DNA from: Georgenia muralis | Lineage (GTDB): Bacteria; Actinomycetota; Actinomycetes; Actinomycetales; Actinomycetaceae | NCBI RefSeq assembly: GCF_003814705.1 | Contig: NZ_RKRA01000001.1 | Coordinates: 1,922,001 to 1,986,000, forward strand | Length of the DNA stretch: 64,000 nt | Direction: 5' to 3' | The notes under the pieces: generated by a model | What the model saw: only the letters and a program-made list of their open reading frames with translations | Databases searched by the model: none | What the model was told of the DNA's origin: nothing | In this document: piece after piece, positions 1 to 64,000 of the stretch | Layout of the letters: every line of letters starts with the position of its first letter | How positions within the stretch are numbered: the stretch's first letter is position 1 | Translations under genes and position numbers: made by a program

Positions 1-441
1 ATCATCGCCGAGACCGGAGCCGACATGGCCATCTTTCCCACTGCGGGACACCTGGCCTCCTGGGCCGGGACGTGCCCGGGATCGAACGAATCCGCCGGGC
101 ACGTCAAGTCCACCAAGACACGCCCGGGCAATCCCTACCTCAAGGGGGCCCTCGGCATCGCGGCCATGGCCGCCGCGAAGTCCAAGAGCACCTACCTCGC
201 GGCGAAGTACCGGCGCATCGCCACACGACGAGGCCCGATCAAGGCCCAGGTCGCACTTGAGCACGCGATGCTCGTCGCAATCTGGTACATGCTCACCAAC
301 GACAACCCCTACCACGAGCCCGGAGGCGACTACTTCGTCCGACTCAACCCCGACAAGGCCAAGAACCGCGCCCTCGACCAACTCCGACAGATGGGCTACG
401 ACGTCACCCTCTCACCCGCCCACCTGCCTATGGCCGGGTAA
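1..441 (+). CDS. IS110-family transposase, C-terminal part (cut by window edge)
   Basis: The frame is open from base 1 and ends at 441, so only the C-terminal ~146 residues are in the window. The segment TAGHLASWAGTCPGSNESAG followed by NPYLKGALG and a run of basic residues is the typical transposase_20 (IS116/IS110/IS902) C-terminal domain. That domain carries the conserved serine of the IS110 chemistry; the SNESAG stretch is the likely site. The protein ends SPAHLPMAG. It differs in sequence from the IS110 copy near 52-55 kb, so it is a separate element. Bases 442-544 downstream hold no gene. Whether the full copy is intact cannot be judged here. Confidence 0.88.
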   Translation: MIAETGADMAIFPTAGHLASWAGTCPGSNESAGHVKSTKTRPGNPYLKGALGIAAMAAAKSKSTYLAAKYRRIATRRGPIKAQVALEHAMLVAIWYMLTNDNPYHEPGGDYFVRLNPDKAKNRALDQLRQMGYDVTLSPAHLPMAG

Positions 442-544
442 ATCTTCGCGTCAGACGGGTGTGGTGTGGTCGATGCGGGGCTACCGCGGCCGGCGCAGCA
501 CACCTGCAGGTCACGGACGAACGCCGACCTCCGTCGTGGTCCGC

Positions 545-1879
545 CTATGACCCCGGAAGCGCCGGAAGCCGTGGGCGGTCGAGCCACGCGGTGAGGACGG
601 CGTCGACGCGATCGGCCAGCGCCGGCCCGCCCTCCAGCTCGGCCCGATGGGCCGCGAGTGCGCGGAACTGTCCGGTGGTGACGGTGCCGTACCGGTGCCG
701 ACCGGTCCAGGCCCGCAGCAGCTCGAAGAACGCCTCGTCACCGAGCGTCCGGCGGAGTGCGTGCAGCGTCAGTGCCCCCCGCTTGTAGATGAGATCATCG
801 AAGATCCGCTCGGGGCCGGGATTGGAGACGACGAGGTCCTGGCCCGTGCCGCCCAGGCGCCGGTGCCATGCGCGGGCGAGCGAGTCGGCGCTCTCGCCAC
901 CAGAGTGCTCGGACCACAGCCACTCGGCGTACGAGGCGAAGCCCTCGTTGAGCCAGATGTGCCGCCACGAGTCCACGGTGAGGGAGTTCCCGAACCACTG
1001 GTGCGCGAGCTCGTGCGGGACCAGGCGTGCGCCGTCGTCGTCGCTGAGGTGGTTCGAGCCGAAGACCGACATCCCCTGCGCCTCGACCGGGATCTCGAGC
1101 CGGTCGGCGGTGACGACGAGCGTGTACCCCGCGAACGGGTAGGGCCCGAAGACCTCCGTGAAGTAGGCCATGAGCTCGCAGTGCCGCGCGAGCAGCCGCT
1201 GCGCAGCTGCGCGGTGGGCCGCCGGCACGACCACCCGCTGCGGAACCGGCTGCTCTCCCAGCGCGACGCTCTCGTAGTTGCCGATCTGCACCGTGGCGAG
1301 GTACGTGGCGGTCGGGTGGCGCTCCTCGTAGACCCACGTGGTCGCCGAGGACCGCTCCTTGCGCGCGACCAGCTCCCCGTGCGCCAGGACGAAGAAGGGC
1401 CGGTCCACCGTCAGCGAGGTCCGGTAGGTGGCCTTGTCCCCAGGCCGGTCGTTGCACGGGAACCACGAAGGCGCCCCCGTCGGCTGGCTCGCGACCAGCA
1501 CGCCCTCCTCCAGCTCCTCCCAGCCCACCGGACCCCACGGGCTGTCCATGGGGACCGGCCGACCGCCGTAGCGCACCGAGACCTCGAGCAGTGCGCCGTC
1601 GCCGACCTCCTCCGCGAACCGCAGGACGAGCTTGTCGCCGCGGTGGCGGTAGCGCGTGAGCACGGCGCCACGCACCGCGACCTTCTCCACCGTCAGCCCC
1701 GCGAGGTCGAGGGCGATCTCCCGCATCTCCTCCCGTGTGCGCACGGTCAGCGTGGCGACGCCGACGAGCACGTTGGGCACCACCCGGTAGGTCAGGTCCA
1801 GGTCGTAGTGCTCGACGTGGATGCTCCCGCTCCCGTGCGCGGGCTCGTACCGGTCGGTCTCCTCGGTGCCCGCGCTCAC
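545..1879 (-). CDS. M1-family zinc metallopeptidase (aminopeptidase N-like)
   Basis: 444 residues, a compact M1 peptidase with the N-terminal beta domain and catalytic domain but without the long C-terminal domain of PepN. The zinc site is HELAH at residues 289-293, with the third ligand in NEGF (E312), 18 residues on as the family requires. The exopeptidase loop usually written GxMEN appears as the variant VEAQGM near residue 265. No signal peptide is seen, so it is probably cytosolic. The ATG overlaps the stop of the upstream synthetase gene (ATGA), indicating translational coupling. The enzyme may process peptides linked to that synthetase, but this is inference from position only. Confidence 0.9.
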   Translation of the reverse strand: MSAGTEETDRYEPAHGSGSIHVEHYDLDLTYRVVPNVLVGVATLTVRTREEMREIALDLAGLTVEKVAVRGAVLTRYRHRGDKLVLRFAEEVGDGALLEVSVRYGGRPVPMDSPWGPVGWEELEEGVLVASQPTGAPSWFPCNDRPGDKATYRTSLTVDRPFFVLAHGELVARKERSSATTWVYEERHPTATYLATVQIGNYESVALGEQPVPQRVVVPAAHRAAAQRLLARHCELMAYFTEVFGPYPFAGYTLVVTADRLEIPVEAQGMSVFGSNHLSDDDGARLVPHELAHQWFGNSLTVDSWRHIWLNEGFASYAEWLWSEHSGGESADSLARAWHRRLGGTGQDLVVSNPGPERIFDDLIYKRGALTLHALRRTLGDEAFFELLRAWTGRHRYGTVTTGQFRALAAHRAELEGGPALADRVDAVLTAWLDRPRLPALPGS

Positions 1880-4800
1880 CGGCGGCTCCTCTCGTCGTCG
1901 GCACTGTCGTGGGTGGAACGTGGCCGGCCGGCCCTGTCGTCGGCACCCGCACGGCGGCCGGCCCTGTCGCCGGCACCCGCACGGCGGCCGGCTCCGTCGT
2001 CGTGGCCGGATCCGTGCATGTCCGTGCGCCAGGGCGCGATCGGGTTGCCCACCCAGCGCGTGGCCGCGGGCACGCGCTCGCCCCGCAGGACCAGCGACGC
2101 CGGCCCCACCGTGGCGCCGTCCTCCAGGACCGCGGCGGGCAGGATGACCCCGTGCGGGCCGAGAGTGGCTCCGTCACCGAGGGTGACGGTGTCCAGGGCC
2201 ATCACCCGGTCGTGGAAGAGGTGGGTCTGCACCACGCAGCCCGGACCGACGGCGGCGCCGTCCCCCAGGTGGACGAGGTCGGCCTCGGGCAGCCAGTAGG
2301 TCTGGCACCAGACGCCGCGTCCGATCCGCGCGCCCATCGCCCGCAGCCACCACACCAGCGCGACCGTGCCGGCGACCGCGTCGGCGAAGAACGGGGCGGC
2401 GAGGACCTCGGTGAAGGTGTCAGCGAGCTCGCCGCGCCAGACGAACGAGCTCCACAGCGGGTGCTCCCCGGCACGCACCCGTCCCACCACGAGCCACTTC
2501 ACCGCCACGGTCACCAGCGCGGCGACGGCCCCGGTGGTGAGCAGCACCAGGCCCCCGACGGCAGCCGTGAGGCCCCAGCCGCCCGCCAGCACGAGCGTCT
2601 GCAGGACGGCGGCGGTGCCGAGCGCGAGGAGGCCGAGCGCGACGACGGCGCCGAGCCGCACGAGCTCGACCGCACCACGCAGCCACCTCAGCCGTGCGGG
2701 TGGGGAGTAGGTCCGCTCGCCGTCGTCGAGGGTCGCGGCCCGGGGGAGGAGGACGGGCGGGCTGCCGAGGTAGCTCGAGCCGGACCTCACCTTGTCCGGT
2801 GTCGCCGAGAGCACCGCGACGAGGCCGTTCTTCGGCACCGTCCGTCCCGGCGCCGTCATGCCGGAGTTGCCGAGGAAGGCCCGCCGGCCCACCTTCGCCC
2901 GGGCCACGCGCAGCCAGCCGCCGCCCAGCTCGTAGGCGGCGACCATGGTGTCGTCGGCGAGGAACGCCCCTGACTTCACCCGCATCATGCTGGGGATCCC
3001 GATGACGGTGGAGATCTCGGTGTCCCGGCCGACCTCCGCCCCGAGCAGCCGCAGCCAGGCGGGCGTGAGGACCGAGGAGTAGAGGGGGAACAGCACGGTG
3101 CGGGCGGAGTCCATGAGCCGCTCGGTGCACCACGCCCGCCACGCCTGGGCCGACCGGACCGGGTGGTACCCCTCTCGCAGCCCCCGGCCCAGCACCCGCA
3201 CCACGGCGACGACGAGGCCCGCGTACACCGTGAACGCCACCAGCGACGCCCCGGCCCCGGCGAGAAGGGCCGGCCCGAGCGCGGCGCCCGCCGCGGGTGC
3301 GTCGCGGACCGCCAGACCCACCAGCACGAGCCCGACGGCGACGGCGAGCAGCCCCAGCGCCGCGATGCCGGCGCCGGACAGGGCGTAGACAAGAGGCCAG
3401 CGGCGCGGCTCGGCCGGTCGCTCGGCCGGCCACGGGTGGCGTGCCCGGCGCACCCGGGTGGCGGGCGAGCCCGACCAGTACTCGTCCTCGCCGGTGGCGC
3501 CGTGCAGGGCCGAGCCGGCGGCGAGGTCGGTGCCGGCCCCCACCCGCGCACCCGGGTAGAGCACGCTGCGGGCCCCCACCGTCGCGCGGGCGCCGATGCT
3601 CACGTGCCCGACGTGGACGACGTCGCCGTCGACCCAGTGCCCGGAGAGGTCGACCTCGGGCTCCACGGCGCAGCGCCCGCCCAGGGTGAGCATCCCCGTG
3701 ACCGGAGGGACGGCGTGGAGGGTGACCCCGCGACCCATGCGTACGCCGAGCGCCCGTGCGTACAGCCCCACCCACGGCGCGCTCGCCGGGGTGACCGCGC
3801 CGAAGCCCTCGGCGAGCCGCTCGGCCGCCCAGATCCGCAGGTGCACGCCCCCGCCGCGCGGGTAGGTCCCCGGCCGCACACCGCGCAGGAGCAGGCGGGC
3901 GCCGAGGGCGCTGACGCCCATGCGCCCGAGCGGGCTCACCGTCAGGACCCAGCCGGCCAGGACCCACCACCAGGACACCGGCGCCGCCCACGGCACGGCC
4001 CACGCCGCGGCGAGGAGGTTGTTCAGCGCCGCGAGGGCCGTCAGCCAGCGCAGTGCGACAAGGGTGCGCAACGGCACCAGGGCGAGGAGCTGGACGATCT
4101 GCGCGCGGCGCGGGACCGGGACGGGGACCGCGGGCCGCTCGTGCTCGACGGCCGCGGCGGGCCAGCGGGCGTCGAGATGGTCGGCCAGGTCGCCCAGCAG
4201 CGGGTGGTCGTAGACCTCGGCGACCGTCATCTCCGGGTAGCGCCGCCGCAGCGCGGAGACGAGCTGGGCGGCGGTGAGCGAGCTGCCGCCCCGGGCGAAG
4301 AAGTCCTCGTCCTCGTCGGCGGGTCGGACCCCGATCACCTCCGCCCACCGCCCGGCCACCCAGCCGGCCGTCCCCTTCAGCGGGGATGGCGCCTCGGCGT
4401 CGCCCCCGGCCAGCGGCCAGGGCAGCGCGTCGCGGTCGACCTTGCCCGACGTCCGTGTCGGGATGGAGTCGACGACGGCGAGCAGCGGGATCATCGCGGC
4501 CGGCAGGGTCTCGCGGAGGTGGGCCAGCAGCTCCGCCGGTTCCGGGGCGGGTAGGCCCTTCTCGGCGACGACATACCCGACGAGGACGGCCACCCCCGAC
4601 GGCGTGCGGCGCACCGCGCCGGCGGCCGCACCGACCCCCGGCAGAGCGAGCAGCGCGGCGTCGAGCTCGCCCAGCTCGATGCGACGGCCGTTGACCTTGA
4701 CCTGGTCGTCGGCCCGGCCGACGAACACCAGGCCCTCGGGGTCGAGCCGGACCAGGTCTCCGCTGCGGTAGGCCCGCTCCCACCCGAGCGAGCCCATGGG

Positions 4801-5910
4801 GGCGAACCGGGCGGCGTCGAGGGCCGGGTCGAGGTACCGGGCCAGCCCCACGCCGCCGATCACCAGCTCGCCGGTGCCGCCGGGTCGGACCGGCACCCCG
4901 TCGCCGTCGACCACCGCGAGGTCCCAGCCGTCCAGCGGCGTGCCGATCCGCACGGGGGTGCCGGGCGTGAGCGGCGCGGCGCAGGCCACCACCGTGGCCT
5001 CCGTGGGGCCGTAGGTGTTCCACAGCTCGCGGCCGGGCCGCCAGAGCCGCTCGGCCAGCTCCGGTGGCACCGCCTCGCCGCCGAAGATGAGCAGCCGCAC
5101 GCCCTCGAGGGAGTCCTCCGGCCACAGACCGGCGAGGGTCGGCACGGTGGAGACGACCGTGATCTCCCGCTCGACCAGCCACGGTCCGAGCTCGGTGCCG
5201 GTGCGCACGAGCGCGCGGGGCGCGGGGACGAGGGTCGCCCCGTGGCGCCACGCGAGCCACATCTCCTCGCACGAGGCGTCGAACGCGACGGACAGGCCCG
5301 CCAACACACGGTCCCCGGGGCCCAGCGGCTCGTCCTGGAGGAAGAGCCGTGCCTCGGCGTCGACGAACGCGGCGGCGCTGCGGTGCGTGACCGCCACACC
5401 CTTGGGGGTGCCGGTCGACCCGGAGGTGAAGATCACCCAGGCGTCGTCGTCGGGCGAGGGAGCGTGCGGGACGTGCCGGCCGGGTGTGACCGGGGCCGGC
5501 GCGCCGCCGAGCCGGGTGAGGTGGACGTCGTCACCGACCACCGCGACGACGGCCGCCTCGGTGAGCACCAGGTCGGCGCGCTCGTCCGGGTCGTCGGCGT
5601 CGACCGGGACGTACGCGGCGCCGGCGTGCAGGACGGCCAGGATCGACAGGTACAGCCCGACCGTGCCCGACGTCGCGCGCACCCCGACCCGGTCGCCGGG
5701 CCGGACCCCGGCTGCGACGAGCCGCTCCGCCCGCACGGCGACGGCGTCGGCGAGGGCGGCGTAGGTGAGCTCCTCGTCGCCGTCGTCGATCGCGACGACG
5801 GTGGGGTGGCGCCGGACCGTGGCGGCGAAGACGTCCACCAGGGTGCGCTCCTGCGGCGCCCGCGACCCCGCGCGGAGGTCGGGCACCGCGGGGGCGCTGG
5901 GCGTGCTCAC
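1876..5910 (-). CDS. Pls/PosA-family single-module non-ribosomal peptide synthetase
   Basis: 1344 residues from a GTG at 5910, chosen because GGAGGA lies 11 nt upstream; the frame stays open to 6186 but that extension is low-complexity. Order: adenylation domain (about 20-500) with [10 protein letters not shown] at 162-171, the A4 segment FDASCEEMW at 210-218, NTYGPTEAT at 298-306 and the A10 lysine in RTSGK at 486-490; a carrier domain with FFARGGSSL (Ser544 is the likely phosphopantetheine site); then alternating membrane segments and hexapeptide-type beta-helix blocks to the end. This layout is that of poly-epsilon-lysine synthetase-like (Pls/PosA) enzymes, which join a basic amino acid through isopeptide bonds at the membrane. 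The acidic residue after FDASC fits a basic substrate. Product identity is not determined. Confidence 0.9.
1920..2010 (-). repeat. 30-bp tandem repeat in the synthetase 3' end
   Basis: About three imperfect 30-bp copies (cggccggccctgtcgtcggc type) encode an Ala/Gly/Arg/Asp-rich tail at the C-terminus of the Pls-like enzyme. The period is a multiple of three, so the frame is preserved. Confidence 0.75.
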
Positions 5911-5937
5911 GGCTGGGTCGGTCCTCCAGGTCGCTCG

Positions 5938-6003
5938 TGGTCCGCCGCGGGGGCGGATGGGCCCGCCGCAGGGGCGGGTGGACCCGCCGCGGGGGGGGGG
6001 TGG
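5938..6003. repeat. Short GC-rich tandem repeat upstream of the synthetase
   Basis: Roughly three copies of a ~24-bp unit (ccgccgcaggggcgggtgg-like) ending in a run of ten G. It lies between the divergent starts of the Pls-like synthetase (5910) and the flavin disulfide reductase (6129), so copy number could change promoter spacing. Confidence 0.65.
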
Positions 6004-6128
6004 CCGGGCCGTCGGCATCGTCTCACGCGGTGGTGACGGAGCTCCGCGGCGCCCGGCTGCGGGGCGGGCGCGCGCGGGCCGGGCTGCGCGCGGTTGCGGG
6101 TCCGTGCGGGGCCCCGCAGGCTCGCCAC

Positions 6129-7595
6129 ATGGAGAGCACGGGGAGCACGGGGAACACCGAGAGCACGGGGAACTCCGAGAGCACATACGACGTCGTCGTG
6201 ATCGGCGGCGGGTCCACCGGCGAGAACGTGGCCGACCACGCCCACCGTGGCGGGCTGAGCGTGGCGATGGTGGAGTCCCACCTCGTCGGCGGGGAGTGCT
6301 CCTACTACGCGTGCATGCCGTCCAAGGCGCTGCTACGGCCGGCTCAGGCCCTCGAGGCCGCGCGTCGTGTGGCCGGTGCGGCGGGCGCCGTCGGTGAGGT
6401 GGACGCCACTGCCGTGCTCGAGCGACGGACGAGCTTCACCCACGGCTGGGACGACTCCTCCCAGGTGAGGTGGGCCGACGGCGCGGGGATCGACGTCGTG
6501 CGGGGGCGGGGCCGGCTCGACGGCGAGCGGCGCGTCGTCGTCGCAGGTCCCGACGGCGAACGTGTCCTGACCGCGCGGCACGCCGTCGTCGTGGCCACCG
6601 GCTCCGCGCCCGCCGTCCCGCCCGTCGACGGCCTGGCGAGTGCGCGGTTCTGGACCACGCGCGAGGCCACGAGCGCGACGGCGGTGCCGCGCCGCCTCGT
6701 GGTGATCGGCGCCGGCGTCGCCGGGACCGAGCTCGCCCAGGCCTTCGCGCGGCTGGGCTCGACGGTGACGCTCCTGGCCCGCTCCCGGGTGCTGAGCGCG
6801 TTGCCGGCCGGCGCGGGGCACGCGGTCGCCGAGGCCCTGCTCCGTGACGGCATCGACGTGCGCACGGGTGCCGCGGTCGCCTCCGTGGACCGAGCGGCCG
6901 GTCCCGACGGCGAGGTGACCGTCCGCCTCGAGGGTGGCGGCGAGGTCGTCGCCGACGAGGTCCTCGTCGCGGCCGGGCGCCGTCCCCGTACCGGCGACCT
7001 CGGGCTCGCGACCATCGGCCTGGAGCTGGACGACGGCGCACCGCTCGAGGTCGACGACAGCGGCCGGGTCGGGGCGGTGGCGGGCGGGTGGCTCTACGCC
7101 GCGGGCGACGTCACCGGTCGGGCGCCGCTGACCCACCAGGGCAAGTACGCGGCCAGGGCCGTCGGTGTCGCCGTCGCCGCCCGGGCCGCCGGGACCCTCG
7201 GCGACGACGTCGAGCCGTGGTCCGCCGCAGCGGCGACCGCCGACCACCGCGCCGTCCCCCAGGTCGTCTTCACCGACCCGGGCGTCGCGCACGTCGGGCT
7301 CGACGCCGACGCCGCGCGGGAGGCCGGGTTCACGGTGCGCATGGTCGAGGAGGACCTCGGCGCGGTCGCCGGCGCGTCCCTCCACGCCGACGGCTACGCC
7401 GGCTGGGCCCGGCTGGTCGTCGACGCCGAGCGGGACGTCGTCCTCGGTGCGACGTTCGTCGGCCAGGACGTCGCCGAGCTGCTCCACGCTGCGACGATCG
7501 CCGTCGTGGGGGAGGTGCCGCTGTCCCGGCTCCGCCACGCGGTCCCGGCGTACCCGACGATGAGCGAGATCTGGCTGCGGCTGCTGGACCACTGA
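6129..7595 (+). CDS. FAD-dependent pyridine nucleotide-disulfide oxidoreductase
   Basis: 488 residues from the ATG at 6129; the open frame runs further upstream but the flavin domain begins just after this start. The dinucleotide motif is [14 protein letters not shown], followed by [13 protein letters not shown], the redox-active CxxxxC pair of the dihydrolipoamide dehydrogenase/mercuric reductase class. A second Rossmann motif, [14 protein letters not shown], binds NAD(P)H, and the C-terminal dimerisation domain is present. The C-terminus lacks the mercury-binding cysteines of MerA, and no 2-oxo-acid dehydrogenase genes are nearby, so the electron acceptor is unknown. The first ~20 residues are a tandem Glu-Ser-Thr-Gly repeat of unclear use, probably not structural. 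Confidence 0.88.
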
Positions 7596-7734
7596 GCTGA
7601 GACGAACGGGGGCGTCGGGGACGAGGCGGCGGTCGGTCCAGGGCGTCTGGGGGCGGTCGGGGGCGCCCAATGACGCGGCGGCGGTCCTGGGCGTCCGGGG
7701 AGGAATCGGCGGTTCGGGTCAGTTCCGACGGCTG

Positions 7735-7835
7735 CCGGCCGTCGGAACTGACCCATCGACTGCCCCGCAGTGACCCATCGGCTGCCGGCTGCCCCGCACT
7801 GACCCATCGGCTGCCGGCCGTCGGAACTGACCCAT
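7735..7835. repeat. Intergenic tandem repeat
   Basis: Three to four copies of a unit built on actgacccatcggctgccgg, some extended by a copy of gccgtcgga. It fills most of the ~300-bp gap (7596-7894) between two convergent genes. Nothing else is seen in that gap. Confidence 0.8.
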
Positions 7836-7894
7836 CGGTTGCGCCGCGCCGGACTGCGCCCCGCGGCTGCGCCGGGCTGGACCGGCCGGAGCGT

Positions 7895-9451
7895 CTAGCC
7901 CAGCATCTCGGCGATGAGGTCGACGTACTGCAGCAGGTGGCGGTCGCTGAGGTACGCCTGACGCACCCGCGCGTGCGCGGTCTCACCCAGCTGCCGGGCG
8001 AGGGCCGGCTCGGCGAGCAGCCGCCCGACGTGGGTCATGAGCTCGGCGAGGTCCCGCGGATCGTCCACGAGCAGCCCGTTCTCGCCGTCGGTGATCTGGT
8101 CCTGGATGCCCCCGACGGCTGTCGCCACGACCGGCTTGCCCTTCCACAGCGCCTCGGCCACCGTCAGGCCGAAGCCCTCGGCGAGGCTCTTCTGGACGAC
8201 GACGGTGGCGTAGCGCTGAACGGCGTTGACGACCACGGCGCTCGCGGCCGTGTCGGGCAGGCAGGCCACGTGCACCCGGGCCCGCACGCCCGCCTCGAGC
8301 CCGGCCCACATCTGCAGGCACCGCTCGAGCACCTCCTCGCCCTCGGTGTCCTCCGGGCCGACGTCGGCGCCGGCGAGGAGGAGGTGGACGTCCTCCGGCA
8401 GCTCCTCGCACGCCTCGTCGAAGGCGATGAGCAGCCCGGTCATGTCCTTGAGGCGGTTCCAGCGGGAGAGCTGGAGCACGACCCGGGCGTCGGGCGGCAC
8501 CGGGCCGCCGGCCCGCACGACCGAGCCCAAGTCGCCGGTCCGCACGACCGAGCCCAAGGCGCCGGCCCGCACGACCGAGCCCAGGCCGCCGGTCCGCACG
8601 ACCGAGCCCGGGCCGTCGGCCTGAGCGCCTGACCCCGGTCCGCCGGCCCGCACGACCGAGCCCGAGCTGCCCGCCTGAGCGCCTGACCCCGGTCCGCCGG
8701 CCTGAACGCCGGACCCCGGTCCGCCGAGTCCCGTGCTCCCGGCGCCGGCGAGGATGCCTGCCCCACGCAGGAGGTCACGCACCTCGGCGTCCTCCAGCGG
8801 GCGGTTCTTGGCCGACAACGGATCCACCGAGGGGGCGATGACCCGGACGGTGACGGCGTCGAGGAAGCCGGGCCGGTAGTCCGCGCGGCTGAACACCGAC
8901 CGCTCGGCGTGGGCCAGCGAGGGCTCGAGAAACGCCCAGCCGGCGTCGGAGACCTCGCCCGCCACGTCGCTGCCGATGTGGCAGCGCCACACCACGTGCG
9001 CCCCGCGGGCGGCCAGGCCCGGGGCCAGCCCGGCGGTACCGGGGTCGTGCAGGACGACGACGTCGCCGGGGGCGACCTGGCTCCGGACCTCCTCGAGGTT
9101 CGCCGCCAGGACCCGGTCGTACATCGCCATCTCGTCGCGGCCGAGGGGCCCGCCGTCACCCCGGTCGCCGTGGAGGGCGTGGTGGAGGCGGTCGGTGACG
9201 AGCCGGAAGTCGGAGTCGCCGTCGACGACGAGCCAGCGCACGTCCACGCCCGCCCCCGTCACGTAGGGCAGGAGGCTGCGCAGCAGCTCCCCCACCCCGC
9301 CGACCTCGGTGGCCGAGACGTTCCACACCCGCCTGTCGGCGAGGAGGCCGCGGGCGCGGGCGGCGCCCGCCTCGAGGCGGCGGGCGGAGACCTCGTCCAG
9401 CGCGGCGACGAGGGTGGCGAGAGGGGTGGCGGCGACGTCGACGGTCCTCAT
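7895..9451 (-). CDS. GT4 glycosyltransferase, trehalose synthase (TreT)-like
   Basis: 518 residues. The N-terminal Rossmann domain has WNVSATEVGGVGELLRSLLP and VVLHDPGTAGL; the C-terminal GT-B donor domain has LQLSRWNRLKD, a QKSLAEGFGLTVAEALWKGKPVVAT block (EX7E motif) and GGIQDQ, as in ADP-glucose-type trehalose glycosyltransferring synthases. It probably transfers glucose from a nucleotide sugar to a small acceptor in the cytosol. Between the two domains (about residues 265-340) sits a long Gly/Ser/Val/Arg repeat that family members normally lack. Upstream DUF2804 shares direction but is separated by ~60 bp. The exact acceptor is uncertain. Confidence 0.82.
   Translation of the reverse strand: MRTVDVAATPLATLVAALDEVSARRLEAGAARARGLLADRRVWNVSATEVGGVGELLRSLLPYVTGAGVDVRWLVVDGDSDFRLVTDRLHHALHGDRGDGGPLGRDEMAMYDRVLAANLEEVRSQVAPGDVVVLHDPGTAGLAPGLAARGAHVVWRCHIGSDVAGEVSDAGWAFLEPSLAHAERSVFSRADYRPGFLDAVTVRVIAPSVDPLSAKNRPLEDAEVRDLLRGAGILAGAGSTGLGGPGSGVQAGGPGSGAQAGSSGSVVRAGGPGSGAQADGPGSVVRTGGLGSVVRAGALGSVVRTGDLGSVVRAGGPVPPDARVVLQLSRWNRLKDMTGLLIAFDEACEELPEDVHLLLAGADVGPEDTEGEEVLERCLQMWAGLEAGVRARVHVACLPDTAASAVVVNAVQRYATVVVQKSLAEGFGLTVAEALWKGKPVVATAVGGIQDQITDGENGLLVDDPRDLAELMTHVGRLLAEPALARQLGETAHARVRQAYLSDRHLLQYVDLIAEMLG
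8513..8730 (-). repeat. 27-bp minisatellite inside the GT4 gene
   Basis: Seven or eight copies of a unit such as cgcacgaccgagcccaaggc, encoding GSVVRAGGL-like nonapeptides. The period keeps the frame. The insertion lies at the hinge between the two GT-B domains. Confidence 0.85.
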
Positions 9452-9511
9452 GCCCCGATCAAACTCCGATCGCCCCGAACGCGCGGGGGAACGGACGGGG
9501 GAACCGGGCGC

Positions 9512-10576
9512 TCACCACCGGCTGGTGACGTCCTCCGCCCACCCGACGAGGCCGTCGACCCGGCGCCGCTCGCCGGCGTCGTCGACCACCCAGCCGGTCC
9601 AGGTGCCGAAGCTCTGGTAGGTCGTGGTGGACAGCACGCCGAGCTTGGTCGTGGCCGAGCGGACGTGGAAGGGCCGGAGCTGCACCTGGACCCGGTCGCC
9701 GGTGACGAACCAGGTCGCGCCCCGGTCGGCGGCGTCGTAGGCCCACGAGAGGTCCTCGTTGATGCGGTGGACCCGCCCGTCCAGGACGACGGCGTTCTCG
9801 GTGGTGCCGGTCCCGTCCGTCCAACGACCACCGAGCTGCAGCCCGGTCGTCACGCCGTCGACGAGACCCGACCCGACGGCGGAGATCCACTCCACGGAGT
9901 ACGGCCACCGGCCGCGCCCGAAGCCCGCCACGGCCCAGCTCGGGTCGTCGCGCTCGACGGTGATCTCCCGCTCGTCGAGCCACATCCGCCCCCGCACCGG
10001 CAGCGCGACCTGGCGCAGGCTGTACTGGAAGAGCCGGTCGCTCCACGGCACGACGACGCCGAGCGACTCGCGCTCACGGACCTCCTCGACGACGAGGTTC
10101 AGGCGCAGCCGCGGCGCCACGGCGCGCAGCCGCATCCCCTCGGCCACCGGGTCGAACGCCACGGCGAAGGACCCGCTCTGCCCGCGGGCCGGGCCGCCGC
10201 CGTAGCGGCTGGGCAGGCGCACGTCCCTGGCCAGCGGCACGGTGGCGGTCGAGCCGAGCTGGACGCCGGTGGCCCGGTCGAGGACCCAGACCTCGTGCAG
10301 CGCTGCGTAGTTGAGGCTCGAGAGCTGCAGGACGACGCAGTGCTCGGGGGTCTGGACGCTCCAGGAGTCCCACCGCTTCGTCCGCGCCCACGTCGAGGCC
10401 CGGCCGAGCGGGTCCCCGGTGCGCAGGTTCGCCCGGTGCAGCGGCGTGCGGGTCCAGCCCACCGCAGCGGGGTTGAGGGCCCCGGAGGGAAGGCAGAGGT
10501 CCACCTCGTGGGTGATCTCGGCCACCACCGCACCATCGTCGCGCACCACCACCTCGCCCGCCCGGCGGACACGCAC
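9512..10576 (-). CDS. DUF2804 family protein
   Basis: About 354 residues from a GTG at 10576. The frame is open to 10798, but that stretch overlaps the divergent purL gene and reads as non-coding. The protein matches the DUF2804 pattern: [13 protein letters not shown] near the N-terminus, [18 protein letters not shown], then long beta-rich segments with WISAVGSG and the ending [10 protein letters not shown]. Function is unknown; some relatives are proposed to be lipocalin-like or related to hydroxyneurosporene synthase folds. No clear ribosome site precedes the chosen start, so the N-terminus is uncertain by ~10 residues. Confidence 0.8.
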
Positions 10577-10634
10577 GAGGGCGGCCAGGAGGCGCAGGTA
10601 CCCTGACCCCGCACCCGACCCGAGCGGAGGAACC

Positions 10635-14328
<3,694 letters not shown>

Positions 14329-14329
14329 G

Positions 14330-15052
14330 GTGGACCTCGAGATCGCCGTCCAGGACGTCGCGGGCGCGCAGACCGCCGCGGCGGGCGGCGCCGACCGGAT
14401 CGAGCTGTGCCAGGCCCTGACCCTCGGGGGGCTGACGCCGTCGGCGGGCGCGATCGAGGCCGCGGCCGACCTCGGGATCGCCGTACACGTGCTCGTCCGG
14501 CCCCGCCCGGGGGGCTTCGTCTGCTCCGCCGTCGAGGTCTCGGGCATGGTGCGCGACGTCGAGGCGGCGGTCGACGCCGGGGCCACGGGCGTGGTCGTCG
14601 GGGCCCTGACCGCCGACGGCGCCGCGCTGGACTGCCACGCCCTCAAGGCCCTCGTCCGGGCGGCCGAGGGGCGCGACGTCACCGTGCACCGGTGCGTCGA
14701 CGTCCTCCTCGCCCGCGGGTCCGACCCGGCTGCTCTCGTCGACCAGCTCGCCGGCTTCGGGGTGCGCCGCGTGCTCACCTCCGGCGGCGCGCCGCGGGCG
14801 CTGGCGGGGGCGGGCGTGCTCGAGGCGATGACGGCGTCGGGCGGCCTCGAGGTCGTCGCCGGCGGCGGGGTCCACCCGCGCGACGTCGCCGCGCTCGCCG
14901 CCACCGGGGTGGCCGGCGTGCACCTCTCCGCCCGGGTCCGGGTGGCGGACGCCGGTCCCGCGGGTCCCGGCGGGGGGGACGACGGCTACGACGTGACCGA
15001 CGCCGGGCTCGTCGCGGCCGCACGGGCCGCGGTGGACGCCGTCGCCGGCTGA
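14330..15052 (+). CDS. cutC: CutC family protein
   Basis: 240 residues from GTG 14330, two bases after the gdhA stop, consistent with translational coupling. The N-terminus VDLEIAVQDVAGAQTAAAGGADRIELCQ and LTLGGLTPSAGAI are the classic start of CutC TIM barrels; VLVRPRPGGFVCSA and GVRRVLTSGGAP complete the pattern. CutC was named for copper homeostasis, but its biochemical role is unsettled. The C-terminal ~30 residues are an Asp/Gly-rich extension. Confidence 0.93.
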   Translation: MDLEIAVQDVAGAQTAAAGGADRIELCQALTLGGLTPSAGAIEAAADLGIAVHVLVRPRPGGFVCSAVEVSGMVRDVEAAVDAGATGVVVGALTADGAALDCHALKALVRAAEGRDVTVHRCVDVLLARGSDPAALVDQLAGFGVRRVLTSGGAPRALAGAGVLEAMTASGGLEVVAGGGVHPRDVAALAATGVAGVHLSARVRVADAGPAGPGGGDDGYDVTDAGLVAAARAAVDAVAG

Positions 15053-15059
15053 GCCGAGC

Positions 15060-16568
15060 TCAACGGGCGGGCTGCGCCTCGTGCGGTCCGCGCCGGCGCC
15101 GCAGCGCGTCGACGACGGCCACCGCCAGGGCGAGGGCGAAGAGCGCGAGGGTGACGCGGAGGCTGACGGACAGCGCCGGTCCGTGGCCCCGCGCGGGGCC
15201 CTCCGCGCCGGCCAGGGACGCGAAGAAGACCGCGCCGATCCCGGCGACGCCGACCGATGCGCCGATGCGCTGGGTGGTCTGGAGCAGGCCGCCGGCCGTG
15301 CCGCCCCCGGCAACCGGCACGTCCGCCAGGGTGAGTGCCTGGTTGGGCGAGATGACCGCCCCGTTGCCCAGGCCCGCGAGGGCGAACCACACCGCCATCC
15401 ACCCGGCGGTGGCGGTCCCGTCCAGGCGGGCGGCGGTCAGGTCGACCCCGAGGACCCCCACCGACATCACGACGATGCCGACCACGACCGTCCACCGGCC
15501 CCACCGCTGCACCAGGCGACCGCTCGCCGCGGCGGAGACGGCACCGACCAGCGCGAAGGGGGTCTGGACGAGCCCCGCCTGGAGGGGGCTCAGCCCCAGG
15601 CCGTTCTGCAGGTAGAGGGTGCCGACGAGGAAGATCGCCGTGAACCCGGCGAAGTAGGCGGTGCCCACGACGGCCCCGAAGGCGAACGACGGCGTGCGCA
15701 CCAGCGAGGAGGGGATGACCGGGGTGCGGCCGGCGCGCTCGACGTGGCGCTCCCGGGCGACGAGGGCCACGACCGAGGCCCCCGCGACGCCGAGGAGCCA
15801 CCAGGGCGACCGCCCGCCCTCGGCGGAGTTGACGAAGGGCAGCAGCACGCACAGGACGCTCACGGCGACCAGGCCGAGACCGACGACGTCGAGGTCGAGC
15901 CGGGCGCTGGGCGGTCCCGTCGCGGCCGGTCGGCCGGCCGACGACGGGCGCTCGGACGACGGGGCAGGGGACGACCGGTCCGTGCGCGGCAGGTAGCGCA
16001 GCGCCAGCGGGATGAGCACCGCACCGAGGGGGACGTTGACGAGGAAGACGGCCCGCCAGCCCTGGTCCTCGCCGAAGAGGGCCAGCAGCGTCCCGCCCAG
16101 CAGCGGCCCGACCGCGGTCGAGACGCCGATCGTCGCCCCGAACAGGCCGAACGCCCGGCCCCGGTCCGCACCGGTGAAGAGCTGCTGGATCAGCCCCACC
16201 ACCTGGGGGTTGAGGACGCCGGCGGCGAACCCCTGCACCAGCCGCATGACCGCGAGCATCTCCGGCGTCGTCGCGAGGCCGCACGCGGCGGAGGCGACGA
16301 CGAAGCCGGTGAGCCCGGCCACGAACACCGGGCGACGTCCGCGCACGTCGCCGAGCCGACCCGCCGGGACCAGGACGAGTCCGAACGCGAGGGTGTACCC
16401 GGCCACGATCCACTGCAGGTCGGACGGCCCGGCGCCGAGCGAGGCCTCGATCGAGGGCAGGGCCACGTTGACGATCGAGACGTCGAGCAGGGTCATGAAC
16501 CCGGCGCCCAGGCAGACGGCGAACGCGCGCCACCGCTCGTCCGGCTGGGGGAGGGCCGAGGAGGTCAC
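15060..16568 (-). CDS. DHA2-type MFS drug exporter, 14 membrane segments
   Basis: 502 residues. The DHA2 opening LDVSIVNVALPSIEASLGA and WIVAGYTLAFGLVLVPAGRLGD (motif A region) are present, as is GPLLGGTL (motif C). Hydrophobicity gives about 14 membrane helices with a ~35-residue Ser/Pro/Arg loop (about 200-230) in the middle. The family exports drugs or small metabolites with protons. It converges on cutC with 7 bp between stops. No regulator gene lies next to it, so the substrate is unknown. Confidence 0.92.
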   Translation of the reverse strand: MTSSALPQPDERWRAFAVCLGAGFMTLLDVSIVNVALPSIEASLGAGPSDLQWIVAGYTLAFGLVLVPAGRLGDVRGRRPVFVAGLTGFVVASAACGLATTPEMLAVMRLVQGFAAGVLNPQVVGLIQQLFTGADRGRAFGLFGATIGVSTAVGPLLGGTLLALFGEDQGWRAVFLVNVPLGAVLIPLALRYLPRTDRSSPAPSSERPSSAGRPAATGPPSARLDLDVVGLGLVAVSVLCVLLPFVNSAEGGRSPWWLLGVAGASVVALVARERHVERAGRTPVIPSSLVRTPSFAFGAVVGTAYFAGFTAIFLVGTLYLQNGLGLSPLQAGLVQTPFALVGAVSAAASGRLVQRWGRWTVVVGIVVMSVGVLGVDLTAARLDGTATAGWMAVWFALAGLGNGAVISPNQALTLADVPVAGGGTAGGLLQTTQRIGASVGVAGIGAVFFASLAGAEGPARGHGPALSVSLRVTLALFALALAVAVVDALRRRRGPHEAQPAR

Positions 16569-16697
16569 GTGCCAGGTCTAGCAGAGGGTCCCCCGACGCC
16601 GCCCCCGGGTGCCGGGGCGTTCACCGCCTGGCCACCGGATCGCCTCTTCGAGAGGGTTCCCTCCGGTGACGCCAGTCACTAGTGTCCGGAAGGCAAC

Positions 16698-18683
16698 ATG
16701 TCATGTCCCCCACGCGTGAGGTCACCCATGCACCCCTCTGCTGCGCACACCCGCGCACGTCTCCTCCGCCCGGCAACCACGCTGGGCGCCCTCTCGCTGG
16801 CAGCGGTCGGCCTGACCGCCCTGCCGGCCTCGGCGGTCGTCAACGAGGACGGATCCGTCACCGTGGACGTCCTCGGGATCACCGACTTCCACGGCGCGCT
16901 GGAGCAGGCCCCCTACCTGGCCGGTCAGATCGACGCGATCACCGCCGAGAACCCCGACACGCTGTTCGTCTCCGCCGGTGACAACATCGGCGGCTCGACG
17001 TACGAGTCGGCCATCCAGCAGGACGTCCCGACGATCGACGTCCTCAACGCCATGGGCCTGGACGCCTCCGCCGTCGGCAACCACGAGTTCGACGCCGGGT
17101 ACGCCGACCTCCGCGACCGCGTCCTGCCGCTCGCCGACTGGGACTACCTCGGCGCGAACGTCGGCGGCGCCCCGGAGCTCGCCCCCTACACCGTGGTCGA
17201 CGTGAGCGGCGTGAGCGTCGCGTTCGTCGGGTCGGTCACCGAGGAGACCCCGACCATCGTGTCGAAGGACGGCATCGCCGGCCTGACGTTCGGCGACCCG
17301 GTGGCGGCCACGAACGAGGTCGCCGCGACGCTGTCGGACGGTGACCCGGACAACGGGGAGGCCGATGTCGTCGTCGCGCTGATCCACGAGGGCGTACACG
17401 TCGTCGACGGCTTCACGGGCGACATCGATGCCGTGTTCACCGGCCACACGCACGTCGACCTGGTCGGTTCGACCACCCCGTCGGGTGCCCCGGTCGTCCA
17501 GGCCGGCGCCGCCGGGTCCCACCTCGGTCGCATCACGCTGACCGTGACCACCGGTGGGGACGTCACAGGGACCGGCTCGCTCATCCCGATCGACGGCACC
17601 GGGCCCGCCGACGCCGAGGTCCAGGCGATCGTCGACGAGGCACTCGCACAGGCAGACGTGCTCGGCCAGAACGTGGTCGGCGAGGCGTCCGCGCCGATCA
17701 ACGGCGGCTCGAACGACGGCACGACCGCCGGCTCGGAGCCCCCGGTCAACCGGGGCACCGAGTCCCCCCTGGGCAACTTCCTCGCCGGCGTGGCGAAGTG
17801 GACCGCTGAGCAGGTCGACCTCGCGCCGGACTTCGGCATCATCAACCCCGGCGGCATCCGCGCCGACCTCGACGCCGACGGGAACGGTGAGGTCACCTAC
17901 GCCGAGGCCTTCACCACCCAGCCGTTCGGCAACACCATCGGGACCGTCGACCTCACCGGCGCCCAGGTCGTCACGCTGCTCGAGCAGCAGTGGAACACCG
18001 AGCAGACCGTCAGCCGGCCGATGCTCCGGCTGGGCCTGTCGGACGACGTCGAGTACGTCTACGACCCTGCCGGGGCCGCGGGCGAGCGCATCACCGAGGT
18101 CTACATCGACGGTGCGCCGATCGTGCTCACCGACACCTACCGGGTCGCCTCCAACACGTTCCTGCTCGACGGCCTGGACGGCTTCACCGTCCTCGGCGAG
18201 GGGGCGAACCTCAAGGAGACGGGCATCGTCGACCTCCAGGGTCTCATCGACTACCTGGACACCTTCGGCTCCGTCAGCCCGGACTACAGCCAGCGCTCCG
18301 TCGGCGTCACCGGTCCGCAGGAGCTCGAGAGCGGGACCGAGGTCACCCTCGAGCTGTCGTCGCTCGCCTTCACCACGACCGAGCCGAACCCGACCGAGGT
18401 CACCGTCTCGCTCGCCGGAAAGATCCTCGCCTCCGCCCCGGTCGACGCCACGATCACGCCCGCCCGGGACGAGACCGGCCGTGCGACGGTGACCTTCACC
18501 GTCCCCGCGCTCGAGGAGGGCGCGTACGACCTCGTGATCTCCACCGACTACACGGAGATCGCCCTGCCGGTGCAGGTGGTCGAGCTGCCGCCGGGCCTTG
18601 CTGCCACGCACCCGGGCAAGGGCAACGTCCCACAGCATGTCCTCGACATGTGGGCCGCCAAGACCAGCGGACCGCGCGGCTGA
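16698..18683 (+). CDS. Secreted bifunctional metallophosphatase/5'-nucleotidase
   Basis: 661 residues from ATG 16698 (GGAAGG 4 nt upstream); ATG 16728 gives an equally plausible and more typical signal peptide, with cleavage after LPASA. The metallophosphoesterase domain shows GITDFHG, SAGDNIGG, AVGNHEFD and GHTHVD metal-binding motifs. The 5'-nucleotidase C-terminal domain follows (NRGTESPLGNFLAG, FGIINPGGIRADL), with a ~100-residue Ig-like tail. It likely releases phosphate from nucleotides outside the cell. No cell-wall sorting signal is seen. Confidence 0.93.
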   Translation: MSCPPRVRSPMHPSAAHTRARLLRPATTLGALSLAAVGLTALPASAVVNEDGSVTVDVLGITDFHGALEQAPYLAGQIDAITAENPDTLFVSAGDNIGGSTYESAIQQDVPTIDVLNAMGLDASAVGNHEFDAGYADLRDRVLPLADWDYLGANVGGAPELAPYTVVDVSGVSVAFVGSVTEETPTIVSKDGIAGLTFGDPVAATNEVAATLSDGDPDNGEADVVVALIHEGVHVVDGFTGDIDAVFTGHTHVDLVGSTTPSGAPVVQAGAAGSHLGRITLTVTTGGDVTGTGSLIPIDGTGPADAEVQAIVDEALAQADVLGQNVVGEASAPINGGSNDGTTAGSEPPVNRGTESPLGNFLAGVAKWTAEQVDLAPDFGIINPGGIRADLDADGNGEVTYAEAFTTQPFGNTIGTVDLTGAQVVTLLEQQWNTEQTVSRPMLRLGLSDDVEYVYDPAGAAGERITEVYIDGAPIVLTDTYRVASNTFLLDGLDGFTVLGEGANLKETGIVDLQGLIDYLDTFGSVSPDYSQRSVGVTGPQELESGTEVTLELSSLAFTTTEPNPTEVTVSLAGKILASAPVDATITPARDETGRATVTFTVPALEEGAYDLVISTDYTEIALPVQVVELPPGLAATHPGKGNVPQHVLDMWAAKTSGPRG

Positions 18684-18701
18684 CGAGTAGCGCCGCACGA
18701 C

Positions 18702-18739
18702 CCGCGGCCCCGTCCACCACCTGGTGGGCGGGGCCGCGG
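18702..18739 (+). terminator. Strong GC hairpin after the nucleotidase gene
   Basis: Arms of 17 bp (ccgcggccccgtccacc and its near-perfect complement, one G-T pair) around a 4-nt loop, starting 19 bp after the stop codon. No T tract follows, as is common in actinobacteria. Confidence 0.85.
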
Positions 18740-18839
18740 TGCGCCGGGCGACGGCTCGGCCTCCGTCGACGCGCTCGCGGGCGGGTGGCCGTGCCGCCAC
18801 GTCGTGCGTGACGCACCGCCGCCGCACTACCGTGGCGGG

Positions 18840-19196
18840 GTGCGCCGCCGGATCGACCCCGTGGAGGGGATGGCCGCCGTGCGCCGCTGGGCGGGCGGCG
18901 ACGCCCCCGCCGCGGTGGTGCGCACGGCGGTGCGTTTCGCGCTCGAGGAGCTCGCCGCGAGCTCGCCCGGCAACAGCGTCGAGGTCCGGGTGCCCCCGGC
19001 CGGCGCGGTCCAGGCGATCGCCGGCCCGCGCCACACCCGCGGCACCCCGCCCAACGTCGTCGAGACGGATCCGCAGACTTGGCTCGAGCTGGCCACGGGC
19101 GCGCTCAGCTGGGCGCGGGCCGTGGCCGAGGGGCGCGTGCGCGCGTCGGGCACACGCGCCGACCTCGGTCCGGTCCTGCCGCTGCTGAGGGCCTGA
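18840..19196 (+). CDS. Small SCP2/sterol-carrier-family protein
   Basis: 118 residues from GTG 18840. The sequence RRRIDPVEGMAAVRRW, PGNSVEVRVPPAGAVQAIAGPRHTRGTPPNVVETDPQTWLEL and the ending SGTRADLGPVLPLL match the short actinobacterial sterol carrier family proteins, an SCP2-like fold that could bind a hydrophobic ligand. Biological role unknown. In related genomes this gene is often found near pur genes, consistent with this position. The upstream ribosome site is weak, so the start could differ by a few codons. Confidence 0.8.
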   Translation: MRRRIDPVEGMAAVRRWAGGDAPAAVVRTAVRFALEELAASSPGNSVEVRVPPAGAVQAIAGPRHTRGTPPNVVETDPQTWLELATGALSWARAVAEGRVRASGTRADLGPVLPLLRA

Positions 19197-19209
19197 GGAT
19201 CCCAGCCCC

Positions 19210-20895
19210 TCAGCCGAGGATGCGGGCCGCCTCCGCCCGGGCGCTGCGGGCGTCGGGCGCGGCGAGCACCGCCCGGCCGGCCTCCTGGCACTGCGCGGAC
19301 GTGACTGACGCGAGCCGGGCGCCGACCGCCGGGATCGCGGAGGACGCCATGGACAGCGACGTCACCCCCAGCCCGGTGAGGACGCAGGCGAGGGTCGGGT
19401 CGGCAGCGGCCTCGCCGCACACCCCGACCGGCTTGCCGGCCTTCGCGCCCGCGGCTGCGGTGAGCGCGACGAGGGTGAGCACGGCGGGCTGCCAGGCGTC
19501 GGTGAGGGCCGCGAGGTGGGGGGAGAGCCGGTCGGCGGCCATCGTGTACTGGGAGAGGTCGTTGGTGCCGATGGACAGGAAGTCCACGTGCTCGAGGAAG
19601 TGGGCCGCGAGCAGCGCCACCGACGGGACCTCGACCATGATCCCCGGCACGATGCCGCGCTCGCGGGCGAGCTCGGCGAACCGGGCCGCCTCCGGCACCG
19701 TCGCCACCATGGGCGCCATGACCCACGGGTCGGTGGCACCGGCCTCCCGGGCGGCGACGGCGACCGCGTCGAGCTGGCGGGTGAGGAGGCCCTCCTCGCG
19801 CTCGGCGATCCGGATGCCCCGGACCCCCAGGGCGGGGTTGTCCTCGTGCTCGAGGTTGGCGAACCGCAGGGGCTTGTCCGAGCCGGCGTCGAGCGTGCGC
19901 ACCACGACCTTCCGGCCGCCGAACGCGGCGAAGACCTCCTGGTACATCGCCGCCTGCTCCTCGACCGAGGGCTCCTTCTCCGCGGAGAGGAAACCCAGCT
20001 CGGTGCGGTAGAGGCCGACACCCTCGGCCTGCCCGCCCGCGGCCTTGCGCGCCGCCGCGCCGTCGCCGACGTTGGCGAGCAGCTGCTGCCGGATGCCGTC
20101 GGAGGTCGCGGCCGGTCCCTGCCAGCGACGGACGGCGTCGCGTCGCTCGGCGTCGGCCGCGACCGCCGCGAGGGCCGCCTCGGGGTCGACGCCGACGGTC
20201 AGGGTGCCGGCGGCGCCGTCGACGAGGACCGGCTCGCCCTCGGCCACCTCGCGGATGCCCGGGGCGGCCACGACGCAGGGGATGCCGAGCTGACGGGCGA
20301 TGATCGCGGTGTGGCTCGTCGGACCGCCGAGGGAGGTGACCAGGCCGACGACGAGGGTGGCGTCCAGCCCGGCGGTGTCCGCGGGGGCGAGGTCCTCGGC
20401 GAGGAGCACGACGGGCTCGCGGGGGGTGGGCACCCCCGGCTCGGGGAGGCCCTCGAGCTCGGCGACGACGCGGTCGCGGATGTCCCGCAGGTCCGTCGCG
20501 CGCTCGGCCATGAGCCCACCCAGCTTCTCGAAGGCCGCGACGAACTGCTCCGTGGCGGCCAGGGCGGCCTGGGGTGCCGGGGTGCCGCCGCGCATGGCCT
20601 TGGTGGCCGCGCGGAGCCAGCCGCGGTCCTGCGCGAGGGCGGCGGTGGCGCCGAGCACCTCCGCGGCGGCACCGGTGGCCCTCTCGGCCCGGGCGGTGAG
20701 CCGCCCGGCGACGGTCTCGGCCGCGGCCTGGAACCGGGCCACCTCAGCCTCCCGGGCGTCCTCGGCGACGGCGGGCGCCTCGGCGGGGACGGTGGGGCGG
20801 GGTCGGGTCCAGGCCGCCGGGGCGTAGCCCACCCCGGGCACGACCGCGGTGCCCTCGATCGTCGTGCTGCCCGTGGCCACCGGTTCTGTGCTCAT
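19210..20895 (-). CDS. ptsP: PTS enzyme I (phosphoenolpyruvate-protein phosphotransferase)
   Basis: 561 residues from ATG 20895 with GGAGG 5 nt upstream. Enzyme I takes phosphate from PEP onto its histidine and passes it to HPr. GGPTSHTAIIA places the phosphohistidine at H195. The PEP-binding C-terminal barrel has YRTELGFL, GIRIAEREEGLL, and VGVCGEAAADP with the catalytic cysteine (C). It is divergent from the fru operon that encodes its partners HPr and FruA, and shares a promoter region with it. Confidence 0.96.
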   Translation of the reverse strand: MSTEPVATGSTTIEGTAVVPGVGYAPAAWTRPRPTVPAEAPAVAEDAREAEVARFQAAAETVAGRLTARAERATGAAAEVLGATAALAQDRGWLRAATKAMRGGTPAPQAALAATEQFVAAFEKLGGLMAERATDLRDIRDRVVAELEGLPEPGVPTPREPVVLLAEDLAPADTAGLDATLVVGLVTSLGGPTSHTAIIARQLGIPCVVAAPGIREVAEGEPVLVDGAAGTLTVGVDPEAALAAVAADAERRDAVRRWQGPAATSDGIRQQLLANVGDGAAARKAAGGQAEGVGLYRTELGFLSAEKEPSVEEQAAMYQEVFAAFGGRKVVVRTLDAGSDKPLRFANLEHEDNPALGVRGIRIAEREEGLLTRQLDAVAVAAREAGATDPWVMAPMVATVPEAARFAELARERGIVPGIMVEVPSVALLAAHFLEHVDFLSIGTNDLSQYTMAADRLSPHLAALTDAWQPAVLTLVALTAAAGAKAGKPVGVCGEAAADPTLACVLTGLGVTSLSMASSAIPAVGARLASVTSAQCQEAGRAVLAAPDARSARAEAARILG

Positions 20896-20944
20896 CAATG
20901 CCTCCGCGCTGAGGGGGCGGCGTGCGCCGCGTGGTGATGGCAGA

Positions 20945-20992
20945 ACTGTACGCCCACCGTGCTTGCCAAAGCAACACAACCGGGGGTAATGT
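20945..20992. promoter_or_regulatory. Overlapping divergent promoters of ptsI and the fru operon
   Basis: Plus strand: TTGCCA (20963-20968), 18 bp, TAATGT (20987-20992). Minus strand: TTGCTT (complement of 20969-20974), 18 bp, TACAGT (complement of 20945-20950). The -35 boxes abut, and the palindrome TTGCcaaaGCAA (20963-20974) spans both, a good place for the DeoR-type regulator. A second candidate is the ACATCC/GGATGT pair in the fru leader near 21004-21024. The region is visibly less GC-rich than its surroundings. Confidence 0.6.
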
Positions 20993-21060
20993 CACTCAAC
21001 ATCACATCCGAACGTGTGGGATGTGTGACGACGAAGTCCACAGAAGGCGAGGACGCCCGC

Positions 21061-21828
21061 ATGTATGCCGAGGAGCGGCAGCAGCTCATCACCCGGACGG
21101 CGCACCGGGACGGTCGCGTGTCCGTCAGCCGGCTCGCCGCCGAGCTCGAGGTCGCCTCGGAGACCATCCGGCGCGACCTGGAGATCCTCGACCGCCGCGG
21201 CATCCTGCGCCGCGTCCACGGCGGCGCCGTCCCCGCGGAGAGCCTGCGCCTCGGCGAGGTCGACCTGCCCGAGCGGGCCGCCACGCACGTGGCGGAGAAG
21301 GAGCGCATCGCCCGGGCCGCTCTCGCGCACCTGCCCGTCGGCGGCGGTGCCGTCATCCTCGACGGCGGCACGACCGCGGCCCAGCTGGCCGCGCTGCTGC
21401 CGGCCGACCCGGACCTGACCGTCATCACGAACTCCGTGCCGGCCGCGGTGGCGCTCGCCGCCCGCTCCGCGATGCCCGTCTACCTGCTGGGCGGCCGGCT
21501 GCGGGGGGTCACCCAGGCCACCGTCGGCAACGAGGCGCAGAGCCTCCTCGGCCGCACGCGCGTCGACGTCACCTTCCTGGGGACCAACGGCGTCACGGCT
21601 GCGCACGGGCTCTCCACCCCCGATCCCGACGAGGCCGGCGCCAAGCGGGCCATGGTCGCGGCCGCCCGGCGCGTCGTCGCGCTGGCCGACTCCTCGAAGT
21701 TCGGCCAGGAGCACCTGTTCAGCTTCGCCCGGGCCGAGGACGTCGACGTCATCATCACCGACACGGGGGTCCCCGACGCCGACCGGGCGGCGCTGGAGGC
21801 CCTCGACGTGGAGGTCGTCGTCGCATGA
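21061..21828 (+). CDS. fruR: DeoR-family regulator of the fructose operon
   Basis: 255 residues from ATG 21061. N-terminal DeoR HTH: RQQLITRTAHRDGRVSVSRLAAELEVASETIRRDLEILDRRGILRRVHGGAV. The C-terminal sugar-phosphate sensing domain has LDGGTTAAQLA, VITNSVPAA, LLGGRLR and FLGTNGV. It likely represses the fru operon until fructose-1-phosphate accumulates. Its stop overlaps the fruK start (ATGA). Gene symbol is by context. Confidence 0.9.
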   Translation: MYAEERQQLITRTAHRDGRVSVSRLAAELEVASETIRRDLEILDRRGILRRVHGGAVPAESLRLGEVDLPERAATHVAEKERIARAALAHLPVGGGAVILDGGTTAAQLAALLPADPDLTVITNSVPAAVALAARSAMPVYLLGGRLRGVTQATVGNEAQSLLGRTRVDVTFLGTNGVTAAHGLSTPDPDEAGAKRAMVAAARRVVALADSSKFGQEHLFSFARAEDVDVIITDTGVPDADRAALEALDVEVVVA

Positions 21829-22784
21829 TCGTCACCCTGACCGCCAACCCCAGCCTGGACCGCACGGCCCACCTGCGTGGTCCTCTCGAGCGCGGCGGGG
21901 TCAACCGCATCGAGCACGTCACGGTCGAGCCCGGCGGCAAGGGCGTCAACGTCGCCCGGGCCGTCGCGCTCGCCGGCGAGTCCGCGGTCGCGGTACTGCC
22001 CGCCCGTGGCGACGACCCGCTCCTCGCCGGGCTGGACCGGGTCGGCCTGGCCTACCGCAACCTCACGGTCGCCGAGCTCGCCCGCACCAACCTCACCGTG
22101 ACCGAGCCCGACGGCACCACCACCAAGCTCAACGAGCCCGGCGCGGCGCTGACGGGCGCCGAGGTCGACGCGCTGGCGACCCTCCTGCTCGACGTCGCCG
22201 ACGGCGCGGGCTGGGTGGCGCTGTCCGGATCGCTCCCGCCCGGGGTACCCCCGGGGTGGTACGCGCGGCTCGTGGCCGAGCTGCACGCCCGGGGCGTACG
22301 CGTCGCCGTCGACACCTCCGACGCCCCGCTGTGCGAGCTCGCCGCGGCGTTCCCCGCCGCTGCCCCCGACCTGCTCAAGCCCAACGCCGAGGAGCTGGGC
22401 CAGCTCACCGGCGCGGACGGCGCCCTCCTGGAGGCGGCGGCGCAGTCGGGGGACCTCGCGCCCACCGTCGTGGCGGCCGGGGCGCTCGTCGCCCGGGGCG
22501 TGGGGGCCGTGCTCGCAACGCTCGGCGCCGCCGGTGCGCTCCTCGTCACCGCGGAGGGCGCGTGGTCCGCCGCGCCGCCCCCCATCACCCCGCGCAGCAC
22601 GGTCGGCGCGGGCGACTCCTCGCTGGCGGGGTACCTCCTCGCCGCGGTCGCGGGCGGGCCCGAGCCCGACCGGCTCCGACGTGCCGTCGCCTACGGCTCG
22701 GCCGCGGCGTCCCTCCCCGGGACGGCCCTGCCGCGACCTGAGCAGACCGACCCGGACCGGGTCGTCGTGACCCGGGTCCGCTGA
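21825..22784 (+). CDS. fruK: 1-phosphofructokinase (PfkB family)
   Basis: 319 residues from ATG 21825, overlapping the regulator by 4 bp. It phosphorylates fructose-1-phosphate to fructose-1,6-bisphosphate. MIVTLTANPSLDRT is the FruK/LacC start; GGKGVNVARAVAL is PfkB signature 1 and STVGAGDSSLAGYL (catalytic aspartate in GAGDS) signature 2. Length normal. Confidence 0.95.
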   Translation: MIVTLTANPSLDRTAHLRGPLERGGVNRIEHVTVEPGGKGVNVARAVALAGESAVAVLPARGDDPLLAGLDRVGLAYRNLTVAELARTNLTVTEPDGTTTKLNEPGAALTGAEVDALATLLLDVADGAGWVALSGSLPPGVPPGWYARLVAELHARGVRVAVDTSDAPLCELAAAFPAAAPDLLKPNAEELGQLTGADGALLEAAAQSGDLAPTVVAAGALVARGVGAVLATLGAAGALLVTAEGAWSAAPPPITPRSTVGAGDSSLAGYLLAAVAGGPEPDRLRRAVAYGSAAASLPGTALPRPEQTDPDRVVVTRVR

Positions 22785-22795
22785 CTCCCAGCCAC

Positions 22796-22965
22796 CAGCA
22801 CCACCGCACCACCGCGCCCAGCACCTCAACCCGCAGCACCGCACCTACCAGCACCGCACCAGCACCGCACCAGCACCGCACACCCAGCACCGCACCCACC
22901 AGCACCGCACACCCAGCACCGCACCCACCAGCACCGCACCCACCAGCACCGCACACCCAGCACCG
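22796..22965. repeat. Tandem repeat between fruK and fruA
   Basis: About ten copies of a 12-14 bp unit built on cagcaccgcaccc / cagcaccgcacac fill most of the 240-bp gap between fruK and fruA. The strand is almost purely C/A/G with few T. No reading frame there looks real. The copy number may affect read-through from fruK into fruA. Confidence 0.85.
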
Positions 22966-23024
22966 CCCGACGGCTCGGCCCCGCACAGCAGCAGGTCCGG
23001 CCGGCCCCATCAGGAAGGAAGACC

Positions 23025-25100
23025 ATGTCCGCTGAGACCTCCGGGCTCATCACACCGGATCTCGTGACGCTCGACGCCGACCTCGGCTCCACCAAGGACC
23101 AGGTCATCGCAGCTCTGGCCGCTCGTGTGGCGGCCGCCGGGCGCGCCGACGCCGCCGGGCTCACCGCCGACGCCCTCGAGCGCGAGGGCAAGTCCGCCAC
23201 CGGCCTCCCCGGTGGCATCGCCATCCCGCACTGCCGCTCGACGGCGGTCAGCGTGGGGTCCCTCGCCTTCGCCCGCCTCGACCCCAAGGTCGACTTCGGT
23301 GCGCCCGACGGCCCGGCAGAGCTCGTGTTCCTCATCGCCGCCGCGGAGGGCACCGGGTCGGAGCACATGAAGCTCCTCACCAAGCTCGCGCGCGCCCTGG
23401 TGAAGAAGGACTTCGTCGCCGCGCTGCGGGGAGCGGGCAGCGCGGAGGAGGTCGTCGCGCTCGTCGAGGGCGTCGTCAACCCGCCTGCCGCGGCCCCGGC
23501 GAGCGGGGCTGTCGGTGCCGCCCCCTCGGCGGGCACCGCACCGGCCGGCTCGGTGCCCGCCACGGCTGATACCTCCGCCCCGCCGGGCGCGGCCCCGGCC
23601 GCCGCCGACGGCGCAGCCACGCGGCGCATCGTCGCCATCACCGCCTGCCCCACCGGCATCGCCCACACCTACATGGCCGCCGACGCCCTCGTCGCCGCCG
23701 GCCAGGAGGCCGGCGTGACGGTCGAGGTCGAGACCCAGGGCTCGGGCGCGACCACCCCGCTCAGCGCCGCCACCATCGCCTCGGCCGACGCCGTCATCTT
23801 CGCCACGGACGTCGGCGTCAAGGGCAAGGAGCGCTTCGCCGGCAAGCCGGTCATCGAGTCGGGCGTCAAGCGGGCGATCAACGAGCCCGGTGTCATGATC
23901 ACCGAGGCCCTGCGCGCCGCCGACGACCCGTCCTCGCGCCGCGTCTCCGGCACCGCGGCGGACGCCGGCGCCCCTGCGGCCGCCGGTGGCCTGGGCATCG
24001 GCTCCCGCCTGAAGCAGGCGCTGCTCACGGGCGTGAGCTACATGATCCCGTTCGTCGCGGCGGGCGGCCTCATCATCGCCCTGGGCTTCCTCTTCGGCGG
24101 GTACGACATCGTCTTCGACTCCGCGGACATCGTCGTCAACAACAGCCTCACCAACCTCCCCGAGGGCGGCCTGGCGACCTACCTCGGCGCCGTCTTCCAC
24201 CAGCTCGGTGCGGCCGCCTTCGCGTTCCTCGTCCCGGCCCTGGCCGGCTACATCGCGTTCGCGATCGCCGACCGGCCGGGCATCGCGCCGGGCTTCACCG
24301 CGGGCGCCGTCGCCGTCTTCGTCGGCGCCGGGTTCATCGGTGGCCTCATCGGCGGTCTGCTCGCCGGCGTCGCGGCCCTGTGGATCTCCCGCATCACCGT
24401 GCCGCGCTGGCTGCGCGGGCTCATGCCGGTGGTCATCATCCCCCTGGTGGCGACGGTCTTCGCCGGCGGGCTCATGTTCGTGGTCCTCGGTCAGCCGCTC
24501 GCGGCCGTGACCACGGGGCTGTCGAACTGGCTCGGCGGGCTCAGCGGCACCTCTGCCGTCATCCTCGGCGTCATCCTCGGCCTCATGATGACCTTCGACC
24601 TCGGCGGCCCGGTCAACAAGGCGGCCTACGCCTTCGCCACCGCCGGTCTGGTGGTGACCGACCCGGCCACCCTGCGCGTCATGGCGGCCGTCATGGCCGC
24701 GGGCATGGTGCCGCCGCTGGCCATGGCGCTCGCGACGGTGGTCCGGCCCAAGCTCTTCACCGAGGTCGAGCGGGAGAACGGCAGCGCCGCGTGGCTGCTC
24801 GGCGCCTCGTTCATCTCCGAGGGGGCGATCCCCTTCGCCGCTGCCGACCCGCTGCGCGTCATCCCCTCGATGATGGCCGGCGGCGCCGTCACCGGTGCCA
24901 TCGCGATGGCCTTCGACGCACAGTCCCGTGCCCCGCACGGCGGGATCTTCGTCTTCTTCGCGATGAGCAACGTCCTGGCGTTCGTCGGCGCTATCGTCGC
25001 CGGGATGCTGGTCTCCGCGACCCTTGTCATCCTGGCCAAGGAGTTCGTCGGCCGCACGGCCGACGAGCCCGCCCAGGACGTCGCGGTCGCGGCCGTCTGA
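23025..25100 (+). CDS. fruA: PTS fructose transporter, fused IIA-IIB-IIC
   Basis: 691 residues, with GGAAGGAAG before ATG 23025. IIA domain (1-150) with the phosphohistidine H69 in GGIAIPHCRS; an Ala/Pro linker (152-198); IIB domain with the phosphocysteine C208 in ITACPTGIAHTYMAAD; then the IIC membrane domain with GVSYMIPFVAAGGLIIALGF and further helices. It imports fructose as fructose-1-phosphate, the FruK substrate. It is fed by enzyme I and HPr, both in this locus. Confidence 0.97.
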   Translation: MSAETSGLITPDLVTLDADLGSTKDQVIAALAARVAAAGRADAAGLTADALEREGKSATGLPGGIAIPHCRSTAVSVGSLAFARLDPKVDFGAPDGPAELVFLIAAAEGTGSEHMKLLTKLARALVKKDFVAALRGAGSAEEVVALVEGVVNPPAAAPASGAVGAAPSAGTAPAGSVPATADTSAPPGAAPAAADGAATRRIVAITACPTGIAHTYMAADALVAAGQEAGVTVEVETQGSGATTPLSAATIASADAVIFATDVGVKGKERFAGKPVIESGVKRAINEPGVMITEALRAADDPSSRRVSGTAADAGAPAAAGGLGIGSRLKQALLTGVSYMIPFVAAGGLIIALGFLFGGYDIVFDSADIVVNNSLTNLPEGGLATYLGAVFHQLGAAAFAFLVPALAGYIAFAIADRPGIAPGFTAGAVAVFVGAGFIGGLIGGLLAGVAALWISRITVPRWLRGLMPVVIIPLVATVFAGGLMFVVLGQPLAAVTTGLSNWLGGLSGTSAVILGVILGLMMTFDLGGPVNKAAYAFATAGLVVTDPATLRVMAAVMAAGMVPPLAMALATVVRPKLFTEVERENGSAAWLLGASFISEGAIPFAAADPLRVIPSMMAGGAVTGAIAMAFDAQSRAPHGGIFVFFAMSNVLAFVGAIVAGMLVSATLVILAKEFVGRTADEPAQDVAVAAV

Positions 25101-25129
25101 CCCGTTCGAGAACCACCGAAGGAGCACAC

Positions 25130-25390
25130 ATGCCCAGCCAGACCGCCATCGTCGGCTCCGCCGTCGGCCTCCACGCCCGCCCCGCCGCCATCATCGCCGC
25201 CGCCGCGTCGAAGTACGACGACGAGATCACCATCGCCATGGACGGCGAGGAGGCTGTCGACGCCGCGTCGGCGCTGATGATCATGACCCTCGGTGCCGAG
25301 AAGGGCGCCCAGGTCGTCGTCGAGTCCGACGACGAGGCGGCGCTCGCCGAGATCGTCGCCCTGGTCGAGCAGGACCTCGACGCCGAGTGA
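25130..25390 (+). CDS. ptsH: HPr phosphocarrier protein
   Basis: 86 residues, with GAAGGAG before the ATG. VGLHARPAA places the phosphohistidine at H15. The Ser46 region reads AASALMIMTLG, so a serine is kept although the surroundings differ from Firmicute HPr. It is the last PTS gene of the fru operon and relays phosphate from enzyme I to FruA. Confidence 0.96.
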   Translation: MPSQTAIVGSAVGLHARPAAIIAAAASKYDDEITIAMDGEEAVDAASALMIMTLGAEKGAQVVVESDDEAALAEIVALVEQDLDAE

Positions 25391-25415
25391 CCCGGACGGC
25401 GGGTACGTTCGTCCT

Positions 25416-26006
25416 GTGAGCAGCACGAGCGTCCCGCCGCCCGACGACCGCGCCCCGGACGGCGCCGGAGCCGCGCCCACCGCGGCGGACCCGGCGTCGG
25501 ACGGGGCGGTCGTGTCGCCGGCGGTGGCCGGCGGGCCCGAGGCCACACCGGCCGCCGAGGAGCAGGCTGGCGAGGAGCAGGCCGCCGAGAGGCAGGCTGG
25601 CGAGGAGCAGGCCGCCGAGGGGCAGGCTGGCGAGGAGCAGGCCGCCGAGGGGCAGGCTGGCGAGGAGCAGGCTGGCGAGGAGCAGGCTGGCGAGGAGCAG
25701 GCCGCCGAGGGGCAGGCTGGCGAGGCGCGCCGGGTGGCCGATGTGGTCGACCCCACCACCGTGCGCCAGGCCCCCCGGATCGGCCGGTTCATCCTGCTGG
25801 GCGCCGTCCTCGGCATCGCTCTCGCCGCGGTCCTGGCACTGGCGACCCCGGCGTCCGAGCTCGACCGCTCCGACCTCTTCTGGTTCCTCCTGCTCGGGCT
25901 CGCGCCCGTCGGGGCGCTCACCGGCGCTGTCGTCGCGCTCGTCCTGGACCGGCGCTCGTTGCGGGCGCAGTCCGCTCGCGGGGCGGGTCAGGGAGCGCGG
26001 CCGTAG
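25416..26006 (+). CDS. Small membrane protein with a Glu/Gln/Ala repeat domain
   Basis: 196 residues from GTG 25416. A Pro/Ala-rich head is followed by an acidic repeat (about 48-105) of the five-residue units GEEQA, AEEQA and AEGQA, then two hydrophobic helices (FILLGAVLGIALAAVLAL and FWFLLLGLAPVGALTGAVVAL) and a basic tail. The helices resemble those of short actinobacterial membrane proteins often seen next to ptsH or RNB genes; no function is known. The repeat probably faces the cytosol or forms a flexible charged stalk. The start is the first GTG after HPr; no strong ribosome site is visible. Confidence 0.7.
   Translation: MSSTSVPPPDDRAPDGAGAAPTAADPASDGAVVSPAVAGGPEATPAAEEQAGEEQAAERQAGEEQAAEGQAGEEQAAEGQAGEEQAGEEQAGEEQAAEGQAGEARRVADVVDPTTVRQAPRIGRFILLGAVLGIALAAVLALATPASELDRSDLFWFLLLGLAPVGALTGAVVALVLDRRSLRAQSARGAGQGARP
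25556..25727 (+). repeat. 15-bp minisatellite coding GEEQA/AEGQA units
   Basis: About eleven 15-bp units (gaggagcaggctggc, gaggagcaggccgcc, gaggggcaggctggc) in higher-order order. The frame is kept. It produces long antisense Leu/Ala open frames that are shadows. Confidence 0.9.
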
Positions 26007-26015
26007 GGTTCCCCC

Positions 26016-27602
26016 GTGGTCAGCCGTTACCTTCGCCTCGACGCCGCCCCGCCGGAGGAGGTCCTCCGGGCGCTCTCCTCCCTGCGCGAGGAGCTGGGCA
26101 TCTCCCCGGACTTCCCGCCGGAGGTCATGGCCGAGGCCGAGGCGGTCGCCGGCGGCTCCGAGGAGGGCGCCGTACCGGGTAGCGCTGCGCGCGGGGCGGC
26201 GCCGCCCGAGGTGGCGACCGTGGACGCCACGGACATCCCCTTCGTCACCGTGGACCCGCCCGGGTCCCGCGACCTCGACCAGGCGCTCCACCTCGAGGCC
26301 GACGGTGACGGGCTCCGCGTGCGGTACGCCATCGCGGCCGTCTCCACGTTCGTCGCGCCGGGCGGGGCCATCGACCGCGAGGCCCACGCCCGGGGCGTCA
26401 CCGTCTACGGCCCGGACGGCTCCTACGCCCTGCACCCGCCACAGCTCGGCGCCGGCGTCGCGAGCCTGCTGGAGGGTCAGAACCGCCCGGCCTACCTCTG
26501 GCACCTCCGCGTCGACGCCACCGGAGCGCTCGTCGACGCCAGGGTCGAGCTCGCCGTCGTCCGCTCCCGGGCTCAGCTCACGTACGAGGAGGTCCAGGCT
26601 GCCCACGACGGCCGGGCCCCGCTGCCGCACGGTGTCCCGGCGGACCTGCCCCGTCTGCTTCGACGGTTCGGTGAGCTGCGCGTGGAGCAGGAGCGGGCTC
26701 GCGGCGGGATCTCGCTCGACATCCCCGAGCAGAGCGTCGTGCGCAACGAGCACGGGTTCGTCCTGTCCTACCGCGCCACGCTCCCGGTGGAGGAGTGGAA
26801 CGCCCAGGTCTCCCTCCTCACCGGCATCGCGGCGGCGTCGATGATGCGCGAGGCGGGCGTCGGCATCCTGCGCACGCTGCCCGAGTCCGACCCGCGCGAC
26901 GTCGCCCGGCTCCGCCGCACGGCCCGCGCCCTGGGCGTCGAGTGGCCGGCATCGACCCCCTACCCCGAGCTCGTGCGCAGCCTCGACTCGGCGGTTCCCG
27001 CCCACGCGGCGTTCCTCAACGAGGCCACCACGTTGTTCCGCGGCGCGGGTTACCTGGCGTTCGGTGTCGGTGAGAGCGCTGGCGACGCCGGCGGCGGCGA
27101 GGCAGGTGGCGGTCAGGCGGGAGGCGGTCAGGCGGGGGGCGGCGTCGGTGCCGAGCCGACCAACACGCGGCACGCCGCGATCGCGGCGGAGTACGCCCAC
27201 GTGACGGCTCCGCTGCGCCGGCTCGTCGACCGGTATGGGCTGGCGGTGTGCCTGGCGCACTGCAGCGGGAAGCCGGTGCCGCCGTGGGTGCTCGACGCCC
27301 TGCCGGGCCTGCCGGCGACGATGTCGGGGGCGACGCGGCGGGCCGGCGCGTACGAGCGCGGGGCGGTCGACGCCCTCGAGGCCCTGGTCCTCCAGGGTCG
27401 TGAGGGCGAGGAGTTCACCGGGGTCGTCACCGAGTCCGACGGTGACGACGCCGACCGGCGCGAGCGCGGGACGGTCGAGCTGCGGGAGGTCGCTGTCAAG
27501 GGTCGGGTCGAGGGCTCGTCCCTCCCCGTCGGCGAAGAGGTCCGGGTGCGCCTCGTCGAGGCCGACGTGCCCGGTCGGAAGGTGCTCTTCAGCCTGCTCT
27601 GA
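26016..27602 (+). CDS. RNB-domain (RNase II/R-like) ribonuclease
   Basis: 528 residues from GTG 26016. The catalytic RNB core is seen in FVTVDPPGSRDLDQALHLE (the aspartates that hold magnesium), YLWHLRVD, and HAAIAAEYAHVTAPLRRLVDRYG near the C-terminus, with a C-terminal beta-rich domain. It degrades RNA 3' to 5'. The typical N-terminal cold-shock domains are short or absent, as in the actinobacterial lineage. A Gly-rich repeat (about 355-375, GGGEAGGGQAGGGQ) is inserted just before the HAAIAAEYAH motif, in the same style as other repeats in this backbone. Confidence 0.9.
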   Translation: MVSRYLRLDAAPPEEVLRALSSLREELGISPDFPPEVMAEAEAVAGGSEEGAVPGSAARGAAPPEVATVDATDIPFVTVDPPGSRDLDQALHLEADGDGLRVRYAIAAVSTFVAPGGAIDREAHARGVTVYGPDGSYALHPPQLGAGVASLLEGQNRPAYLWHLRVDATGALVDARVELAVVRSRAQLTYEEVQAAHDGRAPLPHGVPADLPRLLRRFGELRVEQERARGGISLDIPEQSVVRNEHGFVLSYRATLPVEEWNAQVSLLTGIAAASMMREAGVGILRTLPESDPRDVARLRRTARALGVEWPASTPYPELVRSLDSAVPAHAAFLNEATTLFRGAGYLAFGVGESAGDAGGGEAGGGQAGGGQAGGGVGAEPTNTRHAAIAAEYAHVTAPLRRLVDRYGLAVCLAHCSGKPVPPWVLDALPGLPATMSGATRRAGAYERGAVDALEALVLQGREGEEFTGVVTESDGDDADRRERGTVELREVAVKGRVEGSSLPVGEEVRVRLVEADVPGRKVLFSLL

Positions 27603-27620
27603 CGCGACGGCTCGCCGGCG

Positions 27621-27669
27621 ACGAGATTGCTCATCTGGTCCTCGACAGCGACCAGATGAGCAATCTCGT
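27621..27669. repeat. Perfect 20-bp inverted repeat between the RNB gene and purF
   Basis: Arms acgagattgctcatctggtc (27621-27640) and its exact complement (27650-27669) flank a 9-nt loop. It begins 18 bp after the RNB stop and ends ~75 bp before purF. The arms are only 50% GC in a ~74% GC region. It may terminate transcription, but a perfect low-GC palindrome of this length is also typical of dispersed genomic palindromes. Confidence 0.9.
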
Positions 27670-27744
27670 GGGCGGGTGGCGCCGGGTCCGCCCCGGCGTG
27701 GACGGCCTCGACGACGCCCCGGACCGGTGTGGGACCATGTGGCC

Positions 27745-29247
27745 GTGGCACGCGGCGACGGACGGCTTTCCCACGAGCTCCTCCCGGGCGAGAAGGGGCC
27801 GCAGGACGAGTGCGGCGTCTTCGGGGTCTGGGCCCCGGGCGAGGACGTCGCCCGCCTGACGTACTTCGGCATCTACGCCCTGCAGCACCGCGGCCAGGAG
27901 TCCGCGGGCATCGCCACCTCCAACGGCGAGCAGATCCTCGTCTACAAGGACATGGGCCTGGTCTCCCAGGTGTTCGACGACCGTGCCCTGCAGCCCCTCC
28001 AGGGGCACATCGCCGTCGGCCACGTGCGCTACTCCACCACCGGCGCCTCGGCCTGGGAGAACGCCCAGCCCACCCTGGGCCCGACGGCGGCCGGAACGGT
28101 CGCGCTGGGCCACAACGGCAACCTCACCAACACCACCGAGCTCATGGAGATGGTCCAGGAGCGATTCGGCAAGGACCTGCGCGGCGAGCTCGGCCGCGGC
28201 TCCTCCACCGACACGGCGGTCATCACCGCGATGCTCGGCGGCACCGCCCGGGCGGGGGAGCGGCTCGAGGACGTCGCGATGGAGGTGCTCCCGCTCCTCG
28301 AGGGCGCCTTCTCGCTCGTCTTCATGGACGAGCACACCCTCTACGCCGCCCGGGACGCCCACGGCATCCGCCCCCTCGTGCTCGGCCGCCTCGATCGGGG
28401 GTGGGCCGTCGCGTCGGAGACGGCGGCGCTGGACATCGTCGGGGCCACGTACGTCCGCGAGATCGAGCCCGGCGAGCTCGTCACCATCGACGCCGACGGG
28501 TTGCGCTCGCGCCGGTTCGCCGAGGCGACGCCGCACGGCTGCGTCTTCGAGTACGTCTACCTCGCCCGGCCGGACACCCGCATCGCCGACCGCTCGGTCA
28601 ACGCCTCGCGGCTGGAGATGGGCCGCGTCCTGGCGCGCGAGCACCCGGTGGACGCCGACCTGGTCATCCCCACCCCGGAGTCCGGGACGCCCGCCGCCAT
28701 CGGCTACGCGCAGGGCTCGGGCATCCCCTTCGGCCAGGGCCTGGTGAAGAACTCCTACGTGGGGCGCACCTTCATCCAGCCCACCCAGACCATCCGTCAG
28801 CTCGGCATCCGGCTCAAGCTCAACCCCCTGCGGGAGGTCATCGAGGGCAAGCGGCTCGTCGTCGTCGACGACTCCATCGTGCGGGGCAACACCCAGCGCG
28901 CCCTGGTGCGGATGCTGCGCGAGGCGGGCGCCGCGGAGGTCCACGTGCGGATCTCCTCCCCGCCGGTGAAGTGGCCCTGCTTCTACGGCATCGACTTCGC
29001 CACGCGGGCCGAGCTCATCGCGAACGGGCTGACCACCGACGAGATCCGCGCCTCCCTCGGCGCCGACTCCCTCGGCTACATCTCCCTCGAGGGCATGGTC
29101 GAGGCCACGGCCATCCCGCAGCAGCGGCTGTGCACGGCGTGCTTCACCGGCAGCTACCCGGTCCGCCTGGGTGAGCACGCCACCATCTCCGGCGCCGAGG
29201 CCCCGAGCGTGCCCCCCACCCCCGCCACCACCGGAGCAGCGCAGTGA
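27745..29247 (+). CDS. purF: Amidophosphoribosyltransferase
   Basis: 500 residues from GTG 27745, giving the actinobacterial opening (M)ARGDGRLSHELLPGEKGPQDECGVFG; GTG 27739 is an alternative. The propeptide is removed to expose the Cys23 nucleophile of the glutaminase domain. RGQESAGIA, GHVRYSTTG and the PRPP site VVVDDSIVRGNT are present, and the cysteines near the C-terminus fit the iron-sulfur type. It commits PRPP to purine synthesis. The stop overlaps the purM start. Confidence 0.96.
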   Translation: MARGDGRLSHELLPGEKGPQDECGVFGVWAPGEDVARLTYFGIYALQHRGQESAGIATSNGEQILVYKDMGLVSQVFDDRALQPLQGHIAVGHVRYSTTGASAWENAQPTLGPTAAGTVALGHNGNLTNTTELMEMVQERFGKDLRGELGRGSSTDTAVITAMLGGTARAGERLEDVAMEVLPLLEGAFSLVFMDEHTLYAARDAHGIRPLVLGRLDRGWAVASETAALDIVGATYVREIEPGELVTIDADGLRSRRFAEATPHGCVFEYVYLARPDTRIADRSVNASRLEMGRVLAREHPVDADLVIPTPESGTPAAIGYAQGSGIPFGQGLVKNSYVGRTFIQPTQTIRQLGIRLKLNPLREVIEGKRLVVVDDSIVRGNTQRALVRMLREAGAAEVHVRISSPPVKWPCFYGIDFATRAELIANGLTTDEIRASLGADSLGYISLEGMVEATAIPQQRLCTACFTGSYPVRLGEHATISGAEAPSVPPTPATTGAAQ

Positions 29248-30356
29248 GCGAGACGAGCCCGATCACCTACGCCGGCGCCGGCGTCGACACCGAGGCCGGC
29301 GACCGCGCGGTCGAGCTGATGAAGGACGCGGTGCGGGCCACCCACACGCCCGACGTGGTCGGCGGGGTCGGGGGTTTCGCCGGGCTCGTCGACGTCTCGG
29401 CGCTGCGCGAGTACCGCCGTCCCCTGCTGGCCACCTCCACCGACGGCGTCGGCACCAAGGTCGCCGTCGCCCAGGCGATGGACGTCCACCACACCATCGG
29501 CCACGACCTCGTCGGGATGGTCGTCGACGACATCGTCGTCGTGGGCGCCCGCCCCCTCCTCATGACCGACTACATCGCCTGCGGCAAGGTCGTGCCGGAG
29601 CGGATCGCGGACATCGTCCGCGGCATCGCCGAGGCCTGCGCGCTGGTCGGCACCCCGCTCCTGGGGGGCGAGACGGCCGAGCACCCCGGCCTGCTGGGCG
29701 AGCAGGAGTACGACGTCGCCGGTGCCGCCACCGGCGTCGTCGAGGCCGACGCCGTCCTGGGGGCCGAGCGGGTCCGGGCCGGCGACGTCGTCGTCGCCAT
29801 GGCGTCCTCGGGCCTGCACTCCAACGGCTACTCCCTCGTGCGGCGCGTCATCGAGGTCGCCGGCTGGGGCCTGGAGCGTCACGTCCCCGAGCTGGGCCGG
29901 ACCCTGGGCGAGGAGCTGCTCGAGCCGACCCGGCTGTACACCCCGGCCTGCCTCGACCTCGTCGGGACCGGTCAGGTGCACGCCTTCAGCCACGTCACCG
30001 GCGGCGGTCTGGCGGCCAACCTCGCCCGGGTCCTGCCCGCCGGCCTCGTGGCGGACCTCGACCGCGCCGGCTGGACCGTGCCGCCGGTGTTCGAGCTGGT
30101 GCGCAGCCTGGGCCAGGTCCCGTGGACGGACCTGCAGAACACCCTCAACCTCGGCGTCGGCATGGTCGCGGTGGTGCCCGCCGACGCCGCGGACGCGACC
30201 GTCGCGGCCGTCCGGGCGCGCGGCATCGACGCCTGGGAGCTGGGGACGGTCCGCGACGACGACGGCGCGCCGGGTCCGGACGGGCCGGCCGTGCGCGGCA
30301 CCAAGGGTGTCGCCGGCGGCGCGGTCCGGCTGCACGGCTCCTACGTCACGGGCTGA
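29244..30356 (+). CDS. purM: Phosphoribosylformylglycinamidine cyclo-ligase
   Basis: 370 residues from GTG 29244, overlapping purF by 4 bp. It closes FGAM to AIR with ATP, the step after PurL. ITYAGAGVDTEAGDRAVELMK, STDGVGTKVAVA, DLVGMVVDDIVVVGARPL, LLGGETAEHPG and SHVTGGGLAANLAR are family landmarks. Confidence 0.97.
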   Translation: MSETSPITYAGAGVDTEAGDRAVELMKDAVRATHTPDVVGGVGGFAGLVDVSALREYRRPLLATSTDGVGTKVAVAQAMDVHHTIGHDLVGMVVDDIVVVGARPLLMTDYIACGKVVPERIADIVRGIAEACALVGTPLLGGETAEHPGLLGEQEYDVAGAATGVVEADAVLGAERVRAGDVVVAMASSGLHSNGYSLVRRVIEVAGWGLERHVPELGRTLGEELLEPTRLYTPACLDLVGTGQVHAFSHVTGGGLAANLARVLPAGLVADLDRAGWTVPPVFELVRSLGQVPWTDLQNTLNLGVGMVAVVPADAADATVAAVRARGIDAWELGTVRDDDGAPGPDGPAVRGTKGVAGGAVRLHGSYVTG

Positions 30357-30401
30357 GCCGGCCCCGGGGCCTGGACCGCCAGGGCCTTCAGGGCGCCTGA
30401 A

Positions 30402-30452
30402 CGACCACGCCCGCAGGGCGCCGCTGAAGCGGTCGCACCCTGCGGGCGGTCG
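30402..30452. terminator. Bidirectional hairpin between purM and DUF3073
   Basis: Arms cgcccgcaggg (30408-30418) and complement (30438-30448), with further pairing outside a 2-nt bulge. It lies between convergent stops and probably serves both genes. Confidence 0.75.
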
Positions 30453-30483
30453 TCGTCACATCCCCGGCGGTGAGCCGGCGACG

Positions 30484-30690
30484 TCACGGGGTCCGGCGGA
30501 TCTGACCCCAGTCGTCGTCGTCTTCCTCCATGGCGGGGGGGATCTCGGCGTAGTCGACATCGTCGTCCACGCCGTCAGTACGAGGAGACGTGAGCTCTCG
30601 TTCGAGAGCCCGGTAGTCGGTCTCGGGGCTGAAGTACTTCAGCTTCCGAGCGACCTTCGTCTGCTTGGCCTTCTGACGGCCGCGCCCCAT
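30484..30690 (-). CDS. DUF3073 protein
   Basis: 68 residues from ATG 30690 with GGAGGGGG upstream. MGRGRQKAKQTKVARKLKYFSPETDYRALERELT is the DUF3073 signature; the tail is acidic and ends DDDDWGQIRRTP. Very common beside purM in actinobacteria. No known function; the basic head and acidic tail suggest nucleic-acid or ribosome contact, which is inference. Confidence 0.95.
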   Translation of the reverse strand: MGRGRQKAKQTKVARKLKYFSPETDYRALERELTSPRTDGVDDDVDYAEIPPAMEEDDDDWGQIRRTP

Positions 30691-30973
30691 GGCGTCGACC
30701 CCCTCCAACGTAGAACCGGGGCAGGCACCGTTCGGTGCGGCCCCGTGTTTATGGTCATCTGTGTCGTGGGGCAACGGTACATGCTCGCGGCCCCCCACAG
30801 CCATTCCGTGCCCGTCGGCGGGGTGTGGTCATCATCTCCGGCGCCGGGACCAAAGATGTCCATACGTCCAGAATGTCGGGACCATAGGCCCGACCCCGTG
30901 CCCTGTACGCGTGGTTTGCTGAGTTCCACGAGGCGCCTCAGCGCCGGAGGAACGCGATCCCGGGAGGGTAGCC

Positions 30974-31216
30974 ATGTCGATGACGGACGGGACCACTGAG
31001 CAGCTGCTCACGCCGTCGGAGGTGGCAGCGCGCTTCCGGGTGGACCCCAAGACGGTGACCCGCTGGGCGAACGCGGGCAAGATCTCCTCGATCCGGACTC
31101 TCGGCGGTCACCGCCGGTTCCGCCGGAGCGAGGTCGAGGCGCTGCTCCTGGCCAGTGGGCTGGCCGAGGAGATCCACGACAAGCCCGTCAGCGACGTCTC
31201 CACCGCAGCACGATAA
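30974..31216 (+). CDS. bldC: BldC-family MerR-like DNA-binding protein
   Basis: 80 residues from ATG 30974 (GGAGGG 5 nt upstream). The core LLTPSEVAARFRVDPKTVTRWANAGKISSIRTLGGHRRFRRSEVEALL is nearly identical to Streptomyces BldC, which binds direct repeats cooperatively and controls development there. Here its role is probably broader. Its 3' end overlaps the convergent DUF3618 gene by 29 bp. It diverges from DUF3073 across a ~280-bp gap (30691-30973) in which I see no gene. Confidence 0.95.
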   Translation: MSMTDGTTEQLLTPSEVAARFRVDPKTVTRWANAGKISSIRTLGGHRRFRRSEVEALLLASGLAEEIHDKPVSDVSTAAR

Positions 31217-31472
31217 GCAGGGCCGCCGCAGCCACGCTCGCACCGAGCGTGGCCAGAGCCTTGGGGTCGCGGCGGCTCACGTCGTCGGCGAAGGTCCTCG
31301 CCCGCTCCGTGGCGACCTCCTTCGCCGCGTCGATCTGCGCGCGCGGGTCGAGCCGGTCGCTGAGCTCGTTGACGGTGTCGGTCAGCTGAGCCCTGGTCCG
31401 GGCGATCTCGGCCTCGATCTGCTCCGGCGTGCGCTTCTTGACGGAGTCGGGCGTCTGCTTGGCGTCGCTCAC
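31188..31472 (-). CDS. DUF3618 membrane-anchored protein
   Basis: 94 residues from GTG 31472, overlapping the stop of the gene before it (GTGA). RTPEQIEAEIARTRAQLTDTVNELSDRLDPR is the DUF3618 signature; one C-terminal helix (LATLGASVAAAALLIVL) ends in RWRRR. It normally follows a DUF1469/holin-superfamily gene, as here. Probably an inner-membrane envelope protein of unknown job. Confidence 0.9.
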   Translation of the reverse strand: MSDAKQTPDSVKKRTPEQIEAEIARTRAQLTDTVNELSDRLDPRAQIDAAKEVATERARTFADDVSRRDPKALATLGASVAAAALLIVLRWRRR

Positions 31473-31933
31473 TTCTTGATCCCCTTCTTCACCGCGTCGA
31501 GATCCTCCTTGATGCCCTCCTGGGGCTTGGCCTCGAACTCCTTGGAGGCGTCGATCGCCTTCTTGCCCAGGAGCGCCGCGATGCCGGCGACGACGAGCAG
31601 GACGACCGCGACGATGAGTGCGGAGAGCCACGCGGGCAGCGCCGTCGCGAGACCGAGGACGGCGGCGGCGAGGAGCACGCCGAAGGCGTAGAGGCCCATG
31701 ACGGCGGCGAAGCCGAGGAACCCGGCGCCGGTGCCCAGCCGCTTGCCCTTCTCGGCCAGCTGGGCCTGGGCGAGCTGGAGCTCGTCGCGGATCAGTCGCG
31801 AGAACTGCTCGGAGACCGAGGAGACGAGCTCGCCGATGGTCTTGCCCCGCGGGGCGCCCCCTGGTGCCTGACCGCCCACGTACGCGTCCTCGACCACCGG
31901 AGTGGTCGGGCCGTCTGCCGATGTGCTCGCCAC
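31469..31933 (-). CDS. Phage-holin-superfamily (DUF1469) membrane protein
   Basis: 154 residues from GTG 31933 with GAGGAG upstream. TIGELVSSVSEQFSRLIRDELQLAQAQLAEKGK precedes two strong membrane helices (about 75-125), and the basic tail is KEFEAKPQEGIKEDL. This is the common actinobacterial 'phage holin family' protein; it is a housekeeping envelope protein, not a phage remnant. It forms an operon with the DUF3618 gene. Confidence 0.9.
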   Translation of the reverse strand: MASTSADGPTTPVVEDAYVGGQAPGGAPRGKTIGELVSSVSEQFSRLIRDELQLAQAQLAEKGKRLGTGAGFLGFAAVMGLYAFGVLLAAAVLGLATALPAWLSALIVAVVLLVVAGIAALLGKKAIDASKEFEAKPQEGIKEDLDAVKKGIKK

Positions 31934-32102
31934 GATCTTCTCCTCGCATCCGTCCGACGGCACCGGAGCCGACGCCGACAGGCCCATGATTGCCGTCCCC
32001 GGCGCGCCCTGCACGCCAAGACTGCCAGGTTCCCACGGCGCTGACCTGCGTGTGCGGCAAGCGCGCCGCCCGGTGGGCGACGGTCGCGGGCGTTTCGTCC
32101 GG

Positions 32103-32120
32103 GTGAACCCGATGTGAACC
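32103..32120. promoter_or_regulatory. PHO-box-like direct repeat
   Basis: Two copies of GTGAACC (32103-32109, 32114-32120) with an 11-bp period. On the minus strand they read GGTTCACatcgGGTTCACC, which matches the actinobacterial PhoP box layout (direct repeats of GTTCACC every 11 bp). It is 36 bp upstream of the -35 box of the nuclease gene. Confidence 0.6.
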
Positions 32121-32155
32121 TTTGAGGGTTTCGGGAGATTCGGGTGGAGAAGTCC

Positions 32156-32184
32156 TTGACCTGCCGATTGCCGGTCAACATGAT
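32156..32184 (+). promoter_or_regulatory. Promoter of the secreted nuclease
   Basis: TTGACC (32156-32161), 17 bp, CATGAT (32179-32184). The -35 box is one half of the perfect palindrome TTGACC-11-GGTCAA (32156-32178), so a repressor could cover it. Confidence 0.5.
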
Positions 32185-32276
32185 GGGGACGCCCACCGTC
32201 GTCGATGCCGGAGGGTGACCGCGCGGCGATCCCGCGTCCGAACGATGCCGGCCCCCCGGCGCCCGAGGAGTCCTCT

Positions 32277-34631
32277 GTGAGCCTGCACCACCCACGCACG
32301 AGACGGACGGGCGCGGTCGCCGTCGCCGCCGTCGTCCTCGGCCCGATCGCCTGGATCCCCGCCGCGTCCGCCGTCACGACGGACGGCCCTGTCTTCATCA
32401 GCGAGCTGCACTACGACAACGTCTCCACGGATGTCGGCGAGGCGATCGAGGTCCAGGCGCCGGCCGGCACCGACCTGACGGGCTGGAGCCTGGTCCTCTA
32501 CAACGGAAACGGTGGCTCGGCGTACGCCACGAGCACGCTGACCGGTACGGTGCCGGCGTCCGGGGTCGTCGTCCAGGAGTTCCCGGGCGGCATCCAGAAC
32601 GGGGCGCCCGACGCCGTCGCCCTGGTCGACGCGGCCGGCGCCGTCGTCGAGCTGCTCTCCTACGAGGGAGTCCTCACCGCCGCCGACGGCCCGGCCGCCG
32701 GGCTCGTGAGCACCGACATCGGCGTCTCGGAGCCCGGCACCACGCCGGTCGGGCAGTCGCTCCAGAAGATCGACGGCACCTGGGCGGGGCCCCTGCCCAG
32801 CACGTTCGGCAACGACCCGGGTGACCCGGGTGACCCGGGCCCCGACACCTGCGGCGACCCGCAGGACGCCGTCGCGCTCGTCTCCGACATCCAGGGCACC
32901 GGCGCCACCTTCGACGCCACCTGCGCCGGCACCCAGACGGTCGAGGCGGTCGTGACCGCCCTCAAGCCGGGCCTGAACGGCTTCTACGTGCAGGAGGAGG
33001 CCGCCGACAGCGACGGCGACCCGCTGAGCTCCGAGGGCATCTTCGTCTTCGGTGCCATTCCGGCCGCCGTCGAGGTGGGCAAGCTCGTCCGGGTGACGGG
33101 CACCGTGGGGGAGTACTCCACCTCCGGCGTTTCCCAGACCCAGCTCGCCGACGCGACCGTGGAGGTTCTCGGTGACGGCCCTGCCGTCGCGCCGACGCCC
33201 TTGACCTTCCCCGTGGACGACCCGGCCGACCTCGAGGCGTTCGAGGGCATGCTCGTCGAGCTGACCGACGAGCTCGTCATCAGCGAGTACTTCAACTACG
33301 ACCGCTTCGGTGAGGTCGTGCTCGCCAAGCCGCTCGACGGCCAGGACCGGCTGCACACGCCGACGGCGGTGGTCGAGCCGGGCGCAGCGGCGCAGGAGCT
33401 CGCCGCGGAGTACGACCGCCGGGTCATCACCCTCGACGACTCCTCCAGCAGATCGAACCCCGTCACCCTGCCCCACCCGGGCAACGGCGAGGTGTACACC
33501 GCCACGAACACCTTCCGCGGCGGCGACACGGTCGCCGAGGTCCAGGGCGTCGTCGACCACACCTTCGGTCTCTACCGGGTCCAGCCCACGACCTACGGCA
33601 CCTACACCGCCGTCAACCCGCGCCCCGAGGCGGCCCCCGCGGTCGGCGGCAGCCTGACCGTGGCGAGCTTCAACGTGCTCAACTACTTCCTCACGATCGA
33701 CGACGGCCAGAACGACGTCTGCGGGGCCGCCGAGAACATGGAGTGCCGCGGGGCCGACAACGCCACCGAGCTCGAGCGCCAGCGCGCGAAGATCCTCGAC
33801 GCACTGGCCGAGCTCGACGCCGACGTCGTCGGGCTCATGGAGATGGAGAACACTCCGGGCGTCGAGCCCGCCGCCGATCTCGCCGCCGGCATCAACGAGA
33901 TCCTCGGTGCCGGCACGTACGACTACATCGACACCGGCATCATCGGCACCGACGCGATCCGCGTGGGACTGCTCTACAAGCCTCGCGAGGTCAAGCCTGT
34001 CGACGAGTTCGCGATCCTCGACTCCACGGTCGACCCGCGGTTCGACGACACGGCGAACCGCCCCATGCTGACTCAGACCTTCGTCGAGGTCGGCACCGGT
34101 GGTCGGGTCACCGTCTCGGTCAACCACCTCAAGTCCAAGGGCTCGGCGTGCGACGACGGCTCGGACCCGGCCGACGGCCAGGGCAACTGCTCGGTCACCC
34201 GCGAGCTGGCGGCCGAGGCGATCACCGACTTCCTCGCCTCCAGCCCGACGGGCGTCGACGAGCCCGACCACCTCATCATCGGTGACCTCAACTCCTACGA
34301 CATGGAGGACTCGATCGACGTGCTGAGGGCGGCCGGGTACACCGACCTCATCAAGGAGTTCGGCGGGGAGGACGCCTACGGCTACGTCTTCGACGGCATG
34401 GTCGGCTACCTCGACCACGCGCTGTCGAACGCGTCGCTCACGTCGCAGGTCACGGGTGCCGCCGAGTGGCACATCAACGCCGACGAGCCCGACATCCTCG
34501 ACTACAACCTCGACTTCGGGCGGCCCGGGACGTACTTCACGCCCGACCGCTACCGCAGCTCGGACCACGACGCGGTGCTCGTGGGCCTGGACCTGCGGCC
34601 CGGCAACGGGCGGGGACCGAACCGAGGCTGA
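32277..34631 (+). CDS. Secreted ExeM/NucH-family endonuclease
   Basis: 784 residues from GTG 32277, with GAGGAG 6 nt upstream. A signal peptide ends at PAASA (about residue 35). Domains: lamin-tail-like region (VFISELHYDNVSTDVGEAIEV), an OB-fold segment, then an endonuclease/exonuclease/phosphatase domain with VASFNVLNYF, GLMEMENT, SVNHLKSKGSAC, IGDLNSYDMED and a final YRSSDHDAVLVGL. It degrades extracellular DNA, supplying phosphate and nucleosides. A PHO-box-like repeat upstream supports phosphate control. No sortase or C-terminal anchor is visible. A short DPGDPGDPG repeat lies near residue 182. Confidence 0.93.
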   Translation: MSLHHPRTRRTGAVAVAAVVLGPIAWIPAASAVTTDGPVFISELHYDNVSTDVGEAIEVQAPAGTDLTGWSLVLYNGNGGSAYATSTLTGTVPASGVVVQEFPGGIQNGAPDAVALVDAAGAVVELLSYEGVLTAADGPAAGLVSTDIGVSEPGTTPVGQSLQKIDGTWAGPLPSTFGNDPGDPGDPGPDTCGDPQDAVALVSDIQGTGATFDATCAGTQTVEAVVTALKPGLNGFYVQEEAADSDGDPLSSEGIFVFGAIPAAVEVGKLVRVTGTVGEYSTSGVSQTQLADATVEVLGDGPAVAPTPLTFPVDDPADLEAFEGMLVELTDELVISEYFNYDRFGEVVLAKPLDGQDRLHTPTAVVEPGAAAQELAAEYDRRVITLDDSSSRSNPVTLPHPGNGEVYTATNTFRGGDTVAEVQGVVDHTFGLYRVQPTTYGTYTAVNPRPEAAPAVGGSLTVASFNVLNYFLTIDDGQNDVCGAAENMECRGADNATELERQRAKILDALAELDADVVGLMEMENTPGVEPAADLAAGINEILGAGTYDYIDTGIIGTDAIRVGLLYKPREVKPVDEFAILDSTVDPRFDDTANRPMLTQTFVEVGTGGRVTVSVNHLKSKGSACDDGSDPADGQGNCSVTRELAAEAITDFLASSPTGVDEPDHLIIGDLNSYDMEDSIDVLRAAGYTDLIKEFGGEDAYGYVFDGMVGYLDHALSNASLTSQVTGAAEWHINADEPDILDYNLDFGRPGTYFTPDRYRSSDHDAVLVGLDLRPGNGRGPNRG

Positions 34632-34670
34632 TCCTCACCACGTCCCGGACTCCGGGCGTGAAGAACGACG

Positions 34671-34708
34671 ACGGCGGCCTCGCACCTTCGCAGGTGCGGG
34701 GCCGCCGT
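34671..34708. terminator. Hairpin between convergent nuclease and permease genes
   Basis: 17-bp arms (34671-34687 and 34692-34708, one G-T pair) with a 4-nt loop tcgc. It can serve both the nuclease and the permease transcripts. Confidence 0.85.
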
Positions 34709-34725
34709 GATGCGGGCTCCCGAGC

Positions 34726-37524
34726 TCAGTCGTCGCTGACGGCCTGCAGCACCGGCAGCCGCGCCGCGCGCACCGCCGGCCACAGCGCGGCGACCACCCC
34801 GACGGCGCCGGAGAGCAGGATCATCGTGGTGAGCAGGTCCCACGGGACGGCCAGCTCGGTCAGGCCCTGCTCGGCGAAGATGCTCGGCAGGGCCGAGGCG
34901 AGGCCCACGCCGACGACGACGCCGAGGATCGTGCCGTAGACCGCGGTCAGCACGGCCTCGACCGTGATCGTCGCGGCGAGCTGGAGCTGGCTGAGCCCCA
35001 CGGCACGCATGAGCCCGATCTCCCGCGTCCGTTCGATGACGGCCAGCGCCAGGGTGTTGACGATGCCCAGGACGGCGATGATGACGCTGAGGCCGAGCAG
35101 CGCGTAGAGGATGACCATGGCCTGGTCGACCTGATCCGCGAGGGAACCGGTGAGCTCCTCCGCGTCCTGGACCGTGAGGACGACGAACGGGTCGACCACC
35201 TCGCCGAGGGCCGAGCGCAGGTCCTCGGCGGCCACACCGTCGGCCGCGTCGACGAGGACGGCCATGATGACCGTCTGGCCCCCGGGCACCGCGTCGGCGA
35301 AGGGCTGGGCGTCCATGACGAGGGGCACGCCGAGCAGCTGAGAGGCGATGACGGCGCCGACTCGCACCGGCTCGTCGAGCCCGGTCACCTCGAGCTCGTC
35401 ACCCACCGCCCAGTCACGTGCGACGGCGGCCGTCCGGCTCACGGCCACCTCGCCGTCGGCGAGCCCGGACAGGTCGCCCTCGACGACCTCGACCTCGATC
35501 GTCTCCCCGAACGCGTCGGCGGGCAGCCCGACGACCGGGACGGTGTCCGCGGTCCCGTCCGGCCCGGTCACCGTCGCGCGGCCGGTGGAGACGACGTCGG
35601 CCCGGCCGGCCTCGGGCAGGGCCGCGATCGCGTCGGCGGCGCCGGGCGGCACGGCGTGGGTGGCCGACTGGACCCAGTAGTCCGCGCGGGACTCGGTGCG
35701 CACGATCGAGCTCGTCGAGGCCTGCGCGGACTCGGCGAGGACGGCCGTGGCCCCCACGAGGGCCATCCCGATCATGAGCGCGCCGGCGGTGCTGGCGGTG
35801 CGCCGGGGGTTGCGCATGACGTTGCCCCGGGCGAGGCGGCCCACCGGTCGCAGCGCGACGACGACCGGCCAGGCGAGCACGCCGAGCACCAGCCGGGCGA
35901 TCGCGGGGGAGACCGCCAGGGTGCCCAGGAGGACGGCCCCGGCCCCCACCCCGAGCCACGTGCCGGCCCGGTCCGTACCCTCCTGGACGGACACCACGGT
36001 GGCGGCCACCCCCGCGGCGAGCAGGACGGCACCGGCGATCGCGCGCACGTGCAGCGACCGCTCGACCACGGCGACGTCGTCGCGCATCGCCTCGACCGGC
36101 GGGGTGACCGCGGCCCGCCGGGCGGGGATCGCCGCGGCCACGAGCGAGACGGCGGTGCCCAGGACGACGACGCCTGCGGCCTGCGCGGGGTCGATGACCA
36201 CCTGGCCGCCCAGCTCCATGTCCATCGACCCCAGCCACCTGCGCACCACCGCGATGAGCCCGATCCCGCCGGCGATCCCGGCCGCCGAGCCCACGAGCCC
36301 GACGACCGCGGCCTGCCCGAGCACAGTGGTCATGACCTGCCCGGGCGAGGCGCCGACGGCGCGCAGGAGCGCGAACTCGCGCTGACGCTGGCGCACCGAC
36401 ATCGCGAACGTGTTGGCGATGATGAAGGCGCCGACGAACAGGGAGATCATCGCGAACACGAGCAGGAACGTCCCGAGGAAGCCGAGCAGCTGGTTGATGG
36501 CCTCGTTGGCCTCCTCGCGCACCACGTCGCCCGTCGCGACCTCGACCGGCTCGCCGGCCACCGCCTCCGCGACGGCGTCGGCCAGCTCGTCGGCGTCTAC
36601 CCCGTCTGCCGCGAAGACCGCCACGGAGGGCACCTCGCCGCCGGGGGCGAAGGCCTCCTCGCCGGTCGCCGGGTCGACGAGGACGAGGGTCGTGCCGGCC
36701 ATCGGGTTGCCGTAGGTGACCTCGCCGACGACGGTGACGTCGGTGAGGCCACCGGAGCCGACGATGACCTGGGTGGTGTCGCCGATGCTCAGGCCCGAGC
36801 TCTCCAGCGCCGTGGTCTCCAGGGCGATCTCCGAGGCGTCACGGGGGGCGCGCCCGGCCACGAGGGTGCCGGAGGGGTCGTCCTCACGCAGCGCGCTGCC
36901 GAGGGAGGGTGCCTGGCCGTTGACGACGGCGCGGCCGTCGGCACCGACGAGGACCACCGTGCCCAGCAGGTCCGGCACGGCCTGGTCGACGCCCTCGACC
37001 TCCCGCACGACGTCGACGAGCCCGATGTCGACGGCGGTGCGCTGCGGCCCCAGCATCTGCGTGCCGCCGCCCTGGCTGCCGCCGGGCTCCGCCGGGAGCT
37101 CGGCGCCGTCCGCGGGCAGTTCGGCGCCGTCGGCGGGGAGCTCGGCGCCGTCCGCGGGCAGGTCCGCGCCGTCGGCGGGCAGGTCCGCGCCGTCGGCGGG
37201 CAGCTCAGCACCGGCCGGGAGCGGGGCGTCGGGCAGCTCGCCGTCAGGAACCTCCGCGGAGGAGGCCTCGGCCGCGGTGGTGGCCCCGGTGGTCGGGGAG
37301 TCCTCGGCCGTGGCCTCGGCGTCGTCGCCGCCGGCGGACTCCAGCCCGCGGACGTAGACGTCGCCCTGGGTGGTCGACGCGATGATCGAGGAGAAGGTGT
37401 CCGAGAGGAGCGCCCGCAGGGAGAACGTGCCGGTGACGAAGGCGATCCCGAGGGTGACGGCGAGGACGCTGAGGACGAAGCGGACGAGGTGGGCGCGGAT
37501 CTCGCGCAGCGCGACCCGGAGCAT
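34726..37524 (-). CDS. FtsX/MacB-type ABC transporter permease
   Basis: 932 residues. An N-terminal helix (FVLSVLAVTLGIAFVTGTF), a large extracytoplasmic region, then FtsX blocks each with three to four helices (FVGAFIIANTFAMSVRQRQREFALLRAVGA and a C-terminal copy NTLALAVIERTREIGLMRAVGLSQLQ). The two-block layout is that of actinobacterial lipoprotein or peptide-exporting FtsX permeases. The outer domain holds a heptapeptide repeat (ADGAELP) near residues 108-145. Its start overlaps the ATPase stop by 4 bp. Confidence 0.93.
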   Translation of the reverse strand: MLRVALREIRAHLVRFVLSVLAVTLGIAFVTGTFSLRALLSDTFSSIIASTTQGDVYVRGLESAGGDDAEATAEDSPTTGATTAAEASSAEVPDGELPDAPLPAGAELPADGADLPADGADLPADGAELPADGAELPADGAELPAEPGGSQGGGTQMLGPQRTAVDIGLVDVVREVEGVDQAVPDLLGTVVLVGADGRAVVNGQAPSLGSALREDDPSGTLVAGRAPRDASEIALETTALESSGLSIGDTTQVIVGSGGLTDVTVVGEVTYGNPMAGTTLVLVDPATGEEAFAPGGEVPSVAVFAADGVDADELADAVAEAVAGEPVEVATGDVVREEANEAINQLLGFLGTFLLVFAMISLFVGAFIIANTFAMSVRQRQREFALLRAVGASPGQVMTTVLGQAAVVGLVGSAAGIAGGIGLIAVVRRWLGSMDMELGGQVVIDPAQAAGVVVLGTAVSLVAAAIPARRAAVTPPVEAMRDDVAVVERSLHVRAIAGAVLLAAGVAATVVSVQEGTDRAGTWLGVGAGAVLLGTLAVSPAIARLVLGVLAWPVVVALRPVGRLARGNVMRNPRRTASTAGALMIGMALVGATAVLAESAQASTSSIVRTESRADYWVQSATHAVPPGAADAIAALPEAGRADVVSTGRATVTGPDGTADTVPVVGLPADAFGETIEVEVVEGDLSGLADGEVAVSRTAAVARDWAVGDELEVTGLDEPVRVGAVIASQLLGVPLVMDAQPFADAVPGGQTVIMAVLVDAADGVAAEDLRSALGEVVDPFVVLTVQDAEELTGSLADQVDQAMVILYALLGLSVIIAVLGIVNTLALAVIERTREIGLMRAVGLSQLQLAATITVEAVLTAVYGTILGVVVGVGLASALPSIFAEQGLTELAVPWDLLTTMILLSGAVGVVAALWPAVRAARLPVLQAVSDD
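37092..37206 (-). repeat. 21-bp repeat coding ADGAELP/ADGADLP units
   Basis: Five or six 21-bp units (ctcggcgccgtcggcggggag type) in the extracytoplasmic region of the permease. Frame preserved. Confidence 0.85.
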
Positions 37525-38297
37525 CAGCGGGCGGCCGGGACGGCCGCGCCCTCGCGGCGCTGCTCGCGGGCGGACCCCAGGGTCCCGAGGGCGTCGAGGA
37601 TCGACCCGGCGTCGGGGTCGCGCAGCTCGGCCTCCAGGCGCCCGTCGGCGAGGTAGAGGACCCGGTGGGCGTAGGCGGCCGCCATCGGCTCGTGGGTGAC
37701 CATGACGACCGACTGGCCGAGCTCCTCGACGCTGCTGCGGAGGAACCCGAGCACCTCCGCGGCGGCGGTGGAGTCCAGGTTCCCGGTGGGCTCGTCGGCG
37801 AAGACGACCGACGGTGCGGCGATGAGGGCGCGCGCGCAGGCGACCCGCTGCTGCTGGCCGCCGGAGAGCTCGGTGGGCCGGTGGTGGAGCCGGTCGGTGA
37901 GCTCGAGGGTGCGCACGATCGTCTCGAACCGTTCCCGGTCCACCGGGCGCCGTGCGATGTCCAGCGGGAGGGTGATGTTCTCGCGGGCGGTGAGGGTGGG
38001 AACGAGGTTGTAGGCCTGGAAGACGAACCCGATCCGGGTTCGCCGCAGCTTGGTGAGCTGGCGCTGGCTCATCCGAGAGATCTCCACGCCGTCGACCTCG
38101 ATCGACCCGGCCGTGGGGGAGTCCAGGCCCGCCATGCAGTGCATGAGCGTGGACTTGCCCGAGCCCGACGGGCCCATGATGGCGGTGAACTCCCCGCGGG
38201 CGAGGTCGACGTCGACGCCGTCGAGCGCGCGCACCTGCGTCTCGCCCGCGCCGTAGACCTTGGTCAGACCACGCGCCGAGGCGATCGCGTCGGTCAC
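37524..38297 (-). CDS. MacB/LolD-type ABC transporter ATPase
   Basis: 257 residues from GTG 38297, which gives the usual MTDAIASARGLTKVYG opening; ATG 38351 and 38441 are open but the added residues look non-coding (odd codon use, low conservation). Walker A is GPSGSGKSTL, signature LSGGQQQRVACARAL, Walker B VVFADEPTGNLD, and the H-loop is in VMVTHEP. It energises the overlapping permease. Substrate unknown. Confidence 0.93.
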   Translation of the reverse strand: MTDAIASARGLTKVYGAGETQVRALDGVDVDLARGEFTAIMGPSGSGKSTLMHCMAGLDSPTAGSIEVDGVEISRMSQRQLTKLRRTRIGFVFQAYNLVPTLTARENITLPLDIARRPVDRERFETIVRTLELTDRLHHRPTELSGGQQQRVACARALIAAPSVVFADEPTGNLDSTAAAEVLGFLRSSVEELGQSVVMVTHEPMAAAYAHRVLYLADGRLEAELRDPDAGSILDALGTLGSAREQRREGAAVPAAR

Positions 38298-38427
38298 GGG
38301 CCGGAAGCGGTCAGGACCGACGAGTGTTCTCGGAGCGTCCCCGGGGTGCATCGGGGACGTGAGCCGGGCAGGCGGACCTGCTGTGGGCGCCGAGCCGGTC
38401 CGCTCCTGGTCGCGCGTGCCGTCTGCC

Positions 38428-40500
38428 TCATGTCTGCCCATGGTGAGATTCTCGCCCAGGGCAGGAGCCCCGTCGAACCGCTCCGCCGCCGGCGAACCGT
38501 GCATCCGTTCGGGCCGCGGCGGGCGAAGTACCTGACTCCTGTGCTCGCCGGCGCGGTGCACCGCTCAGGACGGCGGCCGCCGCCGCCCGGCACGGCCGGA
38601 GCCGTCCCGGGCGGTCCGCCTCGCTCAGGCAGTCCGCCGGCGTGAGGACGACGTCGTTCGTGACGTCGTCGAGGGTGAAGACGAAGTCGGCCTCGGCAGT
38701 CGCGGAGTGCCGCTCGGCCTCGTGACCGTCGCCGTCCTCGCCCTCGTGGCCGCCGGAGCCCCCCTGGCCGCCGGAACCGCCCTGGCCGCCGTCGTGGCCG
38801 TCGTCGACGAGCGTCACGACCGCGTCCTCGTGCCCGCCGTCGTGGCCGCCGCCGCCGTGGCCGTCGTCGACGAGCGTCACGACCGCGTCCTCGTGGCCGC
38901 CGCCGCCGTGGCCGGTCTCCCCGCGGCTCATCACCCAGGTGACCGTCACGGTGTTGGTGCCCGCGAGGACGCCGGGGTCGGCGAGGTCGGGTGAGCCGTC
39001 GAAGGCGCACTCGTAGGGCAGCTCCCAGGTCGTGGCCGTGGGGATCTCGAGCTCGCGGTCGCCGACCGGTACGCCGTCGGCGTCGTAGATGGTGCAGGTC
39101 CCGCCGACGTCCGTGGTGTCGGTGACCGTCACGGCCCCGACCGGACGGAAGTCGTTCGGGTTGGTAGCGCTGATGACCCCGGTGACCGACCAGCCGTCGT
39201 CGACGTGCCCGGCGGGCGCCGCGGTGACGGTGTAGTGGAACTCGGCGTCGCCGTCACCGTCGAGGGTCACCGAGTCGACGTCGTCGACGTCCTTGGTGAT
39301 CTCCCACAGGTAGGTGCGGTCGAACGTGGCCTCGGCGGTCTTGTCGACCTGGAGCCCGCGACCCCGGCAGACCGTGGCGACGGCGTCGTCGGCGACCGTG
39401 GCAGCTCATCCAGCCACGCGGTGTTCCTGAACTCGATACAGGTGCCCGGCTTCCCGGGGAAGGTGAGCTTGTAGCCGAAGGTCTCGACCAGACCCTCCGC
39501 CCAGGTGCGCACCCCGAGGGTCTGCGGGACCCCGGCGAAGGGGAGGTCGACCGCGCTGGTGAGCACGCCGCCGTCGTCCCGGACGGTGACGGTCTCGTAC
39601 GCGGCCGTCTCGGACCACATGTCCTCGGCGATCGTGACGGAACCGGACGCGGTCCCGGTCGGGGTGCGGTACGCCTGGGCATCCAGCTGGCCGGCGCGGT
39701 GTTGGTGCCGGCGGCAGGGCCGGTCACCGTGCAGCCGTAGTCGAGCGTCAGCGAGCTCTCGGCCGGCACGGTCGCACCCTTGCCGCGGGTGACGGAGCAG
39801 GTCGCGCCCGGGAGGTCCGTGGGGTCGCTGACGTCCGCGACGACGTCCCACGCGTTGGGGTTCGTCACGGTGATGTCGCCGCCCATCGTCCACAGGTCGG
39901 CGTCGGCGACGGCCGAGACGGTGACCTCGTAGGCGAACGTGGCGACGTGGTCGGGGCCGGCGCCCTGACGGTCAGGAGGAAGGACGGCCTTCTCGAGCGA
40001 CCAGCCGTAGCTGGGCGTCAGGGCATCGAGGGTCTTCGTCACGGTGAGGTCGGCGCCCTCGTGCCCCTCGTGCGAGCCCGACGGGCGGCCGCGGCTGGAT
40101 CGCCGAGGTCTGTGGCCCCGACCGGTCCGGCGTCCGACGCCGGCCCGGCCGGGTCCGGCACCGGCTCCGTGGTCAGCACAGGTTCGGTGTCGGTGAGGGG
40201 CGCCTTCCCGGCGACCGGCTCTGCGGGGACCGGAGCGGGCTCAGGGACGACGGCCTCGGGCGCCATGGGCTCGGGTGCGATCGTCTCGGGCACGGCGGGC
40301 TCGGGTGCGACGGCCTCGGGGGCGGGCTCCGGTGCGACCACCTCGGCGACCTCGGCCGTGGCACTCTCAGGCGGCTCCGCGGGTGGGGCCGACATGCGCG
40401 TGAGGGCCACGACCACGGCCCCGGCGGAGAGGACGGTCACCGCTCTGCGGCGCCACCGTCGACCCGCTCCACTCGTTCTGGCGTGCCTGACGGTCTCCAT
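38428..40500 (-). pseudogene. Frameshifted secreted surface protein gene
   Basis: A signal-like start (ATG 40500, RRRAVTVLSAGAVVVALTRM) is followed by a Pro/Glu/Ala repeat (APEPAVPETIAPEP), then beta-rich repeats with VTVTNPNAWDVVADVSD and VISATNPNDFRPVGAVTVTD. These two blocks look like duplicated DUF11/prealbumin-like modules. Reading them needs three frame changes, near 40075, 39680 and 39405. In the intact frame each block ends or begins in mid-domain, so this is one gene broken by indels and not three genes. The tail carries Gly/His-rich repeats (GHGGGGHDGGHEDA) at 38760-38935. It is either a true pseudogene or affected by assembly errors. The last ~70 residues before 38428 look out of frame too. 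Confidence 0.75.
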
Positions 40501-40650
40501 GCCGCACACGCCCGCCCGCCCTGGGGCACCGACGCTGCGGGGCCCAACCTGGGAAGAAGTCGCCCCGCTGACCACATCGTCGCGCCAGGGGGCGCGGCAG
40601 AAGTGGCCGTGCGGCAAAGTGGCGGAACGGAAGAGTGGCCGCGCGACGAC

Positions 40651-40688
40651 GGAAGAAGCCGCGGACCTCGCGGTCCGCGGCTTCTTCC
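40651..40688. terminator. Perfect 17-bp hairpin outside the left attachment site
   Basis: Arms ggaagaagccgcggacc (40651-40667) and exact complement (40672-40688), loop tcgc. It lies 3 bp outside the 45-bp att repeat. In the uninterrupted chromosome it would sit just after the tRNA-Phe 3' end, so it was probably that tRNA's terminator. Confidence 0.85.
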
Positions 40689-40691
40689 TCG

Positions 40692-40736
40692 GGTGGCTCC
40701 GACCGGCGTCGATCCGGTGACCTTTCGATTTTCAGT
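40692..40736. other. attL (tRNA-Phe 3' copy)
   Basis: 45 bp identical to 63760-63804, starting ggtggctccgaccggcgtcg and ending ttttcagt. It covers the tRNA from the anticodon loop to the discriminator base plus 2 bp. Beyond it (40737-40900) I see only a small hairpin (ccgcag/ctgcgg) and the integrase arm-type repeats. Confidence 0.93.
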
Positions 40737-40839
40737 TTGCTCAGGGCATTTTCGGCACTGTATCTATGGTTGCGATCCGCAGAATCCTGCGGTTCCTGGC
40801 GGTCAGTGTCAGTTGGTCTCAGGTGCTTCTCGCGAATTT

Positions 40840-40859
40840 TATGGCACAAATATGGCACA
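40840..40859. promoter_or_regulatory. Left arm-type integrase sites
   Basis: Two TATGGCACA copies (40840-40848, 40851-40859), period 11 bp. An identical pair with the same spacing lies at the other end of the element (63591-63610). Confidence 0.6.
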
Positions 40860-40903
40860 GACTTCCGCGCCTTCGACGCCCGAATGTCGATCGCCGCGCT
40901 GGC

Positions 40904-40932
40904 TTGACAAGGGAACTTGCAACAAGTAATCT
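40904..40932 (+). promoter_or_regulatory. Consensus promoter giving a leaderless transcript
   Basis: TTGACA (40904-40909), exactly 17 bp, TAATCT (40927-40932). The next gene's GTG is at 40939, where transcription should begin, so the mRNA would have no leader. Two palindromes overlap the boxes: CTTGaCAAG (40903-40911) and ACTTGcaaCAAGT (40915-40927), likely operators. Confidence 0.75.
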
Positions 40933-40938
40933 TGCGAA

Positions 40939-41172
40939 GTGGAGTCCGAACCGATCATCCTCGCCACCGCCCACCGGCACGGTGTCTCGGATGCGGCGAT
41001 GCTCCATGCGCTCCGTTTCCCGGTCCGTCATTTCGTCCAGGACGACACGATGACCATGTTCATCGGCCCCGATGAGACCGGCATCCTCGTGGAAGTCGGC
41101 GTGATCGAGTGGCACGGTGTCATCGCAATTGCCCACGCCATACGCCCGGCCCGACCCAAGTATCTGAGGTGA
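40939..41172 (+). CDS. Small protein, possible toxin of a two-gene module
   Basis: 77 residues from GTG 40939. Conserved-looking features: ILATAHRHGVSDAAMLHALRFPVRHF, FIGPDETGILVEVGVIEW, and HAIRPARPKYLR at the end. The fold pattern (HARxHGVxxxDxxHAL ... PARxKYL) is that of a family of short actinobacterial proteins often paired with an antitoxin-like gene, resembling BrnT/RelE-sized toxins. I could not assign a catalytic site. It is directly followed by an HTH protein in the same operon, transcribed from a leaderless promoter. Confidence 0.6.
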   Translation: MESEPIILATAHRHGVSDAAMLHALRFPVRHFVQDDTMTMFIGPDETGILVEVGVIEWHGVIAIAHAIRPARPKYLR

Positions 41173-41177
41173 ACACC

Positions 41178-41450
41178 ATGGCTCGACGCTCCGTTGCAGA
41201 CATCAAGGCTCGTGCTGACGAGTTCGCCGACGCTTTCGAGAACTACGATCCCAAGCTCGGCGACCAGGATGCCCCTGTTCCGCCCGTGATGGCGGTCAAG
41301 CTCGCCGCCTGGCGGCGCGACGCCGCCGAACGCGAACTCGCCGACGCGGTGCGGGCGGCGCGTGATCAGCGGCTCTCCTGGCGTGAGGTCGGCGAGGCGA
41401 TCGGCACCAGCGGCGAGGCCGCCCGTCAACGCTACGGCACCAGCGCCTAA
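41178..41450 (+). CDS. HTH protein, possible antitoxin
   Basis: 90 residues from ATG 41178, with GAGGTGA 5 nt upstream that overlaps the previous stop. The N-terminal half is helical and acidic (ADEFADAFENYDPK); the C-terminal half has an HTH (AARDQRLSWREVGEAIGTSGEAARQRYG). Its position after a small basic protein and palindromic operators at the promoter fit an autoregulating toxin-antitoxin pair, but order (toxin first) and function are inferred. Confidence 0.6.
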   Translation: MARRSVADIKARADEFADAFENYDPKLGDQDAPVPPVMAVKLAAWRRDAAERELADAVRAARDQRLSWREVGEAIGTSGEAARQRYGTSA

Positions 41451-41542
41451 TGGCGATCGTGTGCATGGAGTGCGACGATCGGCCTCGTCGCCTGGTCGCC
41501 TGAGCAACAACGTTCTGAGAGTTCGCAGAGGAGTGTGTACAC

Positions 41543-41728
41543 ATGGGCACCGGTAATGACGACGGGCTTCCGTTCGGTATGCGATCGGGGATCAACCAGA
41601 ACGTGATGCAGCCGAGCTTTCGAGACGGACCTCAGCGGAAACCGAGGCGTCTGTGGCCGATTGCAGTGTCGATCCTGATAGCGCTCGCCACCATCGCGGC
41701 ACTGATCACCTGGAATGTCCTGCGGTAG
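41543..41728 (+). CDS. Small single-pass membrane protein
   Basis: 61 residues with AGAGGAG upstream of ATG 41543. A polar head (about 1-37, ending KPRR) precedes one helix, LWPIAVSILIALATIAALITW. It lies between the two-gene module and the relaxase. No family recognised. Confidence 0.55.
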   Translation: MGTGNDDGLPFGMRSGINQNVMQPSFRDGPQRKPRRLWPIAVSILIALATIAALITWNVLR

Positions 41729-41742
41729 AGCCCGAGCCCGTC

Positions 41743-44700
41743 TCACGCGCTCGGAGTGAAGTTGCGCCCGGGGTCGGGCCGACGTGTGGGGGACGGTGAG
41801 TGTCGGCGGCCGGCGTGGGCCGTTCGTGCCTTCAGCGCGGCCTCGGCGAGCCTCTCGGCCATGGTGCGCGTCGCGTTCTGCCGGATGAGCTGCTCGGCGT
41901 CGACGACGGGGAGGGCCTCGATCTCCGCCAGGCTGCGGCGCGCCTGATGGGCGTGACGGCGCAGCTCGGTGGCCCGCGCTTCGAGGGGGCCGGGCATGCG
42001 GCCGCAGCCGATGTCTTGCCACAAGGCTGCAAAGGCGGCGGCGTGGCTCATCGCGAGTTCCTGCTCACTGAGGTGGGCGTGGTCGGCAGCCTTCTTCGCC
42101 TTGATCACCCGAGGGTCGGCGTCGACCCGGCGCCGAGCAGCGGCGTTGGTCCAGGCCGGGAGATGTGTCGTCGTCAGCGGGGTGTCACCCCACCTCTGGC
42201 TGACCGCGTGCCGCACCGCGGCATGCGCCTGCGTGGCCTCCTGCGCGAGGCGGGTGGAGGTCCGCCGTCCGAACCGGCCGGACCCGGCGAGGGCACGGTT
42301 CGCCTGCCACATGCGTTCTTGTTCGGTCAGGTAGCCGGCGCCGTCGGCGGCGGCTTGCTCGATCAGTGGTGCGGCGACGTCGGCCCGCACGGCCTCGAGG
42401 TGGGTGTCGGCGGCGGCGACGATCTGGGCCTGCCGTGCGTGCTCGGTGTGGTGGGCGACGGACTGTCGGGCGAGGGCATCCATGGCGCGCTCCAGCCGAG
42501 CCGCCTCGCCGTCGGCGGTCGCGACCAACTCCCGCAGCCGGGCCCGTTCGGCGTTCACCACCGCGAGGCCCAGTGGGGCCAGGCCGCTGACGGCGGCTCG
42601 TGCGGCGCGGGTGGCGTCGGTGAGGCCGCGGTCGGCAGGGTCGCGTTGCAGCGCGGCGGTGAACTGTTGCCGGGCGTCGTCGAGGTCGGTGGCGACGGTG
42701 TGGAGGAGGTTGTGGGTGCGGCCGCGGGTCATGCCGACGTAGACCCCGGCGGCATCGAGCGCGTCCGACAGCACGGTGTGCGAGTGGTCCACGGTGATTC
42801 CCTGGATCCCGTAGGCGGTGGTGGCGTAGGCCAGGTGGGCGTGTTCGGTGAGGTACTCGGCGGGCAGCCGCAGGGTGCGCTCGTGCCGGCGCCCGTCCCG
42901 GTGCTCGGCGACCCAGGCGGTGCCGTCGTCGCCGATGTGCTGGACGGTCCAGGTCTGGCGGTTGGCGACCCCGAGGGTGTGGTCGTTGCGGCGGGTCTGG
43001 ATGAGGTCACCGGCGCCGATCGGCAACCCGTCGGCCCCGGATGCGGTGCGCGAATCGTCTACCAAGCCCGCTGTTACGCGCGCGTCGCGGATGCGCTCGT
43101 TGAGGTCGCGGGCTTCTTCGTTAGTAGCGGTCGTGATCGCCTCCCCGTCCCGGGCCGTCCTGGCGATGGCCTCGTGCAGGGCGTCGTTACTCTCGTGGAT
43201 GCGGACCAGCCTGAGGGCGTGCAGCCGGTCGAAGAGCGCTGCGGGGTGGTGACCGGCGCGCATCTGCACGGTCAGGTCTGCGAAGGTGGGGTCGTTGAAG
43301 CGGTGCACGGTGCCCATGTCGTACGTGCTGCCGACCAGGTGGGCGGCGACGTCGAGCACGCCGCCTCTGCCGACGGCGGGTAGCTGGGCGCGGTCACCGA
43401 CCAGGGCGAGGGTGGCGCCGGCCTCGTCGGCGATGGTCAGCAGGCCCAGGGCGGTGTCCTGGTCGAGCATCCCGGCCTCGTCCACCACGATCCGCTCGCC
43501 CCGCCGCAGGCGCGCCGCCGGCGGTGGCCCGTGGTAAGTGACGCCGGTCTCCGGGTCGGGCTGGCCCACGGCGAGGCGGGTCCAAAGGCCGTCGGTGTTC
43601 CACCGCCACCCGTGGGCGTGGACGAGCTTGGCCACGCTGTCGGCCGGGACGTCAAGCTCCCGGGCAGCGACGGCGGCGGCCTTCTTGGTCGGCGTCACGA
43701 TGCGGGTCGCGCGCCCGTGTGCGGCGGCCGCGCGGATCGCGGCGCCGAGCATGGTGGTCTTACCCGCCCCGGCCGCCCCCTCCACCACCACCAGCGGGGC
43801 ATCGGAGGCGACCGCGCCGGCCGCCCAGACCTGCTCCGGGTCCAACCCGGGCTCCTCCGTCATGCGCGTTATGTGGGGCTGGGAGGCGCCGGCGGGGGAG
43901 CGGGCGGCCAGGAGGTCGCGCACGTGGGTCTCGACCGCGATGACGTGCAGGTTCGTCAGGTGCGGCACATGTTCCGGGGCCGCGGCGCCGGGCGGGAGCA
44001 CCGAGAGGCAGTCCTGGAGGGCGAGGCGGGTGGTGATCGTGATCAGGTCGACCAGCGCCTGCGGGGTGGCCCGGACCCCGGCCTCGGTGATCAGGCGGGT
44101 GACGTGCTCCTGGACCGTGTGGGCCGTCCAGGTCGAGGCAGCGGCCGCGCACCGGTCCAGTGCCCGGTTGGCCAGCTGCTGGACGCTCAGGTTGTCGGGC
44201 GCCACGACCGCCGGGCGAGGCAGGTGGCGTGGTAGGTCGGGGGAGTAGCCGGCCGCGTCGAGCTCGCGCCGCCAGCCCGCCTCGCTGCCGAGGCGTGTCG
44301 GCTTCTTGTTCGGGCGGTGGTGCTCCCACGCCGCCGCCTGCAACCGGGCGCGGACAACCGGGTCGGGCGCCTGGCCGGGGTGGGCTGCCTCCCACCGTGC
44401 CGTGAACGCCGCCAGGTTTCGCGTCACCTGGGTGGCGCGTTTGCTCAGCACCGCGTTGAACGGTTCCAGCTCGACCACCTCGCCGGAGACCGGATCCAGG
44501 GTCAGGCCGTGGGCGTCGAGCGCCGCGGCCAGGTGGGGGTGGGCGGCCAGGACTGCGGTGCCCAGGGCGCGGATCGCGCCTTGCTGGCGGAACAGGGCCG
44601 CGGTGTCCAGCCCGCGCCAGGCCCCTGCCGCCCAGACTCGTGTGCCGATCTGGAGGTGGATGTGCCGGTGCGGGTCACCGGCCCGGGAGGTCCGGTGAGA

Positions 44701-45174
44701 GATCGCCACCGTCTGCAACTGCTCGACCGGCACGACCTCCTGGCGTCCCCGTGGGCCGACGCGGGTGACCGAGTGCTGCCCGAGCCAGGCGCGGATCATG
44801 TCCGCGGCGTCGCGCTGGGCGGCATCGAGCGCCGCCGACACCTCCGGGTGCAGCGCTGCGGCGATCGAGAGGGACTTCGGTGTGTTCACCACCATCTCCG
44901 CGAACCGTGGCGACCCCTGCCGATCAGCGCCGGCCTGGCGGGCCCGGCCCATCGGCTCCCGACTGACGGGGTCGACCCAGTCGACCCAGCCTGCGTACTC
45001 AGTCGGCGCCAGCGCTCGATGGACCATCACCCGGCCGCTGGCGTCGACCATGGACAGCTCGGCGCGGGCGGCGCCGGCCTCCAGGTAATACTCATCCGCC
45101 TGCGACCGGTCCGCTTCGAGGTAGCGACGCGCGGCAGTTCCAGTCCCTCGGAACAGGATCACCCCGCCGCGCAC
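41743..45174 (-). CDS. MobF-family conjugative relaxase with helicase domain
   Basis: 1143 residues from GTG 45174 (GGGAGG upstream); a TTG at 45207 is open but less likely. The TrwC relaxase domain starts VILFRGTGTAARRYLEADRSQADEYYLEAG with candidate nicking tyrosines at 18, 29 and 30, and the metal site HRHIHLQI has the three histidines H169, H171, H173. The helicase part has Walker A GAAGAGKTTM, VDEAGMLDQDTA (motif II), VGDRAQLPAVGRGG, and YGIQGITVDHSH (motif V/VI). The protein nicks at oriT and unwinds DNA during conjugal transfer. It is somewhat shorter than TraI but complete for this actinobacterial subfamily. Confidence 0.92.
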   Translation of the reverse strand: MRGGVILFRGTGTAARRYLEADRSQADEYYLEAGAARAELSMVDASGRVMVHRALAPTEYAGWVDWVDPVSREPMGRARQAGADRQGSPRFAEMVVNTPKSLSIAAALHPEVSAALDAAQRDAADMIRAWLGQHSVTRVGPRGRQEVVPVEQLQTVAISHRTSRAGDPHRHIHLQIGTRVWAAGAWRGLDTAALFRQQGAIRALGTAVLAAHPHLAAALDAHGLTLDPVSGEVVELEPFNAVLSKRATQVTRNLAAFTARWEAAHPGQAPDPVVRARLQAAAWEHHRPNKKPTRLGSEAGWRRELDAAGYSPDLPRHLPRPAVVAPDNLSVQQLANRALDRCAAAASTWTAHTVQEHVTRLITEAGVRATPQALVDLITITTRLALQDCLSVLPPGAAAPEHVPHLTNLHVIAVETHVRDLLAARSPAGASQPHITRMTEEPGLDPEQVWAAGAVASDAPLVVVEGAAGAGKTTMLGAAIRAAAAHGRATRIVTPTKKAAAVAARELDVPADSVAKLVHAHGWRWNTDGLWTRLAVGQPDPETGVTYHGPPPAARLRRGERIVVDEAGMLDQDTALGLLTIADEAGATLALVGDRAQLPAVGRGGVLDVAAHLVGSTYDMGTVHRFNDPTFADLTVQMRAGHHPAALFDRLHALRLVRIHESNDALHEAIARTARDGEAITTATNEEARDLNERIRDARVTAGLVDDSRTASGADGLPIGAGDLIQTRRNDHTLGVANRQTWTVQHIGDDGTAWVAEHRDGRRHERTLRLPAEYLTEHAHLAYATTAYGIQGITVDHSHTVLSDALDAAGVYVGMTRGRTHNLLHTVATDLDDARQQFTAALQRDPADRGLTDATRAARAAVSGLAPLGLAVVNAERARLRELVATADGEAARLERAMDALARQSVAHHTEHARQAQIVAAADTHLEAVRADVAAPLIEQAAADGAGYLTEQERMWQANRALAGSGRFGRRTSTRLAQEATQAHAAVRHAVSQRWGDTPLTTTHLPAWTNAAARRRVDADPRVIKAKKAADHAHLSEQELAMSHAAAFAALWQDIGCGRMPGPLEARATELRRHAHQARRSLAEIEALPVVDAEQLIRQNATRTMAERLAEAALKARTAHAGRRHSPSPTRRPDPGRNFTPSA

Positions 45175-45199
45175 GCCGCCTCCCTCGGGCCGCACGTGT

Positions 45200-45220
45200 A
45201 CTTGCAACTACCGAAGGTAG
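45200..45220. other. Possible oriT hairpin or regulatory site at the relaxase start
   Basis: ACTTGCAAC (45200-45208) is followed by the inverted repeat CTACCgaaGGTAG (45208-45220), just upstream of the chosen relaxase start. A short hairpin next to a MobF gene is a usual oriT place, but no nick site is proven. The ACTTGCAAC word also occurs in the operator at 40915. Confidence 0.4.
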
Positions 45221-45469
45221 CATACGTCCATTCTTGGCCCGGGCTCTGGTCTGGCAGACACGCGAGCGCCAAGGAGGCTCGCTGCCATGGCGTGTCTCGC
45301 AATCACTCAGCGAGAACGAAGACTCCGTCGTGATCGCCCAAGTCCAAGAAGACATTGGGATCGCTGAAGACCTACATCGACGAGGGGCCGCGTCGCGGTA
45401 TGGGACCGACGTGCCAGTCCGCGAAGCGGTGGAGGAGCTCGAGGTCGGCGTTGCTGCTGGGATCGAGGC

Positions 45470-45924
45470 CACCGAGCTAGCCGTGGTGGGATCGCCGCGA
45501 TCGAGGCGGCCACCGGGGTGCACCCGGACACCGTCGCCCGTGGGGTGCCGGAGATCGCCGGTGAGCCGGAGCCGGAGCCCCGGCTCCGACCGCCGGGCGG
45601 CGGCCGCAAACAGTTGTCCGAGACCGACTCCGGAGATCCTGGTGCAGCTGAAAGGCGTGTGGACCCCGGTCACCCGGGGGATCCGATGTCGCCGCTGGTG
45701 TGGACGACGAGGCCCACCAGGAAGCTGGCCGCTGCACTGACCGAGGCCGGGCAACCGGTCTCGGACCGGACCGTGGCGCGGATGCTGCGGGACCTGGGGT
45801 TCAGCCTGCAGGGCAACGCCAAGGTCTTCGAGGGCGCCGACGGCGACATCCAGTCCGGCTACCTGGCCGGGAAGGGAGCCCACCACCTCGCCGCCGGGCA
45901 GTCGGTGATCTCGGTGGACACTAA
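45470..45924 (+). pseudogene. ISAzo13-family transposase fragment
   Basis: The frame GIAAIEAATGVHPDTVARGV...GGGRKQLSETD and DPMSPLVWTTRPTRKLAAALTEAGQPVSDRTVARMLRDLGFSLQGNAKV is the N-terminal HTH part of ISAzo13 transposases. Its start is missing and the text is cut off after SVISVDTN by the inserted IS1380 at 45925, so only ~150 of ~450 residues remain. Bases 45175-45469 upstream hold no recognisable gene. Confidence 0.75.
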
Positions 45925-46077
45925 CCTCGGTCTTTCACGCGGCCGGTGAACGGAACTCTGATTGGTGATCTTGAGCAGATCGGGCCTTCACGGCGGAGGC
46001 TGGGCATAGCGAGGGCCCGGCTGTCGCACCGGGTGGTCGGGTTCCGAGGTCCTTGGTCGTCGGGGCAGGGCCGTCGG

Positions 46078-47019
46078 TCAGCCGAGGGCGGTACGTATCC
46101 GGCTCCAGCCGGTGGCGATCTCGGTGGCCCAGCGCCAGGTCTTGTCGATCCGCAGATGGACTTGTCGGGCGGCTCGAGTGATGCGGGCGGCGACGTGTAG
46201 GACGCGGTAGCGGAAGGCCTGGATCTCGCAGCGTGCGAGGGCGGGGTTGTCGGCGAAGGCAATGAGCTTGGTCCAGGCGATCAGGTCGGTGGCCATCAGG
46301 ACGACCTCGAGCCATGCCTGGTTCTCGTTGAAGGCTCGGCACGGCAGGTTTCGAAGTCCGGTGGCCTTGGCCTGGCGGATCCGGTCCTCGACGCGGGCGT
46401 GCTGACGGTGGCGCAGCTCGAGCCCGGCGATCTGCCCCGGGATGATCCCGGGCGCGGTGTCGGTCAAGAATGCGGTGATCCGCATGCCGTCGACATCGGT
46501 GAAGCTCAGCTGCGCGCCGGGATGAGGGCGTTCCTTGCGCAGGATCAACCGCGACCCGGCCGGCCACCGGCCGAGGTCGATGTTGTCGGTGGCCTCGGCG
46601 ACCCAGGCGCCCTCGCGTATCCCGTCGGTCTCGATCGCCGGGTACCACGCACTCTCCGGGATGGCGTCGACGATGTCCTTGATGCGAAAGTCGACTGGGA
46701 ACCCGAAGGAGAACCCCACCCCGGCCTTGCGGCACGCGGCGGCGAAGGTGTGCGTGGCGCCGGCGGAGTCCGAGCGGGCCAGCACCCGCGGGCCATCGGT
46801 CTTCCCGGGCCGGGGCCGGGCGTTCGCCGGCAGCGCCTGAAGTGCCATGGTCAAGACGGTGACGTGGTCCGCGGCGGTGTTCGACCCGGCGTTACCGGCC
46901 CGGAGCAGCCCGGCCAGGGCCTCCCCGCCGGCGATCTCCGGGCGATCGAGGAACGCCAGCAATGGATGGAACCCGAACGTGCGCTTCCACGTCGCGGCCG
47001 CGTTCTCCTTCTCAAACTC
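46078..47019 (-). pseudogene. IS1380 transposase A, C-terminal part
   Basis: About 305 residues beginning KENAAATWKRTFGFHPLLAFLD and including ARSDSAGATHTFAAACR (catalytic Asp), the RKERPHPGAQL block, and the C-terminal DDE glutamate region NLPCRAFNENQAWLEVVLMATDLIAW. It is the continuation of the piece at 50071-50488, whose last intact motif is FDATITIAH. Confidence 0.85.
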
Positions 47020-47073
47020 GCACAGGTTCCGCGCAAGGTGTGCAAGGTGGCGCCTGCAGCGCCCGGGTTCGCC

Positions 47074-48537
47074 TCAGCGTCCGGGCGCGGTGGGCCGGAG
47101 TCGGTCGCGGTCGACGTTGTCGGCGAGGTATCGCACGAGCCCGGTGTCGTGCATGCCCAGCACGGTGGCGGTGAGCTTGGGGTCGAGGTCGGTGACGAGC
47201 TGGGTGAGGCGGGTCTGGCGGCAGAGGGCGGGGCTGGTGCCGGCTGGTGCGAGCAGCCGCGCGAGGTAGGTCTGGTGAACGGGTGTGGCTCTGCTTTGGG
47301 TGACCCGGCTGACGATGAGGTGAGGGTTCAGGGTTCCGGTCGCCTCCCGCTCGCGGCGGCATGCCTGGATCGCGGCCCAGGTCGCGGGGTCCATCGGTGC
47401 CGGGGCGGGGCGACCGTGGAGGGTCAGCGCCTGCCGTGCGTGATCGACCTCGGCAAGAGTGAGCGTGCGGATCTGGGCGTTGGTGGCGGCGTGCAGGAGG
47501 GCGAGAAGACCGACGAGTCGCTCCCGGGCCGGGGTGGTGTCCGTGGTCCAGCGGCGGAACAGGGCGCGCTGGGTCGCCAGATCCAGCACGATGCCGGTGA
47601 AGGCCGGTTGGGCGCCGAGGGCCAGTGCGCGGGCGGGGTTGGCCAGGACGAGCCGACGACCTTTGGCCCAGGCGAAGAAGCGCCGCAGGACGTAGGTCTG
47701 CTGGTGCCGGGCGGCGGGGCTGCGGGCGAGGAAGCGTTCGAGGTCGGCGGTGGTCACCTCGGCCCATCCGGTGACCGGGCGGTTCGCGCCGATGTCGGCG
47801 GCGAGATCGCGCAGGATGCGCAGTCGGGTCGCGAGGGTGATGTCGCTGAGGGTCCGTCTTCCGGTGCGGGTGCGGCGGTCCTGCTCGCTGACCTGGACGT
47901 CGTTGAACTGCGCCACGGCCTGGCCCAGCGGGGCGGGGACGGCGTCGAGGTACCGCTGGCGCGCGAGGGCGGCGCGCTCTCGGGTGTCTGACCGCGCGAG
48001 GATCAATCCCTGGCTGGTGAAGAACGCGGTCAGGACCCGTTCGGTCGTGGGACTGATCGGCGCGCCGGCCGCGCGGCGGAGCTGGTGTGGCGTCGTTGCC
48101 GGGTTGGCGGTCAAGGCCCGTCCGGTCTCGCGCAGGACCGCCATGGTCCCGCTGGGGTGGTGGCGGGCGGCGGCGAACTCGACGAGCAGGTTCCACCACG
48201 GCGGGGGTGATGGCAGCCGTTTGGCCAGGGATGCGGCGTATCGAAACGGGCGCCCCGGGTCGGCGAGCGAGCAGCGGTTGCACAGGCCGTGCCCGGCGTT
48301 GCGTCGTTGCTGGCCGCAGTGCCGGCAGGTGATGGTCTTGGGCGGCTTGCGCGGCGCCGCGGCGCGGCGGCAGCCCGCGCAGCGTCCGTCGTCCTGGAGG
48401 TGACGTGAGCGCCCGCACTGGACGCAGGCCCGCCGCAGTGCGGCGCGCTCGGCGCGGCGGTGGCAGACGTGGCAGCGGTCCCGATCCTTGAACTTCACCG
48501 GTGCCGGGCAGTCGCGACACGTGCGGTAGCGGCTCAA
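47074..48537 (-). CDS. Zinc-ribbon protein with degenerate tyrosine-recombinase fold (TnpB-like)
   Basis: 487 residues from a TTG at 48537 that overlaps the HTH stop (TTGA). N-terminal cysteine pairs (CRDCPAPVKFKDRDRCHVC, CVQCGRSRHLQDDGRCAGC, CRHCGQQRRNAGHGLCNRC) form three zinc ribbons. The C-terminal half resembles tyrosine recombinases: NAQIRTLTLAEVDHARQAL, CRQTRLTQLV and GMHDTGLVRYLAD, but the HxxR box is altered, so activity may depend on the partner recombinase. Conserved as the third gene of this cassette. Confidence 0.7.
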   Translation of the reverse strand: MSRYRTCRDCPAPVKFKDRDRCHVCHRRAERAALRRACVQCGRSRHLQDDGRCAGCRRAAAPRKPPKTITCRHCGQQRRNAGHGLCNRCSLADPGRPFRYAASLAKRLPSPPPWWNLLVEFAAARHHPSGTMAVLRETGRALTANPATTPHQLRRAAGAPISPTTERVLTAFFTSQGLILARSDTRERAALARQRYLDAVPAPLGQAVAQFNDVQVSEQDRRTRTGRRTLSDITLATRLRILRDLAADIGANRPVTGWAEVTTADLERFLARSPAARHQQTYVLRRFFAWAKGRRLVLANPARALALGAQPAFTGIVLDLATQRALFRRWTTDTTPARERLVGLLALLHAATNAQIRTLTLAEVDHARQALTLHGRPAPAPMDPATWAAIQACRREREATGTLNPHLIVSRVTQSRATPVHQTYLARLLAPAGTSPALCRQTRLTQLVTDLDPKLTATVLGMHDTGLVRYLADNVDRDRLRPTAPGR

Positions 48538-48839
48538 AGCGGCGGCATCGAGCGGCCGCGGGCGACCTTCGGCTCGTCCTTGGCCCGGGCCGGCTTCACC
48601 GCCTGCGTCACCGGGGTGGTGTCGACCTCGATCAGGTCGTTGGGGGTGCACTCCAGCGCGGTGCAGAGCGCGGCAAGGGTGTCGAGCTTGACCTGGCTGG
48701 GCTGCTTGGCGAACAGGGCCGATACCGACGCCGAGGACAGCTCGAGGCCCGCGCGTTCGGCCAGGAGCCGGCGCAGCTGTGCCGCGGTCCAGACTTCCCG
48801 CTGGGCCGCGGCCATCCGCAGCCGCCACCTAATCTCCAT
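48534..48839 (-). CDS. XRE-type HTH protein of the recombinase cassette
   Basis: 101 residues. The HTH is WTAAQLRRLLAERAGLELSSASVSALFAKQPSQVKLDTLAALCTALECTPNDLIEV, the Cro/XRE fold. Its ATG overlaps the upstream recombinase by 11 bp and its stop overlaps the next start (TTGA), so all three are co-translated. Probably regulates the cassette or aids synapsis. Confidence 0.85.
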   Translation of the reverse strand: MEIRWRLRMAAAQREVWTAAQLRRLLAERAGLELSSASVSALFAKQPSQVKLDTLAALCTALECTPNDLIEVDTTPVTQAVKPARAKDEPKVARGRSMPPL

Positions 48840-49935
48840 CTCGCACTCCTCCCAGCTCGGCCAGCGTTCCCGAGACCGCCCGTCGGTAGGCGTCTTCGAT
48901 GAACGTGGCCGAGGGTGTCACGTACCGCATCGTCGTCCCCACGTGCCAGTGGCCGAGCATCTGCTGGATGGCGACGAGGTCGACCCCACGTTCGTAGTTG
49001 CGGGTCGCGCAGGCGTGGCGCAGCGTGTGTGGGCTGAACCCGACCAGGGGCGCCGCGCCTGGGCGGTCTTCGCCGCGGGCGGCCTGCTCGAGCACGAGCA
49101 GGTAGGCCAACCGGTTGCGGATGGTGCCCCGGCTGATCCGTCCGCCGCCCTCGTCACAGAACAGTGCCGGCCCCTCGCCCAGCCGAGGGGCGATCTCTTC
49201 CAAATACCACCTCAGGATGAGGTCGAGCCCGTCGAGCATGGGGACCCACCGGGGTCGGGGGCCGGAGGTCTTGGCTCCCTTGCCGAAGCGGACGTGAACC
49301 TTGCCGAACGGGCCGCGACCGAAGTGCACGTCTGCCCGATCGAGTGATGCGGTCTCCTCTGCCCGCAGCCCGGCGAGGTAGAGCGTGCGGAACAAGGCGT
49401 AGTCGCGTCCGGCGACCGCGTACTTACGCGCCCCGGCGATGCGCTGCTTGAGGAAGTCGAAGAACTCCTCCATCCGTTCATCATCGGGCGGGGCGATCGC
49501 CGACGGGGAGGAGGAGTCGACATGGCGTGCCGCGTTGAAGTCGTCGACCGGGTCGACCAGCCGGACACCGAAGACGGTTTCGATCTCGCCGGCCTTGCGG
49601 GCGGACAAGAACGCGTGGAATCCCTTGAACGCCTGGACATATCCCCGCCGCGTCGCAGCCGACAGGCCCTGCTCGACAAGCCCGGCAACGACCCGGTCGA
49701 CATCCTCGGCGGTGACTTCCCACGCGGGTCGGTCGCACGCGGTGAGGAAGCGGTCGAGCACCCCAGCGTTGTTCTCCATCGTGGTCTGAGCGAACCCTCG
49801 CACCGCCTGGGAAGTCTTGAACGCCTCCACACACGAGTCCTGGAACGCCACCGGGTCCGCCGCCGGCGCGTCGATGACCGCCGCGGGGCCGGCGCCGCCC
49901 TGAACCAGACGCAACCCGTCGACGGCCACGCACAC
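48829..49935 (-). CDS. Tyrosine recombinase (TnpA-like)
   Basis: 368 residues from GTG 49935 (AAGAAGG upstream). Full catalytic set: Arg in LYLAGLRAEETASLDRADVHF, HTLRHACATRNYERGVDL (H-x-x-R), GHWHVGTTMRYV (His/Trp and Tyr nucleophile). The N-terminal SAM-like DNA-binding domain is present. It probably catalyses movement of the three-gene element. The region just upstream (49936-50048) is AT-richer with repeated GGTACTT words, likely binding sites. Confidence 0.9.
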   Translation of the reverse strand: MCVAVDGLRLVQGGAGPAAVIDAPAADPVAFQDSCVEAFKTSQAVRGFAQTTMENNAGVLDRFLTACDRPAWEVTAEDVDRVVAGLVEQGLSAATRRGYVQAFKGFHAFLSARKAGEIETVFGVRLVDPVDDFNAARHVDSSSPSAIAPPDDERMEEFFDFLKQRIAGARKYAVAGRDYALFRTLYLAGLRAEETASLDRADVHFGRGPFGKVHVRFGKGAKTSGPRPRWVPMLDGLDLILRWYLEEIAPRLGEGPALFCDEGGGRISRGTIRNRLAYLLVLEQAARGEDRPGAAPLVGFSPHTLRHACATRNYERGVDLVAIQQMLGHWHVGTTMRYVTPSATFIEDAYRRAVSGTLAELGGVRDGD

Positions 49936-50070
49936 CTTCTTCCCGGCTTATATCTGAAGGCACTACCTTACCTATGTAAGTACCGCCTGAAGTACCGCGA
50001 CACGACAAACGGGCCATGTCCCCAGGTCACAGGCGAGATCCCGCCTACGAACCTGTGCCCATGCCAGTTC

Positions 50071-50488
50071 TGTGGGCGATCGTGATCGTGGCGTCGAAGT
50101 CGATGCACAGCTCACCGTCCAGGTCCGGCCCTGCGCCGGCCGCCCACGCCTTCTCCCGGGCCACCGCCCTCGCGGCGCGCACCGCGCCGAGGTGGTCGGC
50201 GTCGACCCGATCCAGCACCCGCCAGGCGGTCGACATCGAGGCAACCGGGCCGAACACGTCCTGCCGGTCGCCCAGAACCGCGATGCCGGTGATCGCGTCC
50301 GCGCCGTCGGCGACCGCGACCGCGACGTCGGTCAGGACCCGCCCCGGTGCGTGGACCGGCACCCCGCGGTAGGTGTCCGCCAGCGCGTCGTCGAGCGCCT
50401 CGACCAGACCGGTGTACCCGGCCAGCTCCCGCAGCATCCCCAGCCCGGCGTGGGACACGACGCCCTCACCGTCCGCGCTGACCTTCAA
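50071..50488 (-). pseudogene. IS1380 transposase A, N-terminal part
   Basis: About 139 residues: VSADGEGVVSHAGLGMLRELAGYTGLV, HAPGRVLTDVAVAVADGADAITGIAVLGD and CIDFDATITIAH, the latter carrying the first catalytic Asp. The frame is cut after this by the recombinase element, and its first residues by the IS3 insertion at 50496. Confidence 0.85.
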
Positions 50489-50557
50489 CTGGACCGTTCC
50501 CGGTTAAGTGGACAGTGGGGTCCGTAACGCGAGTTCCCTGAACGAAGGGAGTCGACC

Positions 50558-50848
50558 GTGGGATCAACCCGTCGCAGCTTTACCCCGGAGTACAAGGCCA
50601 ACGCTGTTAGTTTGGTCCTGAATGATGGCCGAGCGATCGCCGAGGTGGCGCGGAGCATCGGCGTCCATGAGATGACATTGGGGAAATGGGTGAAGAAGGC
50701 CCGGGACGAGGGGAAAGAGCCCGAGCGTCCGTTGAACGAGGACGAGCGGGCCGAGCTCGAGCGCCTGCGCGAGGAGAACAAGCGGCTGCGCATGGAGGCG
50801 GAGTTCGCAAAAAAAGTGGCGACCTGGTTCGCGAAAGACCAGCGGTGA
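50558..50848 (+). CDS. IS3-family OrfA (HTH) protein
   Basis: 96 residues: RRSFTPEYKANAVSLVLNDGRAIAEVARSIGVHEMTLGKWVKKA is the Orf A HTH, followed by a leucine-zipper coiled coil (ELERLREENKRLRMEAEF). A seven-A run at 50809-50815 (GCAAAAAAAG) is a candidate site for the -1 shift that fuses OrfA to OrfB. Confidence 0.9.
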   Translation: MGSTRRSFTPEYKANAVSLVLNDGRAIAEVARSIGVHEMTLGKWVKKARDEGKEPERPLNEDERAELERLREENKRLRMEAEFAKKVATWFAKDQR

Positions 50849-51729
50849 AGTTTGCTGCGATCGCGGACTGGGCTGACTCGAATGCGTTCCCGGTGTCGTT
50901 CATGTGCGACCAGCTCGGGGTGTCGACCTCGGGGTACTACAAGTGGCGCGGCAAGGCCCCCTCGGCCCGTGAGGTCGCCGACGCCGAGCTGATCGAGTTG
51001 ATCAAGCACCACTACGACCACCTCAACGGCCGGCCGGGGGTGCGGCGCCTGCGCGCCCACCTGGCGGCCGCCGGCCACAAGGTCTCCCACAAGCGGGTCT
51101 GGCGGCTGATGCGCGCCGCGGGCCTGAAGGGCCGCCATCCCAAGGCCTGGAAGCGCACCACGGTGCCCGGCGAGAACCCCGTGGGCGCCCCGGACCTGAT
51201 CGGCCGGGATTTCACCGCCGCCGAGCCGAACACCCGCTGGTGCGGGGACATCACCTACGTGCGCACCTGGGACGGGTGGGCCTACCTGGCCACCGTCATC
51301 GACTTGCACTCGCGCATGGTCATCGGCTGGGCCCTCGCGGACCACATGCGCACCGAGCTGGTCACCGATGCCCTGGAGATGGCCATCGCTCACCGCCGCC
51401 CACCCAAGGGGGTGATCTTTCACAGCGACCGCGGCACGCAATACACGTCCAAGGATTTCGACAAATTCTGCCGGCGTCACCATGTCCGCCGCTCGCTGGG
51501 CCGGACCGGTATCTGCTATGACAATGCCGTCGCGGAATCATTCTTCGCGACCTACAAGAAGGAACTTATCCACACCCGCCCCTGGCCGGCCATCACTGAC
51601 CTGAAGAAGGCCACGTTCACCTGGATCGAGGAGTACTACAACCGCGCCCGACGCCACTCCACCCTCGGGTATTTGACACCAGCAGAGTATGAACTAGGAT
51701 TACGACACATCAACGAACTCGCGGCGTAA
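50845..51729 (+). CDS. IS3-family OrfB transposase
   Basis: 294 residues from GTG 50845, overlapping OrfA by 4 bp. The DDE triad is seen in WCGDITYVRT, FHSDRGTQYTS and AVAESFFATYKKEL, and the ending YNRARRHSTLGYLTPAEYE is typical. In IS3 elements the active form is usually the fused OrfAB. Confidence 0.92.
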   Translation: MKFAAIADWADSNAFPVSFMCDQLGVSTSGYYKWRGKAPSAREVADAELIELIKHHYDHLNGRPGVRRLRAHLAAAGHKVSHKRVWRLMRAAGLKGRHPKAWKRTTVPGENPVGAPDLIGRDFTAAEPNTRWCGDITYVRTWDGWAYLATVIDLHSRMVIGWALADHMRTELVTDALEMAIAHRRPPKGVIFHSDRGTQYTSKDFDKFCRRHHVRRSLGRTGICYDNAVAESFFATYKKELIHTRPWPAITDLKKATFTWIEEYYNRARRHSTLGYLTPAEYELGLRHINELAA

Positions 51730-51756
51730 TTCCCCGAGTCCACTTTTTCGGGAACA

Positions 51757-52127
51757 CTCCAAACCGACGAACCGACCCGATACGCTTCACCTTGGAAGTG
51801 CCCTCTCGCGGGACTACTTGGAACCTCAACAAGCCCAAGTTTTCCGCACCAGACGGGCACTTCCGTCTATCTACCGGCCCGTGTCGCCACCCCCGCGTGA
51901 AACGCCGAGGCTAAGCCTCGATCCGTAAGTTCTTGGGTGGCCCGGGAGGGCTGGGTGTGGCTGAGCCTTGATCGCCCGTTGATGGCTCCGATGGATTGGC
52001 CGCCCGGTTCCTCCTGGGGCGCCTTGACTGCTGATTGAGATGCGCGTCCTGGTCGCTGTTTACGGATCTGTCGGCGGGGTGTTCCTTCGGGCCATGGCAA
52101 TCGCTCGTGTGCTCGAAGGAGGAGTTG
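51757..52127 (+). ncRNA. Non-coding end of the IS110 element, candidate bridge RNA region
   Basis: The 371 bp between the IS3 right end and the IS110 ATG (AAGGAGGAG upstream) hold no reading frame that looks real. IS110-group elements encode a bridge RNA in the non-coding end upstream of the transposase, and this stretch (mainly 51880-52100) contains GC-rich self-complementary blocks such as ggtggcccgggagggctggg and ggccgcccggttcctcctgg. The RNA itself is not shown; the call is by position. Confidence 0.35.
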
Positions 52128-52862
52128 ATGAAGCAACGGATCGCGCTCGGGTGGGCTGGTGTCGACGTCGGTAAGGGTCATCACTGGATCTGCCTGATCG
52201 ACGAGGCCGGCACCACAGTCTGGTCGACGAAGGTGGTCAACGACGAGGCCGCCATCCTCGACGCGATCGCCGGCGTCCTTGGCCACGCCGACGAGGTCGT
52301 CTGGGGAGTAGACGTCACCGGGACCATGTCGGGACTGCTGCTGGCACTGCTGGCAGCCCACGGTCAGCGGGTGAGATACGTCCCCGGCCGCACGGTGAAC
52401 CAGATGGCCAGCGCCTACCGCGGTGAGGCCAAGACCGACGCCCGCGATGCCTACGTCATCGCCGAGACCCTTCGACACCGCGGCGATCTACAGGACGTCG
52501 AGGTCGCCACCGCGCTGGTGACCGAGCTGCGGCTACTGGTGACCCACCGCACCGACCTGGTCGGTGACCGGGTCCGCGTGGTCAACCGGCTCCGCGACGT
52601 GCTCAGCGGCTACTTCCCTGCGCTGGAGCGGTCCTTCGACTACGCCCATAGCCGGGGTGCGTTGGTCCTGCTGACGGGCTACCAGACGCCGCAGGCGATC
52701 CGCCGGACGGGTGAGTCGCGGTTGCGGGCATGGCTGGTCAAGCGGAAGGTGCGCAGCGCCGACCAGATCGCTGCAGCTGCGCTCGGTGCGGCCAAGGCCC
52801 AGCAGACCGTCGTGCCCGGGCAGGATGTGGCGGCCAGCATCGTGGCCGACCTCGCCGCTCAG

Positions 52863-54493
52863 CCCTGATCCACCGGTGTGGTGAGCGTGGCGTAGAACGA
52901 GAATGCCCTTCTGGGCAGGAAAGATCTGGATTACGACGTCTAGATCCGACCACCCGGAAGGGCATCTCGTAAGTGAAACCCTCTCACACGATTCGACCGG
53001 TCTTCGATGAGTCCAATCTGGTGTCGGCGGCGGGTCTGGTCCCGGCCCTGCGGCTGGCGGAGTCCGCGGGTTTGTACGGCCTGGTCGAGGGGTTGACGGT
53101 GCCCTCACCCAACGCGGGGGTGAAGACGGCGAGTGTGGTCGGCGGGATGCTCGCCGGTGCGGACTCCATCGATGACCTGGACCTGTTGCGCCATGGCGGG
53201 ATGGGCCGGGTCTTCGACGGGGTCCGGGCACCCTCGACGTTGGGCACGTTCCTGCGATCGTTCACCCACGGTCACGTCCAGCAGCTCGACAAGGTCAGCG
53301 GTGCGCTGCTGGCAGGGCTCGCTCGACAGGTTCCCGCCCTGGTGAACAGCGGCGCGAGGGCGCAGGGCATCGCGTTCGTCGATGTCGACGACACGATCCG
53401 GGAGGTCCACGGCTACGCCAAGCAGGCCGCGGCGTACGGCTACTCCGGGGTCCGGGGCCTGAACGTCCAGCTCGCCACTCTCTCCACGGAGGTGGCGGCG
53501 CCGGTGATCGTCCGGGCCCGGCTACGGCGCGGCAACGTCGCCTCGCACACCGGCGCCGGCCAGCTCCTCGCCCAGGCCCTGGGGACCGCCCGCGCCGCGG
53601 GCGTGAGCGGACCGGTGCTGTGCCGGGCGGACTCGGCGTACTACGGCCACGCCTTCGTCGCCACCGCCCTGCGCCACGGGGTGTGGTTCTCGGTGACCGT
53701 GCGGATGAACCCCCAGGCCAAGGCGGCCATCGCGGGCATCGGCGAGGACGCCTGGACCCCGATCAGGTACCCGCACGCGGTCTGGGACGAGGCCGAGCAG
53801 CGGTGGGTCTCCGACGCCGAGGTCGCCGAGGTCCCCTTCGTCGCGTTCACCTCCCGCCGCAAGGCCGAGCAGGTGACCTGCCGACTGATCGTGCGCCGCG
53901 TCCGACGGCTCCAGCCCCTGGCCGGTGACGGCAGCGAGCAGGGCGAGCTCTTCGCGACCTACCGCCACCACGCGTTCATCACCAACTCCGACCTGGACAC
54001 CATCGAGGCCGACCAGCGTCACCGGGGGCACGCGATCGTCGAGCAGGTCATCGCCGAGCTCAAGGACGGGCCCCTGGCGCACCTGCCGTCCGGGAAGTAC
54101 GCGGCGAACGCGGCCTGGGTGGCGATGGCGACGATCGCGTTCAACATCGCCCGCGCCGCCGCCGTCGCCGCCGACATGGCCACCGCCCGGTGGGCCACCC
54201 TGCGCCGGAAGATCATCAACGTCCCCGCCCGGATCGCCACCACCGGCCGCCGGCTGATCCTGCACCTGCCCGCCCGCTGGGCCTGGGCCGAGCACTGGAC
54301 CACCCTCCACACCGCCGCGACCGGGCCACCACCAGCCACCACGACCTGACCACCCAGCCCCCACGGGCACGACCCAAGGAACCCAAGAGTGGAAGAGCCG
54401 GCACAGACCGGCGGCCCCACCACGCCCACAAACCCCGCCATCCCCAGCACGCCGCCCGAACAACGACCACCCGGCAGAATCGGTGGATCAGGG
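52863..54493 (+). mobile_element. IS1380-family element B, intact (1631 bp)
   Basis: Ends CCCTGATCCACCG are perfect inverted repeats (52863 and, inverted, 54493). CTCAG is duplicated on both sides (52858-52862, 54494-54498). Inserted in the IS110 gene. Confidence 0.93.
52973..54349 (+). CDS. IS1380-family transposase B
   Basis: 458 residues, full length for the family. Landmarks: SVVGGMLAGADSIDDLDLLRHGGM, FVDVDDTIREVHGYAKQAA (catalytic aspartate), RADSAYYGHAFVATAL (second), and the C-terminal ELKDGPLAHLPSGKYAANAAWVAMATIAFNIARA (third). It differs strongly from element A. Start ATG/GTG near 52973. Confidence 0.92.
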   Translation: MKPSHTIRPVFDESNLVSAAGLVPALRLAESAGLYGLVEGLTVPSPNAGVKTASVVGGMLAGADSIDDLDLLRHGGMGRVFDGVRAPSTLGTFLRSFTHGHVQQLDKVSGALLAGLARQVPALVNSGARAQGIAFVDVDDTIREVHGYAKQAAAYGYSGVRGLNVQLATLSTEVAAPVIVRARLRRGNVASHTGAGQLLAQALGTARAAGVSGPVLCRADSAYYGHAFVATALRHGVWFSVTVRMNPQAKAAIAGIGEDAWTPIRYPHAVWDEAEQRWVSDAEVAEVPFVAFTSRRKAEQVTCRLIVRRVRRLQPLAGDGSEQGELFATYRHHAFITNSDLDTIEADQRHRGHAIVEQVIAELKDGPLAHLPSGKYAANAAWVAMATIAFNIARAAAVAADMATARWATLRRKIINVPARIATTGRRLILHLPARWAWAEHWTTLHTAATGPPPATTT

Positions 54494-54978
54494 CTCAGCT
54501 CCTGGCGCTCGGCGCGCGGATCTCCGACCTCGACGCCCGGATCACCACCACCTTCCGCGCGCACCCCCAGGCCGAGATCATCGAGTCCCTGCCCGGCATG
54601 GGACCGATCCTCGGTGCCGAGCTGGTAGCCGCCGCAGGGGACCTTGCCGCCTATGCGAACGCCGGACGGCTCGCCTCGGCCGCCGGGCTTGTCCCGGTCC
54701 CGCGGGACTCTGGCCGGCGCACCGGGAACCTGCACCGGCCGATGCGCTACTCGCGCAAGCTGCGCAGAGTGTTCTACCTCTCCGCCTCAGCCGCCATGAT
54801 GCGCGAGGGCCCCAACCGCGACTACTACCTCAAGAAGCGCGGACAAGGCCACGGGCACGTCCAAGCGCTCATCGCCTTGGCGCGCCGACGCGTCGACGTC
54901 CTATGGGCCCTGCTCCGCGACAACCGACCCTTCGAACTCGCCCCACCCTCGCGAGAACCGATGGCCCAAACGGCTTGA

Positions 54979-55271
54979 CAAAGTCATTGAGAATCCACCG
55001 ATGGCCCGCGGCTCGCTCCTTGATGCTGGTCGGGACACGGCGGTGGTGGTTCTCGGGCGTGAGGTGGTTGCCGGTCTGCCCGGCTTTTCCACTGATGATG
55101 GGAACCCGAGGTTGTAGAGCTCGGACCAGGTCTTGCGCGACCCGTCGGGCGGCGAGCACACGCGTATCTTTGCAGCCCTTCCTAGTCCCTGGGTTCCGCA
55201 GCTGAGGTGAGTGCTAGGTGGCCGGTTGTGGGGTCTGACCTGCGGGTTTGGATGGTTGAGCGGTGACATGG
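54979..55271. other. No gene: right end of IS110 and spacer
   Basis: 293 bp between the IS110 stop and the IS1634 direct repeat. Reading frames there show no recognised family; the left part probably includes the IS110 right end. Confidence 0.5.
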
Positions 55272-57101
55272 CGTGTCACTAGGGGGCGGCCTCGTCGGGG
55301 TGGGCCCTGGTGGGCTCAGGGCGTGGTCAGGTCCAGGATCCGTGGGGGTGTGGGGACCTGGAGGGCGGTGAGGATCTGCCGCTGGGCGGTGGTGGGGGTG
55401 GTGGTCTGGCGGTAGGTGCCGGCCGGGCCGGTGAACTGCCCGAGGTGCAGGCGCTGCATCTCGGCGCGGACGCCTGTCCAGGTCTGGGTGGTGGTGGTCT
55501 CGATGATGCGGATCAGGAGTAGGGCGAGCCAGCACAGGATGACGTGGGCGCGGATGCGGTCCTCGAGGCGGTGGTGGACCGGGCGCAGGTTGAGGATCTG
55601 CTTCATGTCGCGCCAGCCGCGCTCGACCTCGAGGAGCTGCTTGTAGCCCAGGGCGAGGTCCTCGGCGGACAGGGTGGGCTCGTTGGTGCGTAGCAGGTAC
55701 TTCCCGTCCAGCTTGGCCTCGGCGATGATCGCGGCCCGGTCGACCCGCAGCAGCCCGCCGGCGCTCACGCGCAGGTAGCGGTTCAGGCCCGGTTTGGTCG
55801 AGATGGCCCCGCGCAGCTGCGCGCGCTTGGTCACGGAGAGTTTGTCGGTGCCGGCGATCATCTCCTGAAGGCGGGCGACCAGCTCGGCGCGGATCGCGGC
55901 GTCACGGACGGCCTGGTCGGGGTTGTGGGCGATGACGAACCGGTCCCCGTCGCCCAGGCGGACCTCCTTGACGCGCAGGTTGCCGGTGACCTCCTGGTAC
56001 CGGCCCTGGCGGGACAGGGCTGCGGTGGCCTCGGCCGACCCGGAGCGCAGCTTCTCGCCCAGGATGTACCCGCCGCCGGCGCGTTGGAGGTAGCGGCGGT
56101 TCTCCGCTGAGGTGAACCCGCGGTCGGCGACCCAGACGACCTTGCCGAGGTTCCACTGGGCCATGTCGTCCTTGACCTGGCGGATCAGCGCCGAGTCGGC
56201 GGTGTAGCCCGGCCAGGACCACACCCGCACCGGGATCCCGGTGCGGGTCACGGCCATCCCGATGACGACCTGGGGCAGGTCCTCGCGGTGGTCCTTGGAC
56301 TTGCCGTACGTGCGGAACCCCGTCGCCTTCACCGCCCCCGCCGGCGCCGTCTCCGCGCCGGCGTCCTCGTCCAGGCGCTGGCCGGTCTGGTCGCGCCACA
56401 CCGGTTCGTCGGCGCTCTCGGTCTCGAAGTAGATGGAGGTGGTGTCGAAGAAGAGCAGGTCGACCTCGAGGTTGAGCAGGTCCGCGACGTTGTCGTACAC
56501 CGTCTTGGCCAGGGTGTCCTCGACCGAGAGCAGCCAGTCCATGGCCCGGTAGCACGCGTCGTCGGAAACCTCGGGCAGGCCGGGGATGTGGACGTCGGCC
56601 CCGACCCAGGACGCGGCGGCGAGCTTGGAGGACGGCGCCAGCGCCCGGTTGGCCACCAGCGCGAAGCACACCCGCTCCGTCACGGGCTCCCGCCGCCCGC
56701 CCGCGAGCAGCTTCCCCATCGCCTTGCCGATGCCGAGCTGGGACCACAGGTGGTCCAGCACCCACGCCCCGCCCAGCGGCCGGGAGGACTCGAACGCCAG
56801 CCCGGCCGGCCCGTCACCACCCTGCGCCGCGACCGGGTCGGGGTCCAAGGTCTTGGTCAACGAGGCGATCAGCCGCTCGATCGCGGCCCGGTCGACCTGG
56901 TCGGTGCGGCCGAAGTTGTACAGCACCCGCATCTTCGCCGACTTCGTGCCCGGGTCCCACTCGTTGTGCGCGAGCTGGAGGTAGCGCACCACCGAGCCGT
57001 CCTTGTTCCGCCGCGACGACGTCCGCATGAACATGTCACCACAGTAGCGGCCGATTGGCGCACGCGTGTTGCTCGACACGCCCAATTCGTGTCACTAGGG
57101 G
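55272..57101 (-). mobile_element. IS1634-family element with 14-bp flanking repeats
   Basis: The word CGTGTCACTAGGGG is present in direct orientation at 55272-55285 and 57088-57101, enclosing the transposase. IS1634 elements make unusually long or variable target duplications, so this may be one; no convincing terminal inverted repeat was found just inside. Confidence 0.6.
55316..57034 (-). CDS. IS1634-family transposase
   Basis: 572 residues from ATG 57034 (frame open to 57085). MFMRTSSRRNKDGSVVRYLQL opening, LLFFDTTSIYFE (first catalytic Asp), VVWVADRGFTSAENRRYL (second) and LEVERGWRDMKQILNLRPVHHR (Glu) are the IS1634/IS4-group landmarks. Complete. Confidence 0.93.
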   Translation of the reverse strand: MFMRTSSRRNKDGSVVRYLQLAHNEWDPGTKSAKMRVLYNFGRTDQVDRAAIERLIASLTKTLDPDPVAAQGGDGPAGLAFESSRPLGGAWVLDHLWSQLGIGKAMGKLLAGGRREPVTERVCFALVANRALAPSSKLAAASWVGADVHIPGLPEVSDDACYRAMDWLLSVEDTLAKTVYDNVADLLNLEVDLLFFDTTSIYFETESADEPVWRDQTGQRLDEDAGAETAPAGAVKATGFRTYGKSKDHREDLPQVVIGMAVTRTGIPVRVWSWPGYTADSALIRQVKDDMAQWNLGKVVWVADRGFTSAENRRYLQRAGGGYILGEKLRSGSAEATAALSRQGRYQEVTGNLRVKEVRLGDGDRFVIAHNPDQAVRDAAIRAELVARLQEMIAGTDKLSVTKRAQLRGAISTKPGLNRYLRVSAGGLLRVDRAAIIAEAKLDGKYLLRTNEPTLSAEDLALGYKQLLEVERGWRDMKQILNLRPVHHRLEDRIRAHVILCWLALLLIRIIETTTTQTWTGVRAEMQRLHLGQFTGPAGTYRQTTTPTTAQRQILTALQVPTPPRILDLTTP

Positions 57102-57194
57102 TACTGGACCGTTGCAGCAGGCCGAAACCGGCTCACCTGCACCTTCACCCCGAACCGTGTCCCAGAACCCCGATCAGCTGCGGAACGCAGGTAG

Positions 57195-58532
57195 TCACGG
57201 TCGCTCAAAGCCGTGCGTTGAGGCGTACATGTCCAACTTCGAGGAAAGATTGAATTTCGTTGCCGGGCACGGCGGGTTGCCCTCGGCCCACGCTTTCGGA
57301 CATGAACCGCCGCACACGGGAAGAATGGCGCACGTTGCGCAAGAGTAGTTCCCTGACGAGATCTCGTCGTTCCAGGTCTCATACAGTCCAGCCGGTCGCC
57401 TACCAATCCGCAGGCTGCTCACGTTTCCGACGGCCGTGTTCTCGTACCCTGGAACCAAGGGTTGCTCCGTGCAGGAGAACACTTCACCGCTTGATGTGAT
57501 TACCTCAGCACTCGTCTGCATAGCGATGCAGACAATCTTCTTCCGCTGCGTCGGAACCAGCGACGGGCAATTTAGTCCCGCATCCCGATAGGCTTGCAGC
57601 CACTCGAGTTCCACGTTTCCGTATGCCGTCTTGCCCAGTTCCAATGCACTTATGTCGTTACCCCATGAGTGAATCGGGGCGGCATAGAACGAAACCTTGT
57701 CGTGCCCGAGGCCTCTCTCAGCCATGGTCCTGGCGAACTCTGCCGCCTCACCTCGGTTAGCAGGTGAGACATTGGTCCTGATGCTGATCCGGAGGTCTTC
57801 GTACTGCGGCTGGCGAACTGCCCAGGAGAGGAAGTTCACGATGTGGTCAAGGCTTTCACCACCTGCCTTCTTGGGGCGGAGCAGGTCGTGCGACGTTCCG
57901 TCCAGCGTGATTTCAAAGAATGACACGCGGCAGTCGTGGTAAAGCGTGTCCAACTGACGAGCGTCGAGGAGCACCCCATTAGTTACCATCTGCGACCAGT
58001 AGGAGAGCCCTCTATCGCCTGCTAGGGGCACGATCTGCCGGGCGATGTCCCTGATGTTGGCGTAGCCCATCAACGGTTCCCCGCCGAACCAGTTCAGAGC
58101 AATCCCGTCATAGCAGCCAGACTCGATCTCCCCAATGATTCTGCGCACCAGGCCTGAGCGGTGAGATCCCCGTAATGTCGCCTTGGTATGCGCCTGGCCA
58201 CAGTAAGAACACCCGAGGTTGCAATACGACGTCGGCATTATGACGAACGTCCTCGTCCGGTTCTCCGCGATGGCTCTTCGGTTCTCCTCGAGTATCACCT
58301 CGAGCTCGTCTACCGAGTCCGGAATTACGGCGCCCGCGTCAATGAGGTCCTCGAGCACATCGGGGCGTATCTTGCGCTCAAAACCGCTTTCGTCATTCAG
58401 TGCTTCTGCCGTGTCCTTGTCGATCATGTACAGTCGGCCGGTCGTCGCGAGATATGCGGGACGAAGGGCGACGCCTTGCGCACTTGTAAAGTCGGTTTCC
58501 GAGATTGTCAAGTATCTGCTTACGGTGAGCAC
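57195..58532 (-). CDS. Radical SAM/SPASM peptide-maturase (RiPP enzyme)
   Basis: 445 residues from GTG 58532, with GAAGGAG 9 nt upstream. The first ~95 residues resemble a PqqD-like recognition region (RPAYLATTGRLYMIDKDTAEALN). The radical SAM cluster motif CX3CX2C is at C104, C108, C111 (TSYCNLGCSYCG); GGEPL follows. The SPASM domain has Cx13Gx4C (IVCIAMQ...GEVFSC) and Cx2Cx5Cx3C (CATCAILPVCGGSC) plus a final Cys, the pattern for two auxiliary iron-sulfur clusters. Such enzymes install thioether, C-C or epimerised links in ribosomal peptides. A 26-residue peptide gene lies 118 bp upstream in the same direction, separated by a hairpin. The gene is clearly lower in GC than the backbone. Confidence 0.93.
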   Translation of the reverse strand: MLTVSRYLTISETDFTSAQGVALRPAYLATTGRLYMIDKDTAEALNDESGFERKIRPDVLEDLIDAGAVIPDSVDELEVILEENRRAIAENRTRTFVIMPTSYCNLGCSYCGQAHTKATLRGSHRSGLVRRIIGEIESGCYDGIALNWFGGEPLMGYANIRDIARQIVPLAGDRGLSYWSQMVTNGVLLDARQLDTLYHDCRVSFFEITLDGTSHDLLRPKKAGGESLDHIVNFLSWAVRQPQYEDLRISIRTNVSPANRGEAAEFARTMAERGLGHDKVSFYAAPIHSWGNDISALELGKTAYGNVELEWLQAYRDAGLNCPSLVPTQRKKIVCIAMQTSAEVITSSGEVFSCTEQPLVPGYENTAVGNVSSLRIGRRPAGLYETWNDEISSGNYSCATCAILPVCGGSCPKAWAEGNPPCPATKFNLSSKLDMYASTHGFERP

Positions 58533-58587
58533 CTGGATCGACTCCTTCGTCGTTGCAGTCGGTGTGAGTTCCCGTTGGACGGGGCGA

Positions 58588-58626
58588 CCGGTGGGGGTCG
58601 TCGATTCTTGTGGCGACCCCCACCGG
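58588..58626 (-). terminator. Hairpin between peptide gene and radical SAM gene
   Basis: Perfect 13-bp arms ccggtgggggtcg (58588-58600) and complement (58614-58626), loop 13 nt. It lies 24 bp after the peptide stop. It may act as a partial terminator giving more peptide than enzyme, or it may protect the short upstream mRNA. Confidence 0.7.
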
Positions 58627-58649
58627 ATAGGACGTTGTTGCGCGGTCGG

Positions 58650-58730
58650 CTACATGCAGCCCAGGTTCATGCAGTCGCCGTTGCCGGAGCGTTCGGCCTC
58701 CGCGGTCTCCGCTGTGATGTCGATCAGCAT
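58650..58730 (-). CDS. Putative RiPP precursor peptide, 26 residues
   Basis: ATG 58730 is preceded by AAGGAGGTGA, a perfect ribosome site, 7 nt before the start. The peptide opens MLIDITAETAEAERSG and closes NGDCMNLGCM. A short acidic leader (about 1-14) precedes a likely core (about 15-26) with two Cys-Met pairs spaced CMNLGCM. An acidic leader and a small Cys-containing core next to a SPASM radical SAM enzyme are typical of RiPP precursors. The core contains an Asn with a Cys three residues on (N-L-G-C), the spacing known from NxxC-type radical SAM thioether peptides. The product is unknown. It is shorter than the usual gene-finder limit. Confidence 0.75.
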   Translation of the reverse strand: MLIDITAETAEAERSGNGDCMNLGCM

Positions 58731-58737
58731 CGTTATC

Positions 58738-60024
58738 TCACCTCCTTCCCTGAAACGATTCGGTGTGGTGGTCGGGGCGGCCAGTGTGCTGAGCGATATC
58801 TCGAAGGAGGGGTCGGGCCAAGACCGCGATCATTGCCATGCCGATTCCTGCGACAAGCCACGGGAGGCGGCCGTCAACGCGCGCGAGGAGGCCTGACGCC
58901 AGGGTTCCTATGGGGCTGGCTATGGCCACGAAGGTGAAGATGACGCCCGACACTCGCCCCAGCAGGCGCCGAGGGACCAGGCGTTGGCGCGCGGTCGCCA
59001 CAAGAACGTTCCACCACGCGGCTAACACAGCCATGCTCGCAGACAGACTCGCGAAAATGATCCATCCAGTTGCGTTCGGCGGAACAACGCTCGCGCCGGC
59101 AAGGGCGAAGCCTTGGCCGAGGAGGACTACGGACATGATGGGGAACGTGCCGAACCGCGCGGTGACTTTGCTGACTGTGGTGGCTCCGGCTATGGCACCG
59201 AGCGCAGGGGGCACCGCTAGAACTCCCACGAGAGCTTCGGGTACGTCCAGCACCTGGACGAGGTAGTAGATGTAGGTTCCTTGCGCGAGCGCGAAAATCC
59301 CGATGACCAAGGGGCTGACCAGAGCCAGGCGCCGCAGGGTGCGAGACTGATGCAGATATGACAGCCCTTCCTGCGTCCGTTGCCAGAGTGTGAAGGGATT
59401 GTGATCATCGGTCGCGCCGGGCGGACCGCTCTGGTGCCGCGGAACGGCCCGGAAGATCATGGCCACGCCGAACAGAAGCAGTGCCATGGAGATGCCGGTG
59501 GGCAAGGGTGCGAACATGGCGAGCGAAATGGTCCCAACCGGAGCCGCTATGAAGCCCTGGGTCACCTGCTGCCCGGTCACGATTCGACCGTTCGCCCGCT
59601 CAAGGTCGCCGGAATCAACGAGGTCGGGAACGGTCGTTGTCGTCGCGGTGTCGTGGATGCCCTCGAACGCTGCGAACCCGAGTGCGGCCACGATGATCAT
59701 CCATAGCGCGAGGCTGTCCTGCCAGATCGCGACACCCAGACACGCGAGGAGCCCCGCGCGAATGATGTTGGATGCGGCCATGAGACCGCGCCTCGAGGAG
59801 GTGTCGACGATCGTGCCTACAACGATCGACAGCAGGACGGCTGGAACGTAAGCGGCGATCCTTGCTGCCGACACCGCTAAGGGGTCCGTAGTTATGCGCA
59901 GGACAAGGAGAGGAAGAATCACCATGACAATGCCGTCCGCAGCATTGGAGGAGATCGTCGCAGCCAGCAGCTGACGAAACCGGCGGCCCAGTGAGCGACC
60001 AGTCTTGGCGTTGATGGTAGACAT
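58738..60024 (-). CDS. MFS exporter of the peptide cluster
   Basis: 428 residues, about 12 membrane helices, of the MFS_3/EntS-like type: AADGIVMVILPLLVLRITTDPLAVS, VGTIVDTSSRRGLMAASN (motif A-like) and TTTTVPDLVDSGDLERANGR. It overlaps the regulator's stop (ATGA) and its stop is 7 bp before the peptide ATG, inside the peptide's ribosome site. Probably exports the mature peptide or protects the producer; substrate not shown. Confidence 0.85.
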   Translation of the reverse strand: MSTINAKTGRSLGRRFRQLLAATISSNAADGIVMVILPLLVLRITTDPLAVSAARIAAYVPAVLLSIVVGTIVDTSSRRGLMAASNIIRAGLLACLGVAIWQDSLALWMIIVAALGFAAFEGIHDTATTTTVPDLVDSGDLERANGRIVTGQQVTQGFIAAPVGTISLAMFAPLPTGISMALLLFGVAMIFRAVPRHQSGPPGATDDHNPFTLWQRTQEGLSYLHQSRTLRRLALVSPLVIGIFALAQGTYIYYLVQVLDVPEALVGVLAVPPALGAIAGATTVSKVTARFGTFPIMSVVLLGQGFALAGASVVPPNATGWIIFASLSASMAVLAAWWNVLVATARQRLVPRRLLGRVSGVIFTFVAIASPIGTLASGLLARVDGRLPWLVAGIGMAMIAVLARPLLRDIAQHTGRPDHHTESFQGRR

Positions 60025-60641
60025 CAGGAGCCTCTCACATCGTCACGCCCGTCGTCGCGGCTGGCGCTTTGCGGGGCAAGGGCCACCGGAAAGGCGCGGA
60101 ACTGGACGTCGACCACGCGAGTATCCGACTCAGCTCCCTTGACCAAGTCCCGGCGGGTGATCCAGCGAGCCATGAGTTCTTGCATTTCCTGGGTGAAGAC
60201 GCGTAGTTCCTCTGACGTCATGCGCATCATCGCGTTGACGTCTACGGGGCCCTTACGCCATTCCTCAGGCTCCTCGCCGCGCGCGACGCGGTCCTGAAAC
60301 TCAGCAGCAGAACGGAACCTTAGATCCAGCCAGGCATGGCGGTACTCACGGCCTCCAGTCGCTCCCATGGACTCAAGGTCTGACCAGCCGTAGTTCCGGG
60401 CCGCAAACGGTGAAAACCAGACGCGGTCTCTGCCCGTTCCGTGGTCCCTCAGATCGATGATGAGGCCTGCCTTTTCAAGCTCACGCAGGTGGTAACTCGT
60501 TGTGCCGGATGTGACACCTAGTCGACGAGCCAGCTCGGTGGCTGTCGATGGGGCCTGAGCCAGCAGATCAACCATCTGACTGCGTAGCGGATGGCTCATA
60601 GCTCGCAGTTTTCGTGCTCCATCTGCCGCTTCCCGACGCAC
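60024..60641 (-). CDS. ArsR-like winged-helix regulator of the peptide cluster
   Basis: 205 residues from GTG 60641 (GAGGAGGG upstream). RKLRAMSHPLRSQMVDLLAQAPSTATELARRLGVTSGTTSYHLRELEKAGLI is the ArsR/HTH_20 fold. No metal-binding cysteines are seen, so it probably responds to another ligand or to the peptide. The long C-terminal half has no known domain. Confidence 0.85.
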   Translation of the reverse strand: MRREAADGARKLRAMSHPLRSQMVDLLAQAPSTATELARRLGVTSGTTSYHLRELEKAGLIIDLRDHGTGRDRVWFSPFAARNYGWSDLESMGATGGREYRHAWLDLRFRSAAEFQDRVARGEEPEEWRKGPVDVNAMMRMTSEELRVFTQEMQELMARWITRRDLVKGAESDTRVVDVQFRAFPVALAPQSASRDDGRDDVRGS

Positions 60642-61434
60642 ATGCCCTCCTCACTACAGCGAACCATCTGCAGAACTCTCTCTGCGAAAGTACCAGGGCG
60701 CATGACCGAACGAGGGAGAACTTGCTGCCATGGCAGGTAGTCGCCACTCTGTCGGTCTGGCTAAGTGATTTGACGCTGCGGGGGCGGTAGGCGCTGAAGC
60801 GCCGACGACGTGCATGGTGTCCACGTCTCAGCGGCGATGACCTCGTCCGAGCAGCTCGCGCCGCGCCGTGGCGGCGATCACGGAGTAGGCGCCGGCAGGG
60901 AGCCGCCTGATTCGTCACGGCCAGGCCCGGTCGCGCGGTTCACGCAGGAACTCGGTGCAGGACGTGGACCCGGTGTTGCTGGCACGCGTGGCCGTGGACC
61001 GACGTGTCAGGGCGTTCCTGGCCTACTTCTCGACCGGCGCCGACACGACGACTGCGGCGACCGTACGCAATGCACCCAGAGGCCTACACGGCAAGGCGGT
61101 GCATTGGACGAGTGCGACTGCCGGTGCCGCATCCGACCTCGAGGACTTTGCTGGCTCTGGCCAGCAGCACGCCGAGTAAGCGAGCCTCGGCCCCGGGGCC
61201 GTACCGCCTCGGAACTACTCTCCGGAGCGCGCCGCACGAACCGCCATATGCTAACTAGTTGCGCGGCTGCTTTTAATTGAATGAGCGCCTTTACCGCAAG
61301 ACCAGTTTGGAGCGGTCATGGTCAATCAGCGCGACGGGCAGGCCGAGGGATGTCACACCTCCAGGCCATCAGCGGTTGACCCCGAAGGACTCACGCTGTC
61401 CGATACGCGACTCCCGTGGGCTCGACCGCCTACG
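60642..61434. other. Intergenic stretch with a candidate operator, no gene seen
   Basis: 793 bp. A 16-bp inverted repeat GCAGAactctcTCTGC (60670-60685) lies ~30 bp upstream of the ArsR start and is a plausible operator. The AT-rich tract near 61250-61290 (gctaactagttgcg...ttttaattgaatg) looks like a promoter or IS scar. Small open frames around 60955-61180 have no recognised homology and mixed codon use. Confidence 0.5.
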
Positions 61435-62133
61435 CTAACCAGCGCGACCGCGGCGGCCTGGCGGGAGCAACCCACGACTGCGGGCCTTCGCGACCCAGCC
61501 CTGCGCGGTGCTGAGGGCGACGCCGTTGACTTGCGCCATCGTTGCTGAGGGATTCTCGTCGCCCTGGCCGGAGAGCTTGCCGTGCTGGAGTGCGACGAGC
61601 TCGTAGAAGTCGGGCACCCGCTTGGGGTTGCCGAGCGGTTTCAGTAGTTCGCGGTCGCTGACCTTTCGCCCGCTCGGGAGGATGATCTTGTCGCCGGTCA
61701 CCGTGGTGACGCGCTTCATGGCGAAGAGCCGCTTGTTGATCGCTGCCTCGATCTTCGCGGTCGGGAGTTCTCGCAGCAGGTGGCTGGTGATGGGGTCGCC
61801 CGGTCGCCACGGTAGGTAGATCACGCCGGTGATCCGCACCTCTTCCGGGGTGGCGTAGAGCTGTCGCTGCAGGCGGATCATCACGCGCGTCGCGGTGGCC
61901 TCGTGCTCGATGTAGCGCCAGCGCCCCTCAGTGGTCGCGTTCTGCTCGGACTCGGCGGCGTCGTCGCCCGCCGCCTGGTCGTCGTAGCCGAGCACACGGT
62001 CGATCTCGCCGCTGGCATCGTCGGCGCGCTCGCCGGGAAAGCGGGCGGCGAGGTGCCAACCCGCAGGCAGGTCGGACTGGGTGAGCATGCCGTCGGCGGC
62101 CTGATCCCAGGGGCGGGCTGTCGGAAGTGCCAT
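61435..62133 (-). CDS. Hypothetical protein next to the excisionase gene
   Basis: 232 residues from ATG 62133 (GTG 62142 is an alternative). The N-terminal part is mixed alpha/beta (PAGWHLAARFPGERADDASGEIDRVL), the middle has VMIRLQRQLYATPEEVRITGVIYLPWRPGDP, and the C-terminal ~60 residues (FYELVALQHGKLSG...VNGVALSTAQGWVAKARSRGLLPPG) look like a winged-helix or HTH. Similar genes sit beside int-xis in other actinobacterial integrative elements. It may be a regulator of excision. No function assigned. Confidence 0.75.
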   Translation of the reverse strand: MALPTARPWDQAADGMLTQSDLPAGWHLAARFPGERADDASGEIDRVLGYDDQAAGDDAAESEQNATTEGRWRYIEHEATATRVMIRLQRQLYATPEEVRITGVIYLPWRPGDPITSHLLRELPTAKIEAAINKRLFAMKRVTTVTGDKIILPSGRKVSDRELLKPLGNPKRVPDFYELVALQHGKLSGQGDENPSATMAQVNGVALSTAQGWVAKARSRGLLPPGRRGRAG

Positions 62134-62172
62134 GCGCACCACACTATCCGGAACAGGAACTTATCTCATGTG

Positions 62173-62180
62173 CTTGCAAG
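62173..62180. promoter_or_regulatory. CTTGCAAG palindrome in the xis upstream region
   Basis: CTTGCAAG between the hypothetical gene (62133) and xis (62269). It matches the half-sites of the operator-like palindromes at 40903-40927 (CTTG-n-CAAG). Possible shared binding site of an element regulator. Confidence 0.4.
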
Positions 62181-62268
62181 GACGTGAACGGAGGTGCTTC
62201 AATGTCAGGTATTGGCACGAACGTTAGTTGCTGGCGAAGTTGACCTGGACTCGATGAGAGGAACCGGC

Positions 62269-62463
62269 ATGACCGAGGCGACGAAGACGGACTACCTCAC
62301 GCGCGCCGAGGCGGCTGCCCGATGCCGGGTGCCAGTGCCGACGTTCGACAAGCTGCGCCGCGAGGGTCTGATCCCCGAACCCGATGCGGAGGTCGGCAAG
62401 CACAAGCTCTGGCGTGCGGACACGATCGCCGAGTTCCTCGATGTCGGCGGGACGAGACGCTGA
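62269..62463 (+). CDS. Excisionase-like HTH protein
   Basis: 64 residues from ATG 62269 with AGAGGA 7 nt upstream. DYLTRAEAAARCRVPVPTFDKLRREGLIPEPD is a MerR-type HTH of the AlpA/Xis class, and its stop overlaps the integrase start (TGATG). It likely directs excision of the element. Confidence 0.85.
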   Translation: MTEATKTDYLTRAEAAARCRVPVPTFDKLRREGLIPEPDAEVGKHKLWRADTIAEFLDVGGTRR

Positions 62464-63635
62464 TGGCCGGCCGGCCGGCGAAGGACTCCCCGCTCCGGCT
62501 CGACCCGCGCACCGGTAGGCCGCTGCCCGAGGGCATCCGCTGGCGCGAAGATCGGCAGCGCTACCAGATTCGCGTGCTGGTGCCTGACCTCTATGGCAAC
62601 TGGGCCGAGCGCGCACGCACGTTCCGCACGCTGGGCGAGGCGAAGAAGGAGCTCGCCAACGCCGTCGCCGGGAAGAACCCGAACGGCGCGATGACGCTCA
62701 CCCAGTGGCACGAGCGGCACTGGCCGGCGATCGGGGCATCGGTGCGACCGGGCACTGCGCGCGCCTACGCCGTCGCGTGGCGCCGACGGGTGCAGCCGAC
62801 GCTCGGGCACCTGAAGCTCGAAGCGATCACCTCACCGCTGATCGAGACGGCGATGGCCGGGTGGGACTGCTCACCCTCGACCAAGGTCGACTCGCTCGCC
62901 CTCATCAGCCGCCTGCTCGACGCCGCGCGCCGGGCGCGGATCATCGACTACAACCCGGCGCGCGAGATCAGGCGCCCGACGCAGGACGCCTCGACCTCTC
63001 CCACCTCCCGGGCGCTGACCATGCCGCAGGTGACGACGATGCTCGAGCTGATCCCGGCCGGCGTCTATCGGCGCTACGCAGCCGCCCTCGTGTACACCGG
63101 CATGCGGGCGGGTGAGGCGACCGCCATCCGGGTGCGCGACGTCGACCTCACGCAGGGCGTGTTGCGCGTCAGCCGCAGCTTCTCGCCCGGCCTGAACGGC
63201 GAGCTCATCGAGCAGAGCCCGAAGAGCCACAAGGAACGACAGGTGCCGATCGTCCAGGCGTTCCTCCCGTTCGTGGACAAGGCCATGAAGGGCAAGGGGC
63301 CTGACGACCTGCTGTTCTCCGGGCCGAACGGCGGCCGGCTCGTCGCGGCGAACTTCCGCCGTGCGGTGAACTGGGCGACGATCAGGACGGCGCTCGACCG
63401 CCCCGACCTGCGCGTGCACGATCTGCGCCACACGTTCGCCACCATCCTGTTCGACGCCGGCGCCTCCGCACCCGACGTGCAGGCGGTGCTCGGGCACTCC
63501 AGCCTGCAGGTCACCGAGCGCTACTCCCGTGCACGCGAGGGCGTCGCCCGGCGCGCGGGTGCGGTGTTCGACCGCGTCACCACCGGCGGATATGGCACAG
63601 ATATGGCACAGCGCCGTGCGGGGCCGGGTCTGTGA
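62463..63635 (+). CDS. int: Tyrosine-type site-specific integrase
   Basis: 390 residues from ATG 62463, overlapping xis. An AP2-like N-terminus (GIRWREDRQRYQIRVLVPDLYG), a SAM-like core-binding domain, and the catalytic domain with R215 (YTGMRAGEA), H319-R322 (VHDLRHTFA), H345 (GHSSLQV) and Y354 (ERYSRA). It recombines attP with the tRNA-Phe site. The end of the coding region contains the right arm-type sites (YGTDMAQ codons). Confidence 0.95.
   Translation: MAGRPAKDSPLRLDPRTGRPLPEGIRWREDRQRYQIRVLVPDLYGNWAERARTFRTLGEAKKELANAVAGKNPNGAMTLTQWHERHWPAIGASVRPGTARAYAVAWRRRVQPTLGHLKLEAITSPLIETAMAGWDCSPSTKVDSLALISRLLDAARRARIIDYNPAREIRRPTQDASTSPTSRALTMPQVTTMLELIPAGVYRRYAAALVYTGMRAGEATAIRVRDVDLTQGVLRVSRSFSPGLNGELIEQSPKSHKERQVPIVQAFLPFVDKAMKGKGPDDLLFSGPNGGRLVAANFRRAVNWATIRTALDRPDLRVHDLRHTFATILFDAGASAPDVQAVLGHSSLQVTERYSRAREGVARRAGAVFDRVTTGGYGTDMAQRRAGPGL
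63591..63610. promoter_or_regulatory. Right arm-type integrase sites
   Basis: Two TATGGCACA copies (63591-63599, 63602-63610), period 11 bp, inside the 3' end of int. Same words and spacing as the left end (40840-40859). Confidence 0.6.
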
Positions 63636-63726
63636 GCGCCGTCAGCGCCTCGGTGCCGAGGCCCCGGGACCCGTAGGGCCACCCTAGAAAGGGTGTCTGA
63701 CCAGGGAGAACGGCTGGCGGAACGAC

Positions 63727-63756
63727 GAAGGCCCCGCACTCACGTGCGGGGCCTTC
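63727..63756 (-). terminator. Hairpin carried by the element, now the tRNA-Phe terminator
   Basis: 13-bp arms (63727-63739 and 63744-63756), loop tcac, 3 bp inside the right att repeat on the element side. After integration it lies just downstream of tRNA-Phe and replaces the displaced chromosomal terminator at 40651-40688. Confidence 0.8.
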
Positions 63757-63759
63757 TGC

Positions 63760-63804
63760 GGTGGCTCCGACCGGCGTCGATCCGGTGACCTTTCGATTTT
63801 CAGT
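63760..63804. other. attR (tRNA-Phe 3' part)
   Basis: 45 bp identical to attL, here part of the intact tRNA-Phe gene, from 2 bp beyond its 3' end to the anticodon loop. Confidence 0.93.
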
Positions 63805-63834
63805 CGAACGCTCTACCAACTGAGCTACAGAGCC
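63762..63834 (-). tRNA. tRNA-Phe (GAA)
   Basis: 73 nt on the minus strand: acceptor ggctctg/cggagcc, T-arm ggtcggagc region with gatcgac, D-arm, and anticodon loop ctGAAaa. CCA is not encoded. Integration target of the element. Confidence 0.93.
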
Positions 63835-63843
63835 CTGACACGA

Positions 63844-63869
63844 ACGCCCGGTCCTCTCGGACCGGGCGT
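63844..63869 (-). terminator. Hairpin between the two tRNA genes
   Basis: Perfect 11-bp arms acgcccggtcc (63844-63854) and complement (63859-63869), loop tctc. Either a terminator of tRNA-Asp or a processing signal. Confidence 0.6.
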
Positions 63870-63878
63870 CCGTACCGG

Positions 63879-63952
63879 CGACCCCGACGGGACTTGAACC
63901 CGCGACCTCCGCCGTGACAGGGCGGCGCGCTAACCAACTGCGCTACGGGGCC
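63879..63952 (-). tRNA. tRNA-Asp (GTC)
   Basis: 74 nt on the minus strand: acceptor ggccccg/cggggtc, D-loop agttggttagc, anticodon loop ctGTCac, T-loop ttcaagt. Discriminator G; CCA not encoded. Confidence 0.93.
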
Positions 63953-64000
63953 TCGTGTGAGGCGTGGAGCCTGGTACTACCTGGTGCTGATCGTACGTGC

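Follow-up and report, generated by a model that had tools for sequence, protein, structure and literature searches.

The window analysed in this study, a 64,000-nucleotide stretch of the Georgenia muralis genome, carries a radical SAM/SPASM gene next to an open reading frame of 26 codons. The locus raises the question of whether this reading frame encodes the substrate of the enzyme and, if so, which residues are joined. By analogy with known systems, we assign a probability of about 0.7 to a minimal RiPP cassette in which the enzyme would link every Cys to the Asn at position -3 relative to it, so that two thioether rings of four residues arise.

Gene layout and the 26-codon precursor gene

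The original prediction described a regulator, an MFS gene, a 26-residue peptide, a hairpin, and a radical SAM/SPASM gene clustered on the minus strand at 57195-60641. All of these parts were found, as follows:

57195..58532, minus strand: radical SAM/SPASM enzyme, 445 aa, proposed thioether-forming maturase (Pfam, NCBIfam, AF2)
58588..58626, minus strand: hairpin between the peptide and enzyme genes, perfect 13-bp stem, probable transcript attenuator or stabiliser
58650..58730, minus strand: precursor peptide gene, 26 codons, MLIDITAETAEAERSGNGDCMNLGCM
58653..58682, minus strand: predicted core, residues 17-26, NGDCM-NLGCM, two N-x-x-C units (inferred limits)
58738..58747, minus strand: ribosome site AAGGAGGTGA, 7 nt 5' of the peptide ATG, overlapping the MFS stop codon
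58738..60024, minus strand: MFS transporter, 428 aa, proposed exporter (Pfam MFS_1, MFS_3)
60024..60641, minus strand: ArsR/HTH_20-type regulator, 205 aa (Pfam HTH_20, HTH_5)

The ribosome site claimed for the peptide gene was present, and the 26-residue peptide would be translated from this strong site of its own. GC3 of the peptide gene was 0.93, compared with 0.65-0.74 in the neighbouring genes. As predicted, no dedicated protease was recognised by Pfam among the four genes of the cassette.

The tail of the peptide is a tandem repeat, NGDCM-NLGCM, with N-x-x-C at residues 17-20 and 22-25. Asn stood at -3 of both Cys in 545 of 200,000 permutations of the peptide. The core had been proposed to be GDCMNLGCM; the repeat is better read as NGDCMNLGCM (residues 17-26), and the core probably starts at Asn17. 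The two Cys lie five residues apart, a spacing that recalls the 'Cys-every-fifth' of CefB, possibly by coincidence.

The hairpin claimed between the peptide and enzyme genes has a perfect stem of 13 bp; 60 dinucleotide-shuffled versions of the spacer never gave a stem of this length. The 128-nt stretch as a whole stood out less by its fold energy (z -2.26; matched by 3 of 200 shuffles). Hairpins of at least 9 bp were found in 22 of 30 relatives' spacers, six loci with spacers shorter than 45 nt being left out of the count, as well as in the window and L004, compared with 61 of 2340 shuffles. The hairpin may hold the level of the peptide mRNA above that of the enzyme mRNA.

The layout had been considered unlike known systems, which did not hold. 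Three loci (L030, L035, and L040) contain the same four genes, namely an ArsR-like gene, an MFS gene, a peptide of 22-32 residues, and a radical SAM/SPASM gene, and they rule out uniqueness of the arrangement; among the Streptomyces relatives, an MFS gene is commonly found near the NxxC peptide and the enzyme. In profile searches of 43 actinobacterial relatives' loci, MFS-like genes were matched in 32 and ArsR-like genes in 11, and none of 40 control windows was matched; the other 41 loci in this count include L071 and the plasmid loci L005-L007. The profiles partly share members with the counted loci (eight of the nine ArsR proteins and four of the five MFS proteins).

The regulator and transporter could also be an independent efflux pair that lies ahead of the peptide-enzyme unit by chance. 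The eight nearest relatives gave no MFS match in the profile search, and the window proteins resemble their counterparts in other cassettes weakly: against profiles built without the window, the MFS protein gave an E value of 1.4e-8 and the regulator 1.1e-11, the latter mostly over the HTH part. However, the ribosome site of the peptide gene overlaps the MFS stop codon, the same pair occurs in L030, L035, and L040, and the profile counts differ from the controls, even with some seeds taken from the counted loci. We consider an independent pair rather unlikely.

The enzyme, its relatives, and the Asn-x-x-Cys motif

The enzyme was matched by Pfam Radical_SAM (45 bits) and by the SPASM model TIGR04085 (35.7 bits; cut-off 27). 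Its CxxxCxxC motif and seven SPASM Cys were invariant across 47 relatives. With the AF2 model (pLDDT 95.4), the top Foldseek matches were 5why and 5wgg (CteB), over the full-length fold. Residues 1-90 of the model, strands followed by helices, have an RRE-like appearance; CteB has an RRE. The best NCBIfam match was TIGR04463 (176 bits; cut-off 525), followed by NF038107 (CefB; 115.6 bits; cut-off 600). Both scores are far under the cut-offs, and membership in either family was rejected. No literature was found on TIGR04463 or aroma-sacti by name.

A search of 296 genomes of the same phylum (E<=1e-40) returned only the window's own enzyme, and viral contigs held 25 loci with enzyme matches of at most 35% identity. 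Relatives were taken as the best 80 of 391 loci, picked by conserved enzyme patterns. For the upstream small-ORF test, they were split into 42 actinobacterial loci and 38 others, the latter including L071, an Actinomycetaceae MAG. A small ORF ending in [N/D]-x-x-C was present upstream in 35 of the 42 actinobacterial relatives, compared with 34 of 1602 control windows of the same size, and the other seven had no such ORF beside the enzyme; these rows are not independent, because many of the Streptomyces loci are closely related. The C-terminal test was weak in the 38 other loci (8/38, controls 114/1415); the L071 peptide ends in DLNIVC.

When proximal precursors were chosen by leader alone, using as seeds four leaders of counted relatives, trimmed of their cores, all 24 ended in N-x-x-C. 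In non-actinobacterial GG-leader ORFs, a set from which no spurious-looking members were removed, Asn was at -3 for 38 of 86 Cys, compared with 5-14 at each of the remaining offsets between -1 and -9. L064 and L069 have Asn at -4 instead, and L023 has Asp in place of Asn. In the enzyme tree, from which L006, L007, and L078 were left out, the sister clade (SH-aLRT 85) has N-x-G-C in seven of eight peptides, like the NLGC of the window peptide. Asn at -3 is the one feature common to precursors with unrelated leaders.

The upstream small peptides of the enzyme's relatives, with their common C-terminal motif, upheld the prediction of a RiPP cluster with the 26-residue ORF as precursor. Conservation of CMNLGCM-like tails had also been expected. 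A C-terminal motif is indeed shared, but the string itself is absent from every precursor listed for the relatives, and the conserved part is Asn-x-x-Cys.

The window peptide had no NCBIfam match at E<=1, no NCBIfam or Pfam model detects it, and its first 16 residues show no likeness to any other precursor found, as would be expected if the 26-codon ORF were a chance reading frame and the substrate of the enzyme lay elsewhere. Against this stand the ribosome site, GC3, position, motif, and hairpin, as in the relatives. On the relatives' motif counts, the hairpin, and the permutation result, a chance ORF was rejected as highly improbable.

Proposed thioether rings and competing chemistries

The proposed chemistry is predicted from the Asn three residues before Cys that is common to the actinobacterial relatives. 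The N-terminal RRE-like region of the enzyme would probably bind the first ~16 residues of the peptide, and a 5'-deoxyadenosyl radical and auxiliary Fe-S clusters would be used for Cys-Asn joining. The predicted links, Asn17-Cys20 and Asn22-Cys25, would form adjacent four-residue thioether rings with a mass change of -4 Da. The bond would most likely run from sulfur to the beta carbon, as in NxxcA, for which reviews describe a bond made by NxxcB of Streptococcus orisratti between Cys23 and the Asn20 beta carbon. A host peptidase would remove the leader, the MFS protein may export the small product and protect the producer, and the ArsR-like protein may regulate the operon.

The same RiPP cassette could instead form thioethers to the alpha carbon, as in sactipeptides, or use partners different from Asn(-3), in which case Asn at -3 would serve for recognition or ring geometry only. 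Alpha links by SPASM enzymes are known, also in a four-residue ring (Cys31-Gly34, in the available description of streptosactin). The NCBI domain name for the Streptomyces relatives' peptides is aroma-sacti, and these peptides matched a StsA-related sactipeptide model weakly (25.7 and 15.9 bits; cut-off 75). However, Asn at -3 alone is common across unrelated leaders, and the N-x-x-C precedent in the accessible parts of the literature is solely a beta link to that Asn. We regard this alternative as unlikely.

Another alternative is that the enzyme acts otherwise, making a carbon-carbon link, an epimerised residue, or a single link plus a disulfide rather than two Asn-Cys thioethers. Related SPASM families carry out many reactions, and low-scoring models of cyclophane formation appear in the NCBIfam list for the enzyme. 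Nevertheless, the conserved substrate pair is Asn and Cys, and the best structural match of the predicted model is the thioether enzyme CteB, which makes a different modification quite improbable.

Carrier element and relation to known systems

Judged by sequence, a 23-kb integrative mobilizable element carries the cassette. Its features are as follows:

40692..40736: left att repeat, 45 bp, identical to the 3' part of tRNA-Phe
41743..45207, minus strand: TrwC-type relaxase-helicase (Pfam TrwC, 129 bits; AAA_30)
62194..62463, plus strand: small HTH protein, possible excisionase (Pfam HTH_17, 23.9 bits, under the cut-off of 27)
62322..63635, plus strand: tyrosine integrase (Pfam Phage_integrase), ORF as listed, true start maybe further in
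63760..63804: right att repeat, within tRNA-Phe (63760-63834, minus strand)

The mobilizable element proposed originally was borne out by the att repeats, a perfect 45-bp direct repeat of the 3' part of tRNA-Phe, by the integrase and relaxase, and by an empty integration site in a genome of the same genus. Whether a 589-aa ORF at 19210-20979 duplicates the transposase gene at 55316-57085 was also considered; ungapped nucleotide identity was 35%, and the two are therefore unrelated. From a precursor of 26 residues, this small transferable cassette very probably produces a tiny peptide with rings.

Compared by description, in the available parts of the reports, the streptococcal NxxC RaS-RiPPs (NxxcA/NxxcB) likewise have a short precursor with an N-x-x-C core adjoining a radical SAM/SPASM enzyme. 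They have one N-x-x-C unit and Rgg/SHP quorum sensing, whereas the window peptide has two units and the cassette an MFS gene and an adjacent regulator of the HTH_20/ArsR type instead of an Rgg-type regulator. The aroma-sacti domain peptides (NF045560) of Streptomyces and relatives share with the window a homologous enzyme, a C-terminal N-x-x-C, a hairpin, and a nearby MFS gene. However, they have about 60-68 residues, and their leader, conserved and helical-looking, has no counterpart in the window peptide. With NF045560 (cut-off 30 bits), the peptides of two relatives reach 70 and 50.8 bits; the window peptide, with its lack of NCBIfam matches, was not assigned to this family. CteB and the SCIFF ranthipeptide synthases resemble the window enzyme in overall fold and SPASM cysteines, whereas identity to CteB is about 15%, with an rmsd of 6-9 Å, and Cys is joined to Thr in the CteB product as described in the available part of its report.

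In the accessible parts of reviews, N-x-x-C thioether peptides are streptococcal. We give even odds to the wider proposal that a whole branch of SPASM maturases, across Actinomycetota and Bacteroidota, reads Asn(-3)-Cys as its substrate code and that N-x-x-C thioether peptides are therefore a broad class. The smallest actinobacterial form would be a four-gene cassette on mobile DNA, its precursor about 22-32 residues long, and the window would hold its two-ring version, (N-x-x-C-M) twice, with neither protease nor ABC exporter in the cassette.

An odd 26-codon ORF thus becomes a clear and cheap prediction, that of a link between Cys and the Asn at -3. Synthesis of so short a precursor is feasible, and aligned members of the enzyme family now number in the dozens. 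The peptide-enzyme pairing also provides a rule by which to search for small RiPP genes, which tend to be missed by annotation. If the proposal is true, N-x-x-C thioether chemistry would extend well past the streptococci, and transferred minimal cassettes of a regulator, an exporter, a peptide, and one enzyme would give compact access to new cyclic peptides.

Gene organization of the cassette

The cassette occupies window positions 57195-60641 on the minus strand. Its genes are listed below in the order of transcription, with the hairpin at its place between peptide and enzyme.

Features of the window cassette
Regulator, 205 aa, minus strand: Pfam HTH_20 and HTH_5
MFS transporter, 428 aa, minus strand: Pfam MFS_1 and MFS_3
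26-codon ORF, minus strand: encodes the peptide MLIDITAETAEAERSGNGDCMNLGCM
58588-58626: perfect 13-bp stem in the 117-nt spacer between peptide and enzyme
Radical SAM protein, 445 aa, minus strand: NCBIfam SPASM domain, 35.7 bits (cut-off 27)

The sequence AAGGAGGTGA lies 7 nt ahead of the peptide start and overlaps the MFS stop codon; the GC3 of the 26-codon ORF is 0.93. A recognised protease was found by Pfam in 0 of the 4 cassette genes. Both Cys20 and Cys25 of the peptide have Asn at -3, and the tail reads NGDCM-NLGCM, which is N-x-x-C-M in tandem. Permuting the peptide's residues placed Asn at -3 of both Cys 545 times in 200,000 and produced the tandem N-x-x-C-M 0 times in 200,000.

Among actinobacterial loci with a peptide-enzyme spacer of at least 45 nt, a perfect stem of 9 bp or more was present in 22 of 30, plus the window and L004 (a plasmid locus with an enzyme relative); of 2340 shuffled sequences made from all 39 tested spacers, 61 formed a stem this long. 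Stem sequences vary from group to group; hence, the structure recurs rather than the sequence. The hairpin may attenuate or protect the transcript, so that more peptide than enzyme would be made.

Enzyme relatives and their putative N-x-x-C precursors

Relatives of the window enzyme were sought by tblastn against plasmids and by scanning 84,980 species genomes. Identity reached up to 46%, and the best 80 of 391 confirmed loci were analysed. The CxxxCxxC motif (104, 108, 111) and the SPASM Cys 335, 354, 398, 401, 407, 411, and 422 are invariant in 47 aligned relatives. No maturase model reached its cut-off among the 25 NCBIfam models shown of 55 matched; the best maturase match was TIGR04463 (176 versus a cut-off of 525). 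The AlphaFold2 model (mean pLDDT 95.4) best matched the solved structures of CteB (5why, 5wgg) and TigE (8vpo), with a TM-score of about 0.6-0.7 and an rmsd of 6-9 Å. Residues 1-90, modelled as strands then helices, look RRE-like. In a quick tree search, in which the window enzyme sits on a long end branch, it was the sister of eight Micromonosporaceae enzymes (SH-aLRT 85).

Same-strand ORFs of 12-110 codons with a stop within -450 to +45 of the enzyme start were checked for an [N/D]-x-x-C end followed by at most 6 residues, and same-size windows of the same loci served as controls. Such an ORF was present in 35/42 actinobacterial loci versus 34/1602 control windows. With the stricter motif, N-x-x-C plus at most 1 residue, the counts were 27/42 versus 8/1602. 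The ORF was missing in seven loci (L027, which is at a contig edge, L039, L041, L042, L044, L045, and L050). In a wider look without controls, small ORFs 3.6-6.3 kb off in L042, L044, and L045 end in NFGC, NVGCCG, and NFGC, respectively (LDINFGC, VNVGCCG, and LDVNFGC in the longer view); all contain VEGH, and two are on the opposite strand. The other 38 loci, mostly Bacteroidota and Pseudomonadota but including the actinobacterial metagenome-assembled genome L071, gave 8/38 versus 114/1415 controls. All six actinobacterial upstream-test precursors with two N-x-x-C have them overlapping (NNNCLC, NNICC); the spaced tandem is therefore peculiar to the window among these precursors.

A leader-only profile, built from four seeds with the core cut off, is less dependent on the motif. 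It found 29 ORFs across 22 loci, and all 24 that adjoin the enzyme end in N-x-x-C. The remaining five, about 3.3-3.5 kb downstream of the enzyme start (L018, L031, L032, L036, and L076), lack this end; they have an aroma-sacti-like leader and end without Cys (for example, VQGQELKVL), and may encode either an additional precursor or a partner protein. In non-actinobacterial GG-leader ORFs upstream of relatives (22 loci), a set with some probably spurious members, Asn was at -3 for 38 of 86 Cys, compared with 5, 9, 14, 7, 8, 6, 6, and 11 at -1, -2, -4, -5, -6, -7, -8, and -9. Asn at -3 of Cys is thus a mark, in more than one phylum, of the peptides on which this branch of enzymes putatively acts, with L064 and L069 (Asn at -4) as exceptions. 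Several consecutive N-x-x-C repeats occur in GG-leader peptides beside the relatives of three Bacteroidota loci (L052, L058, and L060), which are possible multi-ring substrates.

Neighbourhoods and proposed chemistry

In the eight sister loci, the peptides end in N-x-G-C plus 0-4 residues in seven and carry D-G-G-C in the eighth (L023); an upstream ArsR-like gene was found in 8/8 and an MFS match in 0/8. The window's four genes also occur in L030, L035, and L040, with ArsR and MFS divergent from the enzyme and a 22-32-residue peptide. L038 has MFS, a 22-residue peptide, and the enzyme, without an intact ArsR-like ORF. Across 43 actinobacterial loci, MFS was present in 32, ArsR-like in 11, and both in 3; neither profile matched in any of the 40 windows taken as controls from other actinobacterial DNA. 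Profiles built without the window gave E values of 1.4e-8 for the window MFS and 1.1e-11, mostly from the HTH part, for its regulator; these modest values argue against close kinship with the genes of other cassettes. By crude gene calls, the first gene past the enzyme is on the opposite strand in 9/12 sister and short-peptide loci. L004 lies at 4747-9532 on a linear plasmid of Streptomyces sp. NBC_01281. There, the genes for a 33-residue peptide with the C terminus LDLNGNC and for the enzyme are followed in a row by those for a class I methyltransferase, a SagB/ThcOx dehydrogenase, and an MFS transporter; judged from its genes, this locus is a more elaborate form of the cassette.

According to reviews, NxxcB of Streptococcus orisratti links Cys23 to the Asn20 beta carbon (PMC8326336, PMC13361665, PMC11002830), and the NxxC peptides treated in passages of two of these reviews are streptococcal (PMC8326336, PMC13361665). 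By this precedent, the window enzyme would form Asn17-Cys20 and Asn22-Cys25 thioethers (-4 Da). Both the Asn-Cys link and the carbon bonded are what we infer. A host peptidase would remove the leader, the MFS transporter would export the product, and the ArsR-like protein would regulate the cassette. In its way of working, the cassette, known from its genes and with a predicted link, may be likened to the NxxC ranthipeptides, but it differs in the absence of their Rgg feature. Membership is not claimed because Rgg is absent, the link is predicted, and kinship of the enzyme to NxxcB is no more than possible. The NCBI aroma-sacti domain (NF045560) was detected in the peptides of two relatives (two scanned), so this part already has a name; no paper on 'aroma-sacti' was found among open-licence papers.

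The mobile carrier

A perfect 45-bp direct repeat is located at 40692-40736 and 63760-63804, and the latter copy makes up the 3' portion of a tRNA-Phe gene. Inside the bounded region, a tyrosine integrase adjoins the tRNA, accompanied by a TrwC-type relaxase-helicase, a second tyrosine recombinase (48829-49935, minus strand), and several transposase genes; IS3-like, IS110-like, DDE_Tnp_1_4, and DDE_Tnp_1 genes crowd 50558-57085, immediately left of the cassette. In G006, a genome of the same genus, both flanks join at a single intact tRNA-Phe, and the element ends (40737-42236 and 62301-63759) had no match in the 5-kb G006 stretch. The repeats at the tRNA, the integrase, the relaxase, and the empty site in this relative identify the carrier as a 23-kb integrative mobilizable element. 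A serine-recombinase-like protein (GYARVST..., by eye), encoded at roughly -2.9 to -2.3 kb relative to the enzyme in both L030 and L035, suggests further mobile carriers. The G+C content is 0.611 for the cassette and 0.581 for the enzyme gene versus 0.744 in the window left of the element. The enzyme was absent from the other 8 same-genus genomes (E ≤ 1e-20) and present in 2 of 213 family genomes, its own included (E ≤ 1e-50). Its distribution is sporadic, which matches the expectation for transferred DNA.
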